From: Pontiella desulfatans
GTDB lineage: Bacteria; Verrucomicrobiota; Kiritimatiellia; Kiritimatiellales; Pontiellaceae
Assembly: GCF_900890425.1 (NCBI RefSeq)
Contig: NZ_CAAHFG010000005.1
Coordinates: forward strand, 186,001-250,000
DNA length: 64,000 nucleotides
Direction of reading: 5' to 3'
The position numbers and the translations under genes were made by a program. Below, piece after piece: positions 1 to 64,000 of the stretch. The notes under the pieces were generated by a model, which was not told the origin of the DNA, ran no database searches, and saw nothing but the letters and a program-made list of their open reading frames with translations. Position 1 is the stretch's first letter, and every line of letters begins with the position of its first letter.

Positions 1-110
1 ATTCCGTGGTCGGAACCAACGTCACGGGCGAAACGTATGATTTCGTAACCAACACGGTGCCGACCGATGCGGACCAGACCTTCATCCGCCTGCGGATCCA
101 GAATAATTAG
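1..110 (+). CDS. 3' end of an unidentified, probably secreted protein (partial)
   Basis: The reading frame enters at the window edge and closes at a TAG at 108-110. It encodes about 35 residues ending in FIRLRIQNN. A tail reading 'DxxQxFIRLRI' resembles the C-terminal beta strand of small FN3-like or record-keeping domains at the ends of the neighbouring secreted sulfatases (compare 'NRFYSIWE' and 'NRFYLVKE' inside the next two genes). That suggests, but does not prove, that this gene is another secreted carbohydrate-active protein. No catalytic motif is visible in the fragment. Confidence 0.6.
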   Translation, partial: SVVGTNVTGETYDFVTNTVPTDADQTFIRLRIQNN

Positions 111-121
111 GAGAGGTCTTA

Positions 122-202
122 GACAGGATCTACGCAGATTTACATGATTGAAAATCCGGAAATGGAAATTAACAAAATCATGTCGATCGTGTAGATCCAG
201 TC
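122..202. repeat. Imperfect inverted repeat (GACAGGAT / ATCCAGTC family) between genes
   Basis: The left arm begins GACAGGATCTACGCAGATTT and the right arm ends GTGTAGATCCAGTC, so the two pair imperfectly across the gap. Related arms occur at 18270-18379 and, more degenerate, at 4857-4885 and 53851-53905. The copies sit between genes and could act as bidirectional terminators or mRNA-stabilising hairpins. That role is inferred. Confidence 0.6.
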
Positions 203-277
203 AAAAAGCTACATGTCGAATGCGCGCCTCGAAGGAGGCGCGTGTTTCGTATCGGTTTAGTAAGGATGGAATAGAAT

Positions 278-3200
278 ATGTTGAGCTCAAAAATCGGTCT
301 AGCGAGTATAACGGCAGCGGTTTTGTTGTCGGGCACCTGTATTGCGGGCGTGCTCTGGGATGAGGATTTCAGCGGGGCGTCGCTGAACGCCAACTTTACG
401 GAATTCACCCAGGGTGCCGGCGCGGAGGTGGTGCAGGCCGGCGGGCAACTGGTCATGGACACCGGCGTGGCGGCCAGCAGTGCGCACGCGGCGCTCAACA
501 CCGTTTCGGATCAGTCGGGTACCCTGACGCACACCAATGGGGCCGCGCTCTATAATTTTTACAACCACCCGGTGCAGGCGCGCTTCGATATTGCCTCCAT
601 CAACGGCTCCAGCGGTACGAAACAAAATGTGTTTTATTTTTCGATCGGCGATGATGCTGCTGGAAAATATATGCCTCAGGTGAACGTGCTCGACGAGGGA
701 CTCGGCTTCCGATTGGAAAAGACCAGTTCGGATTCAACGTGGCAGATTGTTTATCAGGCGCTCGACGGAGCTGCCAGCGCAGGCAACGGTACGGTTGCCA
801 TCCTGAGCGGTGCGCCGACGGCAGTCACGTATACGCTGAGTGGAACGCAGGCCGCTATCCAGCTGGAGGGTGCAACCTTTACGGCTCTCGGGATCGGCAA
901 CGGAACACTCGGCGGTTCCAACCTCACCGTTTCTGTGGCGGATTTGTCGACCAACATTTCCGGCTACACGCTTGCCTTTGGCGCCTACAACCTCGGTGCG
1001 GTCATCGAAAAAACCGTCGTGACGCTGGATGCGTTCCGTGTGGAATTGATTACGGATCTTGATCCGCTGTCGTTCGGCGCTGTTCCGGATGATGCAAACG
1101 ACGACACCTTCGGCATCCAGATGGCATTGAATCTTGCCGGTGGGTTGACCGGAACCAATACGGTGCATCTTTCCGCCGGCGATTATTTTGTCGATACGCT
1201 CTACATTGGCGGAAACACCGTGTTGTCCGGCGACGGCAGCACCGGCGCCGCGGTTTCGCGCCTGCGGCTGAATGAATACATGCGCGGCAGCAGTTCCATC
1301 ATTAAAAACCTGAACCGCGACAGCGTCGTCGACCGGAATATTGCATTTGAAAACCTCTGTTTTGACGGGCGCAGATCGGTGCAGACCAATGGGTATATCC
1401 ATTCGGTCAACATGCAGAATGTGGTCGGGTTGACGATCGAGAGCTGTCATTTTGAAAACTCTTCGGCCATCGGCTGTGTGGTGCAGGGGACGCAGGTGGA
1501 GGATTGCCGAACGGACATCCTGAACTGTACCTCAACGGGGAACCTTCTGGGCTTCTATGTGCAGTCGCGCAGCGACTTGATTGATTCAGTCAACGGCGTT
1601 GTTTTCAGCAACTGTGTGTCAGATGCCGATCAGTGGGGCTTCGATGTTTATCTGGCCAGCAATACGACCTTTTATTCCTGTACAGCAAACTATGCATCCA
1701 ACGGGCACGGGTCGGGATTCTCCTCCGACTCCTGCACCGATCTGCGCTATGTCGACTGTTCCGCGGAAGGGAATGAAATACGCGGTTTTGCCGTGTTTAT
1801 TAATGCGAATAACCTGCGCCAGCCGTACGATATCACCTTTTCAAACTGCATATCCCGCTGGAATGGGCGGAACGGGTTTGAAATTGCCAACGCCAGCGAT
1901 GTGACGCTGACCGATGTGCAGGCTTACGGAAACGGGGAGTACGGCATCAGCGCCCTGAGCAGCTTCCTCTACGACCGGCTCAGTACCGGCCATCTGGTGG
2001 AAAACTCCACGATTGTTTCTAACGGACAGGACGGGGTGTTCTTTAGGGGCATTCAGGACTCTGAAATCCGCTCCAATACCATCACCGACAATGGGCTGGA
2101 TCCGGCCGAGGATTCGTCCGGCATTCTGATTGCCAATGGCACGTACTTGGTTCCCGACATGCCGTCCACCAATATCCTGATCCAGGCCAACACCATTGGC
2201 GGCGCGGAGCAGGACTATGGGATCCAATCGGTCGGCTTGACCGATGGACTCACGCTTCAGAATAATGACCTGGACGGGAATGCAATTGCTCCCTACAGCC
2301 TGGTCGGCACAAACAACACCATTATCAGCTCGCCCAATATCGTGGTTATCATGGCCGACGATATGGGCTGGCGCGACCTCGGATGCTACGGCAGCACCTT
2401 CTACGAAACGCCGCACATCGATCAGCTCTGCTCTGAGGGGATTGCTTTCACTGATGCCTATGCCGCTGCGCCGCTCTGTTCGGCCAGTCGTGCCGCGATG
2501 CTCACCGGTTGGGCGCCGGCACGCCAGCACATCACCGGCGTCACGCCGGCCACCCGCTCGGTACCCGAATTCAATTATACGAACTGGACCGATTCGGCGG
2601 TGATGCAAAATTCCAGACCCTATCCGGTAACCATTCCGAAGCAACAGGAGCAACTTCCGCTCTCCAGCATCACCATTGCCGAGCGCCTCAAGGAGGCGGG
2701 CTATGCAACCGGCTTCTTCGGCAAATGGCACCTGGGTCCGGACGACGATAAAATGGCGTCCCATCAGGGCTTCGATGTCGCCAAGGCCGACCATCATCTG
2801 GGATTCCCGAAAAGCTATTTTTCGCCCTACCAGAATCCGCACCTGACGGACGGCCCGACCGGCGAGCAGCTCACCGACCGCCTTGCCGCCGAGGCCTGCA
2901 CCTTCATCAGCAATAACGTCGCCGCTTCCACTCCGTTCTTCTGCTATGTGCCCACCTTTGCGGTGCACGGACCCTACGAGGCCAAGCAGGCCTACATCGA
3001 CTATTTCAACGGCACGCGTGACGAGACCCATGCGCAGAACTTTGCGATCTATGCCGGCATGGTCAAAAGCCTCGACGATGCGGTCGGCACCATCGTCGCC
3101 GAGTTGAAGGCGCTGGGCGTCTATGAAAACACCGTCATCATCTTTACCTCCGACAACGGCGGCATCCGGATGGATGCGCCCGACAAGACGGACGGCAATA

Positions 3201-4843
3201 AAATCGTCACCTCCATGCGTCCGCTGCGCGGTGCAAAGACCTCCACCTACGAGGGCGGGCTGCGCGTCCCGACCATCGTCCGCTGGCCGGGCGTCGCCCC
3301 GCGCGAGTCCGATGAAGTCATCGTGACCCACGATATTTATCCCACCCTGCTGGACGTTGCCGGTCTGGAGCAACTGCCGGGCAACCCGCTCGACGGCATC
3401 AATCTGAAACCGTTCATTTGTGACCAAACCCCCACCGGACGCGATTTTGTCACCTGGTTCTTCCCGCACTACACCCTGATCGGCCAGCCCGAGTGGAACC
3501 GCAGCGGTGCGGTCATTCGGAAAGGCAAGTGGAAGCTTCGCCACTTCTTTGATGGAACGAATCATCCGACTCAGCCCTGGGCCAACGAACTCTACGACCT
3601 CGACGCCGACATCGGCGAAACCACCAACCTTGCGGATCAGCACCCGGAATTGGTCGCCGAGCTCGAAGCCTTGCTGCTTGCCGAGCTGTCCGCGCAGAAT
3701 GCGCATATTCCGGTTCCGAACACCGTCAACTATGATGAAGCGCGCTGGTTCACCTATTGGGATGAACAGAGGGCGACGAAGGAATATCTGTGGAGTACCC
3801 AGCAGGGCACGCCCCTGATGTGGCTCGAAGACTATGAGCTGGTGGATGATTTTGAGTGGCATGCCGCCGACTGGAAGGATATTAACGGAATGCCTGCCTG
3901 GCAGGTTTATACCAACGGAGTCATGCCGGTACCGTTCCGTCTGGATGGCCTGGCGGCTGGTGGGCCGATGGATTACCGTCACCCGGTGCGCGAAGATTAT
4001 CGCTATGCCGTCATGGCCACGGAATCGTTGACAGAGCCCTTCTGGCAGGAGGTATCGGCCGACGTTTCTTCGAGTAACGGGTTTAAAAATATCACGCTGC
4101 CGATCGGAGGCGATCCCAACCGGTTTTATTCGATCTGGGAAACCCTCGGCGGGCAGACGAATGTGATTTGGAGCGAAAGCTTCGGCGAGGCATCCCTCAA
4201 TACAAATTGGTCGGAATACACGCAGGGCGCGGGAGCCGTCGTGACCCAGACCGGCGGTCAGCTTGTGCTGGACACCGGTGTTTCGAACAGCGCCGCGCAG
4301 GCCGCGCTCAATGCAATCACCGACCAGACCGGAAGCATGACGACCTTCAGCGGAGCGAAGCTCTACAACTTCTATAATCATCCGGTAATCGCCTGTTTCG
4401 ATATCGCCTCCATCAGTGGAACCAACGGCGCCGGAAGGAACGTGTTCTATTTCTCGATCGGTGATGATGCCGCCGGCAAATATCAACCGCAGTCCAATGC
4501 GCTGGATGACGGAATCGGGTTCCGGCTGGAGCAGCAGGGAGATCCTGCGGCCTGGCGCATCGTTTATCAGGCGCTTCAGGGAGCCAGTGCAAGCGGGGCA
4601 ACGGTTGCCAATCTCAACGGTCTGCCGGGCGCGATCACCTTTACGCTGGATGGAACACAAGCCACCATTGAGCTGGAGGGCACAACCAGTACGGGCGGCG
4701 ACTCTGTGTTGACCCAGACGCTGGCGGACTATTCCACCAACATTTCCGGTTATACCCTGGCCTTCGGTGCATGGAACATGGGGACGGTGGATGAAAAAAC
4801 CGTTGTAACGCTCGACGCGGTTTCGGTCGAGGTCACAGAGTAG
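278..4843 (+). CDS. Multidomain secreted protein: ConA-like domain, beta-helix, S1 sulfatase, second ConA-like domain
   Basis: This 1521-residue protein starts at an ATG preceded by AAGGATGGA. A Sec signal peptide (about residues 1-23) leads into a beta-sandwich, concanavalin-like region (about 25-262). Next comes a right-handed beta-helix of the pectate-lyase type (about 263-680, opening 'LSFGAVPDDANDDT'). A sulfatase domain (about 687-1150) follows, with metal-binding 'IMADDMGW', the formylglycine site CSASR (Cys734, the permitted C-x-A-x-R form), 'GKWHLG' and 'TSDNGG'. After a small FN3-like segment, a second copy of the ConA-like domain fills about 1298-1521. The sulfatase has no signal peptide of its own, so the architecture is a true in-frame fusion. 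A likely role is to remove sulfate esters from a polysaccharide while the helix binds, cleaves or epimerises it. The helix activity is unknown. Confidence 0.85.
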   Translation: MLSSKIGLASITAAVLLSGTCIAGVLWDEDFSGASLNANFTEFTQGAGAEVVQAGGQLVMDTGVAASSAHAALNTVSDQSGTLTHTNGAALYNFYNHPVQARFDIASINGSSGTKQNVFYFSIGDDAAGKYMPQVNVLDEGLGFRLEKTSSDSTWQIVYQALDGAASAGNGTVAILSGAPTAVTYTLSGTQAAIQLEGATFTALGIGNGTLGGSNLTVSVADLSTNISGYTLAFGAYNLGAVIEKTVVTLDAFRVELITDLDPLSFGAVPDDANDDTFGIQMALNLAGGLTGTNTVHLSAGDYFVDTLYIGGNTVLSGDGSTGAAVSRLRLNEYMRGSSSIIKNLNRDSVVDRNIAFENLCFDGRRSVQTNGYIHSVNMQNVVGLTIESCHFENSSAIGCVVQGTQVEDCRTDILNCTSTGNLLGFYVQSRSDLIDSVNGVVFSNCVSDADQWGFDVYLASNTTFYSCTANYASNGHGSGFSSDSCTDLRYVDCSAEGNEIRGFAVFINANNLRQPYDITFSNCISRWNGRNGFEIANASDVTLTDVQAYGNGEYGISALSSFLYDRLSTGHLVENSTIVSNGQDGVFFRGIQDSEIRSNTITDNGLDPAEDSSGILIANGTYLVPDMPSTNILIQANTIGGAEQDYGIQSVGLTDGLTLQNNDLDGNAIAPYSLVGTNNTIISSPNIVVIMADDMGWRDLGCYGSTFYETPHIDQLCSEGIAFTDAYAAAPLCSASRAAMLTGWAPARQHITGVTPATRSVPEFNYTNWTDSAVMQNSRPYPVTIPKQQEQLPLSSITIAERLKEAGYATGFFGKWHLGPDDDKMASHQGFDVAKADHHLGFPKSYFSPYQNPHLTDGPTGEQLTDRLAAEACTFISNNVAASTPFFCYVPTFAVHGPYEAKQAYIDYFNGTRDETHAQNFAIYAGMVKSLDDAVGTIVAELKALGVYENTVIIFTSDNGGIRMDAPDKTDGNKIVTSMRPLRGAKTSTYEGGLRVPTIVRWPGVAPRESDEVIVTHDIYPTLLDVAGLEQLPGNPLDGINLKPFICDQTPTGRDFVTWFFPHYTLIGQPEWNRSGAVIRKGKWKLRHFFDGTNHPTQPWANELYDLDADIGETTNLADQHPELVAELEALLLAELSAQNAHIPVPNTVNYDEARWFTYWDEQRATKEYLWSTQQGTPLMWLEDYELVDDFEWHAADWKDINGMPAWQVYTNGVMPVPFRLDGLAAGGPMDYRHPVREDYRYAVMATESLTEPFWQEVSADVSSSNGFKNITLPIGGDPNRFYSIWETLGGQTNVIWSESFGEASLNTNWSEYTQGAGAVVTQTGGQLVLDTGVSNSAAQAALNAITDQTGSMTTFSGAKLYNFYNHPVIACFDIASISGTNGAGRNVFYFSIGDDAAGKYQPQSNALDDGIGFRLEQQGDPAAWRIVYQALQGASASGATVANLNGLPGAITFTLDGTQATIELEGTTSTGGDSVLTQTLADYSTNISGYTLAFGAWNMGTVDEKTVVTLDAVSVEVTE

Positions 4844-4856
4844 GGGCGGGATTTTT

Positions 4857-5054
4857 TTTTGACGGGATGAACAGGATTTACATGATGTTTAGCTCTGCGT
4901 GGAGCAGGCGGGACGCCTGCGGTACGGTGGACTGTATCGCAGGCGTCCCGCCTGCTTCCAAGGTTTGGAAGAAAATCTTCCAATGGTTGGAAAAAGTAGA
5001 ACGGTCCTCCGGGCCGTTTCCAGGGGTTGGAAGAAAAAGTTCCAACCATTGGAA
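4857..5054. repeat. Cluster of palindromic repeats overlapping the 5' end of a sulfatase gene
   Basis: A perfect 17-bp inverted repeat lies at 4904-4920 and 4939-4955. It is followed by four TTCCAA-type 15-bp palindromes (4956-4970, 4978-4992, 5018-5032, 5040-5054) and a small AACGG/CCGTT hairpin (5000-5018). The same hairpin plus palindrome combination recurs at 7431-7465 and around 8977-9015. All of it is read through by the next open frame, so the frame's first ~60 residues are repeat-derived. Confidence 0.8.
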
Positions 5055-7398
5055 AACAGCTGTGGCGATCTCCTGTCTGGCAGGCAGTGCCTTCGGTGCA
5101 TCCTCCACAAACGTACTGATCATTTTTGCCGACGATCTGGGGTATGGCGATGTGGGGTGTTATGGCGCGACGAATGTGGCGACGCCGAACGTTGACAGCT
5201 TGGCTCAAAACGGCATGCGCTTTACCCAGGCCTACACGCCGTCGTCGACCTGCTCGCAGTCTCGCGTCAGCATGCTGAGCGGCCGCTACTGGTGGCGCAG
5301 TCCGCTGCACCCGCCGACCGGCGTGATCCATCCCGCAGGCCCCAACGCGTTGTTGGAGCGCGGGGTGGTTGCCCTGCCGACCCTGTTCCAGCAAAAGGGC
5401 TACAATACGGCGGCCTTTGGAAAGTGGCATCTCGGGGTCGGTTACGGCGATTCACATAGCGAGCGCTATGACTGGAGCCGGCCGACCATTGAAGGCGGGC
5501 CGTTGGATGTCGGCTTCGATCATTTTTTCGGGCTGGCCGCCAACGTCGTAAACGAACCGGATTTCTATATCGAGAACGATAAGTTTTACATGCGCGGATC
5601 AAACGATGTGGTCACGGTGAATAGCGGCAGCAGTGTGGATCCCTGGAGCGAGGATGTGCGCTTCGAACACGATGAAGTGGGCGGCGACACCCTGGCCAAA
5701 GCCGTCGAGTATATTGAGTCGTCCGACACCAATCAGCCGCTGTTCGTCTACTTTGCATCAACGGTTCCGCATAAGCCCATTACGCCCGCTGCGGAGTTTG
5801 TCGGCAGCAGCGATTGCGGGCTTTACGGAGACTTTATTCATGAGCTCGACGGCCAGGTCGGCGCACTACTCGATGCGCTGCGCACCACCGGTCGACTGGA
5901 TAACACGCTGATTGTTTTCACCAGCGATAACGGCGCGGTCGTTTCAACGAGTGAAGCCCACGCAACGCAATGGGGGCTGGAGCCGATGTGGGAAGCCTAT
6001 TCCGCAGGACATCGAAGCAACGGCGAGCTGCGCGCGGGAAAACATGCGGTCTACGACGGCGGCAGTCGCATTCCATTCATCGTCTGTTGGTCGAATCACA
6101 TTCCGGCTGACGTAACAGACGACCGTCTGTTTTGTCTGACCGATGTGTTGGCCTCCTTCACTGATCTGCTGGATGTGCCCGTGCCGGAAAGTGCAATCGA
6201 CAGCATCAGCTTTCTGCCGGTCTGGACAGGAGAGAGCACGGCATCGCCCCGTTCAGAAGTTCCGACGCGCAGCCCGAATGCCATCTATTCGATCCGCCAG
6301 GGTAAATGGAAATATATCGAACACGACCCGGGCAACCCGACCGGCCGTGTAACCGAAAACACCGACCAGCTCTATGACCTCGATGCCGACCCCGGCGAGA
6401 CGCAGAATCTCTTTGCACTACATCCGGAAGTGGCCGCGCCGCTCAAAGAGGCGTTGATCCCGCTGAAAGCCGCCTTAAACGAAGGCGTGCCGTTCCAGCT
6501 TGCTCCCTCCATTTCCGGCGGACAGATCACCCTGCGCCACCCGGTTCGCCAAACCTACCGCTATGATATTCTGACCACCGAGTCGCTCAACGATCCCGAC
6601 TGGCAGGAAGTATCGGAAGGCATCGCGGCATCCAACGGAGTCATGGTGGTCACGGTCTCAATGGACGATGCAACCAACCGCTTCTATCTGGTGAAGGAGT
6701 CGAACGACGGAATCGGCTTCAACATTTGGAGTGATTCCTTTGAAGGGACGATCAATACCAACTGGACGGAATATGTCCAGGGAGCTGGTGCTTCAGTAAC
6801 CCAGGCCGGCGGGCAGCTTGTGATGGATACCGGCATCCCGGCCGGGTCGGCCCAGGCTGCACTCAGCACGACGAACAGTGCTGACGGAACGATGACGACG
6901 TTCAATGGAGAAAAGCTCTACAACTTCTATGACCATCCCGTATCAGCCCGTTTTGATATTGCATCCATCAGCGGCACCAACGGTTCAGGCAGGAACATTT
7001 TCTTTTTCACGGTCGGCGATGATGCTGACGGAAAATACAATCCGCAAGCCAATGCGCTCGATGATGGCATCGGTTTCCGGTTGGAGCATCAGGGCGATCC
7101 TTCCGCCTGGCGGATCATCTGTCAGGCACTGGACGGGGCAGCCGCAAACGGGGGAACCGTCGCCGATCTCAATGGCCTTCCGACCGCCATCACCTACACG
7201 CTGGATGGAACCCAGGCCACCATCGAGCTGGAGGGCACCACCAGCACGGGCGGCGATTCAGTGCTGACAGAAACGCTGGCGGATTATTCCGCCAATATTT
7301 CCGGCTACACGCTGGCCTTCGGCGCGCTGAATTATGGAACCGTCACCGAAAAAACCGTTGTCACCCTTGACGCAGTTTCCATTGAGGTGATGGAGTAG
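4867..7398 (+). CDS. Secreted S1 sulfatase with C-terminal ConA-like domain and unusual CSQSR active site
   Basis: An 843-residue frame from the ATG at 4867. The hydrophobic signal segment (AVAISCLAGSAFGA) lies at about residues 64-77, preceded by repeat-derived sequence ('RRDACGT', 'AGVPPAS', 'SNHWK'). The annotated start may therefore be wrong, or the native start was overwritten by repeats; a GTG at 5061 is an alternative. The sulfatase domain spans about 80-540 with 'FADDLGYGD', 'GKWHLG' and 'TSDNGA'. The formylglycine motif reads C129-S-Q-S-R, with Gln where Pro or Ala is expected. An FN3-like linker and a ConA-like domain (about 625-843), closely similar to both copies in the upstream gene, follow. 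The closest neighbour by sequence is the sulfatase at 9216, which shares CSQSR and 'RYWWRSPLHP'. Confidence 0.85.
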   Translation: MNRIYMMFSSAWSRRDACGTVDCIAGVPPASKVWKKIFQWLEKVERSSGPFPGVGRKSSNHWKTAVAISCLAGSAFGASSTNVLIIFADDLGYGDVGCYGATNVATPNVDSLAQNGMRFTQAYTPSSTCSQSRVSMLSGRYWWRSPLHPPTGVIHPAGPNALLERGVVALPTLFQQKGYNTAAFGKWHLGVGYGDSHSERYDWSRPTIEGGPLDVGFDHFFGLAANVVNEPDFYIENDKFYMRGSNDVVTVNSGSSVDPWSEDVRFEHDEVGGDTLAKAVEYIESSDTNQPLFVYFASTVPHKPITPAAEFVGSSDCGLYGDFIHELDGQVGALLDALRTTGRLDNTLIVFTSDNGAVVSTSEAHATQWGLEPMWEAYSAGHRSNGELRAGKHAVYDGGSRIPFIVCWSNHIPADVTDDRLFCLTDVLASFTDLLDVPVPESAIDSISFLPVWTGESTASPRSEVPTRSPNAIYSIRQGKWKYIEHDPGNPTGRVTENTDQLYDLDADPGETQNLFALHPEVAAPLKEALIPLKAALNEGVPFQLAPSISGGQITLRHPVRQTYRYDILTTESLNDPDWQEVSEGIAASNGVMVVTVSMDDATNRFYLVKESNDGIGFNIWSDSFEGTINTNWTEYVQGAGASVTQAGGQLVMDTGIPAGSAQAALSTTNSADGTMTTFNGEKLYNFYDHPVSARFDIASISGTNGSGRNIFFFTVGDDADGKYNPQANALDDGIGFRLEHQGDPSAWRIICQALDGAAANGGTVADLNGLPTAITYTLDGTQATIELEGTTSTGGDSVLTETLADYSANISGYTLAFGALNYGTVTEKTVVTLDAVSIEVME

Positions 7399-7430
7399 GG
7401 GGAGAACACGGCGCGGAGCACGTGCTGCGT

Positions 7431-7465
7431 AGAACGGTCCTCCGGGCCGTTTCCAATGATCGGAA
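7431..7465. repeat. Hairpin plus degenerate TTCCAA palindrome in a sulfatase intergenic gap
   Basis: A copy of the AGAACGGTCC...GGCCGTT hairpin runs directly into a degenerate TTCCAATGATCGGAA palindrome. The same order is seen upstream of the next sulfatase pair. Confidence 0.7.
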
Positions 7466-7482
7466 CAGTGAAAAGGTAGAAT

Positions 7483-8979
7483 ATGAAGAACATGTCTAAA
7501 TGGTTGGTTGTTTTGAGTTGCGCAGCTTTAGTCTCGGAATCCTCTGCGGATGGAACGTCACGCTCCCCGAATGTGGTTCTGGTTCTGGCGGATGACCTGG
7601 GATACGGCGACCTGAGCTGTTACGGCGCGACCAAAATCAAGACGCCGAATATTGACCGCATTGCGAAAGAGGGCATGCGCTTTACCGATGCCTATGCGCC
7701 GGGTGCGATCTGCTCGCCGAGCCGCTACGCCATCATGACCGGGCGTTATGACTGGCGCACGGGCGAAAAGTGCGGGGTGATCAACTGGGATGCGCCGTAT
7801 CATATCGAGCCGGGCCGTCCGACGTTGGGAACGATGTTCCAGAAGAGCGGCTACCGCACGGGCTATTTCGGCAAGTGGCATCTCGGCTTCGGTATGCGTC
7901 ACACGGTGGATTGGGATAAGCCGCTGATGCCCGGGCCGCTCGAAGCTGGATTTGATTCCTTTTACGGCTTGCCGGCTAACCATGAAAATGTTCCGGAAAT
8001 TTATGTGGAGGGCCATGAGGTCGTGGACCGCATTCCCGGCGAAAAGGTGCGGCTGGAAGGAACACATCCAAATTGGGAAACGCGCGGGGTTTCGCCACTG
8101 CGGGATAAGTTCGAGTGCGGGCCGCGGGTGGCCGATAAAGCAGTGGAGTTCATCGAATCCGCCCCGGTCGGAAAACCGTTCTTCCTCTACTATTCATCCG
8201 TTGAACCGCACATTCCGATTACGCCCTCCAAGCCGTTTCAGGGATCCAGCGAATGCGGGCCGTACGGCGATTTTGTCCAGCAGCTCGACCATCATGTCGG
8301 CCGGATTCTTGCCGCCCTTGAGGAAAAGGGCGTGATGGACAACACCATCATCCTCTTCACCTCCGACAACGGCGGGCTGTATGTCGGTGAGGGCGGGACC
8401 TTGCCGCATGCCGAAGCCGCGCGGAAGGGGCATTCCATTAACGGCGAGCTGCGCGGCCGCAAGCACGTCATCTATGAAGGTGGCGTGCGCGTTCCGATGA
8501 TCGCCAGCTGGACAGGGAATATCCCCGCCGGAACGGAATCGGCGCAGGTGGTGAGCGGGGTGGATATGATCGCCACGCTCGGCGAAATCATCGGCTACCG
8601 TTTTGACCATCGCGAATATGTTGAGGACAGCTTCAGCATCGCTCCCGTGCTGCTCGGCACACAACCGGCCGACACGCCGGTCCGCCCGCCGGTGGTTTCC
8701 ACCTCCTGCATCGGCACCTTTATGATTCGCGACGGCGACACGAAAGTGATCGAAGAACGCGAACTCATTCCCCAGCTCATGCAGCACGTACGAAAGCAGT
8801 ACGAGTGGTGGGGAGCGGAAAACAGCAAGCAGGTCTACAACCTCTCAAAGGATATCTCCGAAGAGCAGAATATCTTCGTGGAGCGCAAGGATGTGTACGA
8901 CCGCTTGACCACCTACCTCAACCGCCTGCGCCGCGACGGCAGCAGCAAAGGCTTTGATCCTGCTGATTATCCGAAGTAG
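7483..8979 (+). CDS. Secreted S1 sulfatase
   Basis: A 498-residue sulfatase with a Sec signal peptide (MKNMSKWLVVLSCAALVSES...). Metal ligands are visible in 'VLADDLGYGD' (Asp37-Asp38) and 'TSDNGG' (Asp295-Asn296). The formylglycine motif is canonical, C77-S-P-S-R, followed by 'GRYDWR', and 'GKWHLGFG' is present. The length is usual for a single-domain S1 enzyme and there is no accessory domain. The start is preceded by AAAAGGTAGAAT. It needs an FGE- or anSME-type maturase, and none is encoded in this window. The substrate cannot be read from the sequence, although the neighbours suggest a polysaccharide sulfate ester. Confidence 0.93.
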   Translation: MKNMSKWLVVLSCAALVSESSADGTSRSPNVVLVLADDLGYGDLSCYGATKIKTPNIDRIAKEGMRFTDAYAPGAICSPSRYAIMTGRYDWRTGEKCGVINWDAPYHIEPGRPTLGTMFQKSGYRTGYFGKWHLGFGMRHTVDWDKPLMPGPLEAGFDSFYGLPANHENVPEIYVEGHEVVDRIPGEKVRLEGTHPNWETRGVSPLRDKFECGPRVADKAVEFIESAPVGKPFFLYYSSVEPHIPITPSKPFQGSSECGPYGDFVQQLDHHVGRILAALEEKGVMDNTIILFTSDNGGLYVGEGGTLPHAEAARKGHSINGELRGRKHVIYEGGVRVPMIASWTGNIPAGTESAQVVSGVDMIATLGEIIGYRFDHREYVEDSFSIAPVLLGTQPADTPVRPPVVSTSCIGTFMIRDGDTKVIEERELIPQLMQHVRKQYEWWGAENSKQVYNLSKDISEEQNIFVERKDVYDRLTTYLNRLRRDGSSKGFDPADYPK

Positions 8980-9153
8980 AACGGTGCTCCGCGCCGTTCT
9001 TTCCAATGCCTGGAAACCTATTGCATCCTCCTTCGGCAAGGCTGCGGCGGGACACAGTAGGTACGCATATATTTTTCCAATGTTTGGAAATGCTGACGGG
9101 TGCTGGCTCAGCCAGGTTCCAACCATTGGAAGAAAAAGTTCCGAACCTTGGAA
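8977..9153. repeat. Intergenic array of hairpins and TTCCAA palindromes
   Basis: An AGAACGGTGC...GCGCCGTTCT hairpin is followed by TTCCAA-type palindromes at 9001-9015, 9075-9089, 9117-9131 and 9139-9153. Between them lies a 'CCTTCGGCAAGGCTGCGGCG' type element. There is no credible gene in this gap. Confidence 0.75.
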
Positions 9154-9195
9154 AATGGAATTGATCTGCACCTTTATAGATGACAGATTGTATTT
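9148..9195 (+). promoter_or_regulatory. Shared ~48-bp upstream element (also at 24615-24662)
   Basis: This segment aligns without gaps to 24615-24662. It starts with TTGGAAAATG, continues through an AATTGA/CTG core and ends in TGACAGATTGTATTT. A shorter copy of its end (ACAGATTGTATT) is at 14091-14102. Each lies less than 70 bp upstream of a start codon of an exported protein. It could be a promoter or operator shared by these genes, or another dispersed repeat. Confidence 0.4.
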
Positions 9196-9215
9196 TTAAC
9201 ATCGAGGTGCGATTT

Positions 9216-11132
9216 ATGAAGTGTGTGTGCAGGTGGCTGGTTTCCGGGTTGATTTTTTCGTGCAGCGTGGCTTTTGCGGTGGAGCAACGCCCTAACGTGT
9301 TAGTTGTTTTTGCCGATGACCTCGGTTATGGCGATGTGGGCTGCTATGGCGCGACAAAGCTGAAGACGCCGCATATTGACCGGATTGCCAAAAGCGGCAT
9401 GCGCTTTACGAATGCTTACACGCCGACGTCCACCTGCTCGCAGTCGCGCGTCAGCTTGCTGACCGGGCGCTATTGGTGGCGCAGTCCGTTGCATCCGATC
9501 AGGGGCGTGATTGCACCGGCGGGGCCGAATGCGCTTCTGGAAAAGGGAGTTGAAAGCCTGCCGAAGTTTTTTCAGCAAAATGGCTACCGCACGGCGGCGT
9601 TTGGCAAGTGGCATGTGGGTGTTGGGTACGGCGATTCTCCCGCCGAGCGCTACGACTGGAACCGCCCGACGATTGAGGGCGGGCCGCTGGCGTCCGGTTT
9701 TGACTATTTCTTCGGCCTGGCTGCCAATGTGGAAAATGAGCCGGCCTTTTACATCGAAAACGACACGTTTGTCGGGCGCGGACCGAACGATGCCATTACG
9801 ATCAAAGGCAAAAAGGTGACACCCTGGACGCCGGAGGTGCTCTATGAGGATGACGAGGTGGGGCAGGATACCGCACGCAAGGCCGTCGAATACATTGAGT
9901 CGGCTCCGACCGACAAGCCGCTGTTTGTTTACTTTGCATCGACCGTTCCGCATAAGCCGATTACGCCCGCGAAGGAGTTTATCGGCAGCAGCGACTGCGG
10001 CATCTACGGCGACTTTGTTCAGGAGCTGGATTGGCAGGTCGGTGAGCTCATCGATGCACTGCGTAAAACCGGGCGACTGGATAATACGATGATCATCTTC
10101 ACCAGCGACAACGGGGCTGTGGTGGCGACTGATGAGGAGTTTGCAAAAAAATGGCACCTGGAGCCGATGTGGGAAACCTATGCCGCCGGGCACCTGAGCA
10201 ACGGCGAGTTGCGAGACGGCAAACATGCGGTTTATGAAGGCGGAAGCCGCGTTCCATTTATTGTCAGTTGGCCGAAGCATATTCCGGCCGGAAAGCAGAA
10301 CGAAGGGTTGTTCTGCCTGACCGATGTGTTTGCCACTTTTGCCGATCTGTTTGAAGCACCAGTGCCGGAAAGCGCGATCGACAGCGTGAGTTTTTGGCCG
10401 GTCTGGTCGGGAAAAAGCACGGCATCGCCTCGCGAGGTGGTTCCGGGCCGCACTTCCAATTCCATCTTTTCGATCCGTCGGGGCAAATGGAAATATATCG
10501 AACACGACCCGAAAAATAAAACGCCCCGCCAGCGGGAGAATAAGGATCAACTCTACGATCTGGAAAACGACCCCGGCGAACAAAACAACGTTTTTGGTCA
10601 ATACCCCGAGGTCGCCGCACGGCTGAAGAAAGAGTTGGGCAAAGTCAAGTCGGCCCCGGGAAAAGCAAAACCGGAGGGCAACCTGCTGCCGGAAGGAAAT
10701 TTTGATTCGATGAAAGGAAGTCAACTGAGTCCTGAATGGCAGCTTAAAACCTTCAAGAAAGGCGGCGACATCGGCTCGGCCAGTGTGGAGGCGGTGCTGG
10801 ATAACGGCAATCTGTGCCTGAAATTTACCTGCGAGGGTGGCAAGTGGTCGCTGATGAGCCGAGGAGTGGACGCATCCGAGGGAACAACCTACACCCTGAC
10901 CCTGCGTGCCAAAGCGCTGAACCACCCGACGCAGGCCACGCTTTATCTGGTAAGCCCCTGGGAGTTCGTTGAGCAAAAGACGGCCACTGTTCCGACTGAG
11001 TGGCAGACCTACACAATGAGCGTTACACCGGACAAGCTGGGCAAAGGCAACAACCTCCTCCTGCGGGTTGATCAGGAAGGTGCCGGCTCCATCCTGATCG
11101 ATGACATCAAGCTCACCACGAAGGTCAAATGA
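9216..11132 (+). CDS. Secreted S1 sulfatase (CSQSR type) with C-terminal carbohydrate-binding-like domain
   Basis: The start at 9216 is chosen because CGAGGTGCG lies just upstream and the product then opens with a clean signal peptide (MKCVCRWLVSGLIFSCSVAFA); the open frame extends 12 codons further. Length is 638 residues. The sulfatase domain (about 25-490) has 'FADDLGYGD', 'GKWHVG' and 'TSDNGA'. The active site reads C74-S-Q-S-R, again with Gln at the position normally Pro or Ala. The last ~150 residues form a predicted beta-rich, galactose-binding or CBM4/9-like module ('GNFDSMKGSQ', 'TLTLRAKAL', 'ILIDDIKL'). It is a close paralogue of the sulfatase at 4867 but carries a different C-terminal module. 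Confidence 0.9.
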   Translation: MKCVCRWLVSGLIFSCSVAFAVEQRPNVLVVFADDLGYGDVGCYGATKLKTPHIDRIAKSGMRFTNAYTPTSTCSQSRVSLLTGRYWWRSPLHPIRGVIAPAGPNALLEKGVESLPKFFQQNGYRTAAFGKWHVGVGYGDSPAERYDWNRPTIEGGPLASGFDYFFGLAANVENEPAFYIENDTFVGRGPNDAITIKGKKVTPWTPEVLYEDDEVGQDTARKAVEYIESAPTDKPLFVYFASTVPHKPITPAKEFIGSSDCGIYGDFVQELDWQVGELIDALRKTGRLDNTMIIFTSDNGAVVATDEEFAKKWHLEPMWETYAAGHLSNGELRDGKHAVYEGGSRVPFIVSWPKHIPAGKQNEGLFCLTDVFATFADLFEAPVPESAIDSVSFWPVWSGKSTASPREVVPGRTSNSIFSIRRGKWKYIEHDPKNKTPRQRENKDQLYDLENDPGEQNNVFGQYPEVAARLKKELGKVKSAPGKAKPEGNLLPEGNFDSMKGSQLSPEWQLKTFKKGGDIGSASVEAVLDNGNLCLKFTCEGGKWSLMSRGVDASEGTTYTLTLRAKALNHPTQATLYLVSPWEFVEQKTATVPTEWQTYTMSVTPDKLGKGNNLLLRVDQEGAGSILIDDIKLTTKVK

Positions 11133-11141
11133 TGGAAAACA

Positions 11142-11210
11142 GATCACGAATTTCGCGAATCGCACGAATTTTAAGACTCTTCATTCGCGAGATTAGTGTG
11201 ATTCGTGATC
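11142..11210. repeat. Inverted repeat with GATCACGAAT arms
   Basis: A perfect 10-bp arm GATCACGAAT (11142-11151) pairs with ATTCGTGATC (11201-11210). The interior is degenerate 'CGCGAAT/CACGAATTTT' sequence. The position right after a stop codon suggests terminator or mRNA-end use. Confidence 0.65.
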
Positions 11211-11259
11211 AAAAAATGATCCAGCGTAGTTGCTTTGAAAATAATAGAGAAGTTGGCTT

Positions 11260-13080
11260 ATGAAAAATATGTTTAAATGGATGGTTGCAGGGTTGGTTGT
11301 TGTGGACAGTACTACCTTTGCTGCGGGCTGTTCCTCTGTGGATGCAACGTCACGTTGCCCGAATATTCTGCTGATTATTTCGGATGATCAGGGCTACGGC
11401 GATTTTGGTTTTACGGGCAATAAGCTGGCGGACACGCCGGTGCTGGACCGGCTGTCGAAAGAAGGCGCATTTTATCCGCACTTTATGGTCGGACCCGCCT
11501 GCACCCCGACGCGCTCGGCGCTGCTGACCGGTCGCAACCATCTGGATGTCGGCGTCTGGGGCGTCGGCCCGCGCGGCGATGTGCGCCGCGACGAAGTGCT
11601 GATGCCTTCGTTTTTTAATCCATCCGGCTACAACACCTGGCTGTTTGGTAAATGGGATGGCGCGAAGATGATGGAGCTGGGTCCTGTGGAGCGCGGCTTT
11701 GACTGGTTCTGCGGGATCGGCGGCGGCTATCTGCAAAAAAGACCGCTGCTCTGCACGCCGGAAGGCGGCGAGTGGACGGAGGGCTGGTCAGCGGAACTGA
11801 TCACCGATGCGGCGATTGAAAAGATCAAAGAGTCCGGCGATACGCCGTGGTTGATGCACATGGCCTACATTATTCCGCACCTGCCTTGGGAGTGTCCCGA
11901 TTCGTATGCCGATCCCTACCGCAAAAAAGGTTTTTCGGAATCCTTTGCGCAATGCTACGGCTCCATCAAACAAATGGACGACCAAATCGGCCGCCTGCTC
12001 GACGCGGTGCGCGAGGCGGGGCAGGAGGAAAACACCATTGTGATTTTCTTCAGCGACAACGGCCCGACCGAAAACACGCCGGCCTATGTGAATGAAAACT
12101 TTAAACGTGCACAGCATTCCGATGATTGGAAACTGCGCAATGCCTGCGAGCTGACCGGCTCGAAGGCCGAGGTCTGGGACGGCGGCATCCGCAGTCCGTT
12201 GCTCGTCCGCTGGCCGGGAAAAGTCAAACCGGGCGTCCGTCAGGATGTACCGATGGTGGAAGACATTCTGCCGACCGTGCTCGACCTCGCGCAGATTCCC
12301 GAAGCCAAACAGCCGAAGCATCTGCCGTTCGATGGCAACAGCATGCGCGCCTCGCTCGAAAATCCGCGCTACACAGATGAGCGTGACATCTTCCGCATCG
12401 CCCTCGATGGGCGGGGGCATCCGGGTGATGTCACGCCGTCCAACATTATTGAAGATGCCCGCGAAGCGGACTACAGCAAGCTGCATGCCGTGCTGCGGCG
12501 CGGAAGCTATAAATTCCATCACCTGCCCGGCGGGAGCTTTCGCCTGTTTGACATGGAGAAAGACCCCGGCGAAAAAAACGACCTCAGCAGGAAAATGCCC
12601 GAGCGCACCGAAGAGTTGGCGCAGCGCTGCCGCGCACGCTGGGACGACATTGCCTCGCGCAATCGCACGTTTCCGATGCGCCAGCTGTACATCAATAACA
12701 TCGACCGCTGGGCCAAATCGTGGACGCTGCGTGCCAACCAGGCGCTCCATTTCGAAGGCAATATGCAGTCGATTTTCTACGGCGGCGCCCGGGGCTTTAA
12801 CTCGCCCGGCGACCGCGCCGACTACATGATCGATGTGCAGAAGCCGCTTACCGTTTCCTTCATCGCTGAAGGAAAAAACCTCGTCCAATGCGCACCGATC
12901 AACCTGCTGATCGACGGCAAGCCGGTAGAGGTCAAAAGCCGCGACGCGAAACAGATCGTCTTCGGCTCCGCGACGCTGCCGGCGGGCAGCATCCCGGTTT
13001 CACTGGCAGTTCCCGATGGTGTCGAAGCCGGAACAGCGGATGGTGAAGTGATTACAGTGACCTTGACGTTGGAGCGGTGA
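11260..13080 (+). CDS. Secreted S1 sulfatase with C-terminal beta domain
   Basis: 606 residues with a signal peptide (MKNMFKWMVAGLVVVDSTTFAAG). The sulfatase core has 'IISDDQGYGDFG', the formylglycine motif C81-T-P-T-R, 'FSDNGPT', and a truncated 'FGKWDGAKM' where GKWHLG is usual. The C-terminal ~100 residues ('PGDRADYMIDVQKPLTVSF') form an extra beta domain also present in the sulfatase at 14148. The two genes are clear paralogues with the same 'DFGFTGN', 'VWGVG.RG.VRRDE' and 'CYGSIKQMDDQIGRLLDA' segments. A toxin-antitoxin pair has been placed between them on the opposite strand. The gene ends 4 bp from the convergent toxin gene. Confidence 0.92.
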   Translation: MKNMFKWMVAGLVVVDSTTFAAGCSSVDATSRCPNILLIISDDQGYGDFGFTGNKLADTPVLDRLSKEGAFYPHFMVGPACTPTRSALLTGRNHLDVGVWGVGPRGDVRRDEVLMPSFFNPSGYNTWLFGKWDGAKMMELGPVERGFDWFCGIGGGYLQKRPLLCTPEGGEWTEGWSAELITDAAIEKIKESGDTPWLMHMAYIIPHLPWECPDSYADPYRKKGFSESFAQCYGSIKQMDDQIGRLLDAVREAGQEENTIVIFFSDNGPTENTPAYVNENFKRAQHSDDWKLRNACELTGSKAEVWDGGIRSPLLVRWPGKVKPGVRQDVPMVEDILPTVLDLAQIPEAKQPKHLPFDGNSMRASLENPRYTDERDIFRIALDGRGHPGDVTPSNIIEDAREADYSKLHAVLRRGSYKFHHLPGGSFRLFDMEKDPGEKNDLSRKMPERTEELAQRCRARWDDIASRNRTFPMRQLYINNIDRWAKSWTLRANQALHFEGNMQSIFYGGARGFNSPGDRADYMIDVQKPLTVSFIAEGKNLVQCAPINLLIDGKPVEVKSRDAKQIVFGSATLPAGSIPVSLAVPDGVEAGTADGEVITVTLTLER

Positions 13081-13083
13081 TTT

Positions 13084-13590
13084 CTATTCGAATGCTTCCC
13101 CGGCGCGGTCCAGAATTTCCTGACGGAGCGGGGGTGAAATGCGGTAGCCTGAAGCTTTCATTTGGTCCAGTACAGGTTTGACTTCAGGAATCAGTTTTTG
13201 ACGTTTTGCCTGGATGAGCAGGGCTCCGGTTCCGAAAAACTTTATTCCTTCTTTGCGGGCTGCGATCCGGCCGCGCGCTTCATCAATAAGCAGCGGAAGG
13301 TTTTGGTGTCCTGCCAGAGTAATGGCTTCGGCTTCTCCTTGATCGAGTGTGCGAAGCAACCGTTTTGCGGGCGGTTCAGACGCGACTGCTCTAAGCCACC
13401 CTGCATCCAGGGCGGAGGCAAGCGCAACGGCTCCGGGGCGCGAGCTGCTGATGCATAGCTCATTGAGTACCGCTTCGGGGATCAGGGTTTGTTCAAACAA
13501 TTGCTGAAGCAGTTTTAATTGCCCGCTGACTGCCAATGCAATCAGCGGTCCGGTGTCGGCGATAATGAGCTGACGGTCGTTGGGTTTCAC
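13084..13590 (-). CDS. PIN-fold (DUF3368-type) toxin of a toxin-antitoxin pair
   Basis: A 168-residue protein opening 'LIIADTGPLIALAVSGQL', the first acidic motif of PIN-domain ribonucleases (Asp12). Further acidic positions are in 'PEAVLNELC' and 'DQGEAEAI', with a later 'LLIDEARGR'. This pattern fits the DUF3368 group of PIN-like proteins, typically encoded with UPF0175 antitoxins. It overlaps the antitoxin gene by 4 bp (ATGA), which implies translational coupling. Its expected activity is Mg-dependent RNA cleavage. Both genes run against the surrounding sulfatases. Confidence 0.85.
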   Translation of the reverse strand: MKPNDRQLIIADTGPLIALAVSGQLKLLQQLFEQTLIPEAVLNELCISSSRPGAVALASALDAGWLRAVASEPPAKRLLRTLDQGEAEAITLAGHQNLPLLIDEARGRIAARKEGIKFFGTGALLIQAKRQKLIPEVKPVLDQMKASGYRISPPLRQEILDRAGEAFE

Positions 13591-13922
13591 TCAAACACGC
13601 TCAGTTCGTCTTCGAGTTCCGTTGCGTTATAATCGACCGCATCGATATTCGAGACGCTCAACACCTCTAGAAAATCTTCCACAGAAAGCCCCGCAATTTT
13701 TGCAGCCTGAACCAGGGTAACCTGTTTTTGTTCGAAGAGGGTTGCGGCAAGGTGATGATGCGCTCCCTGCTCCAGCAGACGGGCATCGAACGGCAGGGTT
13801 ATGGCTGCCGGGCGTCCATGTTTTGTGATGATGGAAAGATGTCCGGCTTCTGCCTCTTTGATCAGTTTCCCGGCTTTATTTCGCAGGTCGCGGGATGAAA
13901 AAACATCGATTGCTGTTTGCAT
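13587..13922 (-). CDS. Antitoxin (Phd-like N-terminus with UPF0175-like C-terminus)
   Basis: A 111-residue protein. Residues 1-45 ('SSRDLRNKAGKLIKEAE...ITKHGRPAAI') read like the Phd/YefM DNA-binding fold. Residues ~60-95 ('LFEQKQVTLVQAAKIAGLSVEDFLEVL') are a UPF0175-type helix-turn-helix stretch. The acidic tail ('DAVDYNATELEDELSVFE') is typical of a toxin-neutralising segment. It is the first gene of the pair, with AAGGAG placed 5 nt before the ATG. It most likely represses its own promoter together with the toxin. Confidence 0.85.
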   Translation of the reverse strand: MQTAIDVFSSRDLRNKAGKLIKEAEAGHLSIITKHGRPAAITLPFDARLLEQGAHHHLAATLFEQKQVTLVQAAKIAGLSVEDFLEVLSVSNIDAVDYNATELEDELSVFE

Positions 13923-13976
13923 GGCTACTCCTTATTTGTCAGTACAAAACGTAGCACAAAAATTACCGGGGTCAAG
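13923..13976 (-). promoter_or_regulatory. Probable promoter/operator of the toxin-antitoxin pair
   Basis: Read on the minus strand, an imperfect dyad (TTTGTGCTAC ... GTACTGACAAA) sits just upstream of the ribosome-binding site. An autoregulatory operator is usual at this place in such pairs. The -35 and -10 boxes are not convincing. Confidence 0.3.
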
Positions 13977-14147
13977 CTGGGATTTTCATAGGGATGCGAG
14001 TTGCGAGACAACTATCGTTGGCAAGGTTTGTTGAAATCGGAAGTGAATGTCGTTGTCGGGGAGGGCGACTTGCGTTAGCTTTGTCAAATTACAGATTGTA
14101 TTAACTAAAGCTGGGTGAAATGCTCTGTGTATAATGAGGTCTGGTTT

Positions 14148-15917
14148 ATGAAAAACGTCTTTAAATGGATGGCTTATATTTTGATGATTGGCTCGTTTTC
14201 GTATGGAGCGGCGCGGTCCCCCAACATTCTGTTGATTGTTTCGGATGATCAGGGGTATGGCGATTTTGGTTTTACTGGGAACGATGTGGTGCAAACGCCG
14301 GTGCTGGACAGGCTGTCGAAGCAGTCGGCATTTTATCCGTACTTCATGGTGGGGCCGGCGTGCACGCCGACGAGGTCGTCGCTGTTTACCGGCCGCCACT
14401 ATCTCGATACGGGTGTGTGGGGCGTCGGTTCGCGCGGCAAGGTGCGGCGCGATGAAACGCTGATGCCGAAGTTTTTTACCCCGTCCGGCTACCAGGCCTG
14501 GGCGTTCGGTAAAATGGACGGCGGTCTGGAGATGATGGAGATGACGCCGATTGATCGCGGATTCGATTCATTTCTCCAAGGGGCGGGATATGCCCAGAAA
14601 AATGAGCAGGGCTGGGGTGCGGAGCTGATCACCGATGCGGCGGTTGAAAAAATTATGCAGGCCGGTGACGCGCCGTGGCTCGCGTATGTCGGTTACGTGA
14701 TTCCTCATCTGCGATGGTACTGCCCCGAGTCCTACGCCGAGCCGTTTCGAAAGAAGGGCTATTCGGAAGATATTGCCCAATGCTATGGCTCGATCAAACA
14801 GATGGATGACCAGATCGGTCGATTGCTTGATGCGCTCGATGAGAGCGGGCGGGCGGAAAATACCATCGTGCTTTTCATGAGCGATAATGGCTCGCTCGAT
14901 GCGATGGGGCAGAAAGAGATGGGGGGTTGGGAAAACTCGAAGCCCAAACGTCCGCATTCCCCGGACTGGAGCATTCGCAATCCCGGCAACCTGATCGGCC
15001 GCAAGGGCGAGGTATGGGACAACGGCATCCGCAGTCCGCTGCTGGTGCGTTGGCCCGAAAAGGTTAAATCCGGAATCCGCAAACATGCGATCAGTGTGGA
15101 GGATGTGCTGCCCACGCTGCTGGAGCTCTGCCAAATCCCGGTAGACAAACATCCCGATCATTTCCCGTTTTCCGGGCGCAGCTTCCGCGGCTCATTGGAA
15201 GACCGCAAGTTTACGGATGATCGCGATATATTCCGTCTGGCGACCGGCGGTCCCGGCGTCCCGGCCGGGGAGGGCGCAAACACGCCCGATATGAAAACGC
15301 TGGGCTACGACACGCTGCACACGATTCTGCGCAGCGGCAAATACAAGTTTCATCATCTGCCGGGCGGCGAATTCCGTTTGTACGACATGGAAAAAGATCC
15401 GTCTGAACAAAATGACCTCAGCAAAGAAATGCCGGAGCGCACCGACGCCATGGCAAAACGCTGCCGGGCGCGGTGGGACAACATTGCTGAGCGCAACCGC
15501 ACCTTCCAGATGCGGCAACTGAAAATCAATAATGCCGATCGTCCGCGGAAGCATTGGAAAATACAGGTGCTGCAGCCACTGCGGCTAACGGGCAAAATGG
15601 ACATGCATGATTATCTCGGCGGCGTGAAGGGGTTTCAATATCCGGGCGATCGCGCCGACTACTCGGTTGAAGTGCAAAAGCCTCTCGCCGTTTCTTTCAT
15701 TGCCGAAGGCACAGGCTTCGACCGGTGCGCACCAGTCAGTTTACTGGTCGATGGAAAATCGGTTGCCGCCAAAAGTCGCTCCAGCGAAAAAAACGTTTTT
15801 GGCCCCGTCGCTTTGCCGTCGGGAACGGTTCCGTTTTCGCTGGCTGTCGCGGATGACGCCGACGCCGGCGCTGCTATTGGCGAGGTGCTCAAGCTGACCC
15901 TGAAACTGGAGAAGTAA
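14148..15917 (+). CDS. Secreted S1 sulfatase with C-terminal beta domain (paralogue of 11260-13080)
   Basis: The start at 14148 has GAGGT 7 nt upstream and gives the signal peptide MKNVFKWMAYILMIGSFSYGAA. An earlier in-frame ATG at 14115 would put 11 extra residues in front of it. The product is 589 residues, with 'IVSDDQGYGDFG', C72-T-P-T-R, 'FGKMDGGLEM' in place of GKWHLG, and 'MSDNGS'. The C-terminal ~90 residues match the accessory domain of the sulfatase at 11260. It is directly followed by an ATG (no gap) for the next gene, so the two are probably translated together. An ACAGATTGTATT motif lies 46 bp upstream. Confidence 0.92.
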   Translation: MKNVFKWMAYILMIGSFSYGAARSPNILLIVSDDQGYGDFGFTGNDVVQTPVLDRLSKQSAFYPYFMVGPACTPTRSSLFTGRHYLDTGVWGVGSRGKVRRDETLMPKFFTPSGYQAWAFGKMDGGLEMMEMTPIDRGFDSFLQGAGYAQKNEQGWGAELITDAAVEKIMQAGDAPWLAYVGYVIPHLRWYCPESYAEPFRKKGYSEDIAQCYGSIKQMDDQIGRLLDALDESGRAENTIVLFMSDNGSLDAMGQKEMGGWENSKPKRPHSPDWSIRNPGNLIGRKGEVWDNGIRSPLLVRWPEKVKSGIRKHAISVEDVLPTLLELCQIPVDKHPDHFPFSGRSFRGSLEDRKFTDDRDIFRLATGGPGVPAGEGANTPDMKTLGYDTLHTILRSGKYKFHHLPGGEFRLYDMEKDPSEQNDLSKEMPERTDAMAKRCRARWDNIAERNRTFQMRQLKINNADRPRKHWKIQVLQPLRLTGKMDMHDYLGGVKGFQYPGDRADYSVEVQKPLAVSFIAEGTGFDRCAPVSLLVDGKSVAAKSRSSEKNVFGPVALPSGTVPFSLAVADDADAGAAIGEVLKLTLKLEK

Positions 15918-16751
15918 ATGAGTGATGTTTTGCACTGGTCGTTTAACGACAATGTGATGCTTAGGAATACCATTTTTCCGAAGGGGTTTTCGGCGGCGGA
16001 GAGTACGTTGCCGGCGGCGGCGTTTGATCCGTCGTCCGACTGGGAAAATTCGTATGATCTGGTCTATTCCGGTCCGCAGGATTTTACAGAGCCCAACAAA
16101 TATATCTACGGATCGCTTCGGCTGGGCGCAAAGTTTTCCGGCGACGGGGTGCGGCTGTCGGTCAGCAGTGTGCGCCAGATGGGGCAGAATTTTCCGAAAG
16201 AACGTGAGTTTTTGACGACCGCGTTTGACTGCAACCGCGATGAGCTGTTATCGCTGAAAGATCCGTCGCACTGGAAGATTGAAGCGGAAACCCGCAATGT
16301 GCAGACCGCGCCGGTCGCGCCGTTTCGAAACTATTTCCAGAAGGGTTCGCTGAACAAGGGGCGGATTCATAAGAAGGGCGCATCCGGGGACTCGTACCTC
16401 TGCCGGGAAGCCGGGGCGGGGCCGATCGCCTGCAACTGGGGGCTGCTGGCCGCAGTGCAAACCATGCCGCGCGATCGGCGAATCTCCTTTTCATATTTTG
16501 AGGATCTCGAACGTTTCTCTGCCGGGCACTCGATTGCATTCCTTGACGATTTTGAGGCGGAATTCGGCGGGCGCAAGGTGATGCTGCACGGCTATACGCA
16601 TAAAGGGCCGGGTATTATACCATCCTATTACTGGGTGGATGATTCCGGGCGACTTTTAATCGCGCGCTTCGGTTTGTCGATGCTGGTGTATAACGCGAAC
16701 CCGACCATTGATTCCATACCTTCCAAAGGTTGGAAAGGAGGTGCCGAATGA
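15918..16751 (+). CDS. Uncharacterised 277-residue protein inside the sulfatase operon
   Basis: The ATG directly abuts the stop of the upstream sulfatase, and the stop overlaps the next sulfatase start by 4 nt (ATGA). The gene is thus locked into an operon with both. There is no signal peptide or membrane segment, so it appears cytoplasmic. That is odd between two exported sulfatases. The sequence is rich in aromatic and beta-strand-like stretches ('WENSYDLVYSGPQDF', 'SYYWVDDSGRLLIARFG') and suggests a beta-rich fold. I recognise no family motif. Its last residues ('SIPSKGWKGGAE') are encoded by a TTCCAA-type palindrome (16721-16735), so the native C-terminus may have been altered by repeat insertion. 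Confidence 0.75.
   Translation: MSDVLHWSFNDNVMLRNTIFPKGFSAAESTLPAAAFDPSSDWENSYDLVYSGPQDFTEPNKYIYGSLRLGAKFSGDGVRLSVSSVRQMGQNFPKEREFLTTAFDCNRDELLSLKDPSHWKIEAETRNVQTAPVAPFRNYFQKGSLNKGRIHKKGASGDSYLCREAGAGPIACNWGLLAAVQTMPRDRRISFSYFEDLERFSAGHSIAFLDDFEAEFGGRKVMLHGYTHKGPGIIPSYYWVDDSGRLLIARFGLSMLVYNANPTIDSIPSKGWKGGAE
16721..16743 (+). repeat. TTCCAA palindrome supplying a stop-proximal tail and an adjacent Shine-Dalgarno
   Basis: The 15-bp palindrome TTCCAAAGGTTGGAA (16721-16735) is followed at once by AGGAGGTG (16736-16743), an excellent ribosome-binding site for the ATG at 16748. The repeat therefore lies inside one gene and borders the translation signal of the next. Confidence 0.6.
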
Positions 16752-18256
16752 AGCGGCGCAGTTTTTTACAAAGCAGTGCGGTGGCCACAGCGGCGGCATC
16801 GGTGACCTATCCTTCGAATGCCAAAGGAACGGCGGCCAACGATGTGCCGAACATGATTTTTATTCATGTCGACCAGATGAGCCTGCTCGACTCTATCCGC
16901 GCCTACGGGTGTGAATACACATCCACGCCGGGTATTGATCGGTTGGTGAAAAACGGCACTTCGTTCATGCAGTCTTATTCCACCGATCCGGTCTGCTGCC
17001 CGGCGCGGGCGTCGTGGTGGACGGGCGCTTATTCGTCGGAGCATGGCGTGGTCTGCAACTCGACGCCGTGCCATCCGGAAATGCCGGACGTTTCGCGGCT
17101 GCTTCAACAGGCCGGATACGATACCTACTTTTCCGGGAAGTGGCACGTGCCCGGAAAAGAGGTGCGCAACCTGTTCCATGTGCTGCATGAAGGCAGCTGG
17201 TGGGGGGAAATGACCGATACAGAGGTTACCCGCAGCGCGGTATCATTTCTGGAAAACCACGATGGGCAGCATCCGTTTTTCCTGTCGGTCGGTTATCTCA
17301 ATCCGCACGATATCTGCATCACGCCGAAATATGATGATGCGCGTTCGACCAAGGTAGACGGCAAAAAGGTTCCGCCTTATGTGAGTGCCGGTGTGCTGGA
17401 GGAGAGTGATATTCCGCCGTTGCCGGAAGCACATGAGTACGACCCGCGTGAACCGGGTATTCTGGTGGCCTGCAAGCGCGGATCGGCGGAGAAAAAGAAT
17501 GCGGCGTTCCGCGACTGGGGCGATGAGCTGTGGCGGATGCACCGCTATAATTACCACCGCTTTACTGAGATGGTGGATCGCCAGATCGATGTACTGCTCG
17601 ACGCATTGGAGCAGTCGGACTTTAAGGACAATACGCTGATTATTTTTTCCGCTGACCATGGTGAGGGCATTGGGCGGCATCGCACGGTGGCCAAATCAAC
17701 CTTCTACGACGAGGTTTGTCGCGTTCCGTTTATTGTTTCAACGCTTGGGAAACTGAAGGTTCGCAAAGGCATTCGGGATGAACAGCATCTGGTGTCCGGG
17801 GTCGATCTGGGGCGCACCCTTTGTGATTATGCCCAGGCGGACGGTGCCGTGCTGCCACACGGGCTGAGTGTCCGCCCGCTGGTGGAAGGTCAAAAGAGCG
17901 CGTGGCGCGAGTTTGTCTATGCCGAGAACAGTGCCTACATGCATATGGTGAGTGACGGGACGATCAAATATATCCGCGAATATATTGAAAATGAGGAGGT
18001 CACCGGACTTCCGCCCTGCGCCAAAACGCATGCCACCGGTGTGGAGCAGCTGTTCGATCTGGCACGCGATCCGAACGAGGGGCGCAACCTGGCTTATGAT
18101 CCGGAATATGCGCCGCAGCTCGAACGGATGCGCACGGCGCTGGATCAAATGGAAGATGAACGCATTGCAATCAAACCGGTCGCGGTGCAGGGGAAGAAAT
18201 TTATGACGGCCCGATCTGAGACGATCAGGAAGAACAATATACCACAGGACTATTAA
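16748..18256 (+). CDS. Tat-exported S1 sulfatase (DHG type)
   Basis: Start chosen at 16748 with AGGAGGTG 5 nt upstream and a 4-nt overlap with the previous gene. The N-terminus MKRRSFLQSSAVATAAA is a twin-arginine signal with the RR-x-F-L pattern, unlike the Sec signals of the neighbours. The 502-residue enzyme has 'FIHVDQMS' at the first metal site, the formylglycine motif C83-C-P-A-R, 'SGKWHVPG', and 'SADHGEG' in place of the usual SDNGG. These features are shared with choline-sulfatase-like and related arylsulfatases. The substrate is unknown. Tat export implies folding, and possibly Cys-to-formylglycine conversion, before transport. Confidence 0.9.
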   Translation: MKRRSFLQSSAVATAAASVTYPSNAKGTAANDVPNMIFIHVDQMSLLDSIRAYGCEYTSTPGIDRLVKNGTSFMQSYSTDPVCCPARASWWTGAYSSEHGVVCNSTPCHPEMPDVSRLLQQAGYDTYFSGKWHVPGKEVRNLFHVLHEGSWWGEMTDTEVTRSAVSFLENHDGQHPFFLSVGYLNPHDICITPKYDDARSTKVDGKKVPPYVSAGVLEESDIPPLPEAHEYDPREPGILVACKRGSAEKKNAAFRDWGDELWRMHRYNYHRFTEMVDRQIDVLLDALEQSDFKDNTLIIFSADHGEGIGRHRTVAKSTFYDEVCRVPFIVSTLGKLKVRKGIRDEQHLVSGVDLGRTLCDYAQADGAVLPHGLSVRPLVEGQKSAWREFVYAENSAYMHMVSDGTIKYIREYIENEEVTGLPPCAKTHATGVEQLFDLARDPNEGRNLAYDPEYAPQLERMRTALDQMEDERIAIKPVAVQGKKFMTARSETIRKNNIPQDY

Positions 18257-18269
18257 CGAGAGAATTTTA

Positions 18270-18379
18270 GACAGGATTAACGCAGATTTACATGATCTTG
18301 GACGCTTACAGCAAAGAGCTGACAGCTGGTAGTAAATACGGGCGTTTTTGAAATCATGTAGATCATGTAGATCCGGTCA
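18270..18379. repeat. Inverted repeat of the GACAGGATTAACGCAG family
   Basis: The left arm (18270-18297) reads GACAGGATTAACGCAGATTT followed by ACATGATC. The right arm, GATCATGTAGATCCGGTC, ends at 18378. It is the same family as 122-202 and sits between two sulfatase genes. Confidence 0.65.
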
Positions 18380-18404
18380 AAAAAAGAAGTTTAAAAGGTG
18401 CAGT

Positions 18405-19862
18405 ATGAATGGATTGAAGAAGATGAGTTTTGCAGCGGTTGCGCTGCTGTGTTTAGCGGGGGCGGTTTCGGCCGCAAAGGAGAAGCCGAACTTTTTATTT
18501 GTGATGGTGGATGATATGGCGCCGGATGCCATTTTTCATAATCGCTTTGATTTTCTGGAAACGCCGAACTTTCAGCGTCTGGCCGACGAAGGTGCGGTGT
18601 TTGACAATATGATGGTCACCACGTCGCTTTGCTCGCCGAGCCGGGCATCGATTCTGACCGGCACCTATTCGCACATCCACGGTGTGCGCTATAACGAGAT
18701 CCAGGATCCGGAACCGCATCTGACGCAGTTTCCGCAGGCACTGCAGAAGGTGGGCTACAAAACTGCGCTGATCGGCAAGTGGCACATGGCGCATCACGCG
18801 AAGCCACGCCCCGGCTTTGACTATTGGCTCAGCTTTAAAGGGCAGGGCGTCTATTATAATCCCGAGCTGAATATTAACGGCGATGTGGTAAAGGAAGAGG
18901 GGTATATTACCGACATCCTCACCGACCGGGCGGTCGATTTTATTTCTGAAAACAAGAGCGATCCGTTCTGTGTGCTGCTGTGGCACAAGGCGTGTCATGC
19001 TCCCTTTGAGCCGGCCGAGCGGCATAAGAATGCCTTCCCGGAAGGACGTTTTGAGGAGCCGGAGAGCTGGTCGCTGGACTTTTCCGACCGTCCCCTTTGG
19101 CGCCGACGCGCGCAGACGTACGGCGAGCATTATAAAAAATGGGTGGCCAGCGAAGGGTTGCCGGTTCCCGACAAGCTCGGGCCGAAAAAATGGTCCGTAA
19201 AAAACGAAGGCAAGCTCAATATGCTGCGCTGCCTGCTGGCCGTCGATGAAGGTATCGGCCGGGTGATGGATTTGCTGGAGGAACAGGGGCGTCTTGATAA
19301 CACCGTGATCATTTTCATGGCCGACAACGGCTGGTTTTTTGGTGAACATCGAAAGGGCGACAAGCGCCTCGCCTATGAAGAGTCTATTCGCGTGCCCTTC
19401 GCGATGCGCTATCCTCCGAAGCTGAAAGCGGGCCGCCGGATCGACGGGCTGGTTGCCAATATTGATATCGGGCCGACCCTGCTGGAGCTGGCGGGGGCGA
19501 AAACGCCGAAAACCATGCAGGGCGAGTCTTTTGTTCCGGTGATGGACGGCAAGGCTGTCGGGCGCACCGATCCGTTCTTCTATGAATACTTCCAGGAAAA
19601 ATATGCGCCCGCGATTCCCACCATGCTGGCGATCCGGACGCCGGACTGGAAGTATGTCCACTATCCCTACGAGGACGAATCCATCGGTAATTTCGGCGAA
19701 CTCTACCATCTGGCGAAAGATCCGAAAGAACTTCAGAACCGAATTCATTCACCCGAAGCTGCGGTGCAACTGAAGAAAATGCAGCGGCTGCTGGAGCGTG
19801 CTAAAGAACAGTACGAATACACCCCGCCTCCGTATAAATATGAACCCCCGGTTGGGGAATAA
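18405..19862 (+). CDS. Secreted S1 sulfatase
   Basis: The start at 18405 has AAAAGGTGC upstream and gives a signal peptide (MNGLKKMSFAAVALLCLAGAVSAA). The 19 codons upstream in the same frame come from the flanking repeat. The 485-residue enzyme has 'VMVDDMAPD', C76-S-P-S-R, 'GKWHMAHH' and 'MADNGWFFGEH'. The C-terminal 'LYHLAKDPKELQN' segment is typical of glucosamine-6-sulfatase-like S1 enzymes. That similarity does not fix the substrate. It is the last of the eight sulfatases in this cluster before the IS110 element. Confidence 0.92.
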   Translation: MNGLKKMSFAAVALLCLAGAVSAAKEKPNFLFVMVDDMAPDAIFHNRFDFLETPNFQRLADEGAVFDNMMVTTSLCSPSRASILTGTYSHIHGVRYNEIQDPEPHLTQFPQALQKVGYKTALIGKWHMAHHAKPRPGFDYWLSFKGQGVYYNPELNINGDVVKEEGYITDILTDRAVDFISENKSDPFCVLLWHKACHAPFEPAERHKNAFPEGRFEEPESWSLDFSDRPLWRRRAQTYGEHYKKWVASEGLPVPDKLGPKKWSVKNEGKLNMLRCLLAVDEGIGRVMDLLEEQGRLDNTVIIFMADNGWFFGEHRKGDKRLAYEESIRVPFAMRYPPKLKAGRRIDGLVANIDIGPTLLELAGAKTPKTMQGESFVPVMDGKAVGRTDPFFYEYFQEKYAPAIPTMLAIRTPDWKYVHYPYEDESIGNFGELYHLAKDPKELQNRIHSPEAAVQLKKMQRLLERAKEQYEYTPPPYKYEPPVGE

Positions 19863-19930
19863 TAGTTGTTGGTTGTTAGTTGATGGGGTTGCGGCGCAGC
19901 CGCTCTGGAGCAACAGTGCTTAACAGCAAC

Positions 19931-20845
19931 CTAAATTTCAGCATTTTTCACGGCGGAGTTAGCAGCGATGAGCAACTTTCTCATGACCGCCGTAAGCGCG
20001 ACCATTTTTGGGCGGTGGTTTTCATTTACCAGACGCTGGTAGAACTCGCGAAGAACTGGGTTGTATGTCCTGGCATTCATGGCAGCCATGTACAGGCAGG
20101 AACGCAACCTTCGGCGCCCGCCACAGACATGCCGCCTGCCGGACTTGCCCCCGCTGTCCCGGTTGAAGGGGGCGAGTCCCGCCAGCGACGCGATTTCCCT
20201 GCGCGAAAGCGTGCCGATCTCAGGGAGGTGGGCGAGCAGGGTCACCGCATTGACGATGCCCAGGCCTTTGATGGACTGGATACACTTGGCCTTCTGCGTC
20301 ATGGTTGCGTCTTCGGCAAGGGTATCTTTGATTTTCGCTTCGATTTTCTCGAGCTGCTTTTCAAGCCACTTGAGATGCTGCTTGATCAGTCTGACCATCT
20401 CCGGCTCGTCGGCAGTTCCCAAGCGGTTCTTCTCGGCCGTATGCATGTCGCTCAGGTGCACCCTTCGATCAACGAGGGCGGTGAGCCTGCGCTGCGTCGC
20501 CGAAGGCTTCTCGGAGGGCTTGGGGTCGGTGTGCGACGCGAAGTCGCGGATCATCCGCGCGTCGATCGGATCGGTCTTGGCGATCTGCCCCATGCCCAGC
20601 GCGAAGTGCCGGACGCGCGACGGGTTCACGATGCTCGCGGTGCCGCTGGCGGCCATCACCATCCAGGCGGCCATGCGTTCGTAGCCGCCCGTGGACTCGA
20701 AGACATAGTGGGCGCTGCCCGCCCAGTTCATCAGCGCCGTGGCACCCTCGCAGGTGTTGTCGAAGCGACGCGCTGTTTTTCCGTTGAAGGCATCCAGATG
20801 CTTCTTGGAAACATCGACGCCACAGTATACTTTTTCCTTGTTCAT
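19931..20845 (-). CDS. IS110-family transposase (bridge recombinase)
   Basis: A 304-residue protein with the N-terminal DEDD/RuvC-like domain ('YCGVDVSKKHLDAF', 'FESTGGYERMAAWM', 'AKTDPIDARMIRDFA'). A central coiled segment follows. The C-terminal Transposase_20-type domain ('SIKGLGIVNAVTLLAHLP', 'ASLAGLAPFNRDSGGKSG') carries the conserved serine region. It appears full length. Members of this family are guided by a structured non-coding RNA from the element's own end. The upstream region here is consistent with that. Confidence 0.92.
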   Translation of the reverse strand: MNKEKVYCGVDVSKKHLDAFNGKTARRFDNTCEGATALMNWAGSAHYVFESTGGYERMAAWMVMAASGTASIVNPSRVRHFALGMGQIAKTDPIDARMIRDFASHTDPKPSEKPSATQRRLTALVDRRVHLSDMHTAEKNRLGTADEPEMVRLIKQHLKWLEKQLEKIEAKIKDTLAEDATMTQKAKCIQSIKGLGIVNAVTLLAHLPEIGTLSRREIASLAGLAPFNRDSGGKSGRRHVCGGRRRLRSCLYMAAMNARTYNPVLREFYQRLVNENHRPKMVALTAVMRKLLIAANSAVKNAEI

Positions 20846-21049
20846 ATTTGCTCCTACTTGCTAATGCGAGCTCGCTCGTACGGCTCATGCAACAGTTCGA
20901 GTTCAATATGGCAACCATCCGGCGGATCCGGGCTCCAGAACGTTCGCCAAAGGCGAACCAGTGCGGCACGATCTCACCGGACGGGAACCTCTCCCGGCTG
21001 GCCGGCCGGGGGAGGCACTCCTCTACGAGGATTGCACAACCCCTTTCAC
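20846..21049 (-). ncRNA. Candidate bridge RNA region of the IS110 element
   Basis: The region upstream of the transposase start holds no gene but two strong hairpins. One is a perfect 7-bp stem with a 3-nt loop (20942-20958, GTTCGCC AAA GGCGAAC). The other is an 11-bp stem with one wobble pair (20988-20998 with 21005-21015). In the IS110 group the bridge RNA is encoded in exactly this position, between the left end and the recombinase gene, and read in the same direction. The RNA and its target/donor loops were not folded here, so this is a positional and structural inference. Confidence 0.45.
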
Positions 21050-21104
21050 GGGAAAAAGGATTTCTCCGACGTTATAGAAATTCATTCTCAAAATCCTTTT
21101 TCCC
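21050..21104. repeat. 14-bp inverted repeat with a 27-nt loop near the IS110 outer end
   Basis: GGGAAAAAGGATTT (21050-21063) pairs perfectly with AAATCCTTTTTCCC (21091-21104). It may be a terminator of chromosomal origin, the target structure chosen by the IS110 element, or part of the element end. Confidence 0.5.
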
Positions 21105-21139
21105 TACCTGTTTTGAGTTGGTTGGAGAAACATACAAGT

Positions 21140-21158
21140 GCGGTGACGGCGTCACCGC
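21140..21158. promoter_or_regulatory. Perfect 19-bp operator-like palindrome upstream of the GH5-like gene
   Basis: GCGGTGACG and CGTCACCGC flank a single central G. The short, centred dyad 39 bp before the start codon looks like a repressor or activator site rather than a terminator. The regulator is unknown. Confidence 0.4.
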
Positions 21159-21196
21159 TTTGGTCGCAACGAATGAATGGAAAGCAACGAATTGTA

Positions 21197-22480
21197 ATGA
21201 ATATTGTAAAATGGATCGCAGGAGTTTTTGTAATGGCAGCTTCACTGACAGGAGCAGGGGAGACGGTTCAACCGCTGGAACGGGTTGCGGTGAAGCCGGG
21301 GATCAGCGGGGCGCAGTTTGTGCTGAAACGTTCCGGCAAGCCGTTTTATGTAAAGGGATTCAATTATATCCGTCTGGAGCCGGGGCATTCCACCTTTGAC
21401 GCGGCGACCGATTCTACAGAAGCCCACTATGAGCCGGAGCGTGCGGAGGAAATGTTCCAGACTTTGGAAAAGCATGGCTACAACACGGTTCGCGTTTTCC
21501 TGATCGGTCGCAGCAAAGCCAACCCCGGTGTCGGCGGAAACTATGACACCACGCAGGGGAACTATGAGCCGTACATGGATAATGTGCTCGATTTCCTGCG
21601 TCGGGCGACCCGTCACAATATTCGCGTGTTTCCCACCTTTGGTGACGGCGGCCTGCCGATGAATGCCTATTACTACGATCGATTTAAGGGCCGTAAGCTC
21701 AACAAGAATACTCTGTTTCTCACGAAGGAGGGGATCGAGGCACGCATCGAGTTCATCGCGTCCTTCCTGTCGTATGTGAAAAAGAACGATCCGAACCTCC
21801 TGCCGACCCTGTTGGGGCTGCAGTGCCAGAACGAAGCGTATATGAAGGCCGATGCCTGGCCGTTTTCTGAAACGAAGGGGCCGTTTAAGGCGGCCAATGG
21901 CAAACGATACGATCTTTCAGATACGAAGGAGCGCCATGCGCTGATGGATGAAGGATATCAATATTACCACAAGCGGATCATGAAGGCGGTGAAAGCCATC
22001 GACCCCGACATGCTGGTGGCCGAAGGCGTTTTTGTTCCGCGGGCGGTCGGTAAAGATTATGAAGAAGATGCCGGTCTTTGGCCCGGCCGCTTCAAGGATG
22101 AGCGTTATCCGCCCACACTGACGGCGCTGGGTGATGGTCCGCTCGATTTTCTCGATGTGCATTTTTATCGGGCCAATACCAAGGAGTCGGTGGACCGGGC
22201 CTTTGAAAACAACCTGGCTTCCACCGGATTGTTTGCCAAAGAGATGAAGGGGATCCGGATAAAGAAACCGGTCATCATCGGCGAGTTCGGTGCATTTGAT
22301 CATGTCGAAAAAACCTTCGAGGAAGCGGTCGATAACATGGTGACCGTTCGCGACCTGGCGCAGAAAGAAAGGGTCAACGGCATGCTTTTCTGGACCTACG
22401 ATTGTCTTGAGCAGAAGAGGCTCTGGCATGCGACCGACAACTGGGATCTGTTTTTCGAAAAGATGGGGACGTTTGAGTAG
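21197..22480 (+). CDS. Secreted GH5-like glycoside hydrolase (TIM barrel)
   Basis: The open frame extends leftwards through the IS110 element on the antisense side, but the real start is the ATG at 21197. It opens with a signal peptide (MNIVKWIAGVFVMAASLTGA). The 427-residue mature enzyme begins 'FYVKGFNYIRLEPGH', the typical first strand of GH5/GH-A-clan enzymes. The acid/base candidate is Glu213 in 'LQCQNEAY' and the nucleophile candidate Glu363 in 'IIGEFGAF', about 150 residues apart as expected. 'FLDVHFYRA' carries a conserved His-Tyr. It is an endo- or exo-acting beta-glycosidase, and the linkage cannot be told. The Shine-Dalgarno is weak (GGAAAG). Confidence 0.8.
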   Translation: MNIVKWIAGVFVMAASLTGAGETVQPLERVAVKPGISGAQFVLKRSGKPFYVKGFNYIRLEPGHSTFDAATDSTEAHYEPERAEEMFQTLEKHGYNTVRVFLIGRSKANPGVGGNYDTTQGNYEPYMDNVLDFLRRATRHNIRVFPTFGDGGLPMNAYYYDRFKGRKLNKNTLFLTKEGIEARIEFIASFLSYVKKNDPNLLPTLLGLQCQNEAYMKADAWPFSETKGPFKAANGKRYDLSDTKERHALMDEGYQYYHKRIMKAVKAIDPDMLVAEGVFVPRAVGKDYEEDAGLWPGRFKDERYPPTLTALGDGPLDFLDVHFYRANTKESVDRAFENNLASTGLFAKEMKGIRIKKPVIIGEFGAFDHVEKTFEEAVDNMVTVRDLAQKERVNGMLFWTYDCLEQKRLWHATDNWDLFFEKMGTFE

Positions 22481-22844
22481 CGTCCGCACTGAATCAACAA
22501 AACTGGATGAACCACGAAATACACCAAAATAGAACAGGACGGAGATTGTTTCTTGCCGGCACAATCACCTGCCTATATGGGCTTGTTGAACAGTAAAAAA
22601 TGGAGGGTCGGCGGCCCGACGACTTACGCACGCAAGGCCTCTCGTTACGGGCTTTTCACCGGTGTAGGCACGGGGCCCGTGCCCCTCCACACTCGAATAG
22701 AAGCTTTTTCAGCAGTCAGGGCCTGTCTGTCTGCGGCTGATATCAGGATGGAGTATTTACCACAGAGTACACTGAGACACAGAGTAGGGGCCCTTGTGCA
22801 CTCTGTGGTGAAAAAATATAACTATGTATGAAAGGTGCCGTATT
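22481..22844. repeat. Gene-free gap filled with repeat-like sequence
   Basis: There is no credible gene. The gap contains a perfect GC-rich palindrome CACGGGGCCCGTG within 22660-22690. It also holds a CCACAGAG...CTCTGTGG inverted pair (about 22761-22809), both resembling dispersed repeat families. A 92-codon open frame across it is made of this repeat sequence and has no family features. Confidence 0.6.
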
Positions 22845-24407
22845 ATGATGAGAAGAATTTGGTTTGTTGTTTTTTGTGCACTGGCGGTTTCGGTCTCTGC
22901 CGCCATTAAAACCGGTCCGCTCTTTACTGACAATATGGTGCTGCAGCGTGGGAAACCGGTTGTCATCTGGGGCACCGCCGAGCCCGGGGAAAAAGTAATG
23001 GTTGAATTTGCCCCTTCGGCAGGCTCAGGACAGGCGGGGCAGAAAAAGTCGGCCGTCACGGATTCTTCCAGGCATTGGGAAATCACCCTAGCCCCCATGC
23101 CAGCCTCTTCCAGCCCTTGGAACATGTTGATCCAGTCATCCAATAATCCAACCATCCAATACTCCAATCTCCTCGTCGGTGAGGTCTGGTTCGCGGGCGG
23201 ACAGTCGAATATGCGCTGGGCGCTGTGGAATACAGACGGTGCGGCGGATCTGTTTCAGTCGGGTGGAGCGGACATAGAAGGCCTGCGCCTCTTTGCTATG
23301 CCGGAAGTTATGAATGAGCTGGATGCCGATCTTCCGATCAAAGGATGGCAGAAATCCACGAAGGAAAACGCGACCGACTTTTCTGCAGTAACGTGGTACT
23401 TCGGGCGCGCGCTCAAGGAAAAGTTTAAGGATGTGCCGGTCGGGCTGATCATGTCGGCCCGCGGCGGTACGCCGGCCGAGGCGTGGATGGATCCAGCGTT
23501 CTCCACCGACTGCAAGCCGTTTTCCGAGTATGCCGACTGGTGCGATCAGGAATACCGTGCGAAATTTGACAGCTTTGATTCATACAAGGCGGCCTACATT
23601 CAGTACAAAGCGGATTGGAAGGCGTTTGTGCATAAAAAGAGCACGAAGAAGCCGGTCGAACCGATGGGCCCTTATCACGCGCACCGGGCAGGTGGGCTGT
23701 ATGGGACCATGATCGCACCGCTCCTACCGTACTCCGTGCGCGGGGTGCTTTGGTATCAGGGCGAAAGCAATATGTGGCGGGCCTACGACTACCGCGATGT
23801 GCTCGAAACGCTGGTTGCTAACTGGCGGCGCGATTTTAAGGATCCGGTGCTGCCGTTTCTGGTCGTGCAGTTGCCGGGCTTCGGCTGCGGCGGTGCGGAG
23901 CATCTCGTCTGGGCGGTCGTGCGTGATTCTCAAGCCGCTGTTGCCAAAGCCGATCCGAACGTCGGCGTAATCCCGATTCCTGTGCTGGGCGATCAAAAGG
24001 ATATCCATCCGCGCAACAAACGCCCGGTCGGTGAGCGGCTGGCGCTCTACGCCCGCGGGGCGGTCTATGGAGAAAAGATACCGTTTGCCGGGCCCTCCCT
24101 TGAGTCGGTCCACTTCAGTGGCGGTAAAGCGGTTGTTTCACTGAAAAACGCCGAAGGGCTGGAACAGAAGGGCGACGTGATTCACGGGTTCACCCTTGCC
24201 GGTACGGATGAGCAGTTTGTGCCTGCTGTGGCGGAGCTGAAAAAGGGAAAACTGGTGATCCACAGCCCGGAGGTAAACGAGCCGGTTGCCGTGCGCTACC
24301 TCTGGTCCAACTGGATCGACCCGGCAGATGTTAACCTCTTCAACAAGGCCGGCCTGCCGCTCGCTCCGTTCCGGACGGATGGTTTTAAGGTGGTCACTCA
24401 GAAATAA
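22845..24407 (+). CDS. Secreted sialate-O-acetylesterase-like SGNH esterase
   Basis: Start at 22845 with AAAGGTG upstream. The 520-residue product has a signal peptide ending in VSVSAA. Catalytic features are Ser121 in 'GGQSNMRW', the 'WYQGESNM' block and the Asp386-x-His388 pair in 'KDIHPRNKRP'. This is the SASA-domain pattern of sialate and acetyl-sugar esterases. The region between the N-terminal beta domain and Ser121 holds repeat-encoded inserts: 'PSAGSGQAG', 'SRHWE' and 'SSPWNMLIQSSNNPTIQYSN'. The usual protein is shorter there. The probable role is removal of O-acetyl groups from the polysaccharide attacked by the neighbouring sulfatases and glycosidases. Confidence 0.87.
   Translation: MMRRIWFVVFCALAVSVSAAIKTGPLFTDNMVLQRGKPVVIWGTAEPGEKVMVEFAPSAGSGQAGQKKSAVTDSSRHWEITLAPMPASSSPWNMLIQSSNNPTIQYSNLLVGEVWFAGGQSNMRWALWNTDGAADLFQSGGADIEGLRLFAMPEVMNELDADLPIKGWQKSTKENATDFSAVTWYFGRALKEKFKDVPVGLIMSARGGTPAEAWMDPAFSTDCKPFSEYADWCDQEYRAKFDSFDSYKAAYIQYKADWKAFVHKKSTKKPVEPMGPYHAHRAGGLYGTMIAPLLPYSVRGVLWYQGESNMWRAYDYRDVLETLVANWRRDFKDPVLPFLVVQLPGFGCGGAEHLVWAVVRDSQAAVAKADPNVGVIPIPVLGDQKDIHPRNKRPVGERLALYARGAVYGEKIPFAGPSLESVHFSGGKAVVSLKNAEGLEQKGDVIHGFTLAGTDEQFVPAVAELKKGKLVIHSPEVNEPVAVRYLWSNWIDPADVNLFNKAGLPLAPFRTDGFKVVTQK
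23008..23170 (+). repeat. Repeat-derived inserts within the esterase gene
   Basis: A CCCTTCGGCAGGCTCAGGAC element (peptide PSAGSGQAG) comes first. Two degenerate TTCCAA palindromes (23066-23081 and 23108-23122) follow, then an ATCCAATAATCCAACCATCC run. All are in frame and lie before the catalytic serine. Confidence 0.6.
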
Positions 24408-24442
24408 ACGGACAGATTGGTGTTTTTTGACATGATTTGTTT

Positions 24443-24535
24443 GGTAGGGATGGTTCGATGAACGGTCCGCCCGGAGAAGGGTGGTGCATCGGCCGGGCGG
24501 GGGAACGGCGGCGGGTTCATCGAACCAGCCCTGCC
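24443..24535. repeat. Large imperfect hairpin of the GGTAGGG...CCCTGCC repeat family
   Basis: The outer arms GGTAGGGATGGTTCGATGAAC and GTTCATCGAACCAGCCCTGCC pair almost fully. A GC-rich inner stem (GTCCGCCCGG with CCGGGCGG) sits between them. Related elements lie inside coding sequences at 29544-29609, in the hsdS linker and at 53523-53577. Confidence 0.75.
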
Positions 24536-24614
24536 TCGACTTCTGCTTTCCTGTGGGGCATGGCAAGCTCTCCTCAGCTCTCCCTGCCTGATGTCCGGCG
24601 GAAAAGAAAATAAA

Positions 24615-24662
24615 TTGGAAAATGAAATTGAACTGTAATATATAATATGACAGATTGTATTT
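24615..24662 (+). promoter_or_regulatory. Shared ~48-bp upstream element (second copy)
   Basis: Gapless counterpart of 9148-9195. It contains TATAAT (24641-24646), which could serve as a -10 box for the lipoprotein gene at 24712, and ends in TGACAGATTGTATTT. Confidence 0.4.
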
Positions 24663-24711
24663 CATATAGGGCGGGTTATCGCTCGAACAGGCATTTATAA
24701 CCAGGGATCCA

Positions 24712-25905
24712 ATGAATATTAAGCTCATAAATTTAGTAGTGATAAGTGGCGTACTGGCTGCTTGTGCGCCGATGGAACCGACTGAATCGGTTAAGCCGAA
24801 GGTGACGGAGGCCGCGGAGCCGGTGCGTGATGCCGGGCTGGGGGTCTGGTATGGGCCGGCGTCGCTCAATACGGTGACGCGCGGGATCCGTGATGATTTC
24901 CTGGAGCAGTTTACGGATACCGCCAACTGGCCGACGGTGTATGGTGAAACAGCGGTGTTTAAACAGTTTATTGAATCGCTCGGTGGTGAGAAGTACAGCG
25001 ATGAGGAGCTGAAACAGCTGGCGACCTTTACCCGCGAAGCCGGGCTGAAGTGTGCCTTTGAGATCGGCGCGTTGCGCTGGGATCCTAAATTATACGGTGA
25101 AGGCAGCGGCGTAGCGTATGCTGCGCAGGAAATTAAGGTGCTGCAACGCTGGGTGAAAGCCGGCGGAACGGTTGATTATCTAAGCACGGACCATGCCGTA
25201 ATGTGGAATGTGGGGCTCTGCCTGCAGGGCGCGAAGCCGATGGCTTCATATGTTAAAGATCCTGACTGGCGCGTGGTCATGGATGAGGTGGTTGATTCGC
25301 TCGCCATGATCCATGAGGAATTTCCCGCGGCTAAAATCGGCATGATTGAATCGCTTGGTTATTTTTCAGTGGGCGATACCTATACGACGACCGACCCCGG
25401 TTGCATCTATCCGATCGACATGGAGGAATTTCTCGCCACTGCGCAACAGAAACTGGGCGAGCGCGGGGTGGAGCTGGATCACCTGCACATTGATTTCAGT
25501 TATCAGGATTGCCGTTACGATGGGCGCAATGAAAAGCGGCTGGACTTCGGGCGCATCATGGCCGCAGAGGCGATTGTGAAATCGCTGGGCCTCGACAGCG
25601 GGATCATCATTAATGCCTTCGACGACTTTTCCTATGTCGGCTCCAACACGGTGCAGGAAAAGGAAAAGGCACAGAATGCGGCCGAGCGCAGTGCCTCCGC
25701 CGTGGATAACACCCTGGAATATTTTGATGGATATGTCGCCGCAGGCGGCAACCCCGATACCTGGATCTTCCAGCGCTGGCAACCCTATCCTGATGTGACC
25801 GGTCCCGAGACCGTCCGTGATACGGATATGGGCGTGGCGCGTTTGCTGGTGAACAAATTGAAAGCACGGTCAAAGGTCGGAACGTCCAAGGTCGAAGGTC
25901 CGTAG
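24712..25905 (+). CDS. Lipoprotein, probable TIM-barrel carbohydrate-active protein of unknown function
   Basis: 397 residues with a lipobox at residues 15-18 (LAAC), so the mature protein is expected to be membrane-anchored through Cys18. Recurrent 'L.IDFSYQDCRYD', 'EYFDGYVAAGG' and 'DTWIFQRWQPYP' segments suggest alternating strands and helices of a barrel fold. I see no signature of a known glycosidase family. The last residues ('RSKVGTSKVEGP') and the 60 bp after the stop are low-complexity 'AAGGTCGAA / ACTTTCGACT' sequence, another repeat type that may have extended the C-terminus. Its position between the esterase and the phosphorylase argues for a role in the same pathway. Confidence 0.75.
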   Translation: MNIKLINLVVISGVLAACAPMEPTESVKPKVTEAAEPVRDAGLGVWYGPASLNTVTRGIRDDFLEQFTDTANWPTVYGETAVFKQFIESLGGEKYSDEELKQLATFTREAGLKCAFEIGALRWDPKLYGEGSGVAYAAQEIKVLQRWVKAGGTVDYLSTDHAVMWNVGLCLQGAKPMASYVKDPDWRVVMDEVVDSLAMIHEEFPAAKIGMIESLGYFSVGDTYTTTDPGCIYPIDMEEFLATAQQKLGERGVELDHLHIDFSYQDCRYDGRNEKRLDFGRIMAAEAIVKSLGLDSGIIINAFDDFSYVGSNTVQEKEKAQNAAERSASAVDNTLEYFDGYVAAGGNPDTWIFQRWQPYPDVTGPETVRDTDMGVARLLVNKLKARSKVGTSKVEGP

Positions 25906-25980
25906 TATTGGACGACTTTAGACGTTTAAACTTTCGACTTTCGACTCGAAAACGAAGTTTGAGAAAAAAGGAATAGAATC

Positions 25981-28332
25981 ATGGCTGACAGTGGAACATT
26001 AACGGAAATAATTCCTGCCGAATTTGGCGGGGCATCGGAAAAAATCCCCTTCGAATACAAGGCGGATGGAAAAGAGCTGTGCATTGCGACACCGGAGCCG
26101 GATCGTACGCTGCATAACATGCTCTACAATCCGAACTACCTGACCATGCTCGATCAGGGCAACTGCGGCATGGCCAAGCATATGTCGCCGGCGGGGCGTA
26201 ACTGCAAGATTGTGCAGAACGACCGCTTCGTCTATGTGCGTGATGCGGAGAGCGGGGAATATTTTTCGATTGGTTTTGCGCCGGTCTATAAAGACTACGA
26301 CCGCTACGAATGCCGCAACGGGCAGAACTACCAGGTGGTCGAAAATGTGACCGACGGTATTGAAGCCGTTTGGCGAATCTATGTGCCGGCCGGTGAAGAT
26401 CCGGTGGAAGTGTGGGATGTGCGGCTGCGCAACACGGGTGACAGCGCCCGCAAAATGCAGCTGTTTACTTATGTGCCGATGAATTGCGACGGCGAAGATC
26501 TTTATTGTGGCGAGCTGCACCGTATAGCTGAATATCTGCCTGAGCAACGAGCGCTCTTTGTCTGCATGGATGCCCCTCGCTATCTGGAAGGGGTCGACCT
26601 TCCGTGGCATAATGGTTTCCTGGCGATCAACCGAAAACCCGATGGGTGGGATGCGAGCCTCGGTGCCGTGATTGGCCCACGTCGTACCACGCAGAACCCG
26701 TTGGCGGTGGAGCAGGGTGCATGTTCCAATTCCAAATGTGCGATGTTCAGCCCGGTTGGCACCATGCAGGTCGATATGAATCTGGCTGCGGGGGCGCAGG
26801 ATGAAGTCCGCTTTATGATCGGTGCCTGCGATGCGGTGCCGATGATTGACGCGTTGACCTCAAAATATCTCTCGTCCGGTTCATTGGAATCCGACGTTCA
26901 TTTTGACGCGCTGTTGACGACGGAAAATAAGCGAGCGGCCAATCTTCAGGTGAAAACCCCGGATGATGTGCTGAACAACATGGTCAATGTCTGGAGTCCG
27001 AAGCAGATTGACTACGGTGTGGTCTGGACCCGCTGGGGCTTTAAAGGCTATCGAGATATTATCCAGCAGTGCCAGGGCGCGGTGATCCAGCAACCGGAAG
27101 CGGCGCTGGAACAGTTGTTGAAAGCCTGCGCGCATCAGTATGAATCTGGTTTCGGCCTGCGCGGCTGGCATCCGATTGATGATCTGCGCTATGCCGACAG
27201 CTCGCAGTGGATGATTGGTGCCTTCTCTGAATACCTCGCTGAAACCGGCGATTTTGAAACGCTGGAAAAGGTGGTGCCGTTTTTTGATCAGGGCGAGGCC
27301 TCGGTTTATGAACATTTGCGCCGCTCGCTCAAGCGTCTGCGTGCAGACCGTGGAGCGCATGACCTGAATCTAGTGTTCTATGGGGACTGGAACGATTCGC
27401 TGACCGGTGTCTGCCGCGAAGGGCGCGGCGAGAGCGTATGGCTTTCGATGGCTTTTTGTCGCAGTTGCCTGATTCTAGCGGATATTGCGGAATACATCGG
27501 TAAAGCTGATGATGCCACCGAATATCGCCTGTGGCAGAAAGAGATGGCCGCGGCCATTAACGAACATGCCTGGGACGGCAACTGGTATATCTGCGCGCTC
27601 GATGATGATGCGAATGCGATCGGTTCGCAGCAGAACGATGAAGGAAAGATTTTCCTTAACATGCAGAGCTGGGCGCAGCTTGGAAAAGTGGTGCCGGAAG
27701 ATCGCTGGGAGCAGAGCTGGAACAGTGTCGGGCAAATGCTCGATTCCGGTTGGGGGCTGATGCTCAACTGGCCGGCCTACACCAAGTATGTGCAGAACGT
27801 CGGGCGTCTGAGTTCCATCCGTCCGGGTGCGGCGGAAAATGCCAGCGTTTATACGCACGGTAACGCCTTTATGCTGCTGGCGCTGCTGGAACGCGGCATG
27901 GCCGATGAAGCCTACGAGCTGTGGCAGGCGGTTCAGCCGGGCAATCCGGAGCGCCCGGTGCTCAACCAACCGAATGTCTTCTTCAATGGCTACTACGGCC
28001 CCGACAGCGAAAACCGTGTGGGCATGGGCGAACACTCCTGGACGACGGGTTCCGTGCCGTGGATGTATCAGTGTGTCACCGAGCACATGCTCGGCGTGCG
28101 CCGCACACTCGGCGGTTTGGTGATTAAGCCCTGCATGCCGTCGGCGTGGGAAGAGGCTTCTGTGAATCGGACCTACCGTGGAACCACGTATGACATCCGC
28201 ATCAGCAATCCCGGTAAAAAAGCCGGTGCCGCTGTCGCATCCATCAGTGTTGATGGAGCGGCGCACGATGCGGTTCAGGCCCTTCCGGTTGATGGCGCAA
28301 CCCATTCCGTAGTGGTGGTGCTGGAAGGCTGA
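25981..28332 (+). CDS. GH94-type disaccharide/oligosaccharide phosphorylase
   Basis: 783 residues without a signal peptide, so it acts in the cytoplasm. The N-terminal ~280 residues form the beta-sandwich of GH94. The (alpha/alpha)6 barrel follows ('VVWTRWGFKGYRDIIQQ', 'RGWHPIDDLRYADSSQW'). The family motif GDWND is at residues 468-472 with Asp472 as the likely general acid. The C-terminal 'GIRVP..EHSWTTGSVPWMY' region is present in its family form. The reaction would be reversible phosphorolysis of an imported disaccharide to sugar-1-phosphate. The exact substrate (cellobiose, laminaribiose, chitobiose or another) is not determinable. The ribosome-binding site AAAAAAGGAATAG is strong. Confidence 0.88.
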   Translation: MADSGTLTEIIPAEFGGASEKIPFEYKADGKELCIATPEPDRTLHNMLYNPNYLTMLDQGNCGMAKHMSPAGRNCKIVQNDRFVYVRDAESGEYFSIGFAPVYKDYDRYECRNGQNYQVVENVTDGIEAVWRIYVPAGEDPVEVWDVRLRNTGDSARKMQLFTYVPMNCDGEDLYCGELHRIAEYLPEQRALFVCMDAPRYLEGVDLPWHNGFLAINRKPDGWDASLGAVIGPRRTTQNPLAVEQGACSNSKCAMFSPVGTMQVDMNLAAGAQDEVRFMIGACDAVPMIDALTSKYLSSGSLESDVHFDALLTTENKRAANLQVKTPDDVLNNMVNVWSPKQIDYGVVWTRWGFKGYRDIIQQCQGAVIQQPEAALEQLLKACAHQYESGFGLRGWHPIDDLRYADSSQWMIGAFSEYLAETGDFETLEKVVPFFDQGEASVYEHLRRSLKRLRADRGAHDLNLVFYGDWNDSLTGVCREGRGESVWLSMAFCRSCLILADIAEYIGKADDATEYRLWQKEMAAAINEHAWDGNWYICALDDDANAIGSQQNDEGKIFLNMQSWAQLGKVVPEDRWEQSWNSVGQMLDSGWGLMLNWPAYTKYVQNVGRLSSIRPGAAENASVYTHGNAFMLLALLERGMADEAYELWQAVQPGNPERPVLNQPNVFFNGYYGPDSENRVGMGEHSWTTGSVPWMYQCVTEHMLGVRRTLGGLVIKPCMPSAWEEASVNRTYRGTTYDIRISNPGKKAGAAVASISVDGAAHDAVQALPVDGATHSVVVVLEG

Positions 28333-28360
28333 TTGTCGGCAAATGTTGGGAATAAGGGAG

Positions 28361-28395
28361 TGAGCTGCAGCAATGGTGTTGCAGTTCATTCTTTT
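28361..28395 (+). terminator. Rho-independent terminator after the GH94 gene
   Basis: TGAGCTGCA and TGCAGTTCA form a 9-bp stem with one G-U pair, followed by TTCTTTTT. It separates the phosphorylase from the next gene. Confidence 0.6.
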
Positions 28396-28458
28396 TAGTA
28401 ATTAGCAGATTTTCTAGATTGAGGGCTAAATAGGTTTTCAGCTTTAGATGAGGGGTTT

Positions 28459-31188
28459 ATGAAAAGGTCAAAATGGATCTGGTGTGCGCACAATGCGCTT
28501 CGTGAATACAATCAAACCGTGCTCTTTAAAAAGGAGTTCGAGGTAACCAGAACCGATGGAGCGCTGCTGCAGATTACGGCCGACAGCTGGTATCGGGTTT
28601 CGGTGAACGGCAAGTGGATTCACGACGGACCGGCGCGTGCCTATCCAGACCATTATCAGTATGACGAGCACGATATTTCCGCCGCGCTCAAAAAAGGAAA
28701 AAACAAGATCGAAGTGATCGCCCGCTATTTCGGGATCGGTACCTTCCATCAGATTCCTCAGGTAGCCGGACTGCGCGCTGCCCTGCTGGTCGATGGCCAG
28801 ATGATCGGAACCGACTCCAGCTGGCAGGCTGCACCGTCGCATGCCTGGCAGCAGTGGACGCCGAAGATCTCGATCCAGATGGAGCCGTTCGAGGAATATG
28901 ATGCCCGTCTCGAAAAAGTGCTCGACTGGCAGCCCGCCGTCGAAGTGAAGCGTCCCGGAAAGCTGGTGCAGCGCAACACCGGCCTGCTGACCCAAAAGCC
29001 GCGCCGCCCAGTCGGCGAGCCGACCGCTACCCGCGTCAAAAAGAGCGCGCCGCACTGGTGCGTTCCCGTAGCACAACTGGCGCACGGCGAAATGATCGAA
29101 GCGAATTTTTATACCAGCCGTCCTGTGGTGCTTGGTTCCGTTCTTACGGTCCGGAAAAAACAGCAGTTTGATTTCAGTTCCATGGAGTGGAAGGTGTCGG
29201 TAAGCGGTCGCTTGCTTAAAACCGGCAAGGTTACGCTGAAGCCCGGCAAGCATGAGATCCGCTTTTTCTGCAACAGCTTTTACGGCCACAATAAGGAACT
29301 TGCCTTTCCGTGGTTGAACCTCAAGGGCTGGGGCGAGTGGTCGGTTGAGCTGGCCTCCGCCTGCCTGTTCCTCGATAACGACCGCCGCTGGTTTGCCAGC
29401 TTTGAACATGCAGAAGCCAAAAAGGCTGAACGGCGCTGGCAGAAGGCCATCGAGCAATATCCTAAAGGCTTCAGTACGCTGGACCGGTCCATAGAGCAGG
29501 TCTTTATGGAGGATCCAGCTGCGCAGTTTACCGCACGTACAGAGGTAGGGATGGCTCGCCGAGCCGTCCGCTCTGCAGCAGGCGGCGCTCTCGGCGATAG
29601 CGCCGTACCTGTTACGGTCACGCCTTCGCCTAAAGGTGATGCGGAACTCTGCTTCGACTTTGGCGAGCAGACCTGTGGCTATTTTGAATTTACAATCAAG
29701 GCAGACGAAGGTGTGATTGTTGACCTTAACGCGGTGGAATACATTACACCGGATGGAACGATTCAGCACACGCTTCCGTTCAACCGCAACGGCATGCGTT
29801 ACATCACGAAAAAGGGCGTCAACCGCTTTACGTCGCTCAAACGCCGCTCAGGGCAGTATCTGTTTGTGACAATCCGTAACGCGAAGGCACCGGTCGAAAT
29901 TAAGTCGGTGCGCATCATTGAGTCGACCGCTCCGGTTTCTCCGGTTGAAATGTTCAAATCGAGCGATCCGTCGTTAAATAAAATCTGGAGCATGTCCGAG
30001 CGCACGCTGCAGCTCTGCATGGAGGACACGTTTACCGACTGCCCGCTTTATGAACAGACGCTCTGGATCGGCGATGCCCGAAATGAAGCACTCTATGCCT
30101 TTGCGGCGTATGGCAACTACGATGTTTCTGCACGCAGCCTTGAACTCGGTGCGCAGTCGCTTGATCAGTTTCCGATGGTTGGTTGCCAGGTTCCGTCATC
30201 GTGGGACTGTCAGCTTCCGGCCTGGAGCTTTCTGTGGGGTATGCAGGTTTGGGAACACTATTTCCATACCGGCGATAAGCGCTTTCTGAAAAAACTGTGG
30301 TCCGCTGTTCTCAAAAATCTGGACGGGGCGGAGCAGTACAAAGATAAATACGGTCTCTTCAGCGGGCCGCTGTGGAACCTGCTCGAATGGGCGCCGATTG
30401 ATCACGATAACGAAACGGTGCTGCACAACAGCATGCTATTGGTCGGTGCATTGCAGGCTGCGGAAAACTGCGCGGACGTGCTGGGTGAAAATGCAACTCA
30501 GAAAAAACTTAAAACCCGCCGCAACAGACTCATCCGCGCGATCAATGCCCAGTGGAATGAGGAGAAAGGGAGCTATCCGGATGCCCTGCTCGACACTACC
30601 GGAAAAGCGAGCGTCAAGACCTGCCAGCACACCTCTATGCTTTCAATTATGTGTGATGTGGCTACGCCCCGCATTCAGAAGTCCGCACTCAACAACCTGC
30701 TCAACTCGCCGAAAGGCATGACCACCATCGGTTCGCCATTCGCCATGCAGTTTATGTATGAAGCACTGGAAAAGGCGGGGGAATATGACGCATTGTTGGA
30801 CTCCATCCGCACCAAATTCCAGCCGATGATCGACGTCGGTGCCAGCACGGTCTGGGAAATGTTTGCAGGAAGCGATTTTGATACCCTCGGCTTCCCGACC
30901 CGCAGCCACTGCCACGCTTGGGCGTCGAGCCCGATCTGGTTCCTGACGCGTATCGTATTGGGTATCCGTCAGACTGACGCGGGCGGAAAGGCCTTCGAGA
31001 TCAGCCCGTGGATATCCGGCCTCAAACACGCCAGCGGAGCCATGGCCACCCCCAAAGGACCGGTGCATGTCGACTGGAGGATCAAAGGAAAAAAACTACA
31101 GATTACCATTGCCGCACCGACAGGCGCAAAGGTCGAGTTTATTCGGAATGCCAGTATGAAGGGGTTGTGCGTTATCCCAGCGGAATAA
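28459..31188 (+). CDS. GH78-like alpha-L-rhamnosidase-family glycosidase
   Basis: 909 residues starting with GAGGGG upstream and no signal peptide. The N-terminal beta domains ('KWIWC', 'ADSWYRVSVNGKWIHDGPARAYP') and the catalytic (alpha/alpha)6 region ('DTFTDCPLYEQTLWIGDARNEAL', 'WEMFAGSDFD', 'RSHCHAWASSPIWFL') match the layout of GH78. The usual 'DCP.R.E..GW.GD' motif appears here as 'DCPLYEQTLWIGD', so Glu in 'YEQ' and Asp in 'GDARNE' are the likely acids. A 22-codon repeat element is inserted in frame at 29544-29609, between the N-terminal domains and the catalytic part. A cytoplasmic rhamnosidase fits uptake of sulfate-free oligosaccharides. Confidence 0.8.
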   Translation: MKRSKWIWCAHNALREYNQTVLFKKEFEVTRTDGALLQITADSWYRVSVNGKWIHDGPARAYPDHYQYDEHDISAALKKGKNKIEVIARYFGIGTFHQIPQVAGLRAALLVDGQMIGTDSSWQAAPSHAWQQWTPKISIQMEPFEEYDARLEKVLDWQPAVEVKRPGKLVQRNTGLLTQKPRRPVGEPTATRVKKSAPHWCVPVAQLAHGEMIEANFYTSRPVVLGSVLTVRKKQQFDFSSMEWKVSVSGRLLKTGKVTLKPGKHEIRFFCNSFYGHNKELAFPWLNLKGWGEWSVELASACLFLDNDRRWFASFEHAEAKKAERRWQKAIEQYPKGFSTLDRSIEQVFMEDPAAQFTARTEVGMARRAVRSAAGGALGDSAVPVTVTPSPKGDAELCFDFGEQTCGYFEFTIKADEGVIVDLNAVEYITPDGTIQHTLPFNRNGMRYITKKGVNRFTSLKRRSGQYLFVTIRNAKAPVEIKSVRIIESTAPVSPVEMFKSSDPSLNKIWSMSERTLQLCMEDTFTDCPLYEQTLWIGDARNEALYAFAAYGNYDVSARSLELGAQSLDQFPMVGCQVPSSWDCQLPAWSFLWGMQVWEHYFHTGDKRFLKKLWSAVLKNLDGAEQYKDKYGLFSGPLWNLLEWAPIDHDNETVLHNSMLLVGALQAAENCADVLGENATQKKLKTRRNRLIRAINAQWNEEKGSYPDALLDTTGKASVKTCQHTSMLSIMCDVATPRIQKSALNNLLNSPKGMTTIGSPFAMQFMYEALEKAGEYDALLDSIRTKFQPMIDVGASTVWEMFAGSDFDTLGFPTRSHCHAWASSPIWFLTRIVLGIRQTDAGGKAFEISPWISGLKHASGAMATPKGPVHVDWRIKGKKLQITIAAPTGAKVEFIRNASMKGLCVIPAE
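29544..29609 (+). repeat. GGTAGGG...GTACC palindromic element inserted in frame in the GH78-like gene
   Basis: A 66-bp element (exactly 22 codons) begins GGTAGGGATGGCTCGCCGAG and ends CGCCGTACC, with GC-rich internal dyads. It encodes the low-complexity peptide starting 'VGMARRAVRSAAGG'. Its borders match those of the intergenic copy at 24443. Confidence 0.65.
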
Positions 31189-31224
31189 TGCTTCGGAATG
31201 TGTTTAGAATGAAGCTGGGTCCAG

Positions 31225-31299
31225 GAAGAGTTTGACGTCACCAACTCCAATTTCAGCGGACGTATTACCATCGATAACTACACGGTTGTCGATGGGTAG
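31225..31299 (+). pseudogene. Possible 3' remnant of a secreted-protein gene
   Basis: A 24-codon open tail ('EEFDVTNSNFSGRITIDNYTV' and on to the TAG at 31297) has the look of the final strands of a beta-rich secreted protein. It has no start codon or Shine-Dalgarno in context. It may mark the left edge of the mobile-element scar that follows. The gap 31300-31397 holds no gene. Confidence 0.3.
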
Positions 31300-31397
31300 C
31301 TCCTGATTCGGTAATCGACTGTCGTGTAGATTGATATGAAGGAATTTCTGCGCATATCATGTGCATGAATTCGGTCGTTCTGCTATACTTCCTCATT

Positions 31398-31982
31398 ATG
31401 AGACCGAAACTTAAAATCACCTCCAGCACCTACACCCGTGAAGACCTTCTTGATCATATAGACGATGCTCATTTCCAGAAAAACTGGAAGGCGAAGCGTC
31501 GGTACCAGGTCATCCTTCATGCCTTGTCAGGAAAGTACACTACCGATGAAATCGCTGAGGAGGTCGGTTGCAGCCGGGCCAGTGTGACGAACTGGGTGAA
31601 GCGCTGGCGGGAGGGTGGTACTTGGGCATTGGAGAAAAACAACTACAGGCCTACCCGCCAACCTGCACTTACCGAGGAAATGGTAGTCGATTTAGTCGAG
31701 CATCTGACAGCGGGCCTGATAAGCGGGGGTAAAGGACATGAAAGCATACAGGTCTGGCTGAAGGAAAGGTATGATCTGGATCTGGCGATTACGGCGGTGG
31801 ACTACTGGTATTCAAAAATCTGGGATCGGTTCTGTAAGGGGGAGTTGCAAGACTGCGATGCTTCTCCAAAAAATCCCCACGAGGTCGATCTCGGGCTTCG
31901 GCAGAGGTTGGAGGATCGGGAAAAGAAGAGAGCAGAGCGGGATAGAAGGCGTAGGCAGCTAGGTCTAGTAGCTTGTGCTTAA
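31398..31982 (+). CDS. Helix-turn-helix protein resembling the N-terminal half of IS630-type transposases
   Basis: The start is at the ATG at 31398; the 13 codons upstream in the same frame are hydrophobic noise. In the 194-residue product, residues ~40-75 ('ALSGKYTTDEIAEEVGCSRASVTNWVKRW') form a clear HTH. A winged-helix stretch ('AVDYWYSKIWDRFC') ends near 145 and a basic tail ('REKKRAERDRRRRQ') follows. There is no DDE catalytic domain here or just downstream. It is therefore either the first part of a decayed two-gene IS630-type element or a domesticated DNA-binding protein. Confidence 0.65.
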   Translation: MRPKLKITSSTYTREDLLDHIDDAHFQKNWKAKRRYQVILHALSGKYTTDEIAEEVGCSRASVTNWVKRWREGGTWALEKNNYRPTRQPALTEEMVVDLVEHLTAGLISGGKGHESIQVWLKERYDLDLAITAVDYWYSKIWDRFCKGELQDCDASPKNPHEVDLGLRQRLEDREKKRAERDRRRRQLGLVACA

Positions 31983-32180
31983 GTTTTCTTCCTTTGTGGT
32001 CACAAATGACATCCCTGTGTTTTGATGACGGACCAAGAGTGTTCGGTCTGACAATAGGTTTAGGGGATCCGGCTGGTATATTCAGTGTAGACCAATTGAA
32101 ACTGATAGTGTTTGCAATGAAAATTCTAAAAGGACATATAGTCAGCATTAAATTAATTAGTGTGGAAATTATGTCTTTAA
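31983..32180. other. AT-rich gap with no gene
   Basis: About 200 bp of AT-rich sequence upstream of the AbiEi-like gene. I see no open frame with coding character and no hairpin. It could hold the promoter of the AbiEi/Fic unit, but no confident -35/-10 pair is visible. Confidence 0.5.
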
Positions 32181-32708
32181 ATGAAGGCAGGCACCAGGCA
32201 GATATTTGAGGTGCATGGCGGGCAGTTGCGCATGCATGCAGCGCTTGCGGGGGGCATAAGCCGGACGCAGCTCTATTCCCTGCGGGACCGCGGGGATATT
32301 GAGCTGGTATCACGTGGTGTCTACCGGTTGTCTGATCTCCCGGCGCTGGGCAACCCCGATTTGGTAACTGTGTCCCTGCGCTAACCGAAAGCGGTGGTTT
32401 ACCTGATCTCCGCTCTCTCTTTTCATGAAATAACCACACAGATCCCGTTCGAAGTCTCTGTGGCGGTACCGCGCAACACGACCCTGCCCAGGCTCGATTA
32501 TCCGCCGTTTGATGCCCACTGGTTTGCCGGAGCTGCTTATGATTCCGGAATCGAAACGCATGTTGTCGATGGCGTCCGGGTTCAAGTCTACTCCCCGGAA
32601 AAGACGCTGGCCGATTGTTTCAGGTTTCAGAGCAAGCTGGGAACCGAGGCGGTGAGCCGAATAACAGTATTAATCGGCTCATTATATTCTTCCTTTGTGA
32701 GCCGATAA
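32181..32708 (+). pseudogene. AbiEi-like antitoxin gene, broken by a nonsense codon and 3'-truncated
   Basis: The first part encodes the winged-helix domain of AbiEi-type regulators ('GGQLRMHAALAGGISRTQLYSLRDRG', 'GVYRLSDLPALGNPD'). A TAA at 32382-32384 interrupts the frame exactly within 'VSLR-PKAVVYLISALSFHE', where intact relatives continue without a break. The remainder is in the same frame ('VYSPEKTLADCFRFQSKLG'). It loses family similarity after 'KLGTEAV', where a palindromic operator begins. The defect is therefore one nonsense substitution plus loss of the C-terminus. No AbiEii-type nucleotidyltransferase follows; a Fic gene takes its place. Confidence 0.75.
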
Positions 32709-32727
32709 AGTGCCATAAACGGCTCAT
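32652..32727. promoter_or_regulatory. Two tandem TGAGCCG-N15-CGGCTCA palindromes upstream of the Fic gene
   Basis: TGAGCCG at 32653-32659 and CGGCTCA at 32675-32681 form a nearly perfect 29-bp dyad. The identical half-sites with the identical 15-bp spacer recur at 32698-32704 and 32720-32726, 45 bp further on. The second dyad runs into the Fic start codon (32726). The arrangement is that of a two-site operator for cooperative repression, plausibly by the product of this gene or its (lost) partner. Confidence 0.65.
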
Positions 32728-33829
32728 GAAATATATCTGGCAGCAGGATAATTGGCCTGAATTCCAATACGATTTGACAGGAATTCAGGAGAAAATGATC
32801 CGTTTTACCGAAAAAACGGGCCGGGTTGACGGTTTGTTGTCCGCCCTTCCTGAATCACTCCGGATGGATGCCGTCATTGAGTTGATGGTTGCCGAGGCTG
32901 TAAAAAGTTCTGAGATCGAGGGCGAAATGCTTAGTCGTCCTGACGTGATGTCCTCGATTAAGAATAATCTCGGTATACCTTCGAGGCCCAGGCATGTGAG
33001 TGACTCCCGAGCAAGGGGAATTGCGGAGTTGATGGTTTATGTCAGGGACGATTTCGCCCATGCTTTAAGCCGGAAAATGTTGTTCACATGGCACTCGATG
33101 CTCATGGAGGATAACGCTTATGTGAAGTCGGGGGCATGGCGCTCGCATTCAGAGCCCATGTTGATTGTATCGGGTACAGTCGGCAGCGAGCAGGTTCACT
33201 ACGAAGCCCCGCCATCGCCGCAGATTCCCGGGGAAATGAAACGCTTTGTCGAATGGTTTAATGCTACGGCACCGGGGGCGCAGTATGAAATTTGTTATGC
33301 GCCCGTTCGTTCTGCTTTGGCTCATCTCTACTTCGAGTCCATTCATCCGTTTGAGGACGGTAATGGGCGAATCGGCCGGGCCCTTTCCGAAAAGGTTCTG
33401 TCCCAGGGATTGGGCAGGCCGGTGGTTATGAGTCTGTCGCGTTCCATTGATGAGGACCGGCAGGGCTATTACGACGCCTTAAAACTGGCTCAACAGGCCG
33501 GTAGAGTAACGGAGTGGCTCGAGTGGTTTGTGAACATGCTGATGAATGCTCAAACGCAGGCGGAGACCGAAATTGAATTCACCCTGAAGAAAACCAGGTT
33601 GTTTGACCGCGTTGAAGGTGAGCTCAACGCTCGGCAGTTGAAGGCTGTTCGCCGTATGCTCGCTGAGGGGCCTGCTGGGTTCGAGGGCGGTATGACGGCA
33701 AAAAAATACATGGCGATTACGAAAGCAACCAAGCCCACAGCTACCCGCGATCTGCAGGATCTTGTTGCCAAAACAGTGTTAATTCCTGAGGGAAGCGGGC
33801 GCAGTACGCATTACCAGGTAAATATCTGA
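32726..33829 (+). CDS. Fic-family protein (AMPylator type) with N-terminal inhibitory helix
   Basis: The start at 32726 sits inside the second operator half-site; the open frame reaches further up, but only through AbiEi and operator sequence. The 367-residue product has a DUF4172-like N-terminal region ('WQQDNWPEFQYDL'). The inhibitory motif S-S-E-I-E-G is at residues 61-66. The Fic core is H207-P-F-E-D-G-N-G-R-I-G-R, complete with the catalytic His and phosphate-binding loop. A C-terminal winged helix ends the protein ('TATRDLQDLVAKTVL'). The expected activity is transfer of AMP to a target protein, held in check by Glu65. The winged helix could bind the upstream dyads. Confidence 0.92.
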   Translation: MKYIWQQDNWPEFQYDLTGIQEKMIRFTEKTGRVDGLLSALPESLRMDAVIELMVAEAVKSSEIEGEMLSRPDVMSSIKNNLGIPSRPRHVSDSRARGIAELMVYVRDDFAHALSRKMLFTWHSMLMEDNAYVKSGAWRSHSEPMLIVSGTVGSEQVHYEAPPSPQIPGEMKRFVEWFNATAPGAQYEICYAPVRSALAHLYFESIHPFEDGNGRIGRALSEKVLSQGLGRPVVMSLSRSIDEDRQGYYDALKLAQQAGRVTEWLEWFVNMLMNAQTQAETEIEFTLKKTRLFDRVEGELNARQLKAVRRMLAEGPAGFEGGMTAKKYMAITKATKPTATRDLQDLVAKTVLIPEGSGRSTHYQVNI

Positions 33830-33832
33830 AGA

Positions 33833-35131
33833 CTATACCGCTTTCGTCATAGGAATGATCTTGGCCTCTTTTGCGGGTGCGATCTTGAAATAGGCCTTGG
33901 CCTGATTCTTCCGGTTTTTAGCTAGGCCGCGGTAGTGCTTAAACAGCATCTTTGTATCGGTGTGCCCCAGTTCCTGAATGGTGTCATCCATGGTGTTCAA
34001 GGCTAAGTAGTAGGTGGCGAAGGAGTGCCTAGCTCCATCCTGGATGTATTTAACATCGAGATCCTTGAATATGGCCCGACGCCAGCTTCGGAGCACAGTA
34101 TCGGAATAGGGGAAGACCGGTGCGTCGTCATCACCGCGATACGGGATCAGCCACTTTTTGAGATTGGCCGGGATGTGAACGATGCGAGCCGTTGAGGTTT
34201 TCGAGGTATCTGCATTTACGTGGATCTCATCCAGCTGCAGGTCGATGTCCTTCCACTTTAGCCGGGTGATCTCGTTGGGGCGTATGCCGACAAAGAATGC
34301 CAGGGCCATATAGGGGATTAGACTGCTTCGCTCTGCAGGCACAAATTTGCCGTCAACCTTCACCTTCCTGACTGGGCGTTTTTTCCCGTTTTTCAAAGTT
34401 GCGGCCTCCTCGGTGAAATCAACGCAGGCCTCCATGATGGTGCTGACATCTTTGGCGGTATAAATCTCCGGAGTGTGAGAGGGTTTCTTGATTTTCCGTG
34501 TGCGTTGTACCGGGTTCGCTTTGATTTTGTCCTGAACAATGCACCAGTTAAAGAAACCGCTGAGATAGCGACGGTGATTATCGCGACTGGTAGCCTTGAA
34601 TTTCTGTTTATCCAACCAGTCATCGACATCGGAGGGCTCAATGGTGTCGATGGCGAGGTTCTTCATATCGGCCTGAAACTTAGAAAGTCGAATCTTATAT
34701 TCCTTATATGAGCGCTCTCGGATCTCGTCGTCTTCATAGCGTTGTTTCTGGTAGGCGTAGTATTGATCAAGCAGCTGGCCGGTGCCATTGGTGTGGTCGA
34801 CTTCCTGGTTATGTTTGATGTAGAAGGCGGCGGCTTCCTTTAGATTAATACCGAACGGCTCAAGCATTTCGAGAGCGGCTACTGCGTCTTTCCGCTGGCG
34901 GTCGGAGAAAGCCAGAACCTTTACGCCCTGGTTCTTTGCTGTATTGCTCTTCTCAAATGCGCAGTTACGGGCTTTTTGTAATGACGTAAAAGACTGGCGT
35001 ACATGTTTGCCGGTGGATCTCCCTAGGTCGACCTGGTATCGTTTACCCGCTTTGGTGGTAATCAGGCGTATTCTGTAACCCGCGTGAATCTCGTACCCAT
35101 CATCTTTGATCGTTGGTTTATTTTTGCTCAT
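33833..35131 (-). CDS. Tyrosine site-specific integrase
   Basis: 432 residues. An N-terminal arm-binding region (about 1-110) precedes a SAM-like core-binding domain (about 125-215) and the catalytic domain. The catalytic domain shows 'GIRPNEITRLKWKDID' (first Arg), 'GARHSFATYYLA' (Arg-His box) and 'LGHTDTKMLFKHYRGL' with the nucleophilic Tyr. The gene points away from the tRNA-Thr fragment located 134 bp from its start, the usual geometry for an integrase next to its attachment site. Convergent with the Fic gene, 3 bp apart. Confidence 0.93.
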   Translation of the reverse strand: MSKNKPTIKDDGYEIHAGYRIRLITTKAGKRYQVDLGRSTGKHVRQSFTSLQKARNCAFEKSNTAKNQGVKVLAFSDRQRKDAVAALEMLEPFGINLKEAAAFYIKHNQEVDHTNGTGQLLDQYYAYQKQRYEDDEIRERSYKEYKIRLSKFQADMKNLAIDTIEPSDVDDWLDKQKFKATSRDNHRRYLSGFFNWCIVQDKIKANPVQRTRKIKKPSHTPEIYTAKDVSTIMEACVDFTEEAATLKNGKKRPVRKVKVDGKFVPAERSSLIPYMALAFFVGIRPNEITRLKWKDIDLQLDEIHVNADTSKTSTARIVHIPANLKKWLIPYRGDDDAPVFPYSDTVLRSWRRAIFKDLDVKYIQDGARHSFATYYLALNTMDDTIQELGHTDTKMLFKHYRGLAKNRKNQAKAYFKIAPAKEAKIIPMTKAV

Positions 35132-35264
35132 GACATCCCTTTCAATGCAACCAGCATAACAAAGATCCTACCCCAAACAAGTTATGGTTGCATTGAAGTT
35201 GCATCGAGATTTTTAAAATATATGTAAATAGCATATTTAGAACGGTGTACCAAAATGTGGTTTT

Positions 35265-35313
35265 CGGATTTGTAATCCGTTGGTCGTCAGTTCGACTCTG
35301 ACCGCCGGCTCCA
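35265..35313 (+). other. Attachment-site scar: 3' fragment of a tRNA-Thr(TGT) gene
   Basis: The 49 bp fold as the 3' half of a tRNA. They give an anticodon loop TTTGTAA (anticodon TGT) on a 4-bp stem, a 5-nt variable loop and a perfect T arm (GTCAG TTCGACT CTGAC). The 3' acceptor strand CGCCGGC, discriminator T and encoded CCA follow. The 5' half (expected GCCGGCG start and D arm) is absent upstream. The fragment with its native terminator to the right marks the boundary of an integrated element lying to the left, next to its integrase. Confidence 0.8.
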
Positions 35314-35318
35314 CTCTC

Positions 35319-35345
35319 AAGCCCCTGTTTTCAGGGGCTTTTTTT
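35319..35345 (+). terminator. Rho-independent terminator of the original tRNA-Thr gene
   Basis: AAGCCCCTG-TTTT-CAGGGGCTT followed by TTTTT. The perfect 9-bp stem lies 6 bp after the tRNA CCA end. Confidence 0.9.
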
Positions 35346-35732
35346 GTGTTTTAACCCTTCTATTATTGATCTAAATGAAAGTGGGCGTTTTTGGGGTGTT
35401 GCTTTTTCCTGCTCTTGCCTGCTTCAAATTTCCACTCCTCAAACTAGGGGGTTTTGTAACCATTCTGTAACCAAATTCAGGGGGTTCTGTAACCAAGATT
35501 AGACCTCTGTATTCAAGAAGACGTTCTGCATCTAGGCGATGAGCATTGCATGGGAAGTTTAAGCGCAGGGAAAACTATCTCCCGAAGTGCATAACCCAAA
35601 GTAGGAAACTGATATGCGGCTACACTTGTTTCTGGTTAACGATGGGATGAGGGATTCAGGGGGAATAACCCCTTAGGCTTATCTTTTCACAAAAACCACG
35701 AAATTATTCCAATGTGACTCAAGTTGCTTGGT
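35346..35732. other. Gene-free stretch before the IS21-type element
   Basis: No coding sequence is evident. Short direct repeats of GGGGGTT(T/C)TGTAACCA occur at about 35445-35495. The rest has no recognisable feature. Confidence 0.5.
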
Positions 35733-35879
35733 GTGTAAACGCCGGTTGAAAAGTGCACCGGGCGGCGGGGCGGTCTAAAAGTGTAACACTCCAACTAAAA
35801 CTTCCGGATTTCCGGACGGATCGGGCAACGTGGTTGCCTAACCGTTTCGGAACCGGGAGGTAAAGGAGTGTACATAGAC

Positions 35880-37370
35880 ATGCAATGGTGGACCGATATC
35901 AGACGAAAGGTGCTTGTTGAAGGCGTCAGCAAGCGACAGGTTAAGGCCGAGTACAGGATTCACACCAAGACGCTGGAGAAGATTCTGGCGCACCCCAAGC
36001 CTCCGGGATACCGGATGGCCCAGCCGAGGCCGAAGCCCATGATCGGGCCGTTTCTCGGTCGGATCGACGAGATTCTCCGGCAGGACCGGGAGTTGCCAAA
36101 AAAGCAACGGCATACGGCCAAGCGGATTTTTGATCGCCTGAAAGAGGAAGGATACACCGGCGGGTATACGCAGGTGAAAGATGCCGTGCGCAACGCCCGG
36201 GTGCGTCTGAAGGATGTCTACATTCCGCTGGCCCATCGGCCCGGAGAGGCGCAGATGGATTTCGGCTATGCCCTCGCTAAAATAAACGGCCAGCTTCGGA
36301 AGGTCGCATTTTTTGTGATGAGCCTGCCGTATTCGGATGCGGTTTATGTGCAGGCCTACGAAAAGATCTGCACGGAGGTTTTCTGGGATGGGCATGTGAG
36401 GGCCTTCACCTTTTTCGATGGCGTACCCTGCCGTATCAGCTACGACAACGAGCGGGTGATGGTGGCCAAGGTGATGAAGCGCCACCAACGCAAGCTCACC
36501 GACGGGTTCCTCCAGCTCCAGAGCCACTATCTGTTCAAGGAACACTTCTGCAACGTGGCCCGAGGTAACGAAAAGGGCGTGGTCGAATCGATGGTGCGCT
36601 ATACTCGTTCCAACTTCATGGTTCCGGTGCCGGAGGTTCGTAGCTTTGATGAGCTCAACCGCATGCTTGAAGAGCGTTGCCGGGAGGAGCTTGGGCGTAA
36701 ACTGCGGGGCAAGGACGGAACGAAGGGGCAGTTGCTGGCCGATGAGCGTGGCCGTTTTATTGATCTGCCGGTCGTGCCGTTCGAGTCCTGCCGGGTGCGA
36801 ACCTGCACCGCCAGCTCCTTGTCGCTCGTGCGTTTCGACGGCAACGATTATTCGGTGCCCGTGCGCTACGCCCACTACGAAACGGTGGTCAAGGGCTATA
36901 TCGACCGGATTGTGGTCTGCCGGGGCGATGAATGCATCGCCGAACATCCCCGGTTGTGGGGCAAGGCCGGCGTCCATTTCAACCCCGTGCACTATCTCGC
37001 ACTGCTCGAACGCAAGCCCGGCGGGCTCGACCACGCCCGGCCATTGGAAGACTGGAAACTGCCATCCTGCTTTCGGGATCTGCGCAGCAGGCTGGAGGCC
37101 GATCTCGATGGCGAAGGAACCCGGGAGTACATCAAGGTGCTGCGTCTGCTCGAAAAGCATTCACCCAAGGAACTGGCCCGGGCCGTTGAGCAGGGGCTGC
37201 GTTGCGGGGCCTCCTCCCGAGACGCCATTGCCCAGTTCCTCATTCCCCGGCCGGAATGGCGATGCACCCGGTTCAGCCTCGACGGCCATGAGCATCTACG
37301 AGAGGTCCAGGTGGACTGCGTCGATGTGGCCGACTACAACCGTCTGCTCGGACAGGAGGTGGGCGCATGA
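35880..37370 (+). CDS. istA: IstA-type transposase of the IS21-family element
   Basis: Start at ATG 35880, about 11 nt after AAAGGAG; a GTG at 35868 would overlap that ribosome-binding site. 496 residues. An N-terminal HTH ('VEGVSKRQVKAEYRIHTKTLEKIL') is followed by an rve-type DDE domain with Asp in 'MDFGYA', Asp in 'ISYDNERV' and Glu in 'KGVVESMVRY'. A C-terminal beta domain ends the protein. It appears complete, so the element could still be active. Confidence 0.92.
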   Translation: MQWWTDIRRKVLVEGVSKRQVKAEYRIHTKTLEKILAHPKPPGYRMAQPRPKPMIGPFLGRIDEILRQDRELPKKQRHTAKRIFDRLKEEGYTGGYTQVKDAVRNARVRLKDVYIPLAHRPGEAQMDFGYALAKINGQLRKVAFFVMSLPYSDAVYVQAYEKICTEVFWDGHVRAFTFFDGVPCRISYDNERVMVAKVMKRHQRKLTDGFLQLQSHYLFKEHFCNVARGNEKGVVESMVRYTRSNFMVPVPEVRSFDELNRMLEERCREELGRKLRGKDGTKGQLLADERGRFIDLPVVPFESCRVRTCTASSLSLVRFDGNDYSVPVRYAHYETVVKGYIDRIVVCRGDECIAEHPRLWGKAGVHFNPVHYLALLERKPGGLDHARPLEDWKLPSCFRDLRSRLEADLDGEGTREYIKVLRLLEKHSPKELARAVEQGLRCGASSRDAIAQFLIPRPEWRCTRFSLDGHEHLREVQVDCVDVADYNRLLGQEVGA

Positions 37371-38149
37371 GCACGAAGACCCCGTCGCATGTACTGCTCG
37401 AGCACTACCTTAAAACGCTGAAGCTGCCGAGTGTCCTGCGGGAGCACCGCAAGATGGCCTCGGTCTGCCAGGCCGAACGGGCCGATTACTCGACCTATTT
37501 GCTGCGGCTCATCGAACAGGAGATTCACGACCGGGAACAACGGGCCGCCGAACGCCGCCTCAAGTCCGCCCGTTTCCCCGTTGTGAAAACCCTCGACAGC
37601 TTCCGGTTCGAGGAGCAGCCCTCGATCAACCAGCCGCTGGTGAGGGAACTAGCCCATGGCGAGTTTATCAAGGAGCGGGAGAACGTGCTGCTGATCGGCA
37701 ACAGCGGAACCGGAAAAACCCACCTCGCCACCGCCCTGGCCTTCGCCGCCTGCCAGATGGGCTTCAAGGTGCGGTTCTTCGGCGTCACCGCCCTGGTCAC
37801 GCAGTTGCTCGAACGCCGGGAGGAAAGGCAGCTTGACCGGTTCTTCAAGCAACTCGAGCGCTCCGACCTGCTCGTGCTCGATGAACTCGGCTACGTTCCG
37901 TTCTCCAAGCTGGGGGCAGAACTGCTTTTCGAAGTCGTCAGCCGGGCCTACGAACGCACCAGCGTCGTGGTCACCACGAACCTGCCCTTCGAATCATGGA
38001 CGGAGGTGCTGGGCTCGCAGCGGCTCACTGGCGCTTTACTCGATCGATTGACCCACCGGGTCCATATCCTCGAAGCCAATGGTGAAAGTTTCAGGCTGCA
38101 GGACTCATTGCGCCGCCGGGGACAGCGGCAGAAAACAAAGAAACCGTAG
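37367..38149 (+). CDS. istB: IstB-type ATP-binding helper of the IS21-family element
   Basis: 260 residues, overlapping istA by 4 nt. Walker A 'GNSGTGKTH' and Walker B 'LLVLDELGY' are present, then 'VVTTNLPFESW', a standard IstB/DnaC-like AAA+ sequence. It regulates target choice and activates IstA. No truncation is seen. Confidence 0.94.
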   Translation: MSTKTPSHVLLEHYLKTLKLPSVLREHRKMASVCQAERADYSTYLLRLIEQEIHDREQRAAERRLKSARFPVVKTLDSFRFEEQPSINQPLVRELAHGEFIKERENVLLIGNSGTGKTHLATALAFAACQMGFKVRFFGVTALVTQLLERREERQLDRFFKQLERSDLLVLDELGYVPFSKLGAELLFEVVSRAYERTSVVVTTNLPFESWTEVLGSQRLTGALLDRLTHRVHILEANGESFRLQDSLRRRGQRQKTKKP

Positions 38150-38447
38150 GAGCAATTGACACCCGCAAGGAAGCGGGGTAATTAACGAAAAAGTGTTACA
38201 CTTTTGGGCCGCCGCCCGGTGCACTTTTCAACCGGCGTTTACACTAAAGCACCCTGTTGACAATGCATATAAATAAGGATCGATAAAGATAGTGATCACT
38301 TAAAAATTGATTGCCTGCATTCCATGTTCTACCTTATCTCTGGAAGATCCCTAGCGTCTCGCGGAGGCCAAGGGGGTCGCGTAACAAGCGCAGGCCTAAG
38401 CGCTACCTATACCGGAAGGTCTGCGCACAGCCTAGAAAAAGGAAAGA

Positions 38448-38831
38448 ATGAAAAACGCAGCAAGAAAACTTATGTCGGCCATGGTGATCGGAACCATTAT
38501 CGCACTTGTTGGGTGCGGAGGGGACGATGGGGGGAATGGTGATAATTATGAGAGTGCCGGTGTTGGTCTTGGGTCAGGAAACAACGATCTGACGATTATC
38601 AATGAATCTTCCGAGTTACTTGAATATGAGGTGAACTTTGGAAACCTTACCTTTACAGGAGCTCCCGGTTCCTATTACACGAGAGAATTCCACTGCACGC
38701 CATCATCCTACCCTGCGGCCGTATCGATTCGGATAGGAACCATGGAGGTATCGTTGGACTACCATATCGAAGGTCAACCGATCACGGTGAAATATGCGGG
38801 GTCAAACAAGCCTTTGGAATATAGCTATTAG
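38448..38831 (+). CDS. Small lipoprotein of unknown function
   Basis: 127 residues. MKNAARKLMSAMVIGTIIALVGC is a lipoprotein signal with Cys23 as the lipid site. A Gly/Asp/Asn-rich linker ('GGDDGGNGDN') follows, then a beta-rich domain ('NDLTIINESSELLEYEVNFG'). The ribosome-binding site AAAAAGGAAAG is good. No family is recognised. It is boxed between the IS21 element and its solo terminal repeat, so it may be cargo or simply flanking sequence. A TTGACA box lies at 38257-38262 but is not paired with a clear -10. Confidence 0.75.
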   Translation: MKNAARKLMSAMVIGTIIALVGCGGDDGGNGDNYESAGVGLGSGNNDLTIINESSELLEYEVNFGNLTFTGAPGSYYTREFHCTPSSYPAAVSIRIGTMEVSLDYHIEGQPITVKYAGSNKPLEYSY

Positions 38832-39265
38832 ATTGCCTGGGAAGAACCAGGGCATCACCTAAATGGGTAGCCGCCCGTTAAGAAACGGGTTCAACGGGAA
38901 GCTAGGCCGAGCCGGCAACTCTACTGCTTGAAGGCGGGACGTTTATTGCGAAGCCTAGGCTGAATACCCTACTGCTTGCTGCGATTTGTGGAGGATCGAC
39001 GGCCTCGGCGACTTCCGAACGCAACGCTCGGAGGCCCGAGCCGCTCCAAATAGGGCCGCTATTCGGCTCAGGAAGGTTCTCCCGATATGGAATTTATCTG
39101 AAGTTCCGCCCTTGCAGGAAAATGGATTGCCACAAAAAGTCACAAGGAACACAAAGACAATTCCGTTCAGCGGGTTTTAGCGCTTCTTGTGCCTCTTTGT
39201 GGCCAATAAATACAAGTTGGGTTAATCCGGTATGACACGTTCCGGAAACCGGCGGTTTTATATTG
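38832..39265. other. Gene-free stretch with an inverted repeat
   Basis: I see no gene. At 39119-39205 a TTGCCACAAAAAGTCACAAG arm is mirrored by CTTGTGCCTCTTTGTGGCCA. This is the CACAAAGGCACAAAG repeat family whose relative is embedded in hsdS at about 45940-45965. Confidence 0.6.
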
Positions 39266-39323
39266 AGTGTTTCACGTTTCGACCGCCCCGCCGCCCGCCG
39301 CACTTTTCAACCGGCGTTTGCAC
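39266..39323 (-). repeat. Solo IS21-type terminal inverted repeat
   Basis: In reverse complement this 58-bp segment matches the left end of the nearby IS21 element (35733-35790) with only a handful of substitutions. No transposase gene is attached. It is the trace of a second element or of a one-ended rearrangement. Confidence 0.8.
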
Positions 39324-39457
39324 CCCGCTTTACTAGTAAAAAATACTAAACTCTCCCGTTTCAGGAAAATATCTTTTCAAGGGTTGGGCTTGCTCGAAAT
39401 CCTTGGAGTCTCTAGTCTTTTTACGTTCATCGCGTAATAAGGCGAAGGGGCGGGGGA

Positions 39458-42253
39458 ATGACGAATCAGAATCCGGAGCAGGTTGCCAGGGAAAACATTG
39501 ACCGCATGTTGGTCGATGCCGGCTGGCTTGTGCAGGATTACAAGGCGCTGAACCTTGGGGCCGGGCCGGGCATTGCCGTGCGCGAGGTCACCCTCAAGTC
39601 GGGCCGGTGCGACTATCTGTTGCTGGTGGATCGTCAGCCCGTCGGCGTGATCGAGGCCAAGAAGGAGGGCACCACGCTTTCGACGGTGGCGGAACAGTCG
39701 GGCCGCTATGGTGAAAACCTTCCCGATTTCTTCCAGATCGAAGGCCAGCTCCCGTTCTATTATGAGTCCACCGGCATAGAGACCTACTTCCGCGATGAGC
39801 GCGACCCCGAACCCCGATCGCGCCGGGTGTTCTCATTCCACCAACCGGAAACCTTTTCAAAGTGGCTGGCCAAGGACACGACGTTGCGCGAGCGGCTGGC
39901 CAACATGCCGTCCGACCATCCCTTGAATACGGATGGAATGCGCGCCTGCCAAATCGAGGCCATCACCAATCTCGAGTGTTCGTTTGCGGAGAATCATTCC
40001 CGGGCTCTGATCCAAATGGCGACGGGGGCGGGCAAAACCTACACCGCCTGTGCTTTTGTTCATCGGCTTATCCGCCATGGGGGAGCAAAGCGCGTGCTAT
40101 TCCTGGTTGACCGCGCAAACCTTGGCCGGCAGGCCAAGGGCGAGTTCGACCAATATGTCATGCCCGACACGGGCCGCAAGTTTACCGAAGAATACAACGT
40201 TCAGCATCTGACCTCCAACAAGCTCGATTCCGTTTCCCGCGTAACCATCTGCACCATCCAGCGGCTCTATTCCATGCTACGCGGAGAAGAGCTGGAGGAA
40301 GACATCGACGAAAAATCCGGTTTCGAGTTGGCACAGGCCGACAATCGCCCGAAAGAGGTCGCCTACAATCCGACCATTCCCATAGAGGCTTTTGATTTTA
40401 TCGTCACCGACGAATGCCACCGTTCCATCTACGGCCTGTGGCGGCAGGTGCTGGAATATTTCGATGCTTTCCTGGTCGGCCTCACCGCCACACCCTCCAA
40501 GCAGACCATTGGTTTTTTCGACCAGAATCTGGTGATGGAATACAACCACGACCGTGCGGTGGCCGACGGCGTGAACGTCGGCTACGAAGTCTACCGCATC
40601 AAAACCAAGGTCACCGAGCAGGGTTCCAAGGTCGATAAGGGATTTTACGTCGATAAGCGCCACAAGGAAACCCGCGCGGTGCGGTGGGAAAAACTGGACG
40701 AGGATTTGGCCTATGCCTCCAACCAGTTGGATCGTTCCGTGGTCAATCCCTCGCAGATCCGCACCGTGCTCACGGCGTTCAAGGTTGCGCTGGCCACCGA
40801 AATATTTCCTGGCCGGAAGATGGTTCCTAAAACCCTGATTTTCGCCAAGGACGATTCGCACGCCGAGGACATTGTGCATGCCGTACGCGATGTATTCGGG
40901 AAGGGGAACGATTTTTCCAAGAAGATCACCTACCAATCCAAACATCCCGAAACGGGCAAGCCGGCCAAGGGCGAGGAGCTGATTGCCCAGTTCCGTACAT
41001 CGCCCCAGTTGCGGATTGCGGTGACGGTGGACATGGTCGCTACCGGCACCGACATCAAGCCGCTCGAATGCCTGCTGTTCATGCGCGATGTCCGTAGCCG
41101 GGTCTACTTCGAGCAGATGAAAGGTCGCGGCACCCGTGTGCTGACCTCCACCGATTTGCAATCCGTCAGCGGCGCCGATGCGCATGCCAAAACCCACTTC
41201 ATCATTGTTGACGCGGTGGGGGTGTGCGAGAGCGATAAAACCGACTCCCGCCCGCTGGAGCGCAAGCGCACCGTTGCGTTCGACAAGCTGATGCTTGGCG
41301 TCGCCATGGGCAAGCGCGATGAGGATACCCTGACCTCCCTGGCCGGGCGGCTCGCCAAGCTGGATCGGGAGGTGACCAAGGAACAGGCGGAGGAAATCAC
41401 CGAACTCGCCGGAGGCAGAACCCTTTCGGATATGGCCGGGGGATTGTTGGATGCCGTCAATCCCGACAAGATTGCCGAAAAGGCGGCGGGGCCGGGCGCC
41501 GAACCGCAGGAAGTGGCGGAAGAGGATTTCGAGGCCGCGCGCAAGGAACTGATCGACGAAGCCTGCTCACCATTCGACAGCCCCGAACTGCGCGAAAACC
41601 TGGTGAAGGCCAAGCAGGAGTTGGAGCAGACCATCGACACGGTAACCATTGACGAGGTCATTGAAGAAGGAACCGGTTTCGATGCCACCGCCAAGGAAAA
41701 GGCCGCCGGCCTGGTCACCTCGTTCCGGGAATACATCGAAGAACATCGCGCCGAGATAGAGGCGCTGCAGATTCTCTATAGCCGTCCCTACAAAAAACGG
41801 CTGACCGAAAGAATGCTCAAGGAACTCGAAGCCAAGCTGAAGGAACCGTTCGGCCCGGTTCCCGTTGATTCGGTGTGGAATGCCTTTGAGCGGATCGAGG
41901 GGCGCAGCGTCAAAGGTCGAAAGTCGGTTGCGCATCGTTTCGCGGATTTGGTGCCGCTCATAAGCCATGCCTTGGAACAGCAGCCCGTACTCAAACCTTT
42001 TGCCGAGTCCGTCGAGGAACGGTTTAACGACTGGCTGATGGATAAGGCCAAGGCCGGGGCCACGTTCACGCCAGACCAGCTCGCTTGGCTCAACATGATC
42101 CGCGACCACATTGCAACCAGTCTCAGCATCGAAACCGACGATTTCGACTATGCCCCCTTTACCCAGGAAGGTGGCCTTGGCAAGGCCGCACTGTTGTTCG
42201 GTTCCGATTTGCACTCGATTCTTGAAGAGCTGAATGGGACTCTAGTGGCATAA
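39458..42253 (+). CDS. hsdR: Type I restriction enzyme R subunit
   Basis: 931 residues. The N-terminal PD-(D/E)xK nuclease shows 'CDYLLLVDRQPVGVIEAKKEG'. The SF2 translocase follows with Walker A 'ATGAGKT' (Lys193), 'DECH' (Asp318-His321), 'LTATP' and later 'GRGTR'. The C-terminal ~300 residues form the EcoEI-like/HsdM-contact region. It opens the island with a purine-rich GGGGCGGGGGA site. It would cleave DNA after ATP-driven translocation when bound to HsdM and HsdS. Its modification partner is encoded 10 kb downstream and is frameshifted. Confidence 0.95.
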   Translation: MTNQNPEQVARENIDRMLVDAGWLVQDYKALNLGAGPGIAVREVTLKSGRCDYLLLVDRQPVGVIEAKKEGTTLSTVAEQSGRYGENLPDFFQIEGQLPFYYESTGIETYFRDERDPEPRSRRVFSFHQPETFSKWLAKDTTLRERLANMPSDHPLNTDGMRACQIEAITNLECSFAENHSRALIQMATGAGKTYTACAFVHRLIRHGGAKRVLFLVDRANLGRQAKGEFDQYVMPDTGRKFTEEYNVQHLTSNKLDSVSRVTICTIQRLYSMLRGEELEEDIDEKSGFELAQADNRPKEVAYNPTIPIEAFDFIVTDECHRSIYGLWRQVLEYFDAFLVGLTATPSKQTIGFFDQNLVMEYNHDRAVADGVNVGYEVYRIKTKVTEQGSKVDKGFYVDKRHKETRAVRWEKLDEDLAYASNQLDRSVVNPSQIRTVLTAFKVALATEIFPGRKMVPKTLIFAKDDSHAEDIVHAVRDVFGKGNDFSKKITYQSKHPETGKPAKGEELIAQFRTSPQLRIAVTVDMVATGTDIKPLECLLFMRDVRSRVYFEQMKGRGTRVLTSTDLQSVSGADAHAKTHFIIVDAVGVCESDKTDSRPLERKRTVAFDKLMLGVAMGKRDEDTLTSLAGRLAKLDREVTKEQAEEITELAGGRTLSDMAGGLLDAVNPDKIAEKAAGPGAEPQEVAEEDFEAARKELIDEACSPFDSPELRENLVKAKQELEQTIDTVTIDEVIEEGTGFDATAKEKAAGLVTSFREYIEEHRAEIEALQILYSRPYKKRLTERMLKELEAKLKEPFGPVPVDSVWNAFERIEGRSVKGRKSVAHRFADLVPLISHALEQQPVLKPFAESVEERFNDWLMDKAKAGATFTPDQLAWLNMIRDHIATSLSIETDDFDYAPFTQEGGLGKAALLFGSDLHSILEELNGTLVA

Positions 42254-42297
42254 ATGGGAGTATAAGCGCTCTTCGGAATCGGGATTGTTTAGATGCG

Positions 42298-43143
42298 ATG
42301 AAAGACAAGGAATATATAATTTTTTGTGATGAATCTGCCAAGAAGGGAGAGTTTTACTCGAACTTCTATGGGGGTGTGATGGTCGGATTGTCGCAATACG
42401 ATCGTATTAAGGAGCGGTTGGAGTCGAAGAGGGATGAGCTAGGCTTCAGAAATGAACTGAAATGGCAGAAGGTTACCGATGCTTATCTCGATCGATATAT
42501 AAGTTTTATTCAGGTCTTTTTCGATGAGTTGCGCGCCGGAAACCTGAAAGTACGTATCATGTTTCGCCAAAACAGGTATGTTCGCAGATTCGATGACCCG
42601 GAGGAAAAGGCGCTTGAATATTTCAAGCTCTACTATCAGTTCATCAAGCATAGCTTTGGACTGAAACACATGGAGCATGCCCATCCGGAAGTTTACCTGC
42701 GTCTGTATTTTGACCAGTTTCCAGACACTTCAGAGCGGGCGGAGCAGTTCAAAGGATACCTCGGAATGTTGGAGGCAATGCGCCACTTTGAAAAAGCGCG
42801 CATCCGTATTCGGGAGGGTGATATTACTGAAATTAAGTCGCATGAGCACATTTTGTTGCAGGGATTGGATATTGTTCTGGGATCGATGTTTTTTCGGTTA
42901 AACGACCTGCATAAAGCCATCCCCGAAGGGAAGCATCGCCGGGGGAAACGAACCGTAGCCAAAGAAAAGCTCTATAAATTCATTCTATCTGAAATCAAGA
43001 CGGTGTATCCCAATTTCAACATTGGAATCTCAACGGGGGCAAAGAGTGAAGATGCTTGCTGGAAGGATCCATATCGGCACTGGAAGTTCGTGCCAAGGGA
43101 TCATGTAATAGATAAAAGCAAAGGAAAGCGGGCAAAAAAATAA
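42298..43143 (+). CDS. DUF3800-family protein
   Basis: 281 residues, 44 bp after hsdR. The opening 'YIIFCDESAKKGEFYSNFYGGVMV' is the signature of DUF3800 (Asp-Glu-Ser with a following Gly-rich strand), which has an RNase-H-like fold. A conserved Asp/His region appears later ('YLRLYFDQFPDT', 'DIVLGSMFFRLN'). Members often occur in defence islands. The function is unproven, and a nuclease is possible. The Shine-Dalgarno is weak. Confidence 0.85.
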   Translation: MKDKEYIIFCDESAKKGEFYSNFYGGVMVGLSQYDRIKERLESKRDELGFRNELKWQKVTDAYLDRYISFIQVFFDELRAGNLKVRIMFRQNRYVRRFDDPEEKALEYFKLYYQFIKHSFGLKHMEHAHPEVYLRLYFDQFPDTSERAEQFKGYLGMLEAMRHFEKARIRIREGDITEIKSHEHILLQGLDIVLGSMFFRLNDLHKAIPEGKHRRGKRTVAKEKLYKFILSEIKTVYPNFNIGISTGAKSEDACWKDPYRHWKFVPRDHVIDKSKGKRAKK

Positions 43144-43320
43144 ACCCCGCCTTGCCTACGATGTATCTGACGCGGAGCGTTAGACTTCGGCTTGGTAGGG
43201 TCTAACGGCAACCTAAATGATTGCCGCTGTTAGTCAAACAATAAATTGGGCGAAATCGGGGATTTTAAAGGGGTCTGCACCTGAAAAAGGAAAACTGCAC
43301 GTTTAACTATCGGTAACAAT
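43144..43320. repeat. Intergenic inverted repeats with CGTTAGAC / GTCTAACG boxes
   Basis: CGTTAGAC (about 43177-43184) is inverted as GTCTAACG (about 43199-43206). TAACGGCAA and TTGCCGCTGTTA form a further hairpin. The boxes resemble those of integron attC sites, but the rest of such a site is not convincing and no integron integrase is present. Confidence 0.4.
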
Positions 43321-45216
43321 ATGAGCTTATTTAGGGGGAAATTTGGGAAAGGGCGGAAGGAGAGTACCGTTCGGGCCGGGGCTAAGGTGAGCCGGCCGGA
43401 GAATCCGGCCGACGATCCCAACCTGATCAAGGTGTTCGATACATATGGCCGGGAAATGTTCATCACCCGCGAGGAGTGGCGCGATAATATTCTGATGGGC
43501 AACATCGAAAAGGCATGGAACAACCCCGACGAGTTGTATGGTTTGATCGTCCAATCGTTGCGTGATGAATTTGTCGAAGAAATCGTTCCCGCGTCGGAGC
43601 AGTTGCATAAGATTGATCCTGATCCCGCGCGCGGCGCCACCATTCTCGGCATTGCTTACATGGAAACCGGGCAGCTGAAAAAGGCTGAGCAGGTATTATT
43701 GGGCCACCTTTCCAAGCATGGAAAAAACGGGGTGGTGATGACCAACCTAGCCAAGGTTTATTCCACGCAAGGGCTTGGTGAGAAATCATTGAAAACGTTG
43801 TGGAACGCGCTGGAAGCCGATCCCAATCAGGATAACGGTGTTGGCTGGTATGAAGTGATTCATCGGGAGCAGGGCGGTGACCAAGCCGGGCAGGATGCGC
43901 TGCGTCGTATTGCCGCCATCCGCGGAAGCTGGCGCGCGCAATTGTGGCTGGCCCGTTCAGAACTTGAAAAAGGTGATCTGAACAAAGCGCTCGGTTTCTA
44001 TAAGGAGAGTCTGGCCAATGCCGGAAAGCCCGTGCCCGTCGACCTGCTCAAGCAAATGAGCGGGGATCTGGGCAACAGCGGCCACCTGAAGGAAATCATT
44101 GAATGGGCCGAACCGCATTTCGATGCCGGAATCCACGGCATTATGGTGGGAAATAATCTGATCAAGGCCAACCTGGATCTGGGCAACCTCGATGCCGCGC
44201 GCTCTATTCTCAACCAGCTCTATGCCCTCAAACGTCCCGACTGGCGTGAAACGCTGAGCTTCTGGGATACCGAGCTGGGCAAGGCGCGTATTGGCGACGG
44301 AGCACCGCCCGAAGAGCCGCTTGGTGTCACCATGATGTCCATCGAAGGGCCGTTGTGGATGCGTTCCGGTTCTCCGTTTAAGGATTTGAATCCCGTGAAG
44401 GCCGAAGGTGTTCCTGTCATTGGAATCCTGGGCAGTACGGCCATTTATGCCCAACCGCTTGAAAAAGCCGTTACCCAACTGGCTGATACAACGGGCCGGT
44501 TAAGTCGTGCATTGCCGATCGCGTTGGTTGAGCAAATCCATTTTAGAACCGATGCCGCGGCCCATGCACTCATCCCCTGGGCGCAGGGGCAGGGATTCGC
44601 CCTGTTCGGGAAACCCTATGCCGACGAAGCGTTGCGCGAAATGGCATCCGGCCAAAAGCTCCCGATGGATTACTTGGTCTACATCACGGTTAGCACCGTC
44701 TCCAATCCCTGGAAGCTCAAGGCGCAGTTGATGCGGGTATCCGACGGCGAAATGGTCGGGGCCGTCACGGCCGAAGCCAATCAAAACAGTCCGGGAGTGG
44801 GCGTTGAAGAGTTTCTTTCCAAGGTTCGGAACCTGATCGTTAAATGGTCGAACGTAAGTAATGTCAAAGCGCCTGAATGGTACCAGTTGCCCCGGGGCGC
44901 TGAGCTTTCCGACTATCTGCTGCGGCTGGAGCAACTCCTGGCCGTCAACTGTCATAACCTTGATTTTCTTGAAGGCGGGGGGCTCTCCGGTGAACGTGAA
45001 ATCCTCGACGGCACGCTTCAGTATTGCGTCCGCAATCCTCAAAACGAAACCGCCCGCATGTTGCTGACCCAAACCCTGCGGCAAATGAAAAAGGCACGCC
45101 CCGAAATCATGCCCGAATTTAAGGAAAAGATGGAGTCGCTACAGAATGAATTTCCCATGTCTGGGACAATCGGCGAACTCGCCTCTACGGCCATCGCGGA
45201 GGTGTTTGAAGGATGA
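43321..45216 (+). CDS. Large TPR-repeat protein within the restriction operon
   Basis: 631 residues with no signal peptide. Several TPR-like helical pairs occur between about 85 and 320 ('GATILGIAYMETGQLKKAEQVLLGHLSKHG', 'NLAKVYSTQGLGEKSLKTLWNALEADPN'). A mixed alpha/beta domain (about 335-520, 'VPVIGILGSTAIYAQPLEKAV', 'MDYLVYITVSTV') and a helical tail follow. The last 4 nt overlap hsdS, so it is co-translated with the specificity subunit. That makes an accidental passenger unlikely. No family assignment is secure. It may be a scaffold or sensor attached to the type I complex. Confidence 0.8.
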   Translation: MSLFRGKFGKGRKESTVRAGAKVSRPENPADDPNLIKVFDTYGREMFITREEWRDNILMGNIEKAWNNPDELYGLIVQSLRDEFVEEIVPASEQLHKIDPDPARGATILGIAYMETGQLKKAEQVLLGHLSKHGKNGVVMTNLAKVYSTQGLGEKSLKTLWNALEADPNQDNGVGWYEVIHREQGGDQAGQDALRRIAAIRGSWRAQLWLARSELEKGDLNKALGFYKESLANAGKPVPVDLLKQMSGDLGNSGHLKEIIEWAEPHFDAGIHGIMVGNNLIKANLDLGNLDAARSILNQLYALKRPDWRETLSFWDTELGKARIGDGAPPEEPLGVTMMSIEGPLWMRSGSPFKDLNPVKAEGVPVIGILGSTAIYAQPLEKAVTQLADTTGRLSRALPIALVEQIHFRTDAAAHALIPWAQGQGFALFGKPYADEALREMASGQKLPMDYLVYITVSTVSNPWKLKAQLMRVSDGEMVGAVTAEANQNSPGVGVEEFLSKVRNLIVKWSNVSNVKAPEWYQLPRGAELSDYLLRLEQLLAVNCHNLDFLEGGGLSGEREILDGTLQYCVRNPQNETARMLLTQTLRQMKKARPEIMPEFKEKMESLQNEFPMSGTIGELASTAIAEVFEG

Positions 45217-46802
45217 GCGCTTCCAAAGGTTGGAAAACTGAACGGCTTGGGGATGTTGCGAAAACATCGAGCGGTGGAACACCGAAACGTGGTGTAACCG
45301 ATTATTACGGTGGTGACATCCCGTGGGTGAAATCTGGCGAGCTTGGTGATGGTACGGTTTACGATGTTCAGGAAACGATAACCCAGTCTGGATTAGATAA
45401 TTCATCCGCAAAATTATTTCCCAAGGGAACTCTATGCATTGCGCTCTATGGAGCAACTATTGGAAAACTTGGAATACTGGGAGTCGATGCAACGACGAAC
45501 CAAGCAGTGTGTGGCATCTTTCTTCCTGAAGACATTGATACGCAATACGTGTTCTATTTCTTGGAGTCGATTCGCAAAGATTTGATCAATCAGGGCAAAG
45601 GCGGTGCCCAGCCAAATATCAACCAAGGCATCATTCGCGATATTCAACTTCCAATGCCGGGAACTCTCGACGAACAACGCCGGATTGTGGCGGAGATTGA
45701 GAAGCAGTTTACACGGTTGGATGCCGGGGTGGAGGGTTTGAAGCGGGTGCAGGCCAACCTCAAGCGCTACCGCGCCTCCGTCCTCAAAGCCGCCTGTGAA
45801 GGAAAGCTCGTCCCGACCGAAGCCGAACTGTGCGGAGCAGATTTAACCACAGAGACACAGAGACTCGGAGAAAATGGTAGGGACGCCTCTCCGCAGGCGT
45901 CCGATCAGTCGCACCGTTTTGGACGAGAAGATGGTTTGGCCACAAAAAGGCACAAAAAACACAAAGACGGGGAATCTGAAAATCTCTGCGATCTCAGCGA
46001 CTCTGCGAGGGATAAATATGAATTCGAAACAGGATCTGAGCTCCTCGAACGCATTCTGATCGAGCGGCGCAAAGCCCACGAAGAGCAGCAGAAAAACGCC
46101 CCCCTCAATCCTCCTTCGCCAAGGCTTCGGCGGACAAAGAAGAAATACAAGGAACCCGCCGCCCCCGATACAAAAGATTTGCCCGACCTGCCCGAAGGGT
46201 GGGTGTGGGCGACTGCTGAACAACTCACGACGCTTCTGACTAGTGGTTCGCGGGGGTGGGGCAAGTATTACGCAGATAAGGGTTCATTATTCATTCGCGC
46301 TCAGGACATAAAAACGGACTCGTTAAATTTATCAGGCGTCGCGCATGTTTCATTGCCAGAGAAGGCAGAAGGCATGCGAAGCTCGGTTGAAAACAACGAC
46401 CTGCTTGTAACTATTACGGGGGCAAACGTAACGAAATCAGCAATGGTAAAAGGACTGGATGAGGTCGCTTACGTAAGCCAGCATGTTGCCCTTCTGAAGC
46501 CTGTTCGCAACGAAACGTCACCATTTCAGTTTGTATGGATTGTTTCACCTGCACATGGTCGGAATAGATTGGAGAAGTGGGCATATGGTGCGGGAAAACC
46601 GGGCTTGAGTCTCGAACAAGTGCGTAGCTTGCCATTGGGTTTACCTCCCCTCGCCGAACAAAAACGAATTGTGGAAGAAGTAGAGCGCCGCCTGAGCGTG
46701 ATCGAGGAAATGGAAGCCGCCGTCGAAGCCAACCTAAAACGCGCCGCCCGCCTCCGCCAGTCCATCTTGAAAAAAGCCTTTGAAGGGAAATTGGTTAAAT
46801 GA
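45213..46802 (+). CDS. hsdS: Type I restriction specificity subunit, with repeat-derived linker inserts
   Basis: 529 residues. The first target-recognition domain (about 1-155, 'SSGGTPKRGVTDYYGGDIPWVKSGEL') and its coiled helix ('QRRIVAEIEKQFTRLDAGVEGL') are followed by a second domain (about 330-470). The second helix ends 'RQSILKKAFEGKLVK'. The linker between the halves holds two foreign-looking inserts. One of about 57 residues ('TTETQRLGENG', 'DASPQAS', 'TKRHKKHKDG') joins pieces of three different intergenic repeats; the other is short ('PPSPRLRRT'). The first codons are also a TTCCAA palindrome ('SKGWKT'). Overlaps the TPR gene and the AIPR gene by 4 nt each. Confidence 0.93.
   Translation: MSASKGWKTERLGDVAKTSSGGTPKRGVTDYYGGDIPWVKSGELGDGTVYDVQETITQSGLDNSSAKLFPKGTLCIALYGATIGKLGILGVDATTNQAVCGIFLPEDIDTQYVFYFLESIRKDLINQGKGGAQPNINQGIIRDIQLPMPGTLDEQRRIVAEIEKQFTRLDAGVEGLKRVQANLKRYRASVLKAACEGKLVPTEAELCGADLTTETQRLGENGRDASPQASDQSHRFGREDGLATKRHKKHKDGESENLCDLSDSARDKYEFETGSELLERILIERRKAHEEQQKNAPLNPPSPRLRRTKKKYKEPAAPDTKDLPDLPEGWVWATAEQLTTLLTSGSRGWGKYYADKGSLFIRAQDIKTDSLNLSGVAHVSLPEKAEGMRSSVENNDLLVTITGANVTKSAMVKGLDEVAYVSQHVALLKPVRNETSPFQFVWIVSPAHGRNRLEKWAYGAGKPGLSLEQVRSLPLGLPPLAEQKRIVEEVERRLSVIEEMEAAVEANLKRAARLRQSILKKAFEGKLVK
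45845..46016 (+). repeat. Composite of three repeat families inserted in frame in hsdS
   Basis: In order there is a CCACAGAGACACAGAGACTC run, a GGTAGGGACGCCTCTCCGCA element and a GCCACAAAAAGGCACAAAAA run. All lie in the solvent-exposed linker between the two target-recognition halves, where length tolerance is high. Confidence 0.65.
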
Positions 46803-48348
46803 GCATTCTGCATGTCAATCAGATCGCAACTCGTATCCGTGAATCGTTTGAAGAACACATTCCGAAAGATGATTTCAATCCGAATGATCCTGAGCTCGAT
46901 GTGAAAATTCAAACCCGTTGTCTAGCTGCATATGCGGTCAAATCCATTGCAGGGTGTCCTGAGATAGACGCAGGGGCATCCGTTACCGATGGAGGTAACG
47001 ATAATGGAATCGACGCGGTTTTCTATTCCTCCACCTACAATCGTTTGGTTTTGGTACAATCCAAGTGGATCAAGGATGGCAATTCCGAACCCGACAGTGG
47101 GGAAGTTGTAAAGTTCTGCAACGGCGTTCGCGACCTCGTCAACAGTGATTTTGATCGGTTTAATGATCGCGTGCGTCGCCGTCAGAGCAGTATAGAGAAT
47201 GCGTTATCTAGCTTTGAATGTCAGGTTGTTTTAGTGCTGGCCCATACGGGCAGGTCATCGTTGGCCGTGCATGCAACTAGACAAATAGATGATCTGTTAA
47301 GCGAACTGAATGACGCGAGTGAAATCGCGATTTTCGAGAATCTGCCGCAGGACAAAATATACACCATGTTGGCAGAGGGGGCGGCAGGCGGTGCCAACGA
47401 GCTGGAGTTTGGGTTGTCTCAATGGGGAAAAGTAGAAACGCCCCATACAGCTTTTTATGGGATGGTGACTGGAACCGAAATTGCGGCGTGGTGGAAGCAA
47501 TACGGTGAAAGGTTGTTTGCGAACAATCTACGAAGTGTTCTCGGTAACACAGACGTTAATAAGCAAATAGCTTCTACTGTGGATATTCGACCAGAAGATT
47601 TTTGGTACTTCAATAACGGCATTACTGTTACCGCGAAGGATGTAATAAAGAGTCCTGCAGGGGGCGGCACTCGAGATTTAGGAACGTTTAAAGCCTCTGG
47701 TGCGTTTGTTGTAAATGGCGCTCAAACAGTTAGTAGTTTGGGGCGCTATGACGGAAGCGCAGAGAATCTAGAAAATGTGCGGGTACCATTGCGGGTAATT
47801 TCACTCGAAGCAGCTAAAGAGGATTATGGAACGTTAATCACCCGGACGAACAATACCCAAAACCGAATCGAAGCACGCGATTTTGCCTCGCAGGATCCAG
47901 AGCAACATCGTATTCGCATCGAATTACAAATCGAAGGAATCGATTACAATATCGCTCGTTCTGATGGCTTTAAACGGTCGGATACCGCATTTGATTTGGA
48001 AGAATCAACTATCGCTCTCGCCTGTGCAGAAGGAGATCCAAATCTTGCAGTTCAGGTAAAAAAGGAAATTGGTAAGTTTTGGGTGGATTTAGAGAAGTCA
48101 CCGTATAAACGACTCTTCAATCCAACAACAACCTCGTTTTATGTATATCATGCAGTTCTGCTCCTTAGGCTGGTTGAAAGGCGAATAGATGAAATCCTGA
48201 AATTGTTGACGCGAAAAAGCGGCAAAAGATACGGAGTGTTGGTTCATGGAAACCGTTTAATTGCATCGGTTGTGTTTAGACGCCACCAACTGCCCAAGCG
48301 ACTAGGCAGCGCAGAACTCCAAGTGGAAGAGCATTACGATTCTATTTC

Positions 48349-49803
48349 ATTGTCATCCCATAGATATTGAAAAAAAAGGCTGGCATGTGCCGTTGAAATC
48401 CTCCACTCGGAGGGTATGAAAAAACAACATAAACACAAGCCAGCCGGACATAGGTATACAACCTTGAAACAATTGTGCAATCTGATTCCCGGACACATGG
48501 TGTCGAGCCTTGCGCAGAAGCATGGCGTGGACATTCAAAGCCGGACGTACACGCCGTGGAGCCATGTGGTTTCTTTGCTGTACGCCCACTTCTCCCATGC
48601 ACTCGGACTCAACGATGTGTGCGACGCGCTCCAGATGAACGCGGCGGCGCTCTCTACCATCCGCGGCGCGGTTCCTCCGTCGCGTAACAACCTGAGCCAC
48701 GCGAACAAGATCCGCAACGCGGACATGGCCGAAGAGCTCTACTGGTGCATGATGAAGCATCTGATGGATACAGTCCCGGGCTTCGCGAAGGGCAAGGTTC
48801 GGCGCGGATACCTCCGGCGCTTCAGCAAGACGATCCATGCGCTGGACTCGACCACGATCCAGCTCGTCGCCAACTGCATGGACTGGGCGAAGCATCGCCG
48901 CCGCAAGGCTGCGGCCAAGTGCCACCTGCGCCTCGACCTGCAAAGCTTCCTGCCCCGGTGCGCCATCATCGACACGGCGAAGCACCATGACAGCACGATG
49001 ACCCAAAGCCTGTGCGCCGAGCTCAAACCCGGTGAAATCGCCGTGTTCGACAAGGCCTACAACAAGTTCAAGCATCTTTTCGAGCTGACGGTGCGCGGTG
49101 TCTGGTGGGTTGGCCGGGCGAAGGACAACATGCAGTACAAGGTGGTGCGCACCCTCGAAACCACCGGGCACAAGCGCATCCTGCGCGACGAGGTCATCGA
49201 GATGGTGGTCGAAGCATCGAAGAAAGCCTATCCGTGCGAGTTGCGCCGGGTCGTGGCGCTGGTCGAGATTAACGGCAAGGATGTCGAAATCGCCTTCATC
49301 ACCAATCACCTGGAGTGGAGCGCGTGGACGGTCGCCGAACTCTACCGTTGCCGCTGGGACATCGAGGTGTTCTTCAAGGAGATCAAGCAGACGCTCCAAC
49401 TCTCCGACTTCCTGGGCTACAGCGCCAACGCCGTGCGCTGGCAGATCTGGATGGGGCTGCTGGTCCACCTGCTGATGCGCTGCCTCGCGTTCATGCACGG
49501 ATGGGAGCACAGCTTCAAGCGGCAGTTCACTGTTGTGCGCGCGGTGCTTTGGCGCCGGTGGAACCTGCCCGCCTTGCTGGATTCCTATGGGACAGCCAAA
49601 CCGCCCGGCCGCATACGGGGTGCGCCGGAACAGGCGTATCTGCCGGGGTTTGTCTAAGAGCTGTGGGACAGCCATATGCACAAAGCGCGGAACCATGGTT
49701 AACCTTCAACAAAAAATCGGAATTGACTAAATGAATCGGACATCAGAAACCTTAACAAAAACGGGGTTTTACTCTCCGTCAGCACCACCTATGGGATGAA
49801 TGT
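48349..49803 (+). mobile_element. IS4-family insertion sequence with 11-bp target duplication
   Basis: The 1455-bp element is flanked on both sides by GATTCTATTTC (48338-48348 and 49804-49814). The terminal inverted repeats share TCATCCCATAG (left from 48353, inverted at the right end, about 49789-49799). The long duplication and repeat type fit IS4. The element contains one transposase gene in the same orientation as the disrupted AIPR gene. Confidence 0.92.
48416..49657 (+). CDS. IS4-family transposase
   Basis: 413 residues, preceded by CTCGGAGGGT. DDE residues are visible in 'IHALDSTTIQL', 'AVFDKAYNKF' and the YREK block 'YRCRWDIEVFFKEIKQ'. It appears complete. Insertion is likely recent because the target duplications are still identical. 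Confidence 0.95.
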   Translation: MKKQHKHKPAGHRYTTLKQLCNLIPGHMVSSLAQKHGVDIQSRTYTPWSHVVSLLYAHFSHALGLNDVCDALQMNAAALSTIRGAVPPSRNNLSHANKIRNADMAEELYWCMMKHLMDTVPGFAKGKVRRGYLRRFSKTIHALDSTTIQLVANCMDWAKHRRRKAAAKCHLRLDLQSFLPRCAIIDTAKHHDSTMTQSLCAELKPGEIAVFDKAYNKFKHLFELTVRGVWWVGRAKDNMQYKVVRTLETTGHKRILRDEVIEMVVEASKKAYPCELRRVVALVEINGKDVEIAFITNHLEWSAWTVAELYRCRWDIEVFFKEIKQTLQLSDFLGYSANAVRWQIWMGLLVHLLMRCLAFMHGWEHSFKRQFTVVRAVLWRRWNLPALLDSYGTAKPPGRIRGAPEQAYLPGFV

Positions 49804-49998
49804 GATTCTATTTCTAAGCTGGTTGACCAAGCTGTGGACTCTTTAGAAGAGATGGTGGAGGAGCGATATGACGGTAACTTCCTAGCCGTTATCTTCAAAA
49901 ATCCCACCAAGTCCAAAGAGCTCTTCGACATGTGTGTCGATGGCGTTAGGCGCAAGCAGGTTCAGTTGGATCTGGGGATCTAACTAGATAATGAATCC

Positions 49999-50748
49999 AT
50001 GATATTTAATTCATACATAGGCATCGATTACTCGGGAGCAGGCGAACCAACGGGGCGTCGTCGCAACCTTCAACTTTATTTGACTGAGGGAGGCACTGAA
50101 CCCGAGCAGGTGAAGGCTTCCAATGATTGGAACTGGAGCCGTCAACTTCTCGCGGAATGGCTCGAAAATTACCTGGCGACACACGACCGGGTAATTGTAG
50201 GGATTGATCATGGATTTTCATTTCCAAAGAGCTACATGCAGCGAAACAATATTCACACATGGGATCAGTTTCTGGCTGACTTTTCCAATCATTGGAAAAC
50301 GGAGTCGGCCTCGGTTGAATCTTTCCGGGAAAACAATCCGCGCAGCGGTGATAGCAAAGAGTTCCGACTGACCGAGCAATGGACTTCATCAGCCAAGAGC
50401 GTTTTCCTTTTTGATGTGAACGGGAGTGTGGCCAAGTCCACCCACGCAGGACTGCCATGGTTGCTTCAGCTTCGAAGCCGGTTGGGTGACCGCCTCCATT
50501 TCTGGCCGGTTGATGGCTTTGATATTCCTGAAGGCAAATCCGTTGTTGCCGAAGTGTATCCTTCCATCTTCCGCAATCGCTATGAGCGCGATGGCCGAAC
50601 AGGCGACGAACAGGATGCCTACTCCTGCGCTGCCTGGATGCAGCAGATGGATCGCAACGGTTTTCTGACGCAATATTTTCATCCACCGCTAACGGATGAA
50701 GAAAAACAGGTTGCGGCGCTTGAGGGCTGGATTCTTGGAGTTTATTAA
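49999..50748 (+). CDS. RNase-H-like (DUF429-like) protein in the defence island
   Basis: 249 residues, 15 bp after the restored AIPR stop. The N-terminal 'YIGIDYSGAGEPTGRRRNLQLY' and later 'RVIVGIDHGFSFP', 'VVAEVYPSIF' and 'GDEQDAYSCAAWM' place acidic residues in an RNase-H-like order seen in DUF429-type predicted nucleases. Two TTCCAA palindromes lie inside the gene (50118-50132 and 50283-50297). They encode 'SNDWN' and 'SNHWK', with the frame intact. The exact function is unknown. Confidence 0.75.
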   Translation: MIFNSYIGIDYSGAGEPTGRRRNLQLYLTEGGTEPEQVKASNDWNWSRQLLAEWLENYLATHDRVIVGIDHGFSFPKSYMQRNNIHTWDQFLADFSNHWKTESASVESFRENNPRSGDSKEFRLTEQWTSSAKSVFLFDVNGSVAKSTHAGLPWLLQLRSRLGDRLHFWPVDGFDIPEGKSVVAEVYPSIFRNRYERDGRTGDEQDAYSCAAWMQQMDRNGFLTQYFHPPLTDEEKQVAALEGWILGVY

Positions 50749-50771
50749 AATGCCATGGAATGGAGATCCTT

Positions 50772-52034
50772 ATGAGCAGTAAAACCATTATGACACCCGT
50801 GTTGAAGTTTTGGGGATTTAAGCAGCATCCGTTTGACGACCGGGTTTTGCGCGGTTCAGAACTGGAGCTGTTTGTTGACCGTAAAACCGAGATAAGGCGC
50901 CTTCAGAATGCATTGAGCAACCCGTTGTCGGGTGTTTTTGGTGCGCAGGGGGCCGGCAAAAGCTCGGTGTTATATAAGCTGGAAGAATGGGCGATCAGCG
51001 AAAGCTATCCCGTCGTGGTGACCCAGATGAGTGGTGCCAGCGAAAATCTGCTTTATCGGGAAATTCTGGCGGCGATCCTTCAGGAAATTAAGGCCGGCAA
51101 GGTGAAGGTTCTGGCCAAGCTGAAGCTGAAAGTTGACCAAGAAATTGAGCGGGTGCAAAACAGCATCAAATATACTTCGGCAGTTGAAGCGGCTGGTGAG
51201 GCCGGATGGAAGGCGATGCTGAACCTTACCCTGAAAGCGGGAATCAAAGAACAGGAAGAACGCGAGCTGGCACAGCACACTGAGGAGAGCGCCCTGGCAT
51301 TGATCAAGAAAATCGCCATGCATAAAAAGGCACCTTTCGTGGTGATTGTTGATAATCTTGAACGAGCCAGGTTCCTGCTTGATGACGAGGATGCCTATTT
51401 CCGATTTGTTACCAAATTTTCGCAGACCATTGATGGCATGTTCTCTGATTTGGGCGTGCCGTTTGTCGTCTCGCTAGACCAAATTTTTGCCGACCGGATC
51501 AATGACAACCTGCCGGGTACTGAGGAGGCCGCATCGTTCTCCTTTGGCAAGTTGGTCGAGTTGTCTGTTTTTCCTCCACCTGAGCTGTACAAGTTGATCG
51601 CCCGGCGCTTGGAATGCCGAAAATGGGAGGGAGCGGTGGAAGATTTTGTTGAGCGGAATGCATTCTGGGCGTTGGTCGGTGCCACCGGCGGGCATTCAAG
51701 GCGGGCGTTTGCTGTGCTGCGCGAAGCTATGGAACTGGTTGCGGAAAGAAGTTCTGACAAGACCATTGGGCTGGAGCAGATGCGTACGGCCATCGCGCAG
51801 TGCGGGGAAAAGCTGGATGAGAAGGATTTGCTCATTTTGCAGTTCATTGAAGCGAACGGTGCGCGGTCATCCTCCGACGAGGATTTTTCAAAGGCGGTTG
51901 GCCTATCCCGTGTGCAACGGGGAAGGCGACTTAATGAATTGGTAGAGAAAGGATTGCTCCGGGTTGAAGAACAGAGCAGTGGGAAAACGAAGAAATATAC
52001 CTATTTTCTGGTGAAGATTGATGAGGATGGTTGA
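50772..52034 (+). CDS. AAA+/ORC-like ATPase with C-terminal winged helix
   Basis: Start at 50772, where GGAG is well placed; an ATG four codons earlier lacks a ribosome-binding site. 420 residues. Walker A is 'GAQGAGKSS' (Lys63) and Walker B 'FVVIVDNLE' (Asp194). A helical insertion with coiled-coil character lies at about 105-170, and a winged helix at about 345-415 ('DFSKAVGLSRVQRGRRLNELVEKG'). The 'FWGFKQHPFDDRVL' opening is reminiscent of ATPases that load or remodel complexes on DNA. In this context it may couple to the RNase-H-like protein just upstream (23 bp gap). Confidence 0.8.
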   Translation: MSSKTIMTPVLKFWGFKQHPFDDRVLRGSELELFVDRKTEIRRLQNALSNPLSGVFGAQGAGKSSVLYKLEEWAISESYPVVVTQMSGASENLLYREILAAILQEIKAGKVKVLAKLKLKVDQEIERVQNSIKYTSAVEAAGEAGWKAMLNLTLKAGIKEQEERELAQHTEESALALIKKIAMHKKAPFVVIVDNLERARFLLDDEDAYFRFVTKFSQTIDGMFSDLGVPFVVSLDQIFADRINDNLPGTEEAASFSFGKLVELSVFPPPELYKLIARRLECRKWEGAVEDFVERNAFWALVGATGGHSRRAFAVLREAMELVAERSSDKTIGLEQMRTAIAQCGEKLDEKDLLILQFIEANGARSSSDEDFSKAVGLSRVQRGRRLNELVEKGLLRVEEQSSGKTKKYTYFLVKIDEDG

Positions 52035-52039
52035 TTCTC

Positions 52040-52138
52040 ACGCTGATTACGCTGATTACGCTGATTACGCTGATTACGCTGATTACGCTGATTACGCTGA
52101 TTACGCTGATTACGCTGTTCACGCTGTTCACGCTGTTC
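52040..52138. repeat. 9-bp tandem repeat array (8 x ACGCTGATT, 3 x ACGCTGTTC)
   Basis: Eight uninterrupted ACGCTGATT units are followed by three ACGCTGTTC units, 11 in all. It begins just after the ATPase stop and precedes hsdM. There are no spacers, so it is not CRISPR. Copy number is likely variable and could alter the distance between the ATPase gene and hsdM. Confidence 0.95.
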
Positions 52139-52149
52139 GCGGAGTGGGG

Positions 52150-52270
52150 ATTCCGGAAGAATCCGGCAATTGATGGCCGCCGCCGAAATTAGTGAAAAGG
52201 TCATAAAACACGCGAATTTGGCAGTTTTCCTAATAGTGAAGACGAACGAATCCGGAAGAATCCGGCAATT
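52150..52270. repeat. Pair of 22-bp direct repeats upstream of hsdM
   Basis: ATTCCGGAAGAATCCGGCAATT (52150-52171, given in its family form) recurs at 52249-52270 with one mismatch. The second copy ends about 20 bp before the hsdM start. It may be a binding site for a regulator or a recombination relic. Confidence 0.6.
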
Positions 52271-52290
52271 TTGATGAAGGAGATGTATTG

Positions 52291-53804
52291 ATGACCAACC
52301 CGCAACAACTGGTATCCAAACTTTGGAACTACTGCAATATTCTGCGCACGACGGTTTGTCGTACGGCGATTATGTCGAGCAGTTGACGTTTTTGCTATTC
52401 CTAAAAATGGCGGAGGAGCAGGCGCAGTTACGCGGTAAGCCGTCGGCGGTGCCGGAGGAATATGGCTGGCCGAGCCTGATGGAGCGCGACGGCGATGAGC
52501 TGGAGACGCATTATCGCCATGTGCTGGAAAACCTAGGCAAGCAAAAGGGCATGCTGGGGCTGATCTTTAAGAAGGCGCAGAACAAGATTCAGGATCCGGC
52601 CAAGCTTCGCCGCCTGATTGTGGAGCTGATCGACAAGGAGCAGTGGACATCGATTGCGTCGGACGTGAAGGGCGATGCCTACGAAGGGCTGCTGGAAAAG
52701 AACGCATCGGACGTGAAGGGCGGGGCCGGGCAATATTTTACCCCCCGCGCGCTGATTGCGGCCATGGTGGATGCGATGGCGCCGCAACCGGGGCAGACGA
52801 TCTGCGATCCGGCCTGCGGTACGGGCGGCTTTCTGCTGGCGGCGCATGATTATCTGGTAAAACACCACGAGCTCGACCGTGAGCAAAAGAAGGCGTTACG
52901 CAACGAAACCCTGTTCGGCATCGAGCTGGTGGACAGCGTAACCCGTCTCTGCGCCATGAACCTGCTGCTGCACGGCATTGGCGGTGATACAGATGCCAAG
53001 GAGCTGCCGGTAACCACCAAGGATGGATTGTCGGGCAAGCATGGTGAATACGACATGGTGCTGGCCAATCCGCCGTTCGGCAAAAAGAGCAGCGTCACCA
53101 TCGTGAACGAAGCCGGGGAACAGCAGAAGGAAGCGCTGATCATCAACCGCGACGATTTCTGGGCATCGACCAGCAACAAACAGCTCAACTTTCTCCAGCA
53201 CATTTTCACCATCCTCAAACAACATGGCCGCGCGGCGGTGGTGCTGCCGGACAACGTATTGTTCGAAGGCGGCGCCGGGGAAACCATCCGACGCGAGTTG
53301 CTGAAGCAGGCCGATGTGCATACCCTCCTACGCCTGCCGACCGGGATTTTCTACGCCCAGGGCGTAAAGGCCAACGTCGTCTTCTTCGACCGCAAACCCG
53401 CACAGGAAAAGCCGTGGACTTCCAAGCTCTGGATCTACGATCTGCGCACCAACATGCACTTCACCCTCAAAACAAACCCGCTCAAGCGCTCCGACCTCGA
53501 TGACTTCGTGAATTGCTATTTTGGTGGGGACGTATCTCCGCAGGCGTCCGCGGCGGGCTCGGAGAGCCAGCCCTACCTTGGCAACCGTCACGACCGCAAA
53601 GAAACTGACCGCTTCAAAAGCTTCGACTATGCCGACCTCGTAAAGCGCGACAAAGCCAATCTCGACATTTTCTGGCTCAAGGATGAATCCCTGGAAGACT
53701 CCGCCAACCTCCCCGATCCCGATGTCTTGGCCCTGGAGATCACCGAAGACCTAGAAGCCGCCCTCGAACAATTCGCCACCATCGCCGAGGATTTGAAGGA
53801 GTAA
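52291..53804 (+). pseudogene. hsdM: Type I modification methyltransferase with an N-terminal frameshift
   Basis: The start at 52291 is supported by AAGGAG 12 nt upstream and by the encoded 'MTNPQQLVSKLWNYCNILR'. After 'ILR' the frame must gain one base, near 52345-52351, to continue as '(D)DGLSYGDYVEQLTFLLFLKM', the standard HsdM sequence. As written, translation from 52291 stops early (TGA at 52384). A TTG at 52323 would give a protein lacking about 17 residues with no ribosome-binding site. The restored protein is about 504 residues with the SAM site 'DPACGTGGF' (Asp173) and 'NPPF' (Asn260). A 20-residue repeat insert lies before 'NRHDRKETDRF'. A sequencing error remains possible. Confidence 0.85.
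53523..53582 (+). repeat. GGTGGGG...CCCTACC element inserted in frame in hsdM
   Basis: Exactly 20 codons ('GGDVSPQASAAGSESQPYLG') separate 'NCYF' from 'NRHDRKETDRF', two segments that are nearly adjacent in typical HsdM proteins. The borders and the internal CTCCGCAGGCGTCC match the element in hsdS. Confidence 0.7.
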
Positions 53805-53957
53805 CGTGAAGGCAGATAAAAGCGGAAAGGAATAACAGTCGTTCGTTCGTGATCAAGTAGGATCAGGTGTAGCAACATCCTGTAGATCCTGTAATCCCGT
53901 CCCGCGAGCGTAGCGCTCCGATATTTTTCGAAGAAAACAATGACCAGCGGTCATGGT
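53805..53957. repeat. Intergenic repeat-like gap between convergent genes
   Basis: It contains a degenerate GATCAAGTAGGATCAGGTGT / CATCCTGTAGATCCTGTAAT pair of the GACAGGAT family (53851-53905). No gene is seen. Confidence 0.5.
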
Positions 53958-54893
53958 TCATTCCTTTTGCGCGAAGAAGGCTTCGGCGGTGTTGGAGCCT
54001 TGCAGGTATCCGTGCGAAACGAGGAAGGCGTCGGTTTTTTTGAGGGTGTCGAGGAAGGCGGGATTGCCCTTCTCTTTATAATTAAAGAAGCCGTGCCCCT
54101 GGCCTTCGTAGGGGACCAGTTCCACTGGGTTCCCCTTTTTCTTTGCCTGCCGGGTAAACAGTTCGGCGGAGGAAAACGGGACGGTCTTGTCGGCCGTGCC
54201 GTGGAATATGATGGTGGGTGGAATGCCGGAGCCAATGTGGTGGTAGGGCGAAAGCTGGTGGGAGGGGACTCCCATGCGAGCCTCCATGCCGGCAAGTTTT
54301 TTCGGGTTCCCGGAGTCATAGCCTTCCACCGGCGCGAGGACAAGGGCGGGGTTGAAGAGAACAAGCGCGTTGGGCAGGGCGCTGATGGAGGGGTCTTCGG
54401 TGGGGTCGTCGAAGGCGCTGATGGTGCCGAGCGCCCCGGCCAAATGGCCGCCGGCCGAGCCGCCGCCCGCCGCGATTCGGTTGGGATCGACGCCGAGGCG
54501 TTGGGCGTTTTGCCGCACCCAGCGGATGGCGGACTTGGCGTCGCTGAAGCAGGAGACCGCCTTTACGCCGTGGCGGCTTTTCACACGGTATTCGGCGCTC
54601 ATGGCCACCATGCCGCGCGAAGCGAGATAGGTGCACTGTTTTTCAAATTGCGAGGGGGAGCCGCTGTTCCATCCGCCGCCGAAAAAAAAGACGATGGCCG
54701 GACGCGCATCGCCTGCCTTGTGGCCGTTGGGCTCGAAGATATGGATGGGCAGTTTTACGCCATCGATGGATTTGTAGATTTCGGCCCGGGCGCCGGGCAG
54801 GGGGTTGGGGGCATCCTTGGGTGGGGCTGCGGAAACGGTTCCCGCCAAAAGCACCACCAGGCCGGAGATGATTGCAATATTCCTAATCTTCAT
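53958..54893 (-). CDS. Secreted alpha/beta-hydrolase esterase
   Basis: 311 residues with a signal peptide (MKIRNIAIISGLVVLLAGTVSAA). The likely catalytic triad is Ser146 in 'GGGSAGGH', Asp235 in 'HGTADKTVP' and His267 in 'GQGHGFF'. An oxyanion-hole-like 'FFFGGGWNSGS' replaces the usual HGGG. It resembles feruloyl/acetyl-type carbohydrate esterases and hormone-sensitive-lipase-like esterases. It probably removes ester groups from a polysaccharide. It runs opposite to the genes on both sides. Confidence 0.88.
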   Translation of the reverse strand: MKIRNIAIISGLVVLLAGTVSAAPPKDAPNPLPGARAEIYKSIDGVKLPIHIFEPNGHKAGDARPAIVFFFGGGWNSGSPSQFEKQCTYLASRGMVAMSAEYRVKSRHGVKAVSCFSDAKSAIRWVRQNAQRLGVDPNRIAAGGGSAGGHLAGALGTISAFDDPTEDPSISALPNALVLFNPALVLAPVEGYDSGNPKKLAGMEARMGVPSHQLSPYHHIGSGIPPTIIFHGTADKTVPFSSAELFTRQAKKKGNPVELVPYEGQGHGFFNYKEKGNPAFLDTLKKTDAFLVSHGYLQGSNTAEAFFAQKE

Positions 54894-55077
54894 GCGAAAC
54901 CTCGGTTATTGAATTCAAGTACGTGTTATGGAACAAAGGGCGGCGCGGTGCAACCCTATCGGGGCAAATGCCTCATATAAAAGCCATCTGACCGATTGCA
55001 GCCATAAAAAACAAGGGAAGGCATCGCGCTGTCCAAAATGGGCCGACAATTGGCTTGGTGTCCAAACCCTTTTAGGT

Positions 55078-55087
55078 TAAACGTTTA
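55078..55087. promoter_or_regulatory. TAAACGTTTA palindrome upstream of a sulfatase remnant
   Basis: A perfect 10-bp dyad within GGTTAAACGTTTATTC, 20 bp before the start codon. A related TAAAGCGTTTATTC occurs at 58640-58653, just upstream of the sulfatase at 58674. It could be a LacI-type operator shared by both transcripts. The rest of the gap 54894-55107 holds no gene. Confidence 0.4.
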
Positions 55088-55107
55088 TTCTTTATGAGAG
55101 GTGAACA

Positions 55108-55377
55108 ATGAAATATGGTGTTGTGTGTTTGTTTTTAGTGAATTCGCTGCTGGTTGGGGCGGGGGCGTCGAAGGTCCTGCCGAACATTGTGGTGATTGTG
55201 GCCGACGACCAGGGCGATGCGGATGTGAGCTATAATCCGCTCCATCCGCCGGAGGAGGAAACGCTCTACGCCGACTGGTTCGCGCAGATGGCCGAACCGG
55301 CCAAGGGCTCCAAGCACTACGACCCAACGGGGGGCGGCAAAAAGAAAAAGAAGGCGAAGGGGAAGACGGGTGAGTAG
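55108..55377 (+). pseudogene. Internally deleted sulfatase (N- and C-terminal ends only)
   Basis: The first ~50 codons are a normal S1 sulfatase start: signal peptide 'MKYGVVCLFLVNSLLVGAGA', then 'LPNIVVIVADDQGDADVSYNP'. After 'LHPPEEE' the sequence jumps in frame to 'TLYADWFAQMAEPAKGSKHYDP' and a Lys-rich tail. That reads like the far C-terminus of a sulfatase. The formylglycine motif and the whole catalytic core are missing, roughly 400 codons. The 89-residue product cannot be an active sulfatase. It retains an intact ribosome-binding site (GAGAGGTG). Confidence 0.8.
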
Positions 55378-55420
55378 TTTCCGGAGCGGGAAGGCTGCCC
55401 CGATCCCAAGCTTCCGTTGG

Positions 55421-57601
55421 ATGAAGGGCGTTCTGGGTTGGGTTGTTTTGGTTTCGGGGCTCCGGTTGGTTGCGGAGGCCGGCGAGATCCGTGCGATGAC
55501 GTTCAACGTCCGCTACCCGGCGCCGCAGGACCTCAACGAGAAATCGTGGGACCTCCGCAAGGATCTGGTGATTGCGTCCATCAAGAAGCACAGGCCCGAC
55601 TTCCTCGGCACGCAGGAAATCGTGGCGGAATATCTACCCTTCCTCGAAAAGGAATTGCCGGAATATGCCCACATCGGGCGTTTCCGCAAGGGGGACGGCG
55701 ACCGGTTCGACGAATGCTCGAAAATATTCTACCGCAAGGACTGCTGGGAGATCGTGGGGAACGACCACGGTTCGTTCCAGTTGTCCGACACGCCGGAGGT
55801 GGTCGGATCCCGGGATTGGACGAGCATGGCGCGGGTGACGAGCTGGGCGCGCTTCCGCCGGATGGGCACCGGCGAAACCCTTTATGTCTTCAACACCCAC
55901 TGGGACCACCGCACCGGGCGGGACGAGTCTTCGCGCCTGTGCGCGGAACGCATCGCCGCACGCAAGGCCCCGGACGATCCCGTGATCTTCATGGGCGACT
56001 TCAACCGCTACCAGGAAACAAACCCCATGCGCCATCTACTGGGTGAAAAGGTGTATGGAACGGAGCCGCCCATCGCAATGGCCGACACCGATCCCGGAGT
56101 GCAAAAAATCGACCATGTTCTGGTATGGCCGAAGAGCGCAAAGGTGATCAAGGCCGGGGTTGTGAAGGACCGCTACGATGCGGGGGCGCACAAACACGTG
56201 CGCCCGTCCGACCACGATCCCACGTTGGCGATCATCGATTTCCAGGCCAGGCGCCCCAACGTGGTGCTGATCCTGGCCGACGACCTCGGCTACGGCGACC
56301 TGTCCTGCTACGGGCAGCAGAACCATCAAACGCCGGCCATCGACCGGTTGGCCGCCGAAGGGGTGCGGGCAACGGATTTCTACGTGCCGGTTCCGTATTG
56401 CGCCCCGTCGCGCGCGGCGCTGCTCACCGGGCGGCATCCCTTCCGCAACGGCCTGACCCGCAATCCGCATCCGGGCATTCACGACGATCGCGGCCTGCGG
56501 CCCGAAGAGATCACGCTGGCCGAGGTGTTCCGGCAGGCGGGCTATGCAACAACCTGCATCGGGAAATGGCACCTCGGCCACACCGCGGCATTCCACCCGA
56601 CGCAGCAGGGCTTTGATGAATATTACGGCATCCTCTATTCCAACGACATGCTTCCGGTCCAGGTCTGGGAGAACCACAAGGTGGTGGAGAATCCGGCCGA
56701 GCAGACCTTGCTGACCCAACGCTACACCGAACGCGCAACGGACTTCATCGAACGGAATTCGGACAAACCGTTCTTCCTGTACCTGCCCCATGCCATGCCG
56801 CACAAGCCGCTGGCGGCTTCGGCTCAATTCCATACGCCCGAAACGCCGGACGACCTCTATGCCGACGTGATCCGGGAGCTGGATGGGTCGGTGGCAACCA
56901 TCCGCCAAGCCCTCGAATCCGCTGGGGTGTTGGAGCAAACCATCTTGATCTTCCTGTCGGACAACGGGCCCCATTACGGCGGCAGCACCGGCGGGCTCAA
57001 GGGGAAGAAGGCCACCTCGTGGGAAGGCGGCATCCGGGTTCCGTTCCTCCTGCGCTATCCCGGGGCGTTCCCCGCCGGGCAGGTGGTTTCAACGCCGCTG
57101 AGTTCGCTCGATCTCTTCCCGACCTTGCTGGGGCTAACCGGGGTGCCCATGCCCGCCGGCTTGAAGATCGATGGCGAAAACATTACGGAGGTACTCCAGG
57201 GAACCACGGATACGCACGGCCCGATCTTCAGCGCGCACAACGAAGAAATCATGACCATTCGCAAGGGCGGCTGGAAGCTCTTCGTCCAGGAACCCCGCTA
57301 TCTTTCGAAGCGGGATCTAAACCCGGACTATGTCGATCGCGTCTGGCCCAATGGCATCACGATTCTCGGGCAGAGGGAACAACCGACCTCGATGCAATAC
57401 CCGGGGGTTCCGCCCATGCCGCTGGGCAATCCCCGTCCCTTGTTCAATCTGGCCGCGGATTCATCCGAAATGACGGACGTGTCGGGGGCCCATCCCGAAA
57501 TCGTTGAGCAACTAACCGCGGAATGCCAGCGGTTCCTGGCATCCATGCCAGGGTATACAAACACGAACGGGGAAGCATCCCCGGATAAAGGACAACCATG
57601 A
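55421..57601 (+). CDS. Fusion of an endonuclease/exonuclease/phosphatase domain and an S1 sulfatase
   Basis: Start taken at ATG 55421, which gives a signal peptide (MKGVLGWVVLVSGLRLVAEAG). A GTG at 55370, coupled to the preceding remnant, would add 17 residues. The 726-residue protein first shows an EEP domain (about 20-280): 'MTFNVRYPAPQ', 'FLGTQE', 'NTHWDHRTGRDESSRL', 'FMGDFNRYQ' and 'RPSDHDPTLAII', all metal and catalytic residues in place. The sulfatase follows at once with no linker or second signal ('RRPNVVLILADDLGYGD'). It has C327-A-P-S-R, 'GKWHLGH' and 'LSDNGPH'. Both domains seem complete, so the enzyme may act as a phosphodiesterase and sulfatase on one substrate, or be the product of a fusing deletion. 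Confidence 0.87.
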   Translation: MKGVLGWVVLVSGLRLVAEAGEIRAMTFNVRYPAPQDLNEKSWDLRKDLVIASIKKHRPDFLGTQEIVAEYLPFLEKELPEYAHIGRFRKGDGDRFDECSKIFYRKDCWEIVGNDHGSFQLSDTPEVVGSRDWTSMARVTSWARFRRMGTGETLYVFNTHWDHRTGRDESSRLCAERIAARKAPDDPVIFMGDFNRYQETNPMRHLLGEKVYGTEPPIAMADTDPGVQKIDHVLVWPKSAKVIKAGVVKDRYDAGAHKHVRPSDHDPTLAIIDFQARRPNVVLILADDLGYGDLSCYGQQNHQTPAIDRLAAEGVRATDFYVPVPYCAPSRAALLTGRHPFRNGLTRNPHPGIHDDRGLRPEEITLAEVFRQAGYATTCIGKWHLGHTAAFHPTQQGFDEYYGILYSNDMLPVQVWENHKVVENPAEQTLLTQRYTERATDFIERNSDKPFFLYLPHAMPHKPLAASAQFHTPETPDDLYADVIRELDGSVATIRQALESAGVLEQTILIFLSDNGPHYGGSTGGLKGKKATSWEGGIRVPFLLRYPGAFPAGQVVSTPLSSLDLFPTLLGLTGVPMPAGLKIDGENITEVLQGTTDTHGPIFSAHNEEIMTIRKGGWKLFVQEPRYLSKRDLNPDYVDRVWPNGITILGQREQPTSMQYPGVPPMPLGNPRPLFNLAADSSEMTDVSGAHPEIVEQLTAECQRFLASMPGYTNTNGEASPDKGQP

Positions 57602-58581
57602 ACTATTCGGAAACACGCAATGAAACCATGCTCTACAACCGGGTGGGCCGCAGCGGCTTGAAGCTGCCGGCGATCTCGCTCGGGATGTGGCATAATTTCG
57701 GGGAAGGCGAAAACCTCGCCAACCAAGCGGCACTGCTGCGCACCGCCTTCGATGCGGGGATCACCCATTTCGATTTGGCCGACAACTATGGCGGCGGATT
57801 CGCCGAGGTGAACGTCGGCAACATGCTGAAGTCCGATTTCGAGGGGCACCGCGACGAGCTGGTCATTTCCACCAAGGCGGGGCATCGCATGTGGAGCGGG
57901 CCCTATGGCGACTGGGGCAGCCGGAAACATATCATGGCCGGGATAGACCAAAGCCTGGAACGGCTTCAGCTCGACTATGTCGATATCTTCTACCATCACC
58001 GCCCGGATCCCGAAACACCGATGGAGGAAACGGCGCAGGCCTTGGCCGATGTGGTTCGGCAGGGCAAGGCGCTATACGTCGGGATCTCCAATTATTATGG
58101 CGCGCCTTCCCGGCGCATGGTCGCGTTGCTCAAGGAGTTCGGCGCGCCCTGCCTGCTCAACCAGCTTCCGTTCAACATGTTCGACCGCAATGCCGCCGAA
58201 TCCGGCGAGTTCCAGGGCTTGGTTGAAGATGGCGTCGGGGCCATCACCTTCAGCCCGCTCGCGCAGGGGCTGCTCTCGGCGCGCTACCTCCATGGAGTCC
58301 CGGCGGACTCGCGCGCGGCAACGGAAGGAACCTGCCTCGATCGGGAGCGCGTGAGCGACGAACTGTTGGAAAAAGTCCGTGCGTTGAACGAAATTGCACG
58401 GCAACGCGGGCAGAGCCTGGCCCAGATGGCACTTTGCTGGAACCTGGATTTTGCTCCCGTGGCCTCCGTTTTGATCGGCGCGAGCCGGCCGGAGCAACTG
58501 GTTGAAAACACGAAGGCGCTGGAGAACCGGACGTTTTCCGGGGAAGAGCGGAGCTTGATCGATTCCTTGACTGCGGCATAG
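57598..58581 (+). CDS. Aldo/keto reductase (YghZ-like)
   Basis: 327 residues, overlapping the fusion gene by 4 nt. The catalytic tetrad of aldo/keto reductases is visible: Asp59 and Tyr64 in 'FDLADNYG', Lys93 in 'STKAGH', and His134 in 'FYHHRPD'. The NADPH-binding tail ('VLIGASRPEQLVENTKAL') is present. The closest described relatives are L-glyceraldehyde-3-phosphate/methylglyoxal reductases. There is no signal peptide. Its coupling to an exported sulfatase suggests it reduces a released sugar or aldehyde after uptake. Confidence 0.9.
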   Translation: MNYSETRNETMLYNRVGRSGLKLPAISLGMWHNFGEGENLANQAALLRTAFDAGITHFDLADNYGGGFAEVNVGNMLKSDFEGHRDELVISTKAGHRMWSGPYGDWGSRKHIMAGIDQSLERLQLDYVDIFYHHRPDPETPMEETAQALADVVRQGKALYVGISNYYGAPSRRMVALLKEFGAPCLLNQLPFNMFDRNAAESGEFQGLVEDGVGAITFSPLAQGLLSARYLHGVPADSRAATEGTCLDRERVSDELLEKVRALNEIARQRGQSLAQMALCWNLDFAPVASVLIGASRPEQLVENTKALENRTFSGEERSLIDSLTAA

Positions 58582-58673
58582 GTTTTCCGGGGCCGCCTCC
58601 GGTAAATTAATGGCCTTGCTTGTCTGATTCCTTTGGGCCTAAAGCGTTTATTCAATTACTGGGAGCGGATGGC

Positions 58674-60443
58674 GTGAAACGAGTGGTCTCGAAATATATG
58701 GTGTTCGGCGCGATCGGCGCGTTGGTTTCGGTGGCGGGGCATGCCGCTTCATCGAAGCCGAACGTGGTGGTCATCCTCACCGACGACCAGGGCTGGGGCG
58801 ATCTGGGCATCAACGGGAACACGGCGATCCACACGCCGAACATCGACCGCATGGCGCTCGCGGGGGCGCGCTTCGACCGTTTTTTCGTGAGCCCGGTTTG
58901 TTCCCCGACGCGCGCGGAGTTTCTGACCGGGCGGCACCATGTACGCTGCGGGGTATACAGCACGTCCGCCGGCGGGGAGCGGATCAATGCCGACGAGACC
59001 TTGATCGCGGAGCTCTTCAAGCGCGGGGGCTACAAAACGGCGGCGTTTGGCAAGTGGCACAGCGGGATGCAGGCCCCGTACCATCCCAACACGCGCGGCT
59101 TCGACGAGTTCTATGGGTTTTGCTCCGGCCACTGGGGCGACTATTTCAGCCCGATGCTCGACCATAACGGCGACATCGTTTCGGGCAACGGCTATGTGAA
59201 CGACGATTTCACCGAACGGGCGATGGACTTTATCGCCACCCACCGCGCGGCTCCGTTCTTGGTCTATCTTCCGCTCAACACGCCGCATTCGCCCATGCAG
59301 GTTCCCGACCGGTGGTGGGACAAGTTCAAGGATATGGAGCTGACCCAGGAGCATCGGGACCGGAACAAGGAAAACATCGACCACACCCGCGCCGCGCTGG
59401 CCATGTGTGAGAACATCGATTGGAACGTGGGCCGCTTGCTCGCCAAGCTCGATGAATTGAAGCTCGCGGAAAATACCATCGTGGTCTATTTCTCCGACAA
59501 CGGCCCGAACGGGAAACGGTGGAACGGCGACATGCGCGGACAGAAGGGATCGACCGACGAAGGCGGGGTGCGCTCCCCGTTGTTCATTCGCTGGCCCGCA
59601 AAAATCAGGCCCGGAACCGAAGTGCTGCCGATCTGTTCGGCCTACGATCTGCTGCCGACCCTGGCCGAGCTGTGCGGGGTGCCGTTGGCAGGAACCCAGC
59701 CGCTGGATGGAACCAGCCTCAAGCCGTTGCTGCTTGGCCAGACCGCCGGATGGAAGGAGCGGACGCTGGTGCACTATTGGCGAAATATTTCGGTTCGAAC
59801 CCAGCGCCATCGCCTGGACTACAAGGGTAATCTCTACGACATGGTGGCCGATCCCGGCCAACGGAAACCGGTCAACGGCGAAGCTCCCGAGACCGCCGCA
59901 TCGCTGGCCGCGTTCGCGGAAAATTGGCGCACTCAAATGTTGGCGGAGCATGGCAAGGCGTTCGACGGCCGCCCGTTCGTGATCGGCCATCCGGGAGCGC
60001 CCATCACCCAGATTCCCGCGCGCGACGGCGTGGGCCTTGGCGGAATCAAACGCTCGAGCAGGCATCCCAACGACTCCTTTTTCACCCACTGGAAAAACAA
60101 GGACGACGCCATCGAGTGGAATTGCGAAGTGGGCCAGGGCGGAACCTACCAGGTCGAGCTGTTCTATACCTGCCCCGCCGCCGACGTCGGATCGACCGTT
60201 GAACTGGCGTTCAACGCGGCCGTGTTGACCGGGAAAATCGTGGAGGCGCACGATCCGCCGCTGGAAGGCATGGAGCTGGACCGTGTTCCGCGCAGCGAAT
60301 CCTACAACAAGGACTTCAAGCGGATGACGCTGGGTAGAATCCAGCTGCAAAAGGGCCCCGGAACACTCAGGCTCCGGGCCTTGGATATTCCCGGCGAAGG
60401 GGTCATGGACTTCCGGCTCATGCTGTTGACGCGGGTGGACTGA
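58674..60443 (+). CDS. Secreted S1 sulfatase with C-terminal beta domain
   Basis: The GTG at 58674 is preferred because GGGAG lies 8 nt upstream and a signal peptide follows (MKRVVSKYMVFGAIGALVSVAGHAA). A TTG at 58620 would be the furthest possible start. 589 residues. 'ILTDDQGWGD', C76-S-P-T-R, 'GKWHSG' and 'FSDNGPN' are all standard. The C-terminal ~130 residues form a beta-rich accessory region ('GGTYQVELFYTCPAADVGS', 'KGPGTLRLRAL'). It belongs to the arylsulfatase-A-like set common in marine polysaccharide degraders. Confidence 0.92.
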   Translation: MKRVVSKYMVFGAIGALVSVAGHAASSKPNVVVILTDDQGWGDLGINGNTAIHTPNIDRMALAGARFDRFFVSPVCSPTRAEFLTGRHHVRCGVYSTSAGGERINADETLIAELFKRGGYKTAAFGKWHSGMQAPYHPNTRGFDEFYGFCSGHWGDYFSPMLDHNGDIVSGNGYVNDDFTERAMDFIATHRAAPFLVYLPLNTPHSPMQVPDRWWDKFKDMELTQEHRDRNKENIDHTRAALAMCENIDWNVGRLLAKLDELKLAENTIVVYFSDNGPNGKRWNGDMRGQKGSTDEGGVRSPLFIRWPAKIRPGTEVLPICSAYDLLPTLAELCGVPLAGTQPLDGTSLKPLLLGQTAGWKERTLVHYWRNISVRTQRHRLDYKGNLYDMVADPGQRKPVNGEAPETAASLAAFAENWRTQMLAEHGKAFDGRPFVIGHPGAPITQIPARDGVGLGGIKRSSRHPNDSFFTHWKNKDDAIEWNCEVGQGGTYQVELFYTCPAADVGSTVELAFNAAVLTGKIVEAHDPPLEGMELDRVPRSESYNKDFKRMTLGRIQLQKGPGTLRLRALDIPGEGVMDFRLMLLTRVD

Positions 60444-60481
60444 ATGTGGAACTGTGGATAAACCTATAATGGAGACCGAAC

Positions 60482-61867
60482 ATGAAGATGAATAGAAAGC
60501 AGTTTGTTAAGGCCGGGGCCGCGGCCACCGTCGGGTTTCCGGCCATCGTGCGCGCCCAGGGGCTCAATGAAAAATTGCAGGTGGCCTTTGTGGCGGTTGG
60601 CGGGAAAGCCAAGACGCACACCAAGGAAGCCCATGCGCACGGGCTCCAGTGCGTGGCCTTCGCCGATGTTGACAAAAGAACGTGGGGCAGCGTGCACGAC
60701 AAGGAGGGGTGGGGCGGTGCGACCGGCTACACCGACTGGCGCGAAATGTTCCAGAAGCAGCGCAAGGACATCGATGTCGTCTTCGTGACCACGCCCGACC
60801 ATTCCCATTTTTCACCTAGCATGACCGCGGTTTCGATGGGCATCCATTGCTACACGGAAAAGCCGCTCACGTGGTCGGTGCGCGAGGCGCAACTGCTGAC
60901 CCAGGCGTATGGTGAGCAGAAAAATGTCGTGACCCAGATGGGGAACCATGGCCATGCCATGCAGGGGTGGCGCGTGGCCTATGAATTGGTGAAGGGTGGG
61001 GCCGTCGGCGAGGTGAAGGAATTCCACACCTGGACCAACCGGCCGATTTGGCCGCAGGGCGGAAACCGCCCCGGCTACACCTCGCCGGTTCCGGATTATC
61101 TAAACTGGGAGGCCTGGATCGGCGCGGCCCCGATGCGCCCGTTCGCCGCTCCGCAAGAAGGCGCCCACAAAGGCTATGGACCCTATCATCCATTCAACTG
61201 GCGCGGCTTCGTGGACTTTGGTTCCGGCGCCCTGGGCGATATGGCCTGCCACACGACCGATGGCATCTACGCCATCATGAATCCGGGCTATGCCGCAACC
61301 GCCGAGCCCCTGGAGATGAACGGTTCCATTGGCGACCAATATCCCGCCGGCATGGTGGTCAAGTGCACCTACCGGGCAACGGCCGAGCGCCCCGGCTTCG
61401 CAACCTATTGGTACGAAGGCCAGGACAAGAAGGGTCAACCCTACATGCCGGAAACCCCCGAGGAACTGAAGGAGGATGACGCCACCCTGCCGCGCACCGG
61501 AAACCTGATTGTCGGCACCAAGGGCAAAATGCTGGTTCAGGGCGACTACTGGAACAGCCCGCGCATCATTCCCGAAGCCAAGCGCCGCGAGTTCGGACGC
61601 CCGGAACAGCTGCTCGACCGTTCCCCCGGCCACCACGCGGAATTCTTCATGGCTTGCCGCGGCGAAAAACCGCGCGAATTCAGCCAGTCCAACTTTTCCT
61701 ATTCCGGGCCGATGACCGCCAATATCCAGCTCGGCAACCTCTGTGCCCGGGCCGGGAAAAAGCTCGTCCTCAATGAAGCCGGGGAAATCACCAGCGACCC
61801 GAAGATCAACGAGCTCGCCTGGCGCGAACCCCGCAAGGGCTGGGGGCCGCTGGAAAGCATCGTCTAG
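60482..61867 (+). CDS. Gfo/Idh/MocA-family oxidoreductase with Tat-like signal
   Basis: 461 residues. The N-terminus (MKMNRKQFVKAGAAATVGFPAIVRAQG) resembles a twin-arginine signal with a single Arg-Lys pair, so export is likely but not certain. The NAD(P)-binding fold begins 'LQVAFVAVGGKAKTH', and the family motif E126-K-P precedes the substrate domain. 'GALGDMACHTTDGIYAIMN' contains the catalytic-type Asp/His. Close relatives are the secreted dehydrogenases of Planctomycetes and Kiritimatiellota. The reaction is oxidation or isomerisation of a sugar or glycoside with a bound cofactor. Confidence 0.9.
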   Translation: MKMNRKQFVKAGAAATVGFPAIVRAQGLNEKLQVAFVAVGGKAKTHTKEAHAHGLQCVAFADVDKRTWGSVHDKEGWGGATGYTDWREMFQKQRKDIDVVFVTTPDHSHFSPSMTAVSMGIHCYTEKPLTWSVREAQLLTQAYGEQKNVVTQMGNHGHAMQGWRVAYELVKGGAVGEVKEFHTWTNRPIWPQGGNRPGYTSPVPDYLNWEAWIGAAPMRPFAAPQEGAHKGYGPYHPFNWRGFVDFGSGALGDMACHTTDGIYAIMNPGYAATAEPLEMNGSIGDQYPAGMVVKCTYRATAERPGFATYWYEGQDKKGQPYMPETPEELKEDDATLPRTGNLIVGTKGKMLVQGDYWNSPRIIPEAKRREFGRPEQLLDRSPGHHAEFFMACRGEKPREFSQSNFSYSGPMTANIQLGNLCARAGKKLVLNEAGEITSDPKINELAWREPRKGWGPLESIV

Positions 61868-61935
61868 CGGTTGTTGCTCCGGTAGGCAAGGGGGCTTTGG
61901 CCAAAGTGTTGCTTGAAGCTGTTGCTGAGATGCGA
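61864..61935 (-). pseudogene. C-terminal remnant of an AraC-family regulator
   Basis: Read on the minus strand the sequence encodes 'ASHLSNSFKQHFGQSPLAYR' followed by SNNR and a stop (CTA at 61864-61866 on the plus strand). This is the unmistakable last helix of an AraC/XylS DNA-binding domain. Everything upstream of that helix is gone; the sequence changes abruptly to a dehydratase gene on the other strand. Confidence 0.85.
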
Positions 61936-62728
61936 GGCGTGCGGCAAGCTGCTGGCCGAGCTGCGCGATGCGGCGGCCACGGTTCAGCGGGAACCGGTGC
62001 CGGTTTCCAAACTGCGGATCGGCTTGAAGTGCGGCGGATCCGATGCCTTTTCCGGACTGACGGCGAATGCGTTGGTCGGGGCGGCTTCGGACCGGTTGAT
62101 TGCGCGTGGCGGCTCGGCGGTGCTGACCGAAATCCCCGAGGCCTTCGGCGCCGAAACCATCCTGTTCAACCGCTGCGTGAACGAAGCGGTTTTCGACCGC
62201 GCGGTGGCGGTGGTGAACGATTTTAAAAACTATTTCATTTCGCATGGCGAACCCGTTGGCGAAAACCCGTCGCCGGGAAACAAGCAGGGCGGGATTAGCA
62301 CTCTGGAGGACAAATCGCTCGGGTGTGTGCAGAAGGGGGGCACGGCACCCTTGGCCGATGTGATTCGATACGGTGAACGAATCAAGAGCGATGGGCTGAC
62401 GCTGCTGGAAGGCCCGGGGAACGACATTGTTGCGGTCACGGCTTTGGCGGCGGCCGGTTGCCAGATGGTGCTCTTCACGACCGGCCGCGGAACGCCGCTG
62501 GGCGGGCCGGTGCCGGTGGTGAAGATTTCCTCGAACAGCGCGTTGGCGGAGCGGAAGAAAAACTGGACCGACTATAACGCCGGGGTGTTGCTGGAGGGCG
62601 CGGCGATGGATGACGTGGGCGATGCCTTCTTCGAGTATCTGGTGGATGTGGCGTCCGGCTTCAAAACCCGCAGCGAGGAAAATGGATACCGCGATTTTGC
62701 AATATGGAAACAGGGCGTGACGCTATAA
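61936..62728 (+). pseudogene. 5'-truncated altronate/galactarate dehydratase (UxaA/GarD C-terminal domain)
   Basis: The frame from about 61936 encodes the C-terminal two thirds of a UxaA-type dehydratase: 'LRIGLKCGGSDAFSGLTANAL', 'GGSAVLTEIPEAFGAE', 'GDNPSPGN'-like 'ENPSPGNKQGGISTLEDKSLG' and 'TTGRGTPLGGPVPVVKISSN'. An ATG at 61913 lies in frame, but in sequence belonging to the araC remnant on the other strand. The N-terminal SAF domain and the first part of the catalytic domain are missing. The whole gene would dehydrate altronate or galactarate in uronate breakdown. Confidence 0.85.
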
Positions 62729-62740
62729 CAGGAATGATTT

Positions 62741-62813
62741 GATGACCGCGAAGGCGCAAAGAAACAAAGATTTAAAGGCTTTGCGACTTAGCGCCTTTGC
62801 GGTCAAAAACAGT
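62741..62813. repeat. Inverted repeat with TGACCGCGAAGGCGC / GCGCCTTTGCGGTCA arms
   Basis: The two arms pair almost perfectly around an AAAGAAACAAAG core. It is another of the gene-flanking repeat types, directly upstream of the GH2 gene. Confidence 0.75.
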
Positions 62814-62828
62814 GCAGGTGATATTAAT

Positions 62829-64000
62829 ATGAAAAAATGGATGATTAGTTTAGTTGCCGGGCTGGCGGTTTCTCCTTTTGGAGCACCGGGTGCGGAGCGG
62901 ATTTATCTTTCGGGCCAGGGGCCGTCGGACGCGGTGGAGTGGGACTTCATCTGTTCCAAAGGCCGCAAGAGCGGGGAGTGGACGAAGATCCCGGTGCCGT
63001 CCAACTGGGAGCAGGCGGGGTTTGGCAATTATAACTATGGCCACGACGACCCCGCGACAAAACATGATGAGACCGGCACCTACCGCACCTCCTTCATGGT
63101 TCCCAAGGATTGGCAGGAAAAGCATGTGCGCCTGGTCTTTGAAGGTTCCATGTCGGAAACCTCGATCAAGATCAACGGCAAGAGCGTAGGGACTCCAAAC
63201 CTCGGGGGCTACCTGCCGTTCCGCTACATTCTGAATAAAAAATCCAATTTGAAATATGGTGGGGAAAACACACTCGAAGTATTGGTGAAGAAAAAACCGG
63301 AGAACAGCAGCCTCGACCAGGCGGAACGCAAGGGCGACTACTGGGTGTTCGGCGGCATCTACCGGCCGGTCTATCTGGAGGTGCAGCCGAAGGAATTTGT
63401 CAATCGCTTGGCGATTGATGCCAGGGCCGACGGCACGCTGCGCCTCGATGTTTTTCCCCAGGTGCAGCATGAGAGCCGGTTCTGGAAAAAATCGAAGGGT
63501 TACGTTGACGAGCTCGTCGCGCAAGTCCAGACGCTGGAAGGCGAAAATGTGGGCCAACCCATGACGGCGGAAATGCACAATGGCACCGGCCGGATTCGTT
63601 TAAACACCAAAATCAAAAACCCGAACCTTTGGTCGCCGGAATATCCGAATCTCTACCAGGTCAAGGTCACCCTGAAGAAGGACGGGGAAATCCTGTCGGA
63701 AAAAACGGAGCGCTTCGGCTTCCGGACATTCGAGCTCCGGCCTCGGGATGGCCTATATCTGAATGGAAAGAAAATCATGGTTCAAGGCGTGAACCGCAAT
63801 GTCTTTGATCCCCGGCATGGCCGCGCCGTGGATGCCGAAAAGGTTTGGAACGATGCCCGTGCGATCAAGGCGATGAATGCCAACCTGGTGCGTTCCCACA
63901 TGCCGCCGACGACGGAGTTCATGCGGGCCTGCGATGAGCTGGGCCTGATGGTGATCACCGAGCTGTGCAACTGGCACGATCCCTATATCGACACGCCGAT
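62829..64000 (+). CDS. Glycoside hydrolase family 2 enzyme, N-terminal part (runs off the window)
   Basis: The open frame begins at ATG 62829 and stays open to the window end (390 codons). It has a signal peptide (MKKWMISLVAGLAVSPFGA). The sugar-binding jelly-roll ('IPVPSNWEQAGFGNYNYG', 'RLVFEGSMSETSIKINGKSVG', 'YWVFGGIYRPVYLEV') is followed by an immunoglobulin-like domain. The barrel starts with 'GVNRNVFDPRHGRAV' and 'NANLVRSHMPPTTEFMRACDELGLMVITE'. This order is that of GH2 beta-galactosidases, glucuronidases and related enzymes. The catalytic Glu pair lies beyond the edge, so the subfamily is open. Confidence 0.9.
   Translation, partial: MKKWMISLVAGLAVSPFGAPGAERIYLSGQGPSDAVEWDFICSKGRKSGEWTKIPVPSNWEQAGFGNYNYGHDDPATKHDETGTYRTSFMVPKDWQEKHVRLVFEGSMSETSIKINGKSVGTPNLGGYLPFRYILNKKSNLKYGGENTLEVLVKKKPENSSLDQAERKGDYWVFGGIYRPVYLEVQPKEFVNRLAIDARADGTLRLDVFPQVQHESRFWKKSKGYVDELVAQVQTLEGENVGQPMTAEMHNGTGRIRLNTKIKNPNLWSPEYPNLYQVKVTLKKDGEILSEKTERFGFRTFELRPRDGLYLNGKKIMVQGVNRNVFDPRHGRAVDAEKVWNDARAIKAMNANLVRSHMPPTTEFMRACDELGLMVITELCNWHDPYIDTP

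Follow-up and report, generated by a model that had tools for sequence, protein, structure and literature searches.

Probable tandem integration of sulfatase-carrying elements at a tRNA-Thr gene of Pontiella desulfatans

A tRNA fragment, an integrase and their neighbours

We analysed a window of 64,000 nt (C5:186001-250000, the whole stretch studied) in the 8.66-Mb, six-contig genome of Pontiella desulfatans; positions given without a contig are those of the window. As an earlier note on this DNA had described, the 3' part of a tRNA-Thr(TGT) gene (att3, 35265..35313, + strand) lies beside an integrase gene (33833-35131), with a hairpin and T run to its right (35319..35348, + strand). The att3 block runs from the 5' side of the anticodon stem to CCA and forms the right boundary of what we call element B, so that the hairpin is the first DNA outside it. 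ARAGORN called no tRNA in the window, and att3 scored 25.4 bits against the Rfam tRNA model, where the gathering cut-off is 29; both results are expected of a fragment. The fragment and terminator also gave an Rfam match to the sRNA BjrC1505, which was dismissed, its score being well below the cut-off.

The integrase gene is on the minus strand, is transcribed away from att and encodes a full-length tyrosine integrase of 432 aa that retains the conserved R, R, H and Y motifs. It matches PF00589 (E 5e-11) and a PHROG integrase family (E 3e-41), and its relatives lie beside tRNA fragments. Searches of viral contigs and plasmids found nothing close, the best phage matches being about 26% identical and belonging to Akkermansia phages, and a search of solved structures gave no match. 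Between the gene and att3 are repeats (35141..35206; TTCAATGCAACCA / TGGTTGCATTGAA and GTTGCATC), of which TTCAATGCAACCA and TGGTTGCATTGAA form a perfect 13-bp inverted repeat beside the integrase, with another GTTGCAT there. The TTGCAT repeats of this end recur on left ends and on the sister elements described below, and they look like arm-type binding sites of the integrase. A further motif, TTTAGAACGGTGTACCAAA (35237..35255), adjoins the core and is conserved in an alignment of the right ends of B, elements C and D and an element in the relative G017.

To the left of the integrase lies a cluster of eight sulfatase genes (PF00884; 278..19862, + strand: 278-4843, 4867-7398, 7483-8979, 9180-11132, 11260-13080, 14115-15917, 16730-18256 and 18348-19862). 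The first encodes a single 1521-aa chain with both a pectate-lyase/beta-helix part and a sulfatase domain. Within the cluster, on the minus strand, is a probable toxin-antitoxin pair (13084-13922), recognised by eye as PIN/DUF3368-like and Phd/YefM-like. An IS110-like transposase (19905..21145, minus strand) belongs to a multi-copy insertion sequence inserted in the cargo, with genome copies 94-100% identical; an 866-aa + strand reading frame over it was rejected as spurious from its translation. The glycan genes follow on the + strand (22824..31188): a SASA esterase (22824-24407), a gene of unknown product (24712-25905), a GH94 enzyme (25981-28332) and a GH78-like rhamnosidase (28459-31188). 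A paralogue of the GH94/GH78-like pair and its neighbouring block lies at C1:2867257-2873482, outside the mapped elements, with 79-86% DNA identity. Between these genes and the integrase are an HTH protein (31359-31982), an AbiEi-like HTH fragment (32181-32384) and a Fic/DUF4172 protein resembling SoFic (32615-33829), all on the + strand; this stretch (31359..33829) is 93-96% identical to the tRNA-Arg element C.

Two left ends and one complete right end

The earlier note had correctly stated that no intact tRNA-Thr lies within 35 kb to the left of the fragment, and had suggested looking for one upstream that shares the 49-bp core. We found it at C5:90976-91050, 95 kb left of the window and 130 kb left of att3, sharing the whole core. 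A 47-bp tRNA-Thr pattern matched three times in 8.66 Mb, each time exactly, and its reversed control gave no match. The three copies of the tRNA-Thr(TGT) 3' block, all on C5 and identical over 49 bp, are the intact gene, a middle copy (att2, C5:161328-161376) and att3. No intact tRNA-Thr lies just right of the fragment, where one would have spoken against the proposal.

DNA to the right of the intact tRNA-Thr is homologous to DNA to the right of att2: in both places a terminator (AAAGGCCTCGTAATTA..TTACGAGGCCTTT) is followed by ATGCAACC and GTTGCAT repeats. The DNA to the right of att3 is different and starts with GCCCCTGTTTTCAGGGGC, which also follows the tRNA-Thr gene in G001 (L039), as its presumed native terminator, and a tRNA-Thr fragment in G016 (L045). 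Because the GCCCCTGTTTTCAGGGGC hairpin adjoins the tRNA-Thr block in these relatives as well, it lies outside the element and is most likely the native terminator of tRNA-Thr. Homologous left ends at tRNA-Thr and att2, together with different DNA beyond att3, therefore indicate two elements in tandem. The order is host, tRNA-Thr, element A (C5:91051-161376, 70.3 kb), att2, element B (C5:161377-221313, 59.9 kb, covering 1..35313 of the window), att3 and flank.

We consider it highly probable (about 0.9) that the fragment and integrase represent the right end (attR) of element B, a 60-kb tyrosine-integrase element that entered tRNA-Thr(TGT) by recombination in its anticodon arm and follows the related, 70-kb element A in tandem. 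The proposal that fragment and integrase mark an element's end is borne out by the two left ends with their common terminator and arm sites and by the matching right end in B. So is its orientation, since the left ends lie to the left and the right-hand hairpin also follows the tRNA-Thr block in relatives. The other end was rightly placed beyond the window; it lies 24.6 kb to the left of it, with the refinement that B is bounded by att2 and not by the intact tRNA.

Element A encodes no integrase of the B family, and to the left of att2 there is neither an integrase nor an arm site, so the array does not consist of two complete elements. Instead, a gene breaks off there after its first 18 codons (MKKKTGKINKGAPSGFVI) and continues as the core, with the fusion point inside GCGGATTTGTAATC. 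Intact homologues of this broken gene in relatives encode 517-522 aa, and those of G013 and G016 read GCGGATTTGTAATCAG at the place of the junction. The stretch common to gene and tRNA is CGGATTTGTAATC, 13 bp that correspond to the anticodon arm; within the parts of the P. desulfatans genome examined, no occurrence of this 13-mer lies outside the three att copies. A search of the same genome for the reciprocal product of the junction found none, and the other paralogues lack GGATTTGTAATC. The right end of A is best explained as broken by integrase action at a secondary site: the core at the A/B boundary would have recombined with CGGATTTGTAATC, the look-alike core near the start of a cargo gene, deleting the right end of A and its integrase. 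Tentatively, B may instead have entered the look-alike core of the A gene first, a second recombination then removing the rest of that gene and the right end of A. This would leave the same final sequence, with the junction within the 13-bp common core, but it takes two events; one is enough for a deletion that joins the gene core to an A/B att site already present. Having lost its right end and integrase, A probably depends now on the integrase of B or on co-excision with B. Separately, a RIT-like trio of tyrosine recombinases (C5:101259-104493), present in four copies in the genome, splits the ArdC gene of A.

With the only integrase in B, the right end of A lost and the outer att copies identical, A and B might be a single 130-kb island, bounded by the intact tRNA-Thr and att3, that moves as a unit, att2 being the relic of an older fusion. 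We think this unlikely, since what follows att2 is again a complete left end, which has a terminator, arm sites and a RadC, ArdC and membrane-protein backbone of its own and so makes B a full element by itself. Movement of B alone and of the 130-kb pair may nonetheless be parallel routes now.

The earlier note had also proposed a comparison with genomes lacking the island. In six relatives (G001, G008, G016, G021, G024 and G027), orthologues of the genes left of tRNA-Thr occupy the corresponding side of this tRNA, and the right side differs in each. A kept left flank and a variable right side therefore identify tRNA-Thr as an insertion hotspot. The description of the DNA right of the fragment as host accordingly stands in part: it lies outside element B, but it is itself a variable hotspot region. 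Other insertions are visible around the site. tRNA-Thr fragments that belong to a different element group are present in G016 and G021 (L045, L047 and L049); two of them (L045 and L047) are beside a different integrase group, so unrelated islands use the same tRNA-Thr. An IS21 element (istA/istB, 35868-38149) adjoins att3 on the right; an istA closely similar to its own is found to the left of tRNA-Thr (C5:78455-79957) and another at C3:7390-8892. Farther right is a type I restriction-modification system with accessory genes (39458-53804), among them those for an AbiU-like protein and a PDC-M04A-like candidate. Type I restriction genes also lie right of the same tRNA in G027 and G024, and on this ground the right flank in the window may be an older layer of insertions.

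Sister elements, backbone and cargo

Two close relatives of the B integrase, 74-77% identical to it, are encoded in the same genome. One belongs to element C and sits on a tRNA-Arg(ACG) fragment (C3:41596), the intact tRNA-Arg lying near a contig end at C5:454228-454304; C thus spans a contig break, and the insertion-sequence copies at the two contig ends are oppositely oriented, so the join is tentative. The other belongs to element D (62.7 kb), which extends from a tRNA-Lys(CTT) fragment and integrase at C4:299483 to the intact tRNA-Lys at C4:362192-362267. ARAGORN and the left-end motif led to this intact gene, which does not match the tRNA pattern within two mismatches. The T stems of the intact and displaced tRNA-Lys copies differ and both still pair (TGGGG/CCCCA vs CAGGG/CCCTG), from which it follows that the element brought its own tRNA 3' half. 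Left ends are alike after tRNA-Thr, att2, tRNA-Arg and tRNA-Lys and in G017, as are the right ends of B, C, D and the G017 element.

Seven of the 28 genus genomes (six of 27 congeners, plus P. desulfatans) encode an integrase of the B family, and in six of the seven it lies beside the 3' part of a tRNA gene. Across the genus these neighbours are parts of tRNA-Thr, tRNA-Arg(ACG), tRNA-Lys(CTT) and tRNA-Arg(CCT), the anticodons and identities in relatives having been read by eye; we saw no tRNA in the neighbourhood of the G016 family integrase. In G012 (L061), the tRNA-Arg(TCT) downstream of a family integrase is whole and not a fragment, and the att site there may comprise an entire tRNA. The block common to the att sites is the anticodon arm, GAYT-NNN-AATC, a core location that one class of integrases is known to use (PMC4383910, PMC8371274).

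The elements have a common backbone and unrelated cargo. A, B, D and in part C encode a 140-aa protein, RadC, ArdC and a membrane protein; a PD-(D/E)XK nuclease is common to A, C and D, and a 380-aa protein to B and D (83% identity). Backbone proteins are 35-96% identical between elements, and in both B and C the integrase gene has Fic, AbiEi-like and HTH genes as neighbours. D also encodes a phage-like family A DNA polymerase, and A has a weak primase match. Scans with Pfam and PHROGs revealed no relaxase or type IV secretion gene among the backbone proteins scanned, several of which match nothing, and no capsid, terminase, tail or packaging gene among the genes scanned. Searches of viral contigs gave no relative of the B integrase or of the 380-aa protein, a conserved left-end protein whose structure prediction reached a mean pLDDT of 34.5 (two sequences).

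The cargo of B comprises nine sulfatases (the ninth, PF00884, at C5:180883-182535), the GH94 and GH78-like enzymes, an esterase, a sugar transporter and a GntR regulator. A carries sulfatases, an alpha-L-fucosidase, a symporter and esterases; C, a rhamnosidase, GH3 and sulfatases; and D, fucosidases, GH32 and sulfatases. The suggestion that the sulfatase and glycosidase clusters are mobile cargo fits the position of the sulfatase cluster between att2 and att3. Nor is that cluster kept in place across strains without an integrase, which would have argued the other way: a DNA-level search of 27 congeners found its sulfatase part absent save for one 237-bp match. With about 550 sulfatase candidates genome-wide, the four islands hold at least 16 in 236 kb where 14-15 are expected at genome density, and B alone holds nine where 3.6 are expected. 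Sulfatases are thus no denser in the islands than genome-wide.

This average density, the several insertion-sequence insertions and the lack of an integrase in A are what one would see if the tRNA fragments were old duplications or decayed remnants and the region an immobile chromosomal cluster. We regard that as very improbable, given att copies identical over 49 bp, a full-length integrase with its R, R, H and Y motifs, ends conserved across species and right flanks of tRNA-Thr that differ from relative to relative. Element and surroundings cannot be told apart by base composition.

Proposed mechanism and known systems

For the integrated elements, we suggest that the integrase would bind the TTGCAT arm sites and cut around the 7-nt anticodon loop, and that integration would swap the 3' half of the tRNA for the half carried by the element. 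Each left end would bring a new terminator, so that the tRNA stays expressed. Beyond this, we raise as a speculative model that one integrase family reads the conserved anticodon stem and tolerates any loop, so that a 7-nt loop change could retarget it to another tRNA. The same enzyme might recombine look-alike cores in cargo, stranding or reshaping it and helping sulfatase-rich genomes to build and reshuffle islands. The integrases of C and D, 81% identical, with the same stem and different anticodons, offer a natural test of how the tRNA target is chosen.

Two Pontiella strains were reported with 521 and 480 sulfatase genes, the most of any known microbe at the time (PMC6388578); the published genome of P. 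desulfatans F1 has 8.6 Mb and 521 sulfatases. The papers on Pontiella that were searched do not mention integrases, islands or horizontal transfer. The elements would provide a concrete vehicle, with mapped ends, for movement of sulfatase and glycosidase clusters between Kiritimatiellota, and their att sites are directly testable. Since sulfatases are no more concentrated in the islands than elsewhere in the genome, the islands would be a route of turnover and not the sole store. To the earlier note our analysis adds the tandem structure, both ends, the use of three tRNA genes by the family and a probable recombination at a secondary site; islands of this family are also found in other tRNA genes of this marine, sugar-degrading bacterium and in those of its relatives. 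Elements of this kind are well known; this family, its cargo and its host group appear not to have been described in the literature searched.

Integrative conjugative and mobilizable elements of gut Bacteroides carry polysaccharide-use genes, and ArdC and RadC are common on them. The Pontiella elements resemble these in their presumably mobile cargo of glycan-degrading enzymes and differ in having no conjugation genes recognised among those scanned, an anaerobic Kiritimatiellota host and a sulfatase-rich cargo. Several features by which tRNA islands are recognised are present: an intact tRNA and a displaced fragment on the same strand bound the element, a tyrosine integrase lies inside near one end (in B only), and the site is uninserted or otherwise occupied in relatives. 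The arrangement is that of Islander subsite A islands (PMC4383910, citing Williams 2002), with the intact tRNA at one end and the displaced 3' fragment at the other in the same orientation; like them, it has a tyrosine integrase inside and a crossover block that starts in the anticodon arm (PMC4383910). An Islander tandem array needs a tRNA fragment and an integrase for each island (PMC4383910); A has its att2 fragment and is missing its right end and integrase, which places the pair outside that definition. Salmonella genomic island 1 (SGI1; PMC2297512) is also known to insert in tandem, and its integrase to use a secondary attachment site. SGI1 differs in being a known mobilizable element that uses a thdF site and forms arrays of one island; here one tRNA site holds two different elements, and the presumed secondary site is part of a cargo gene.
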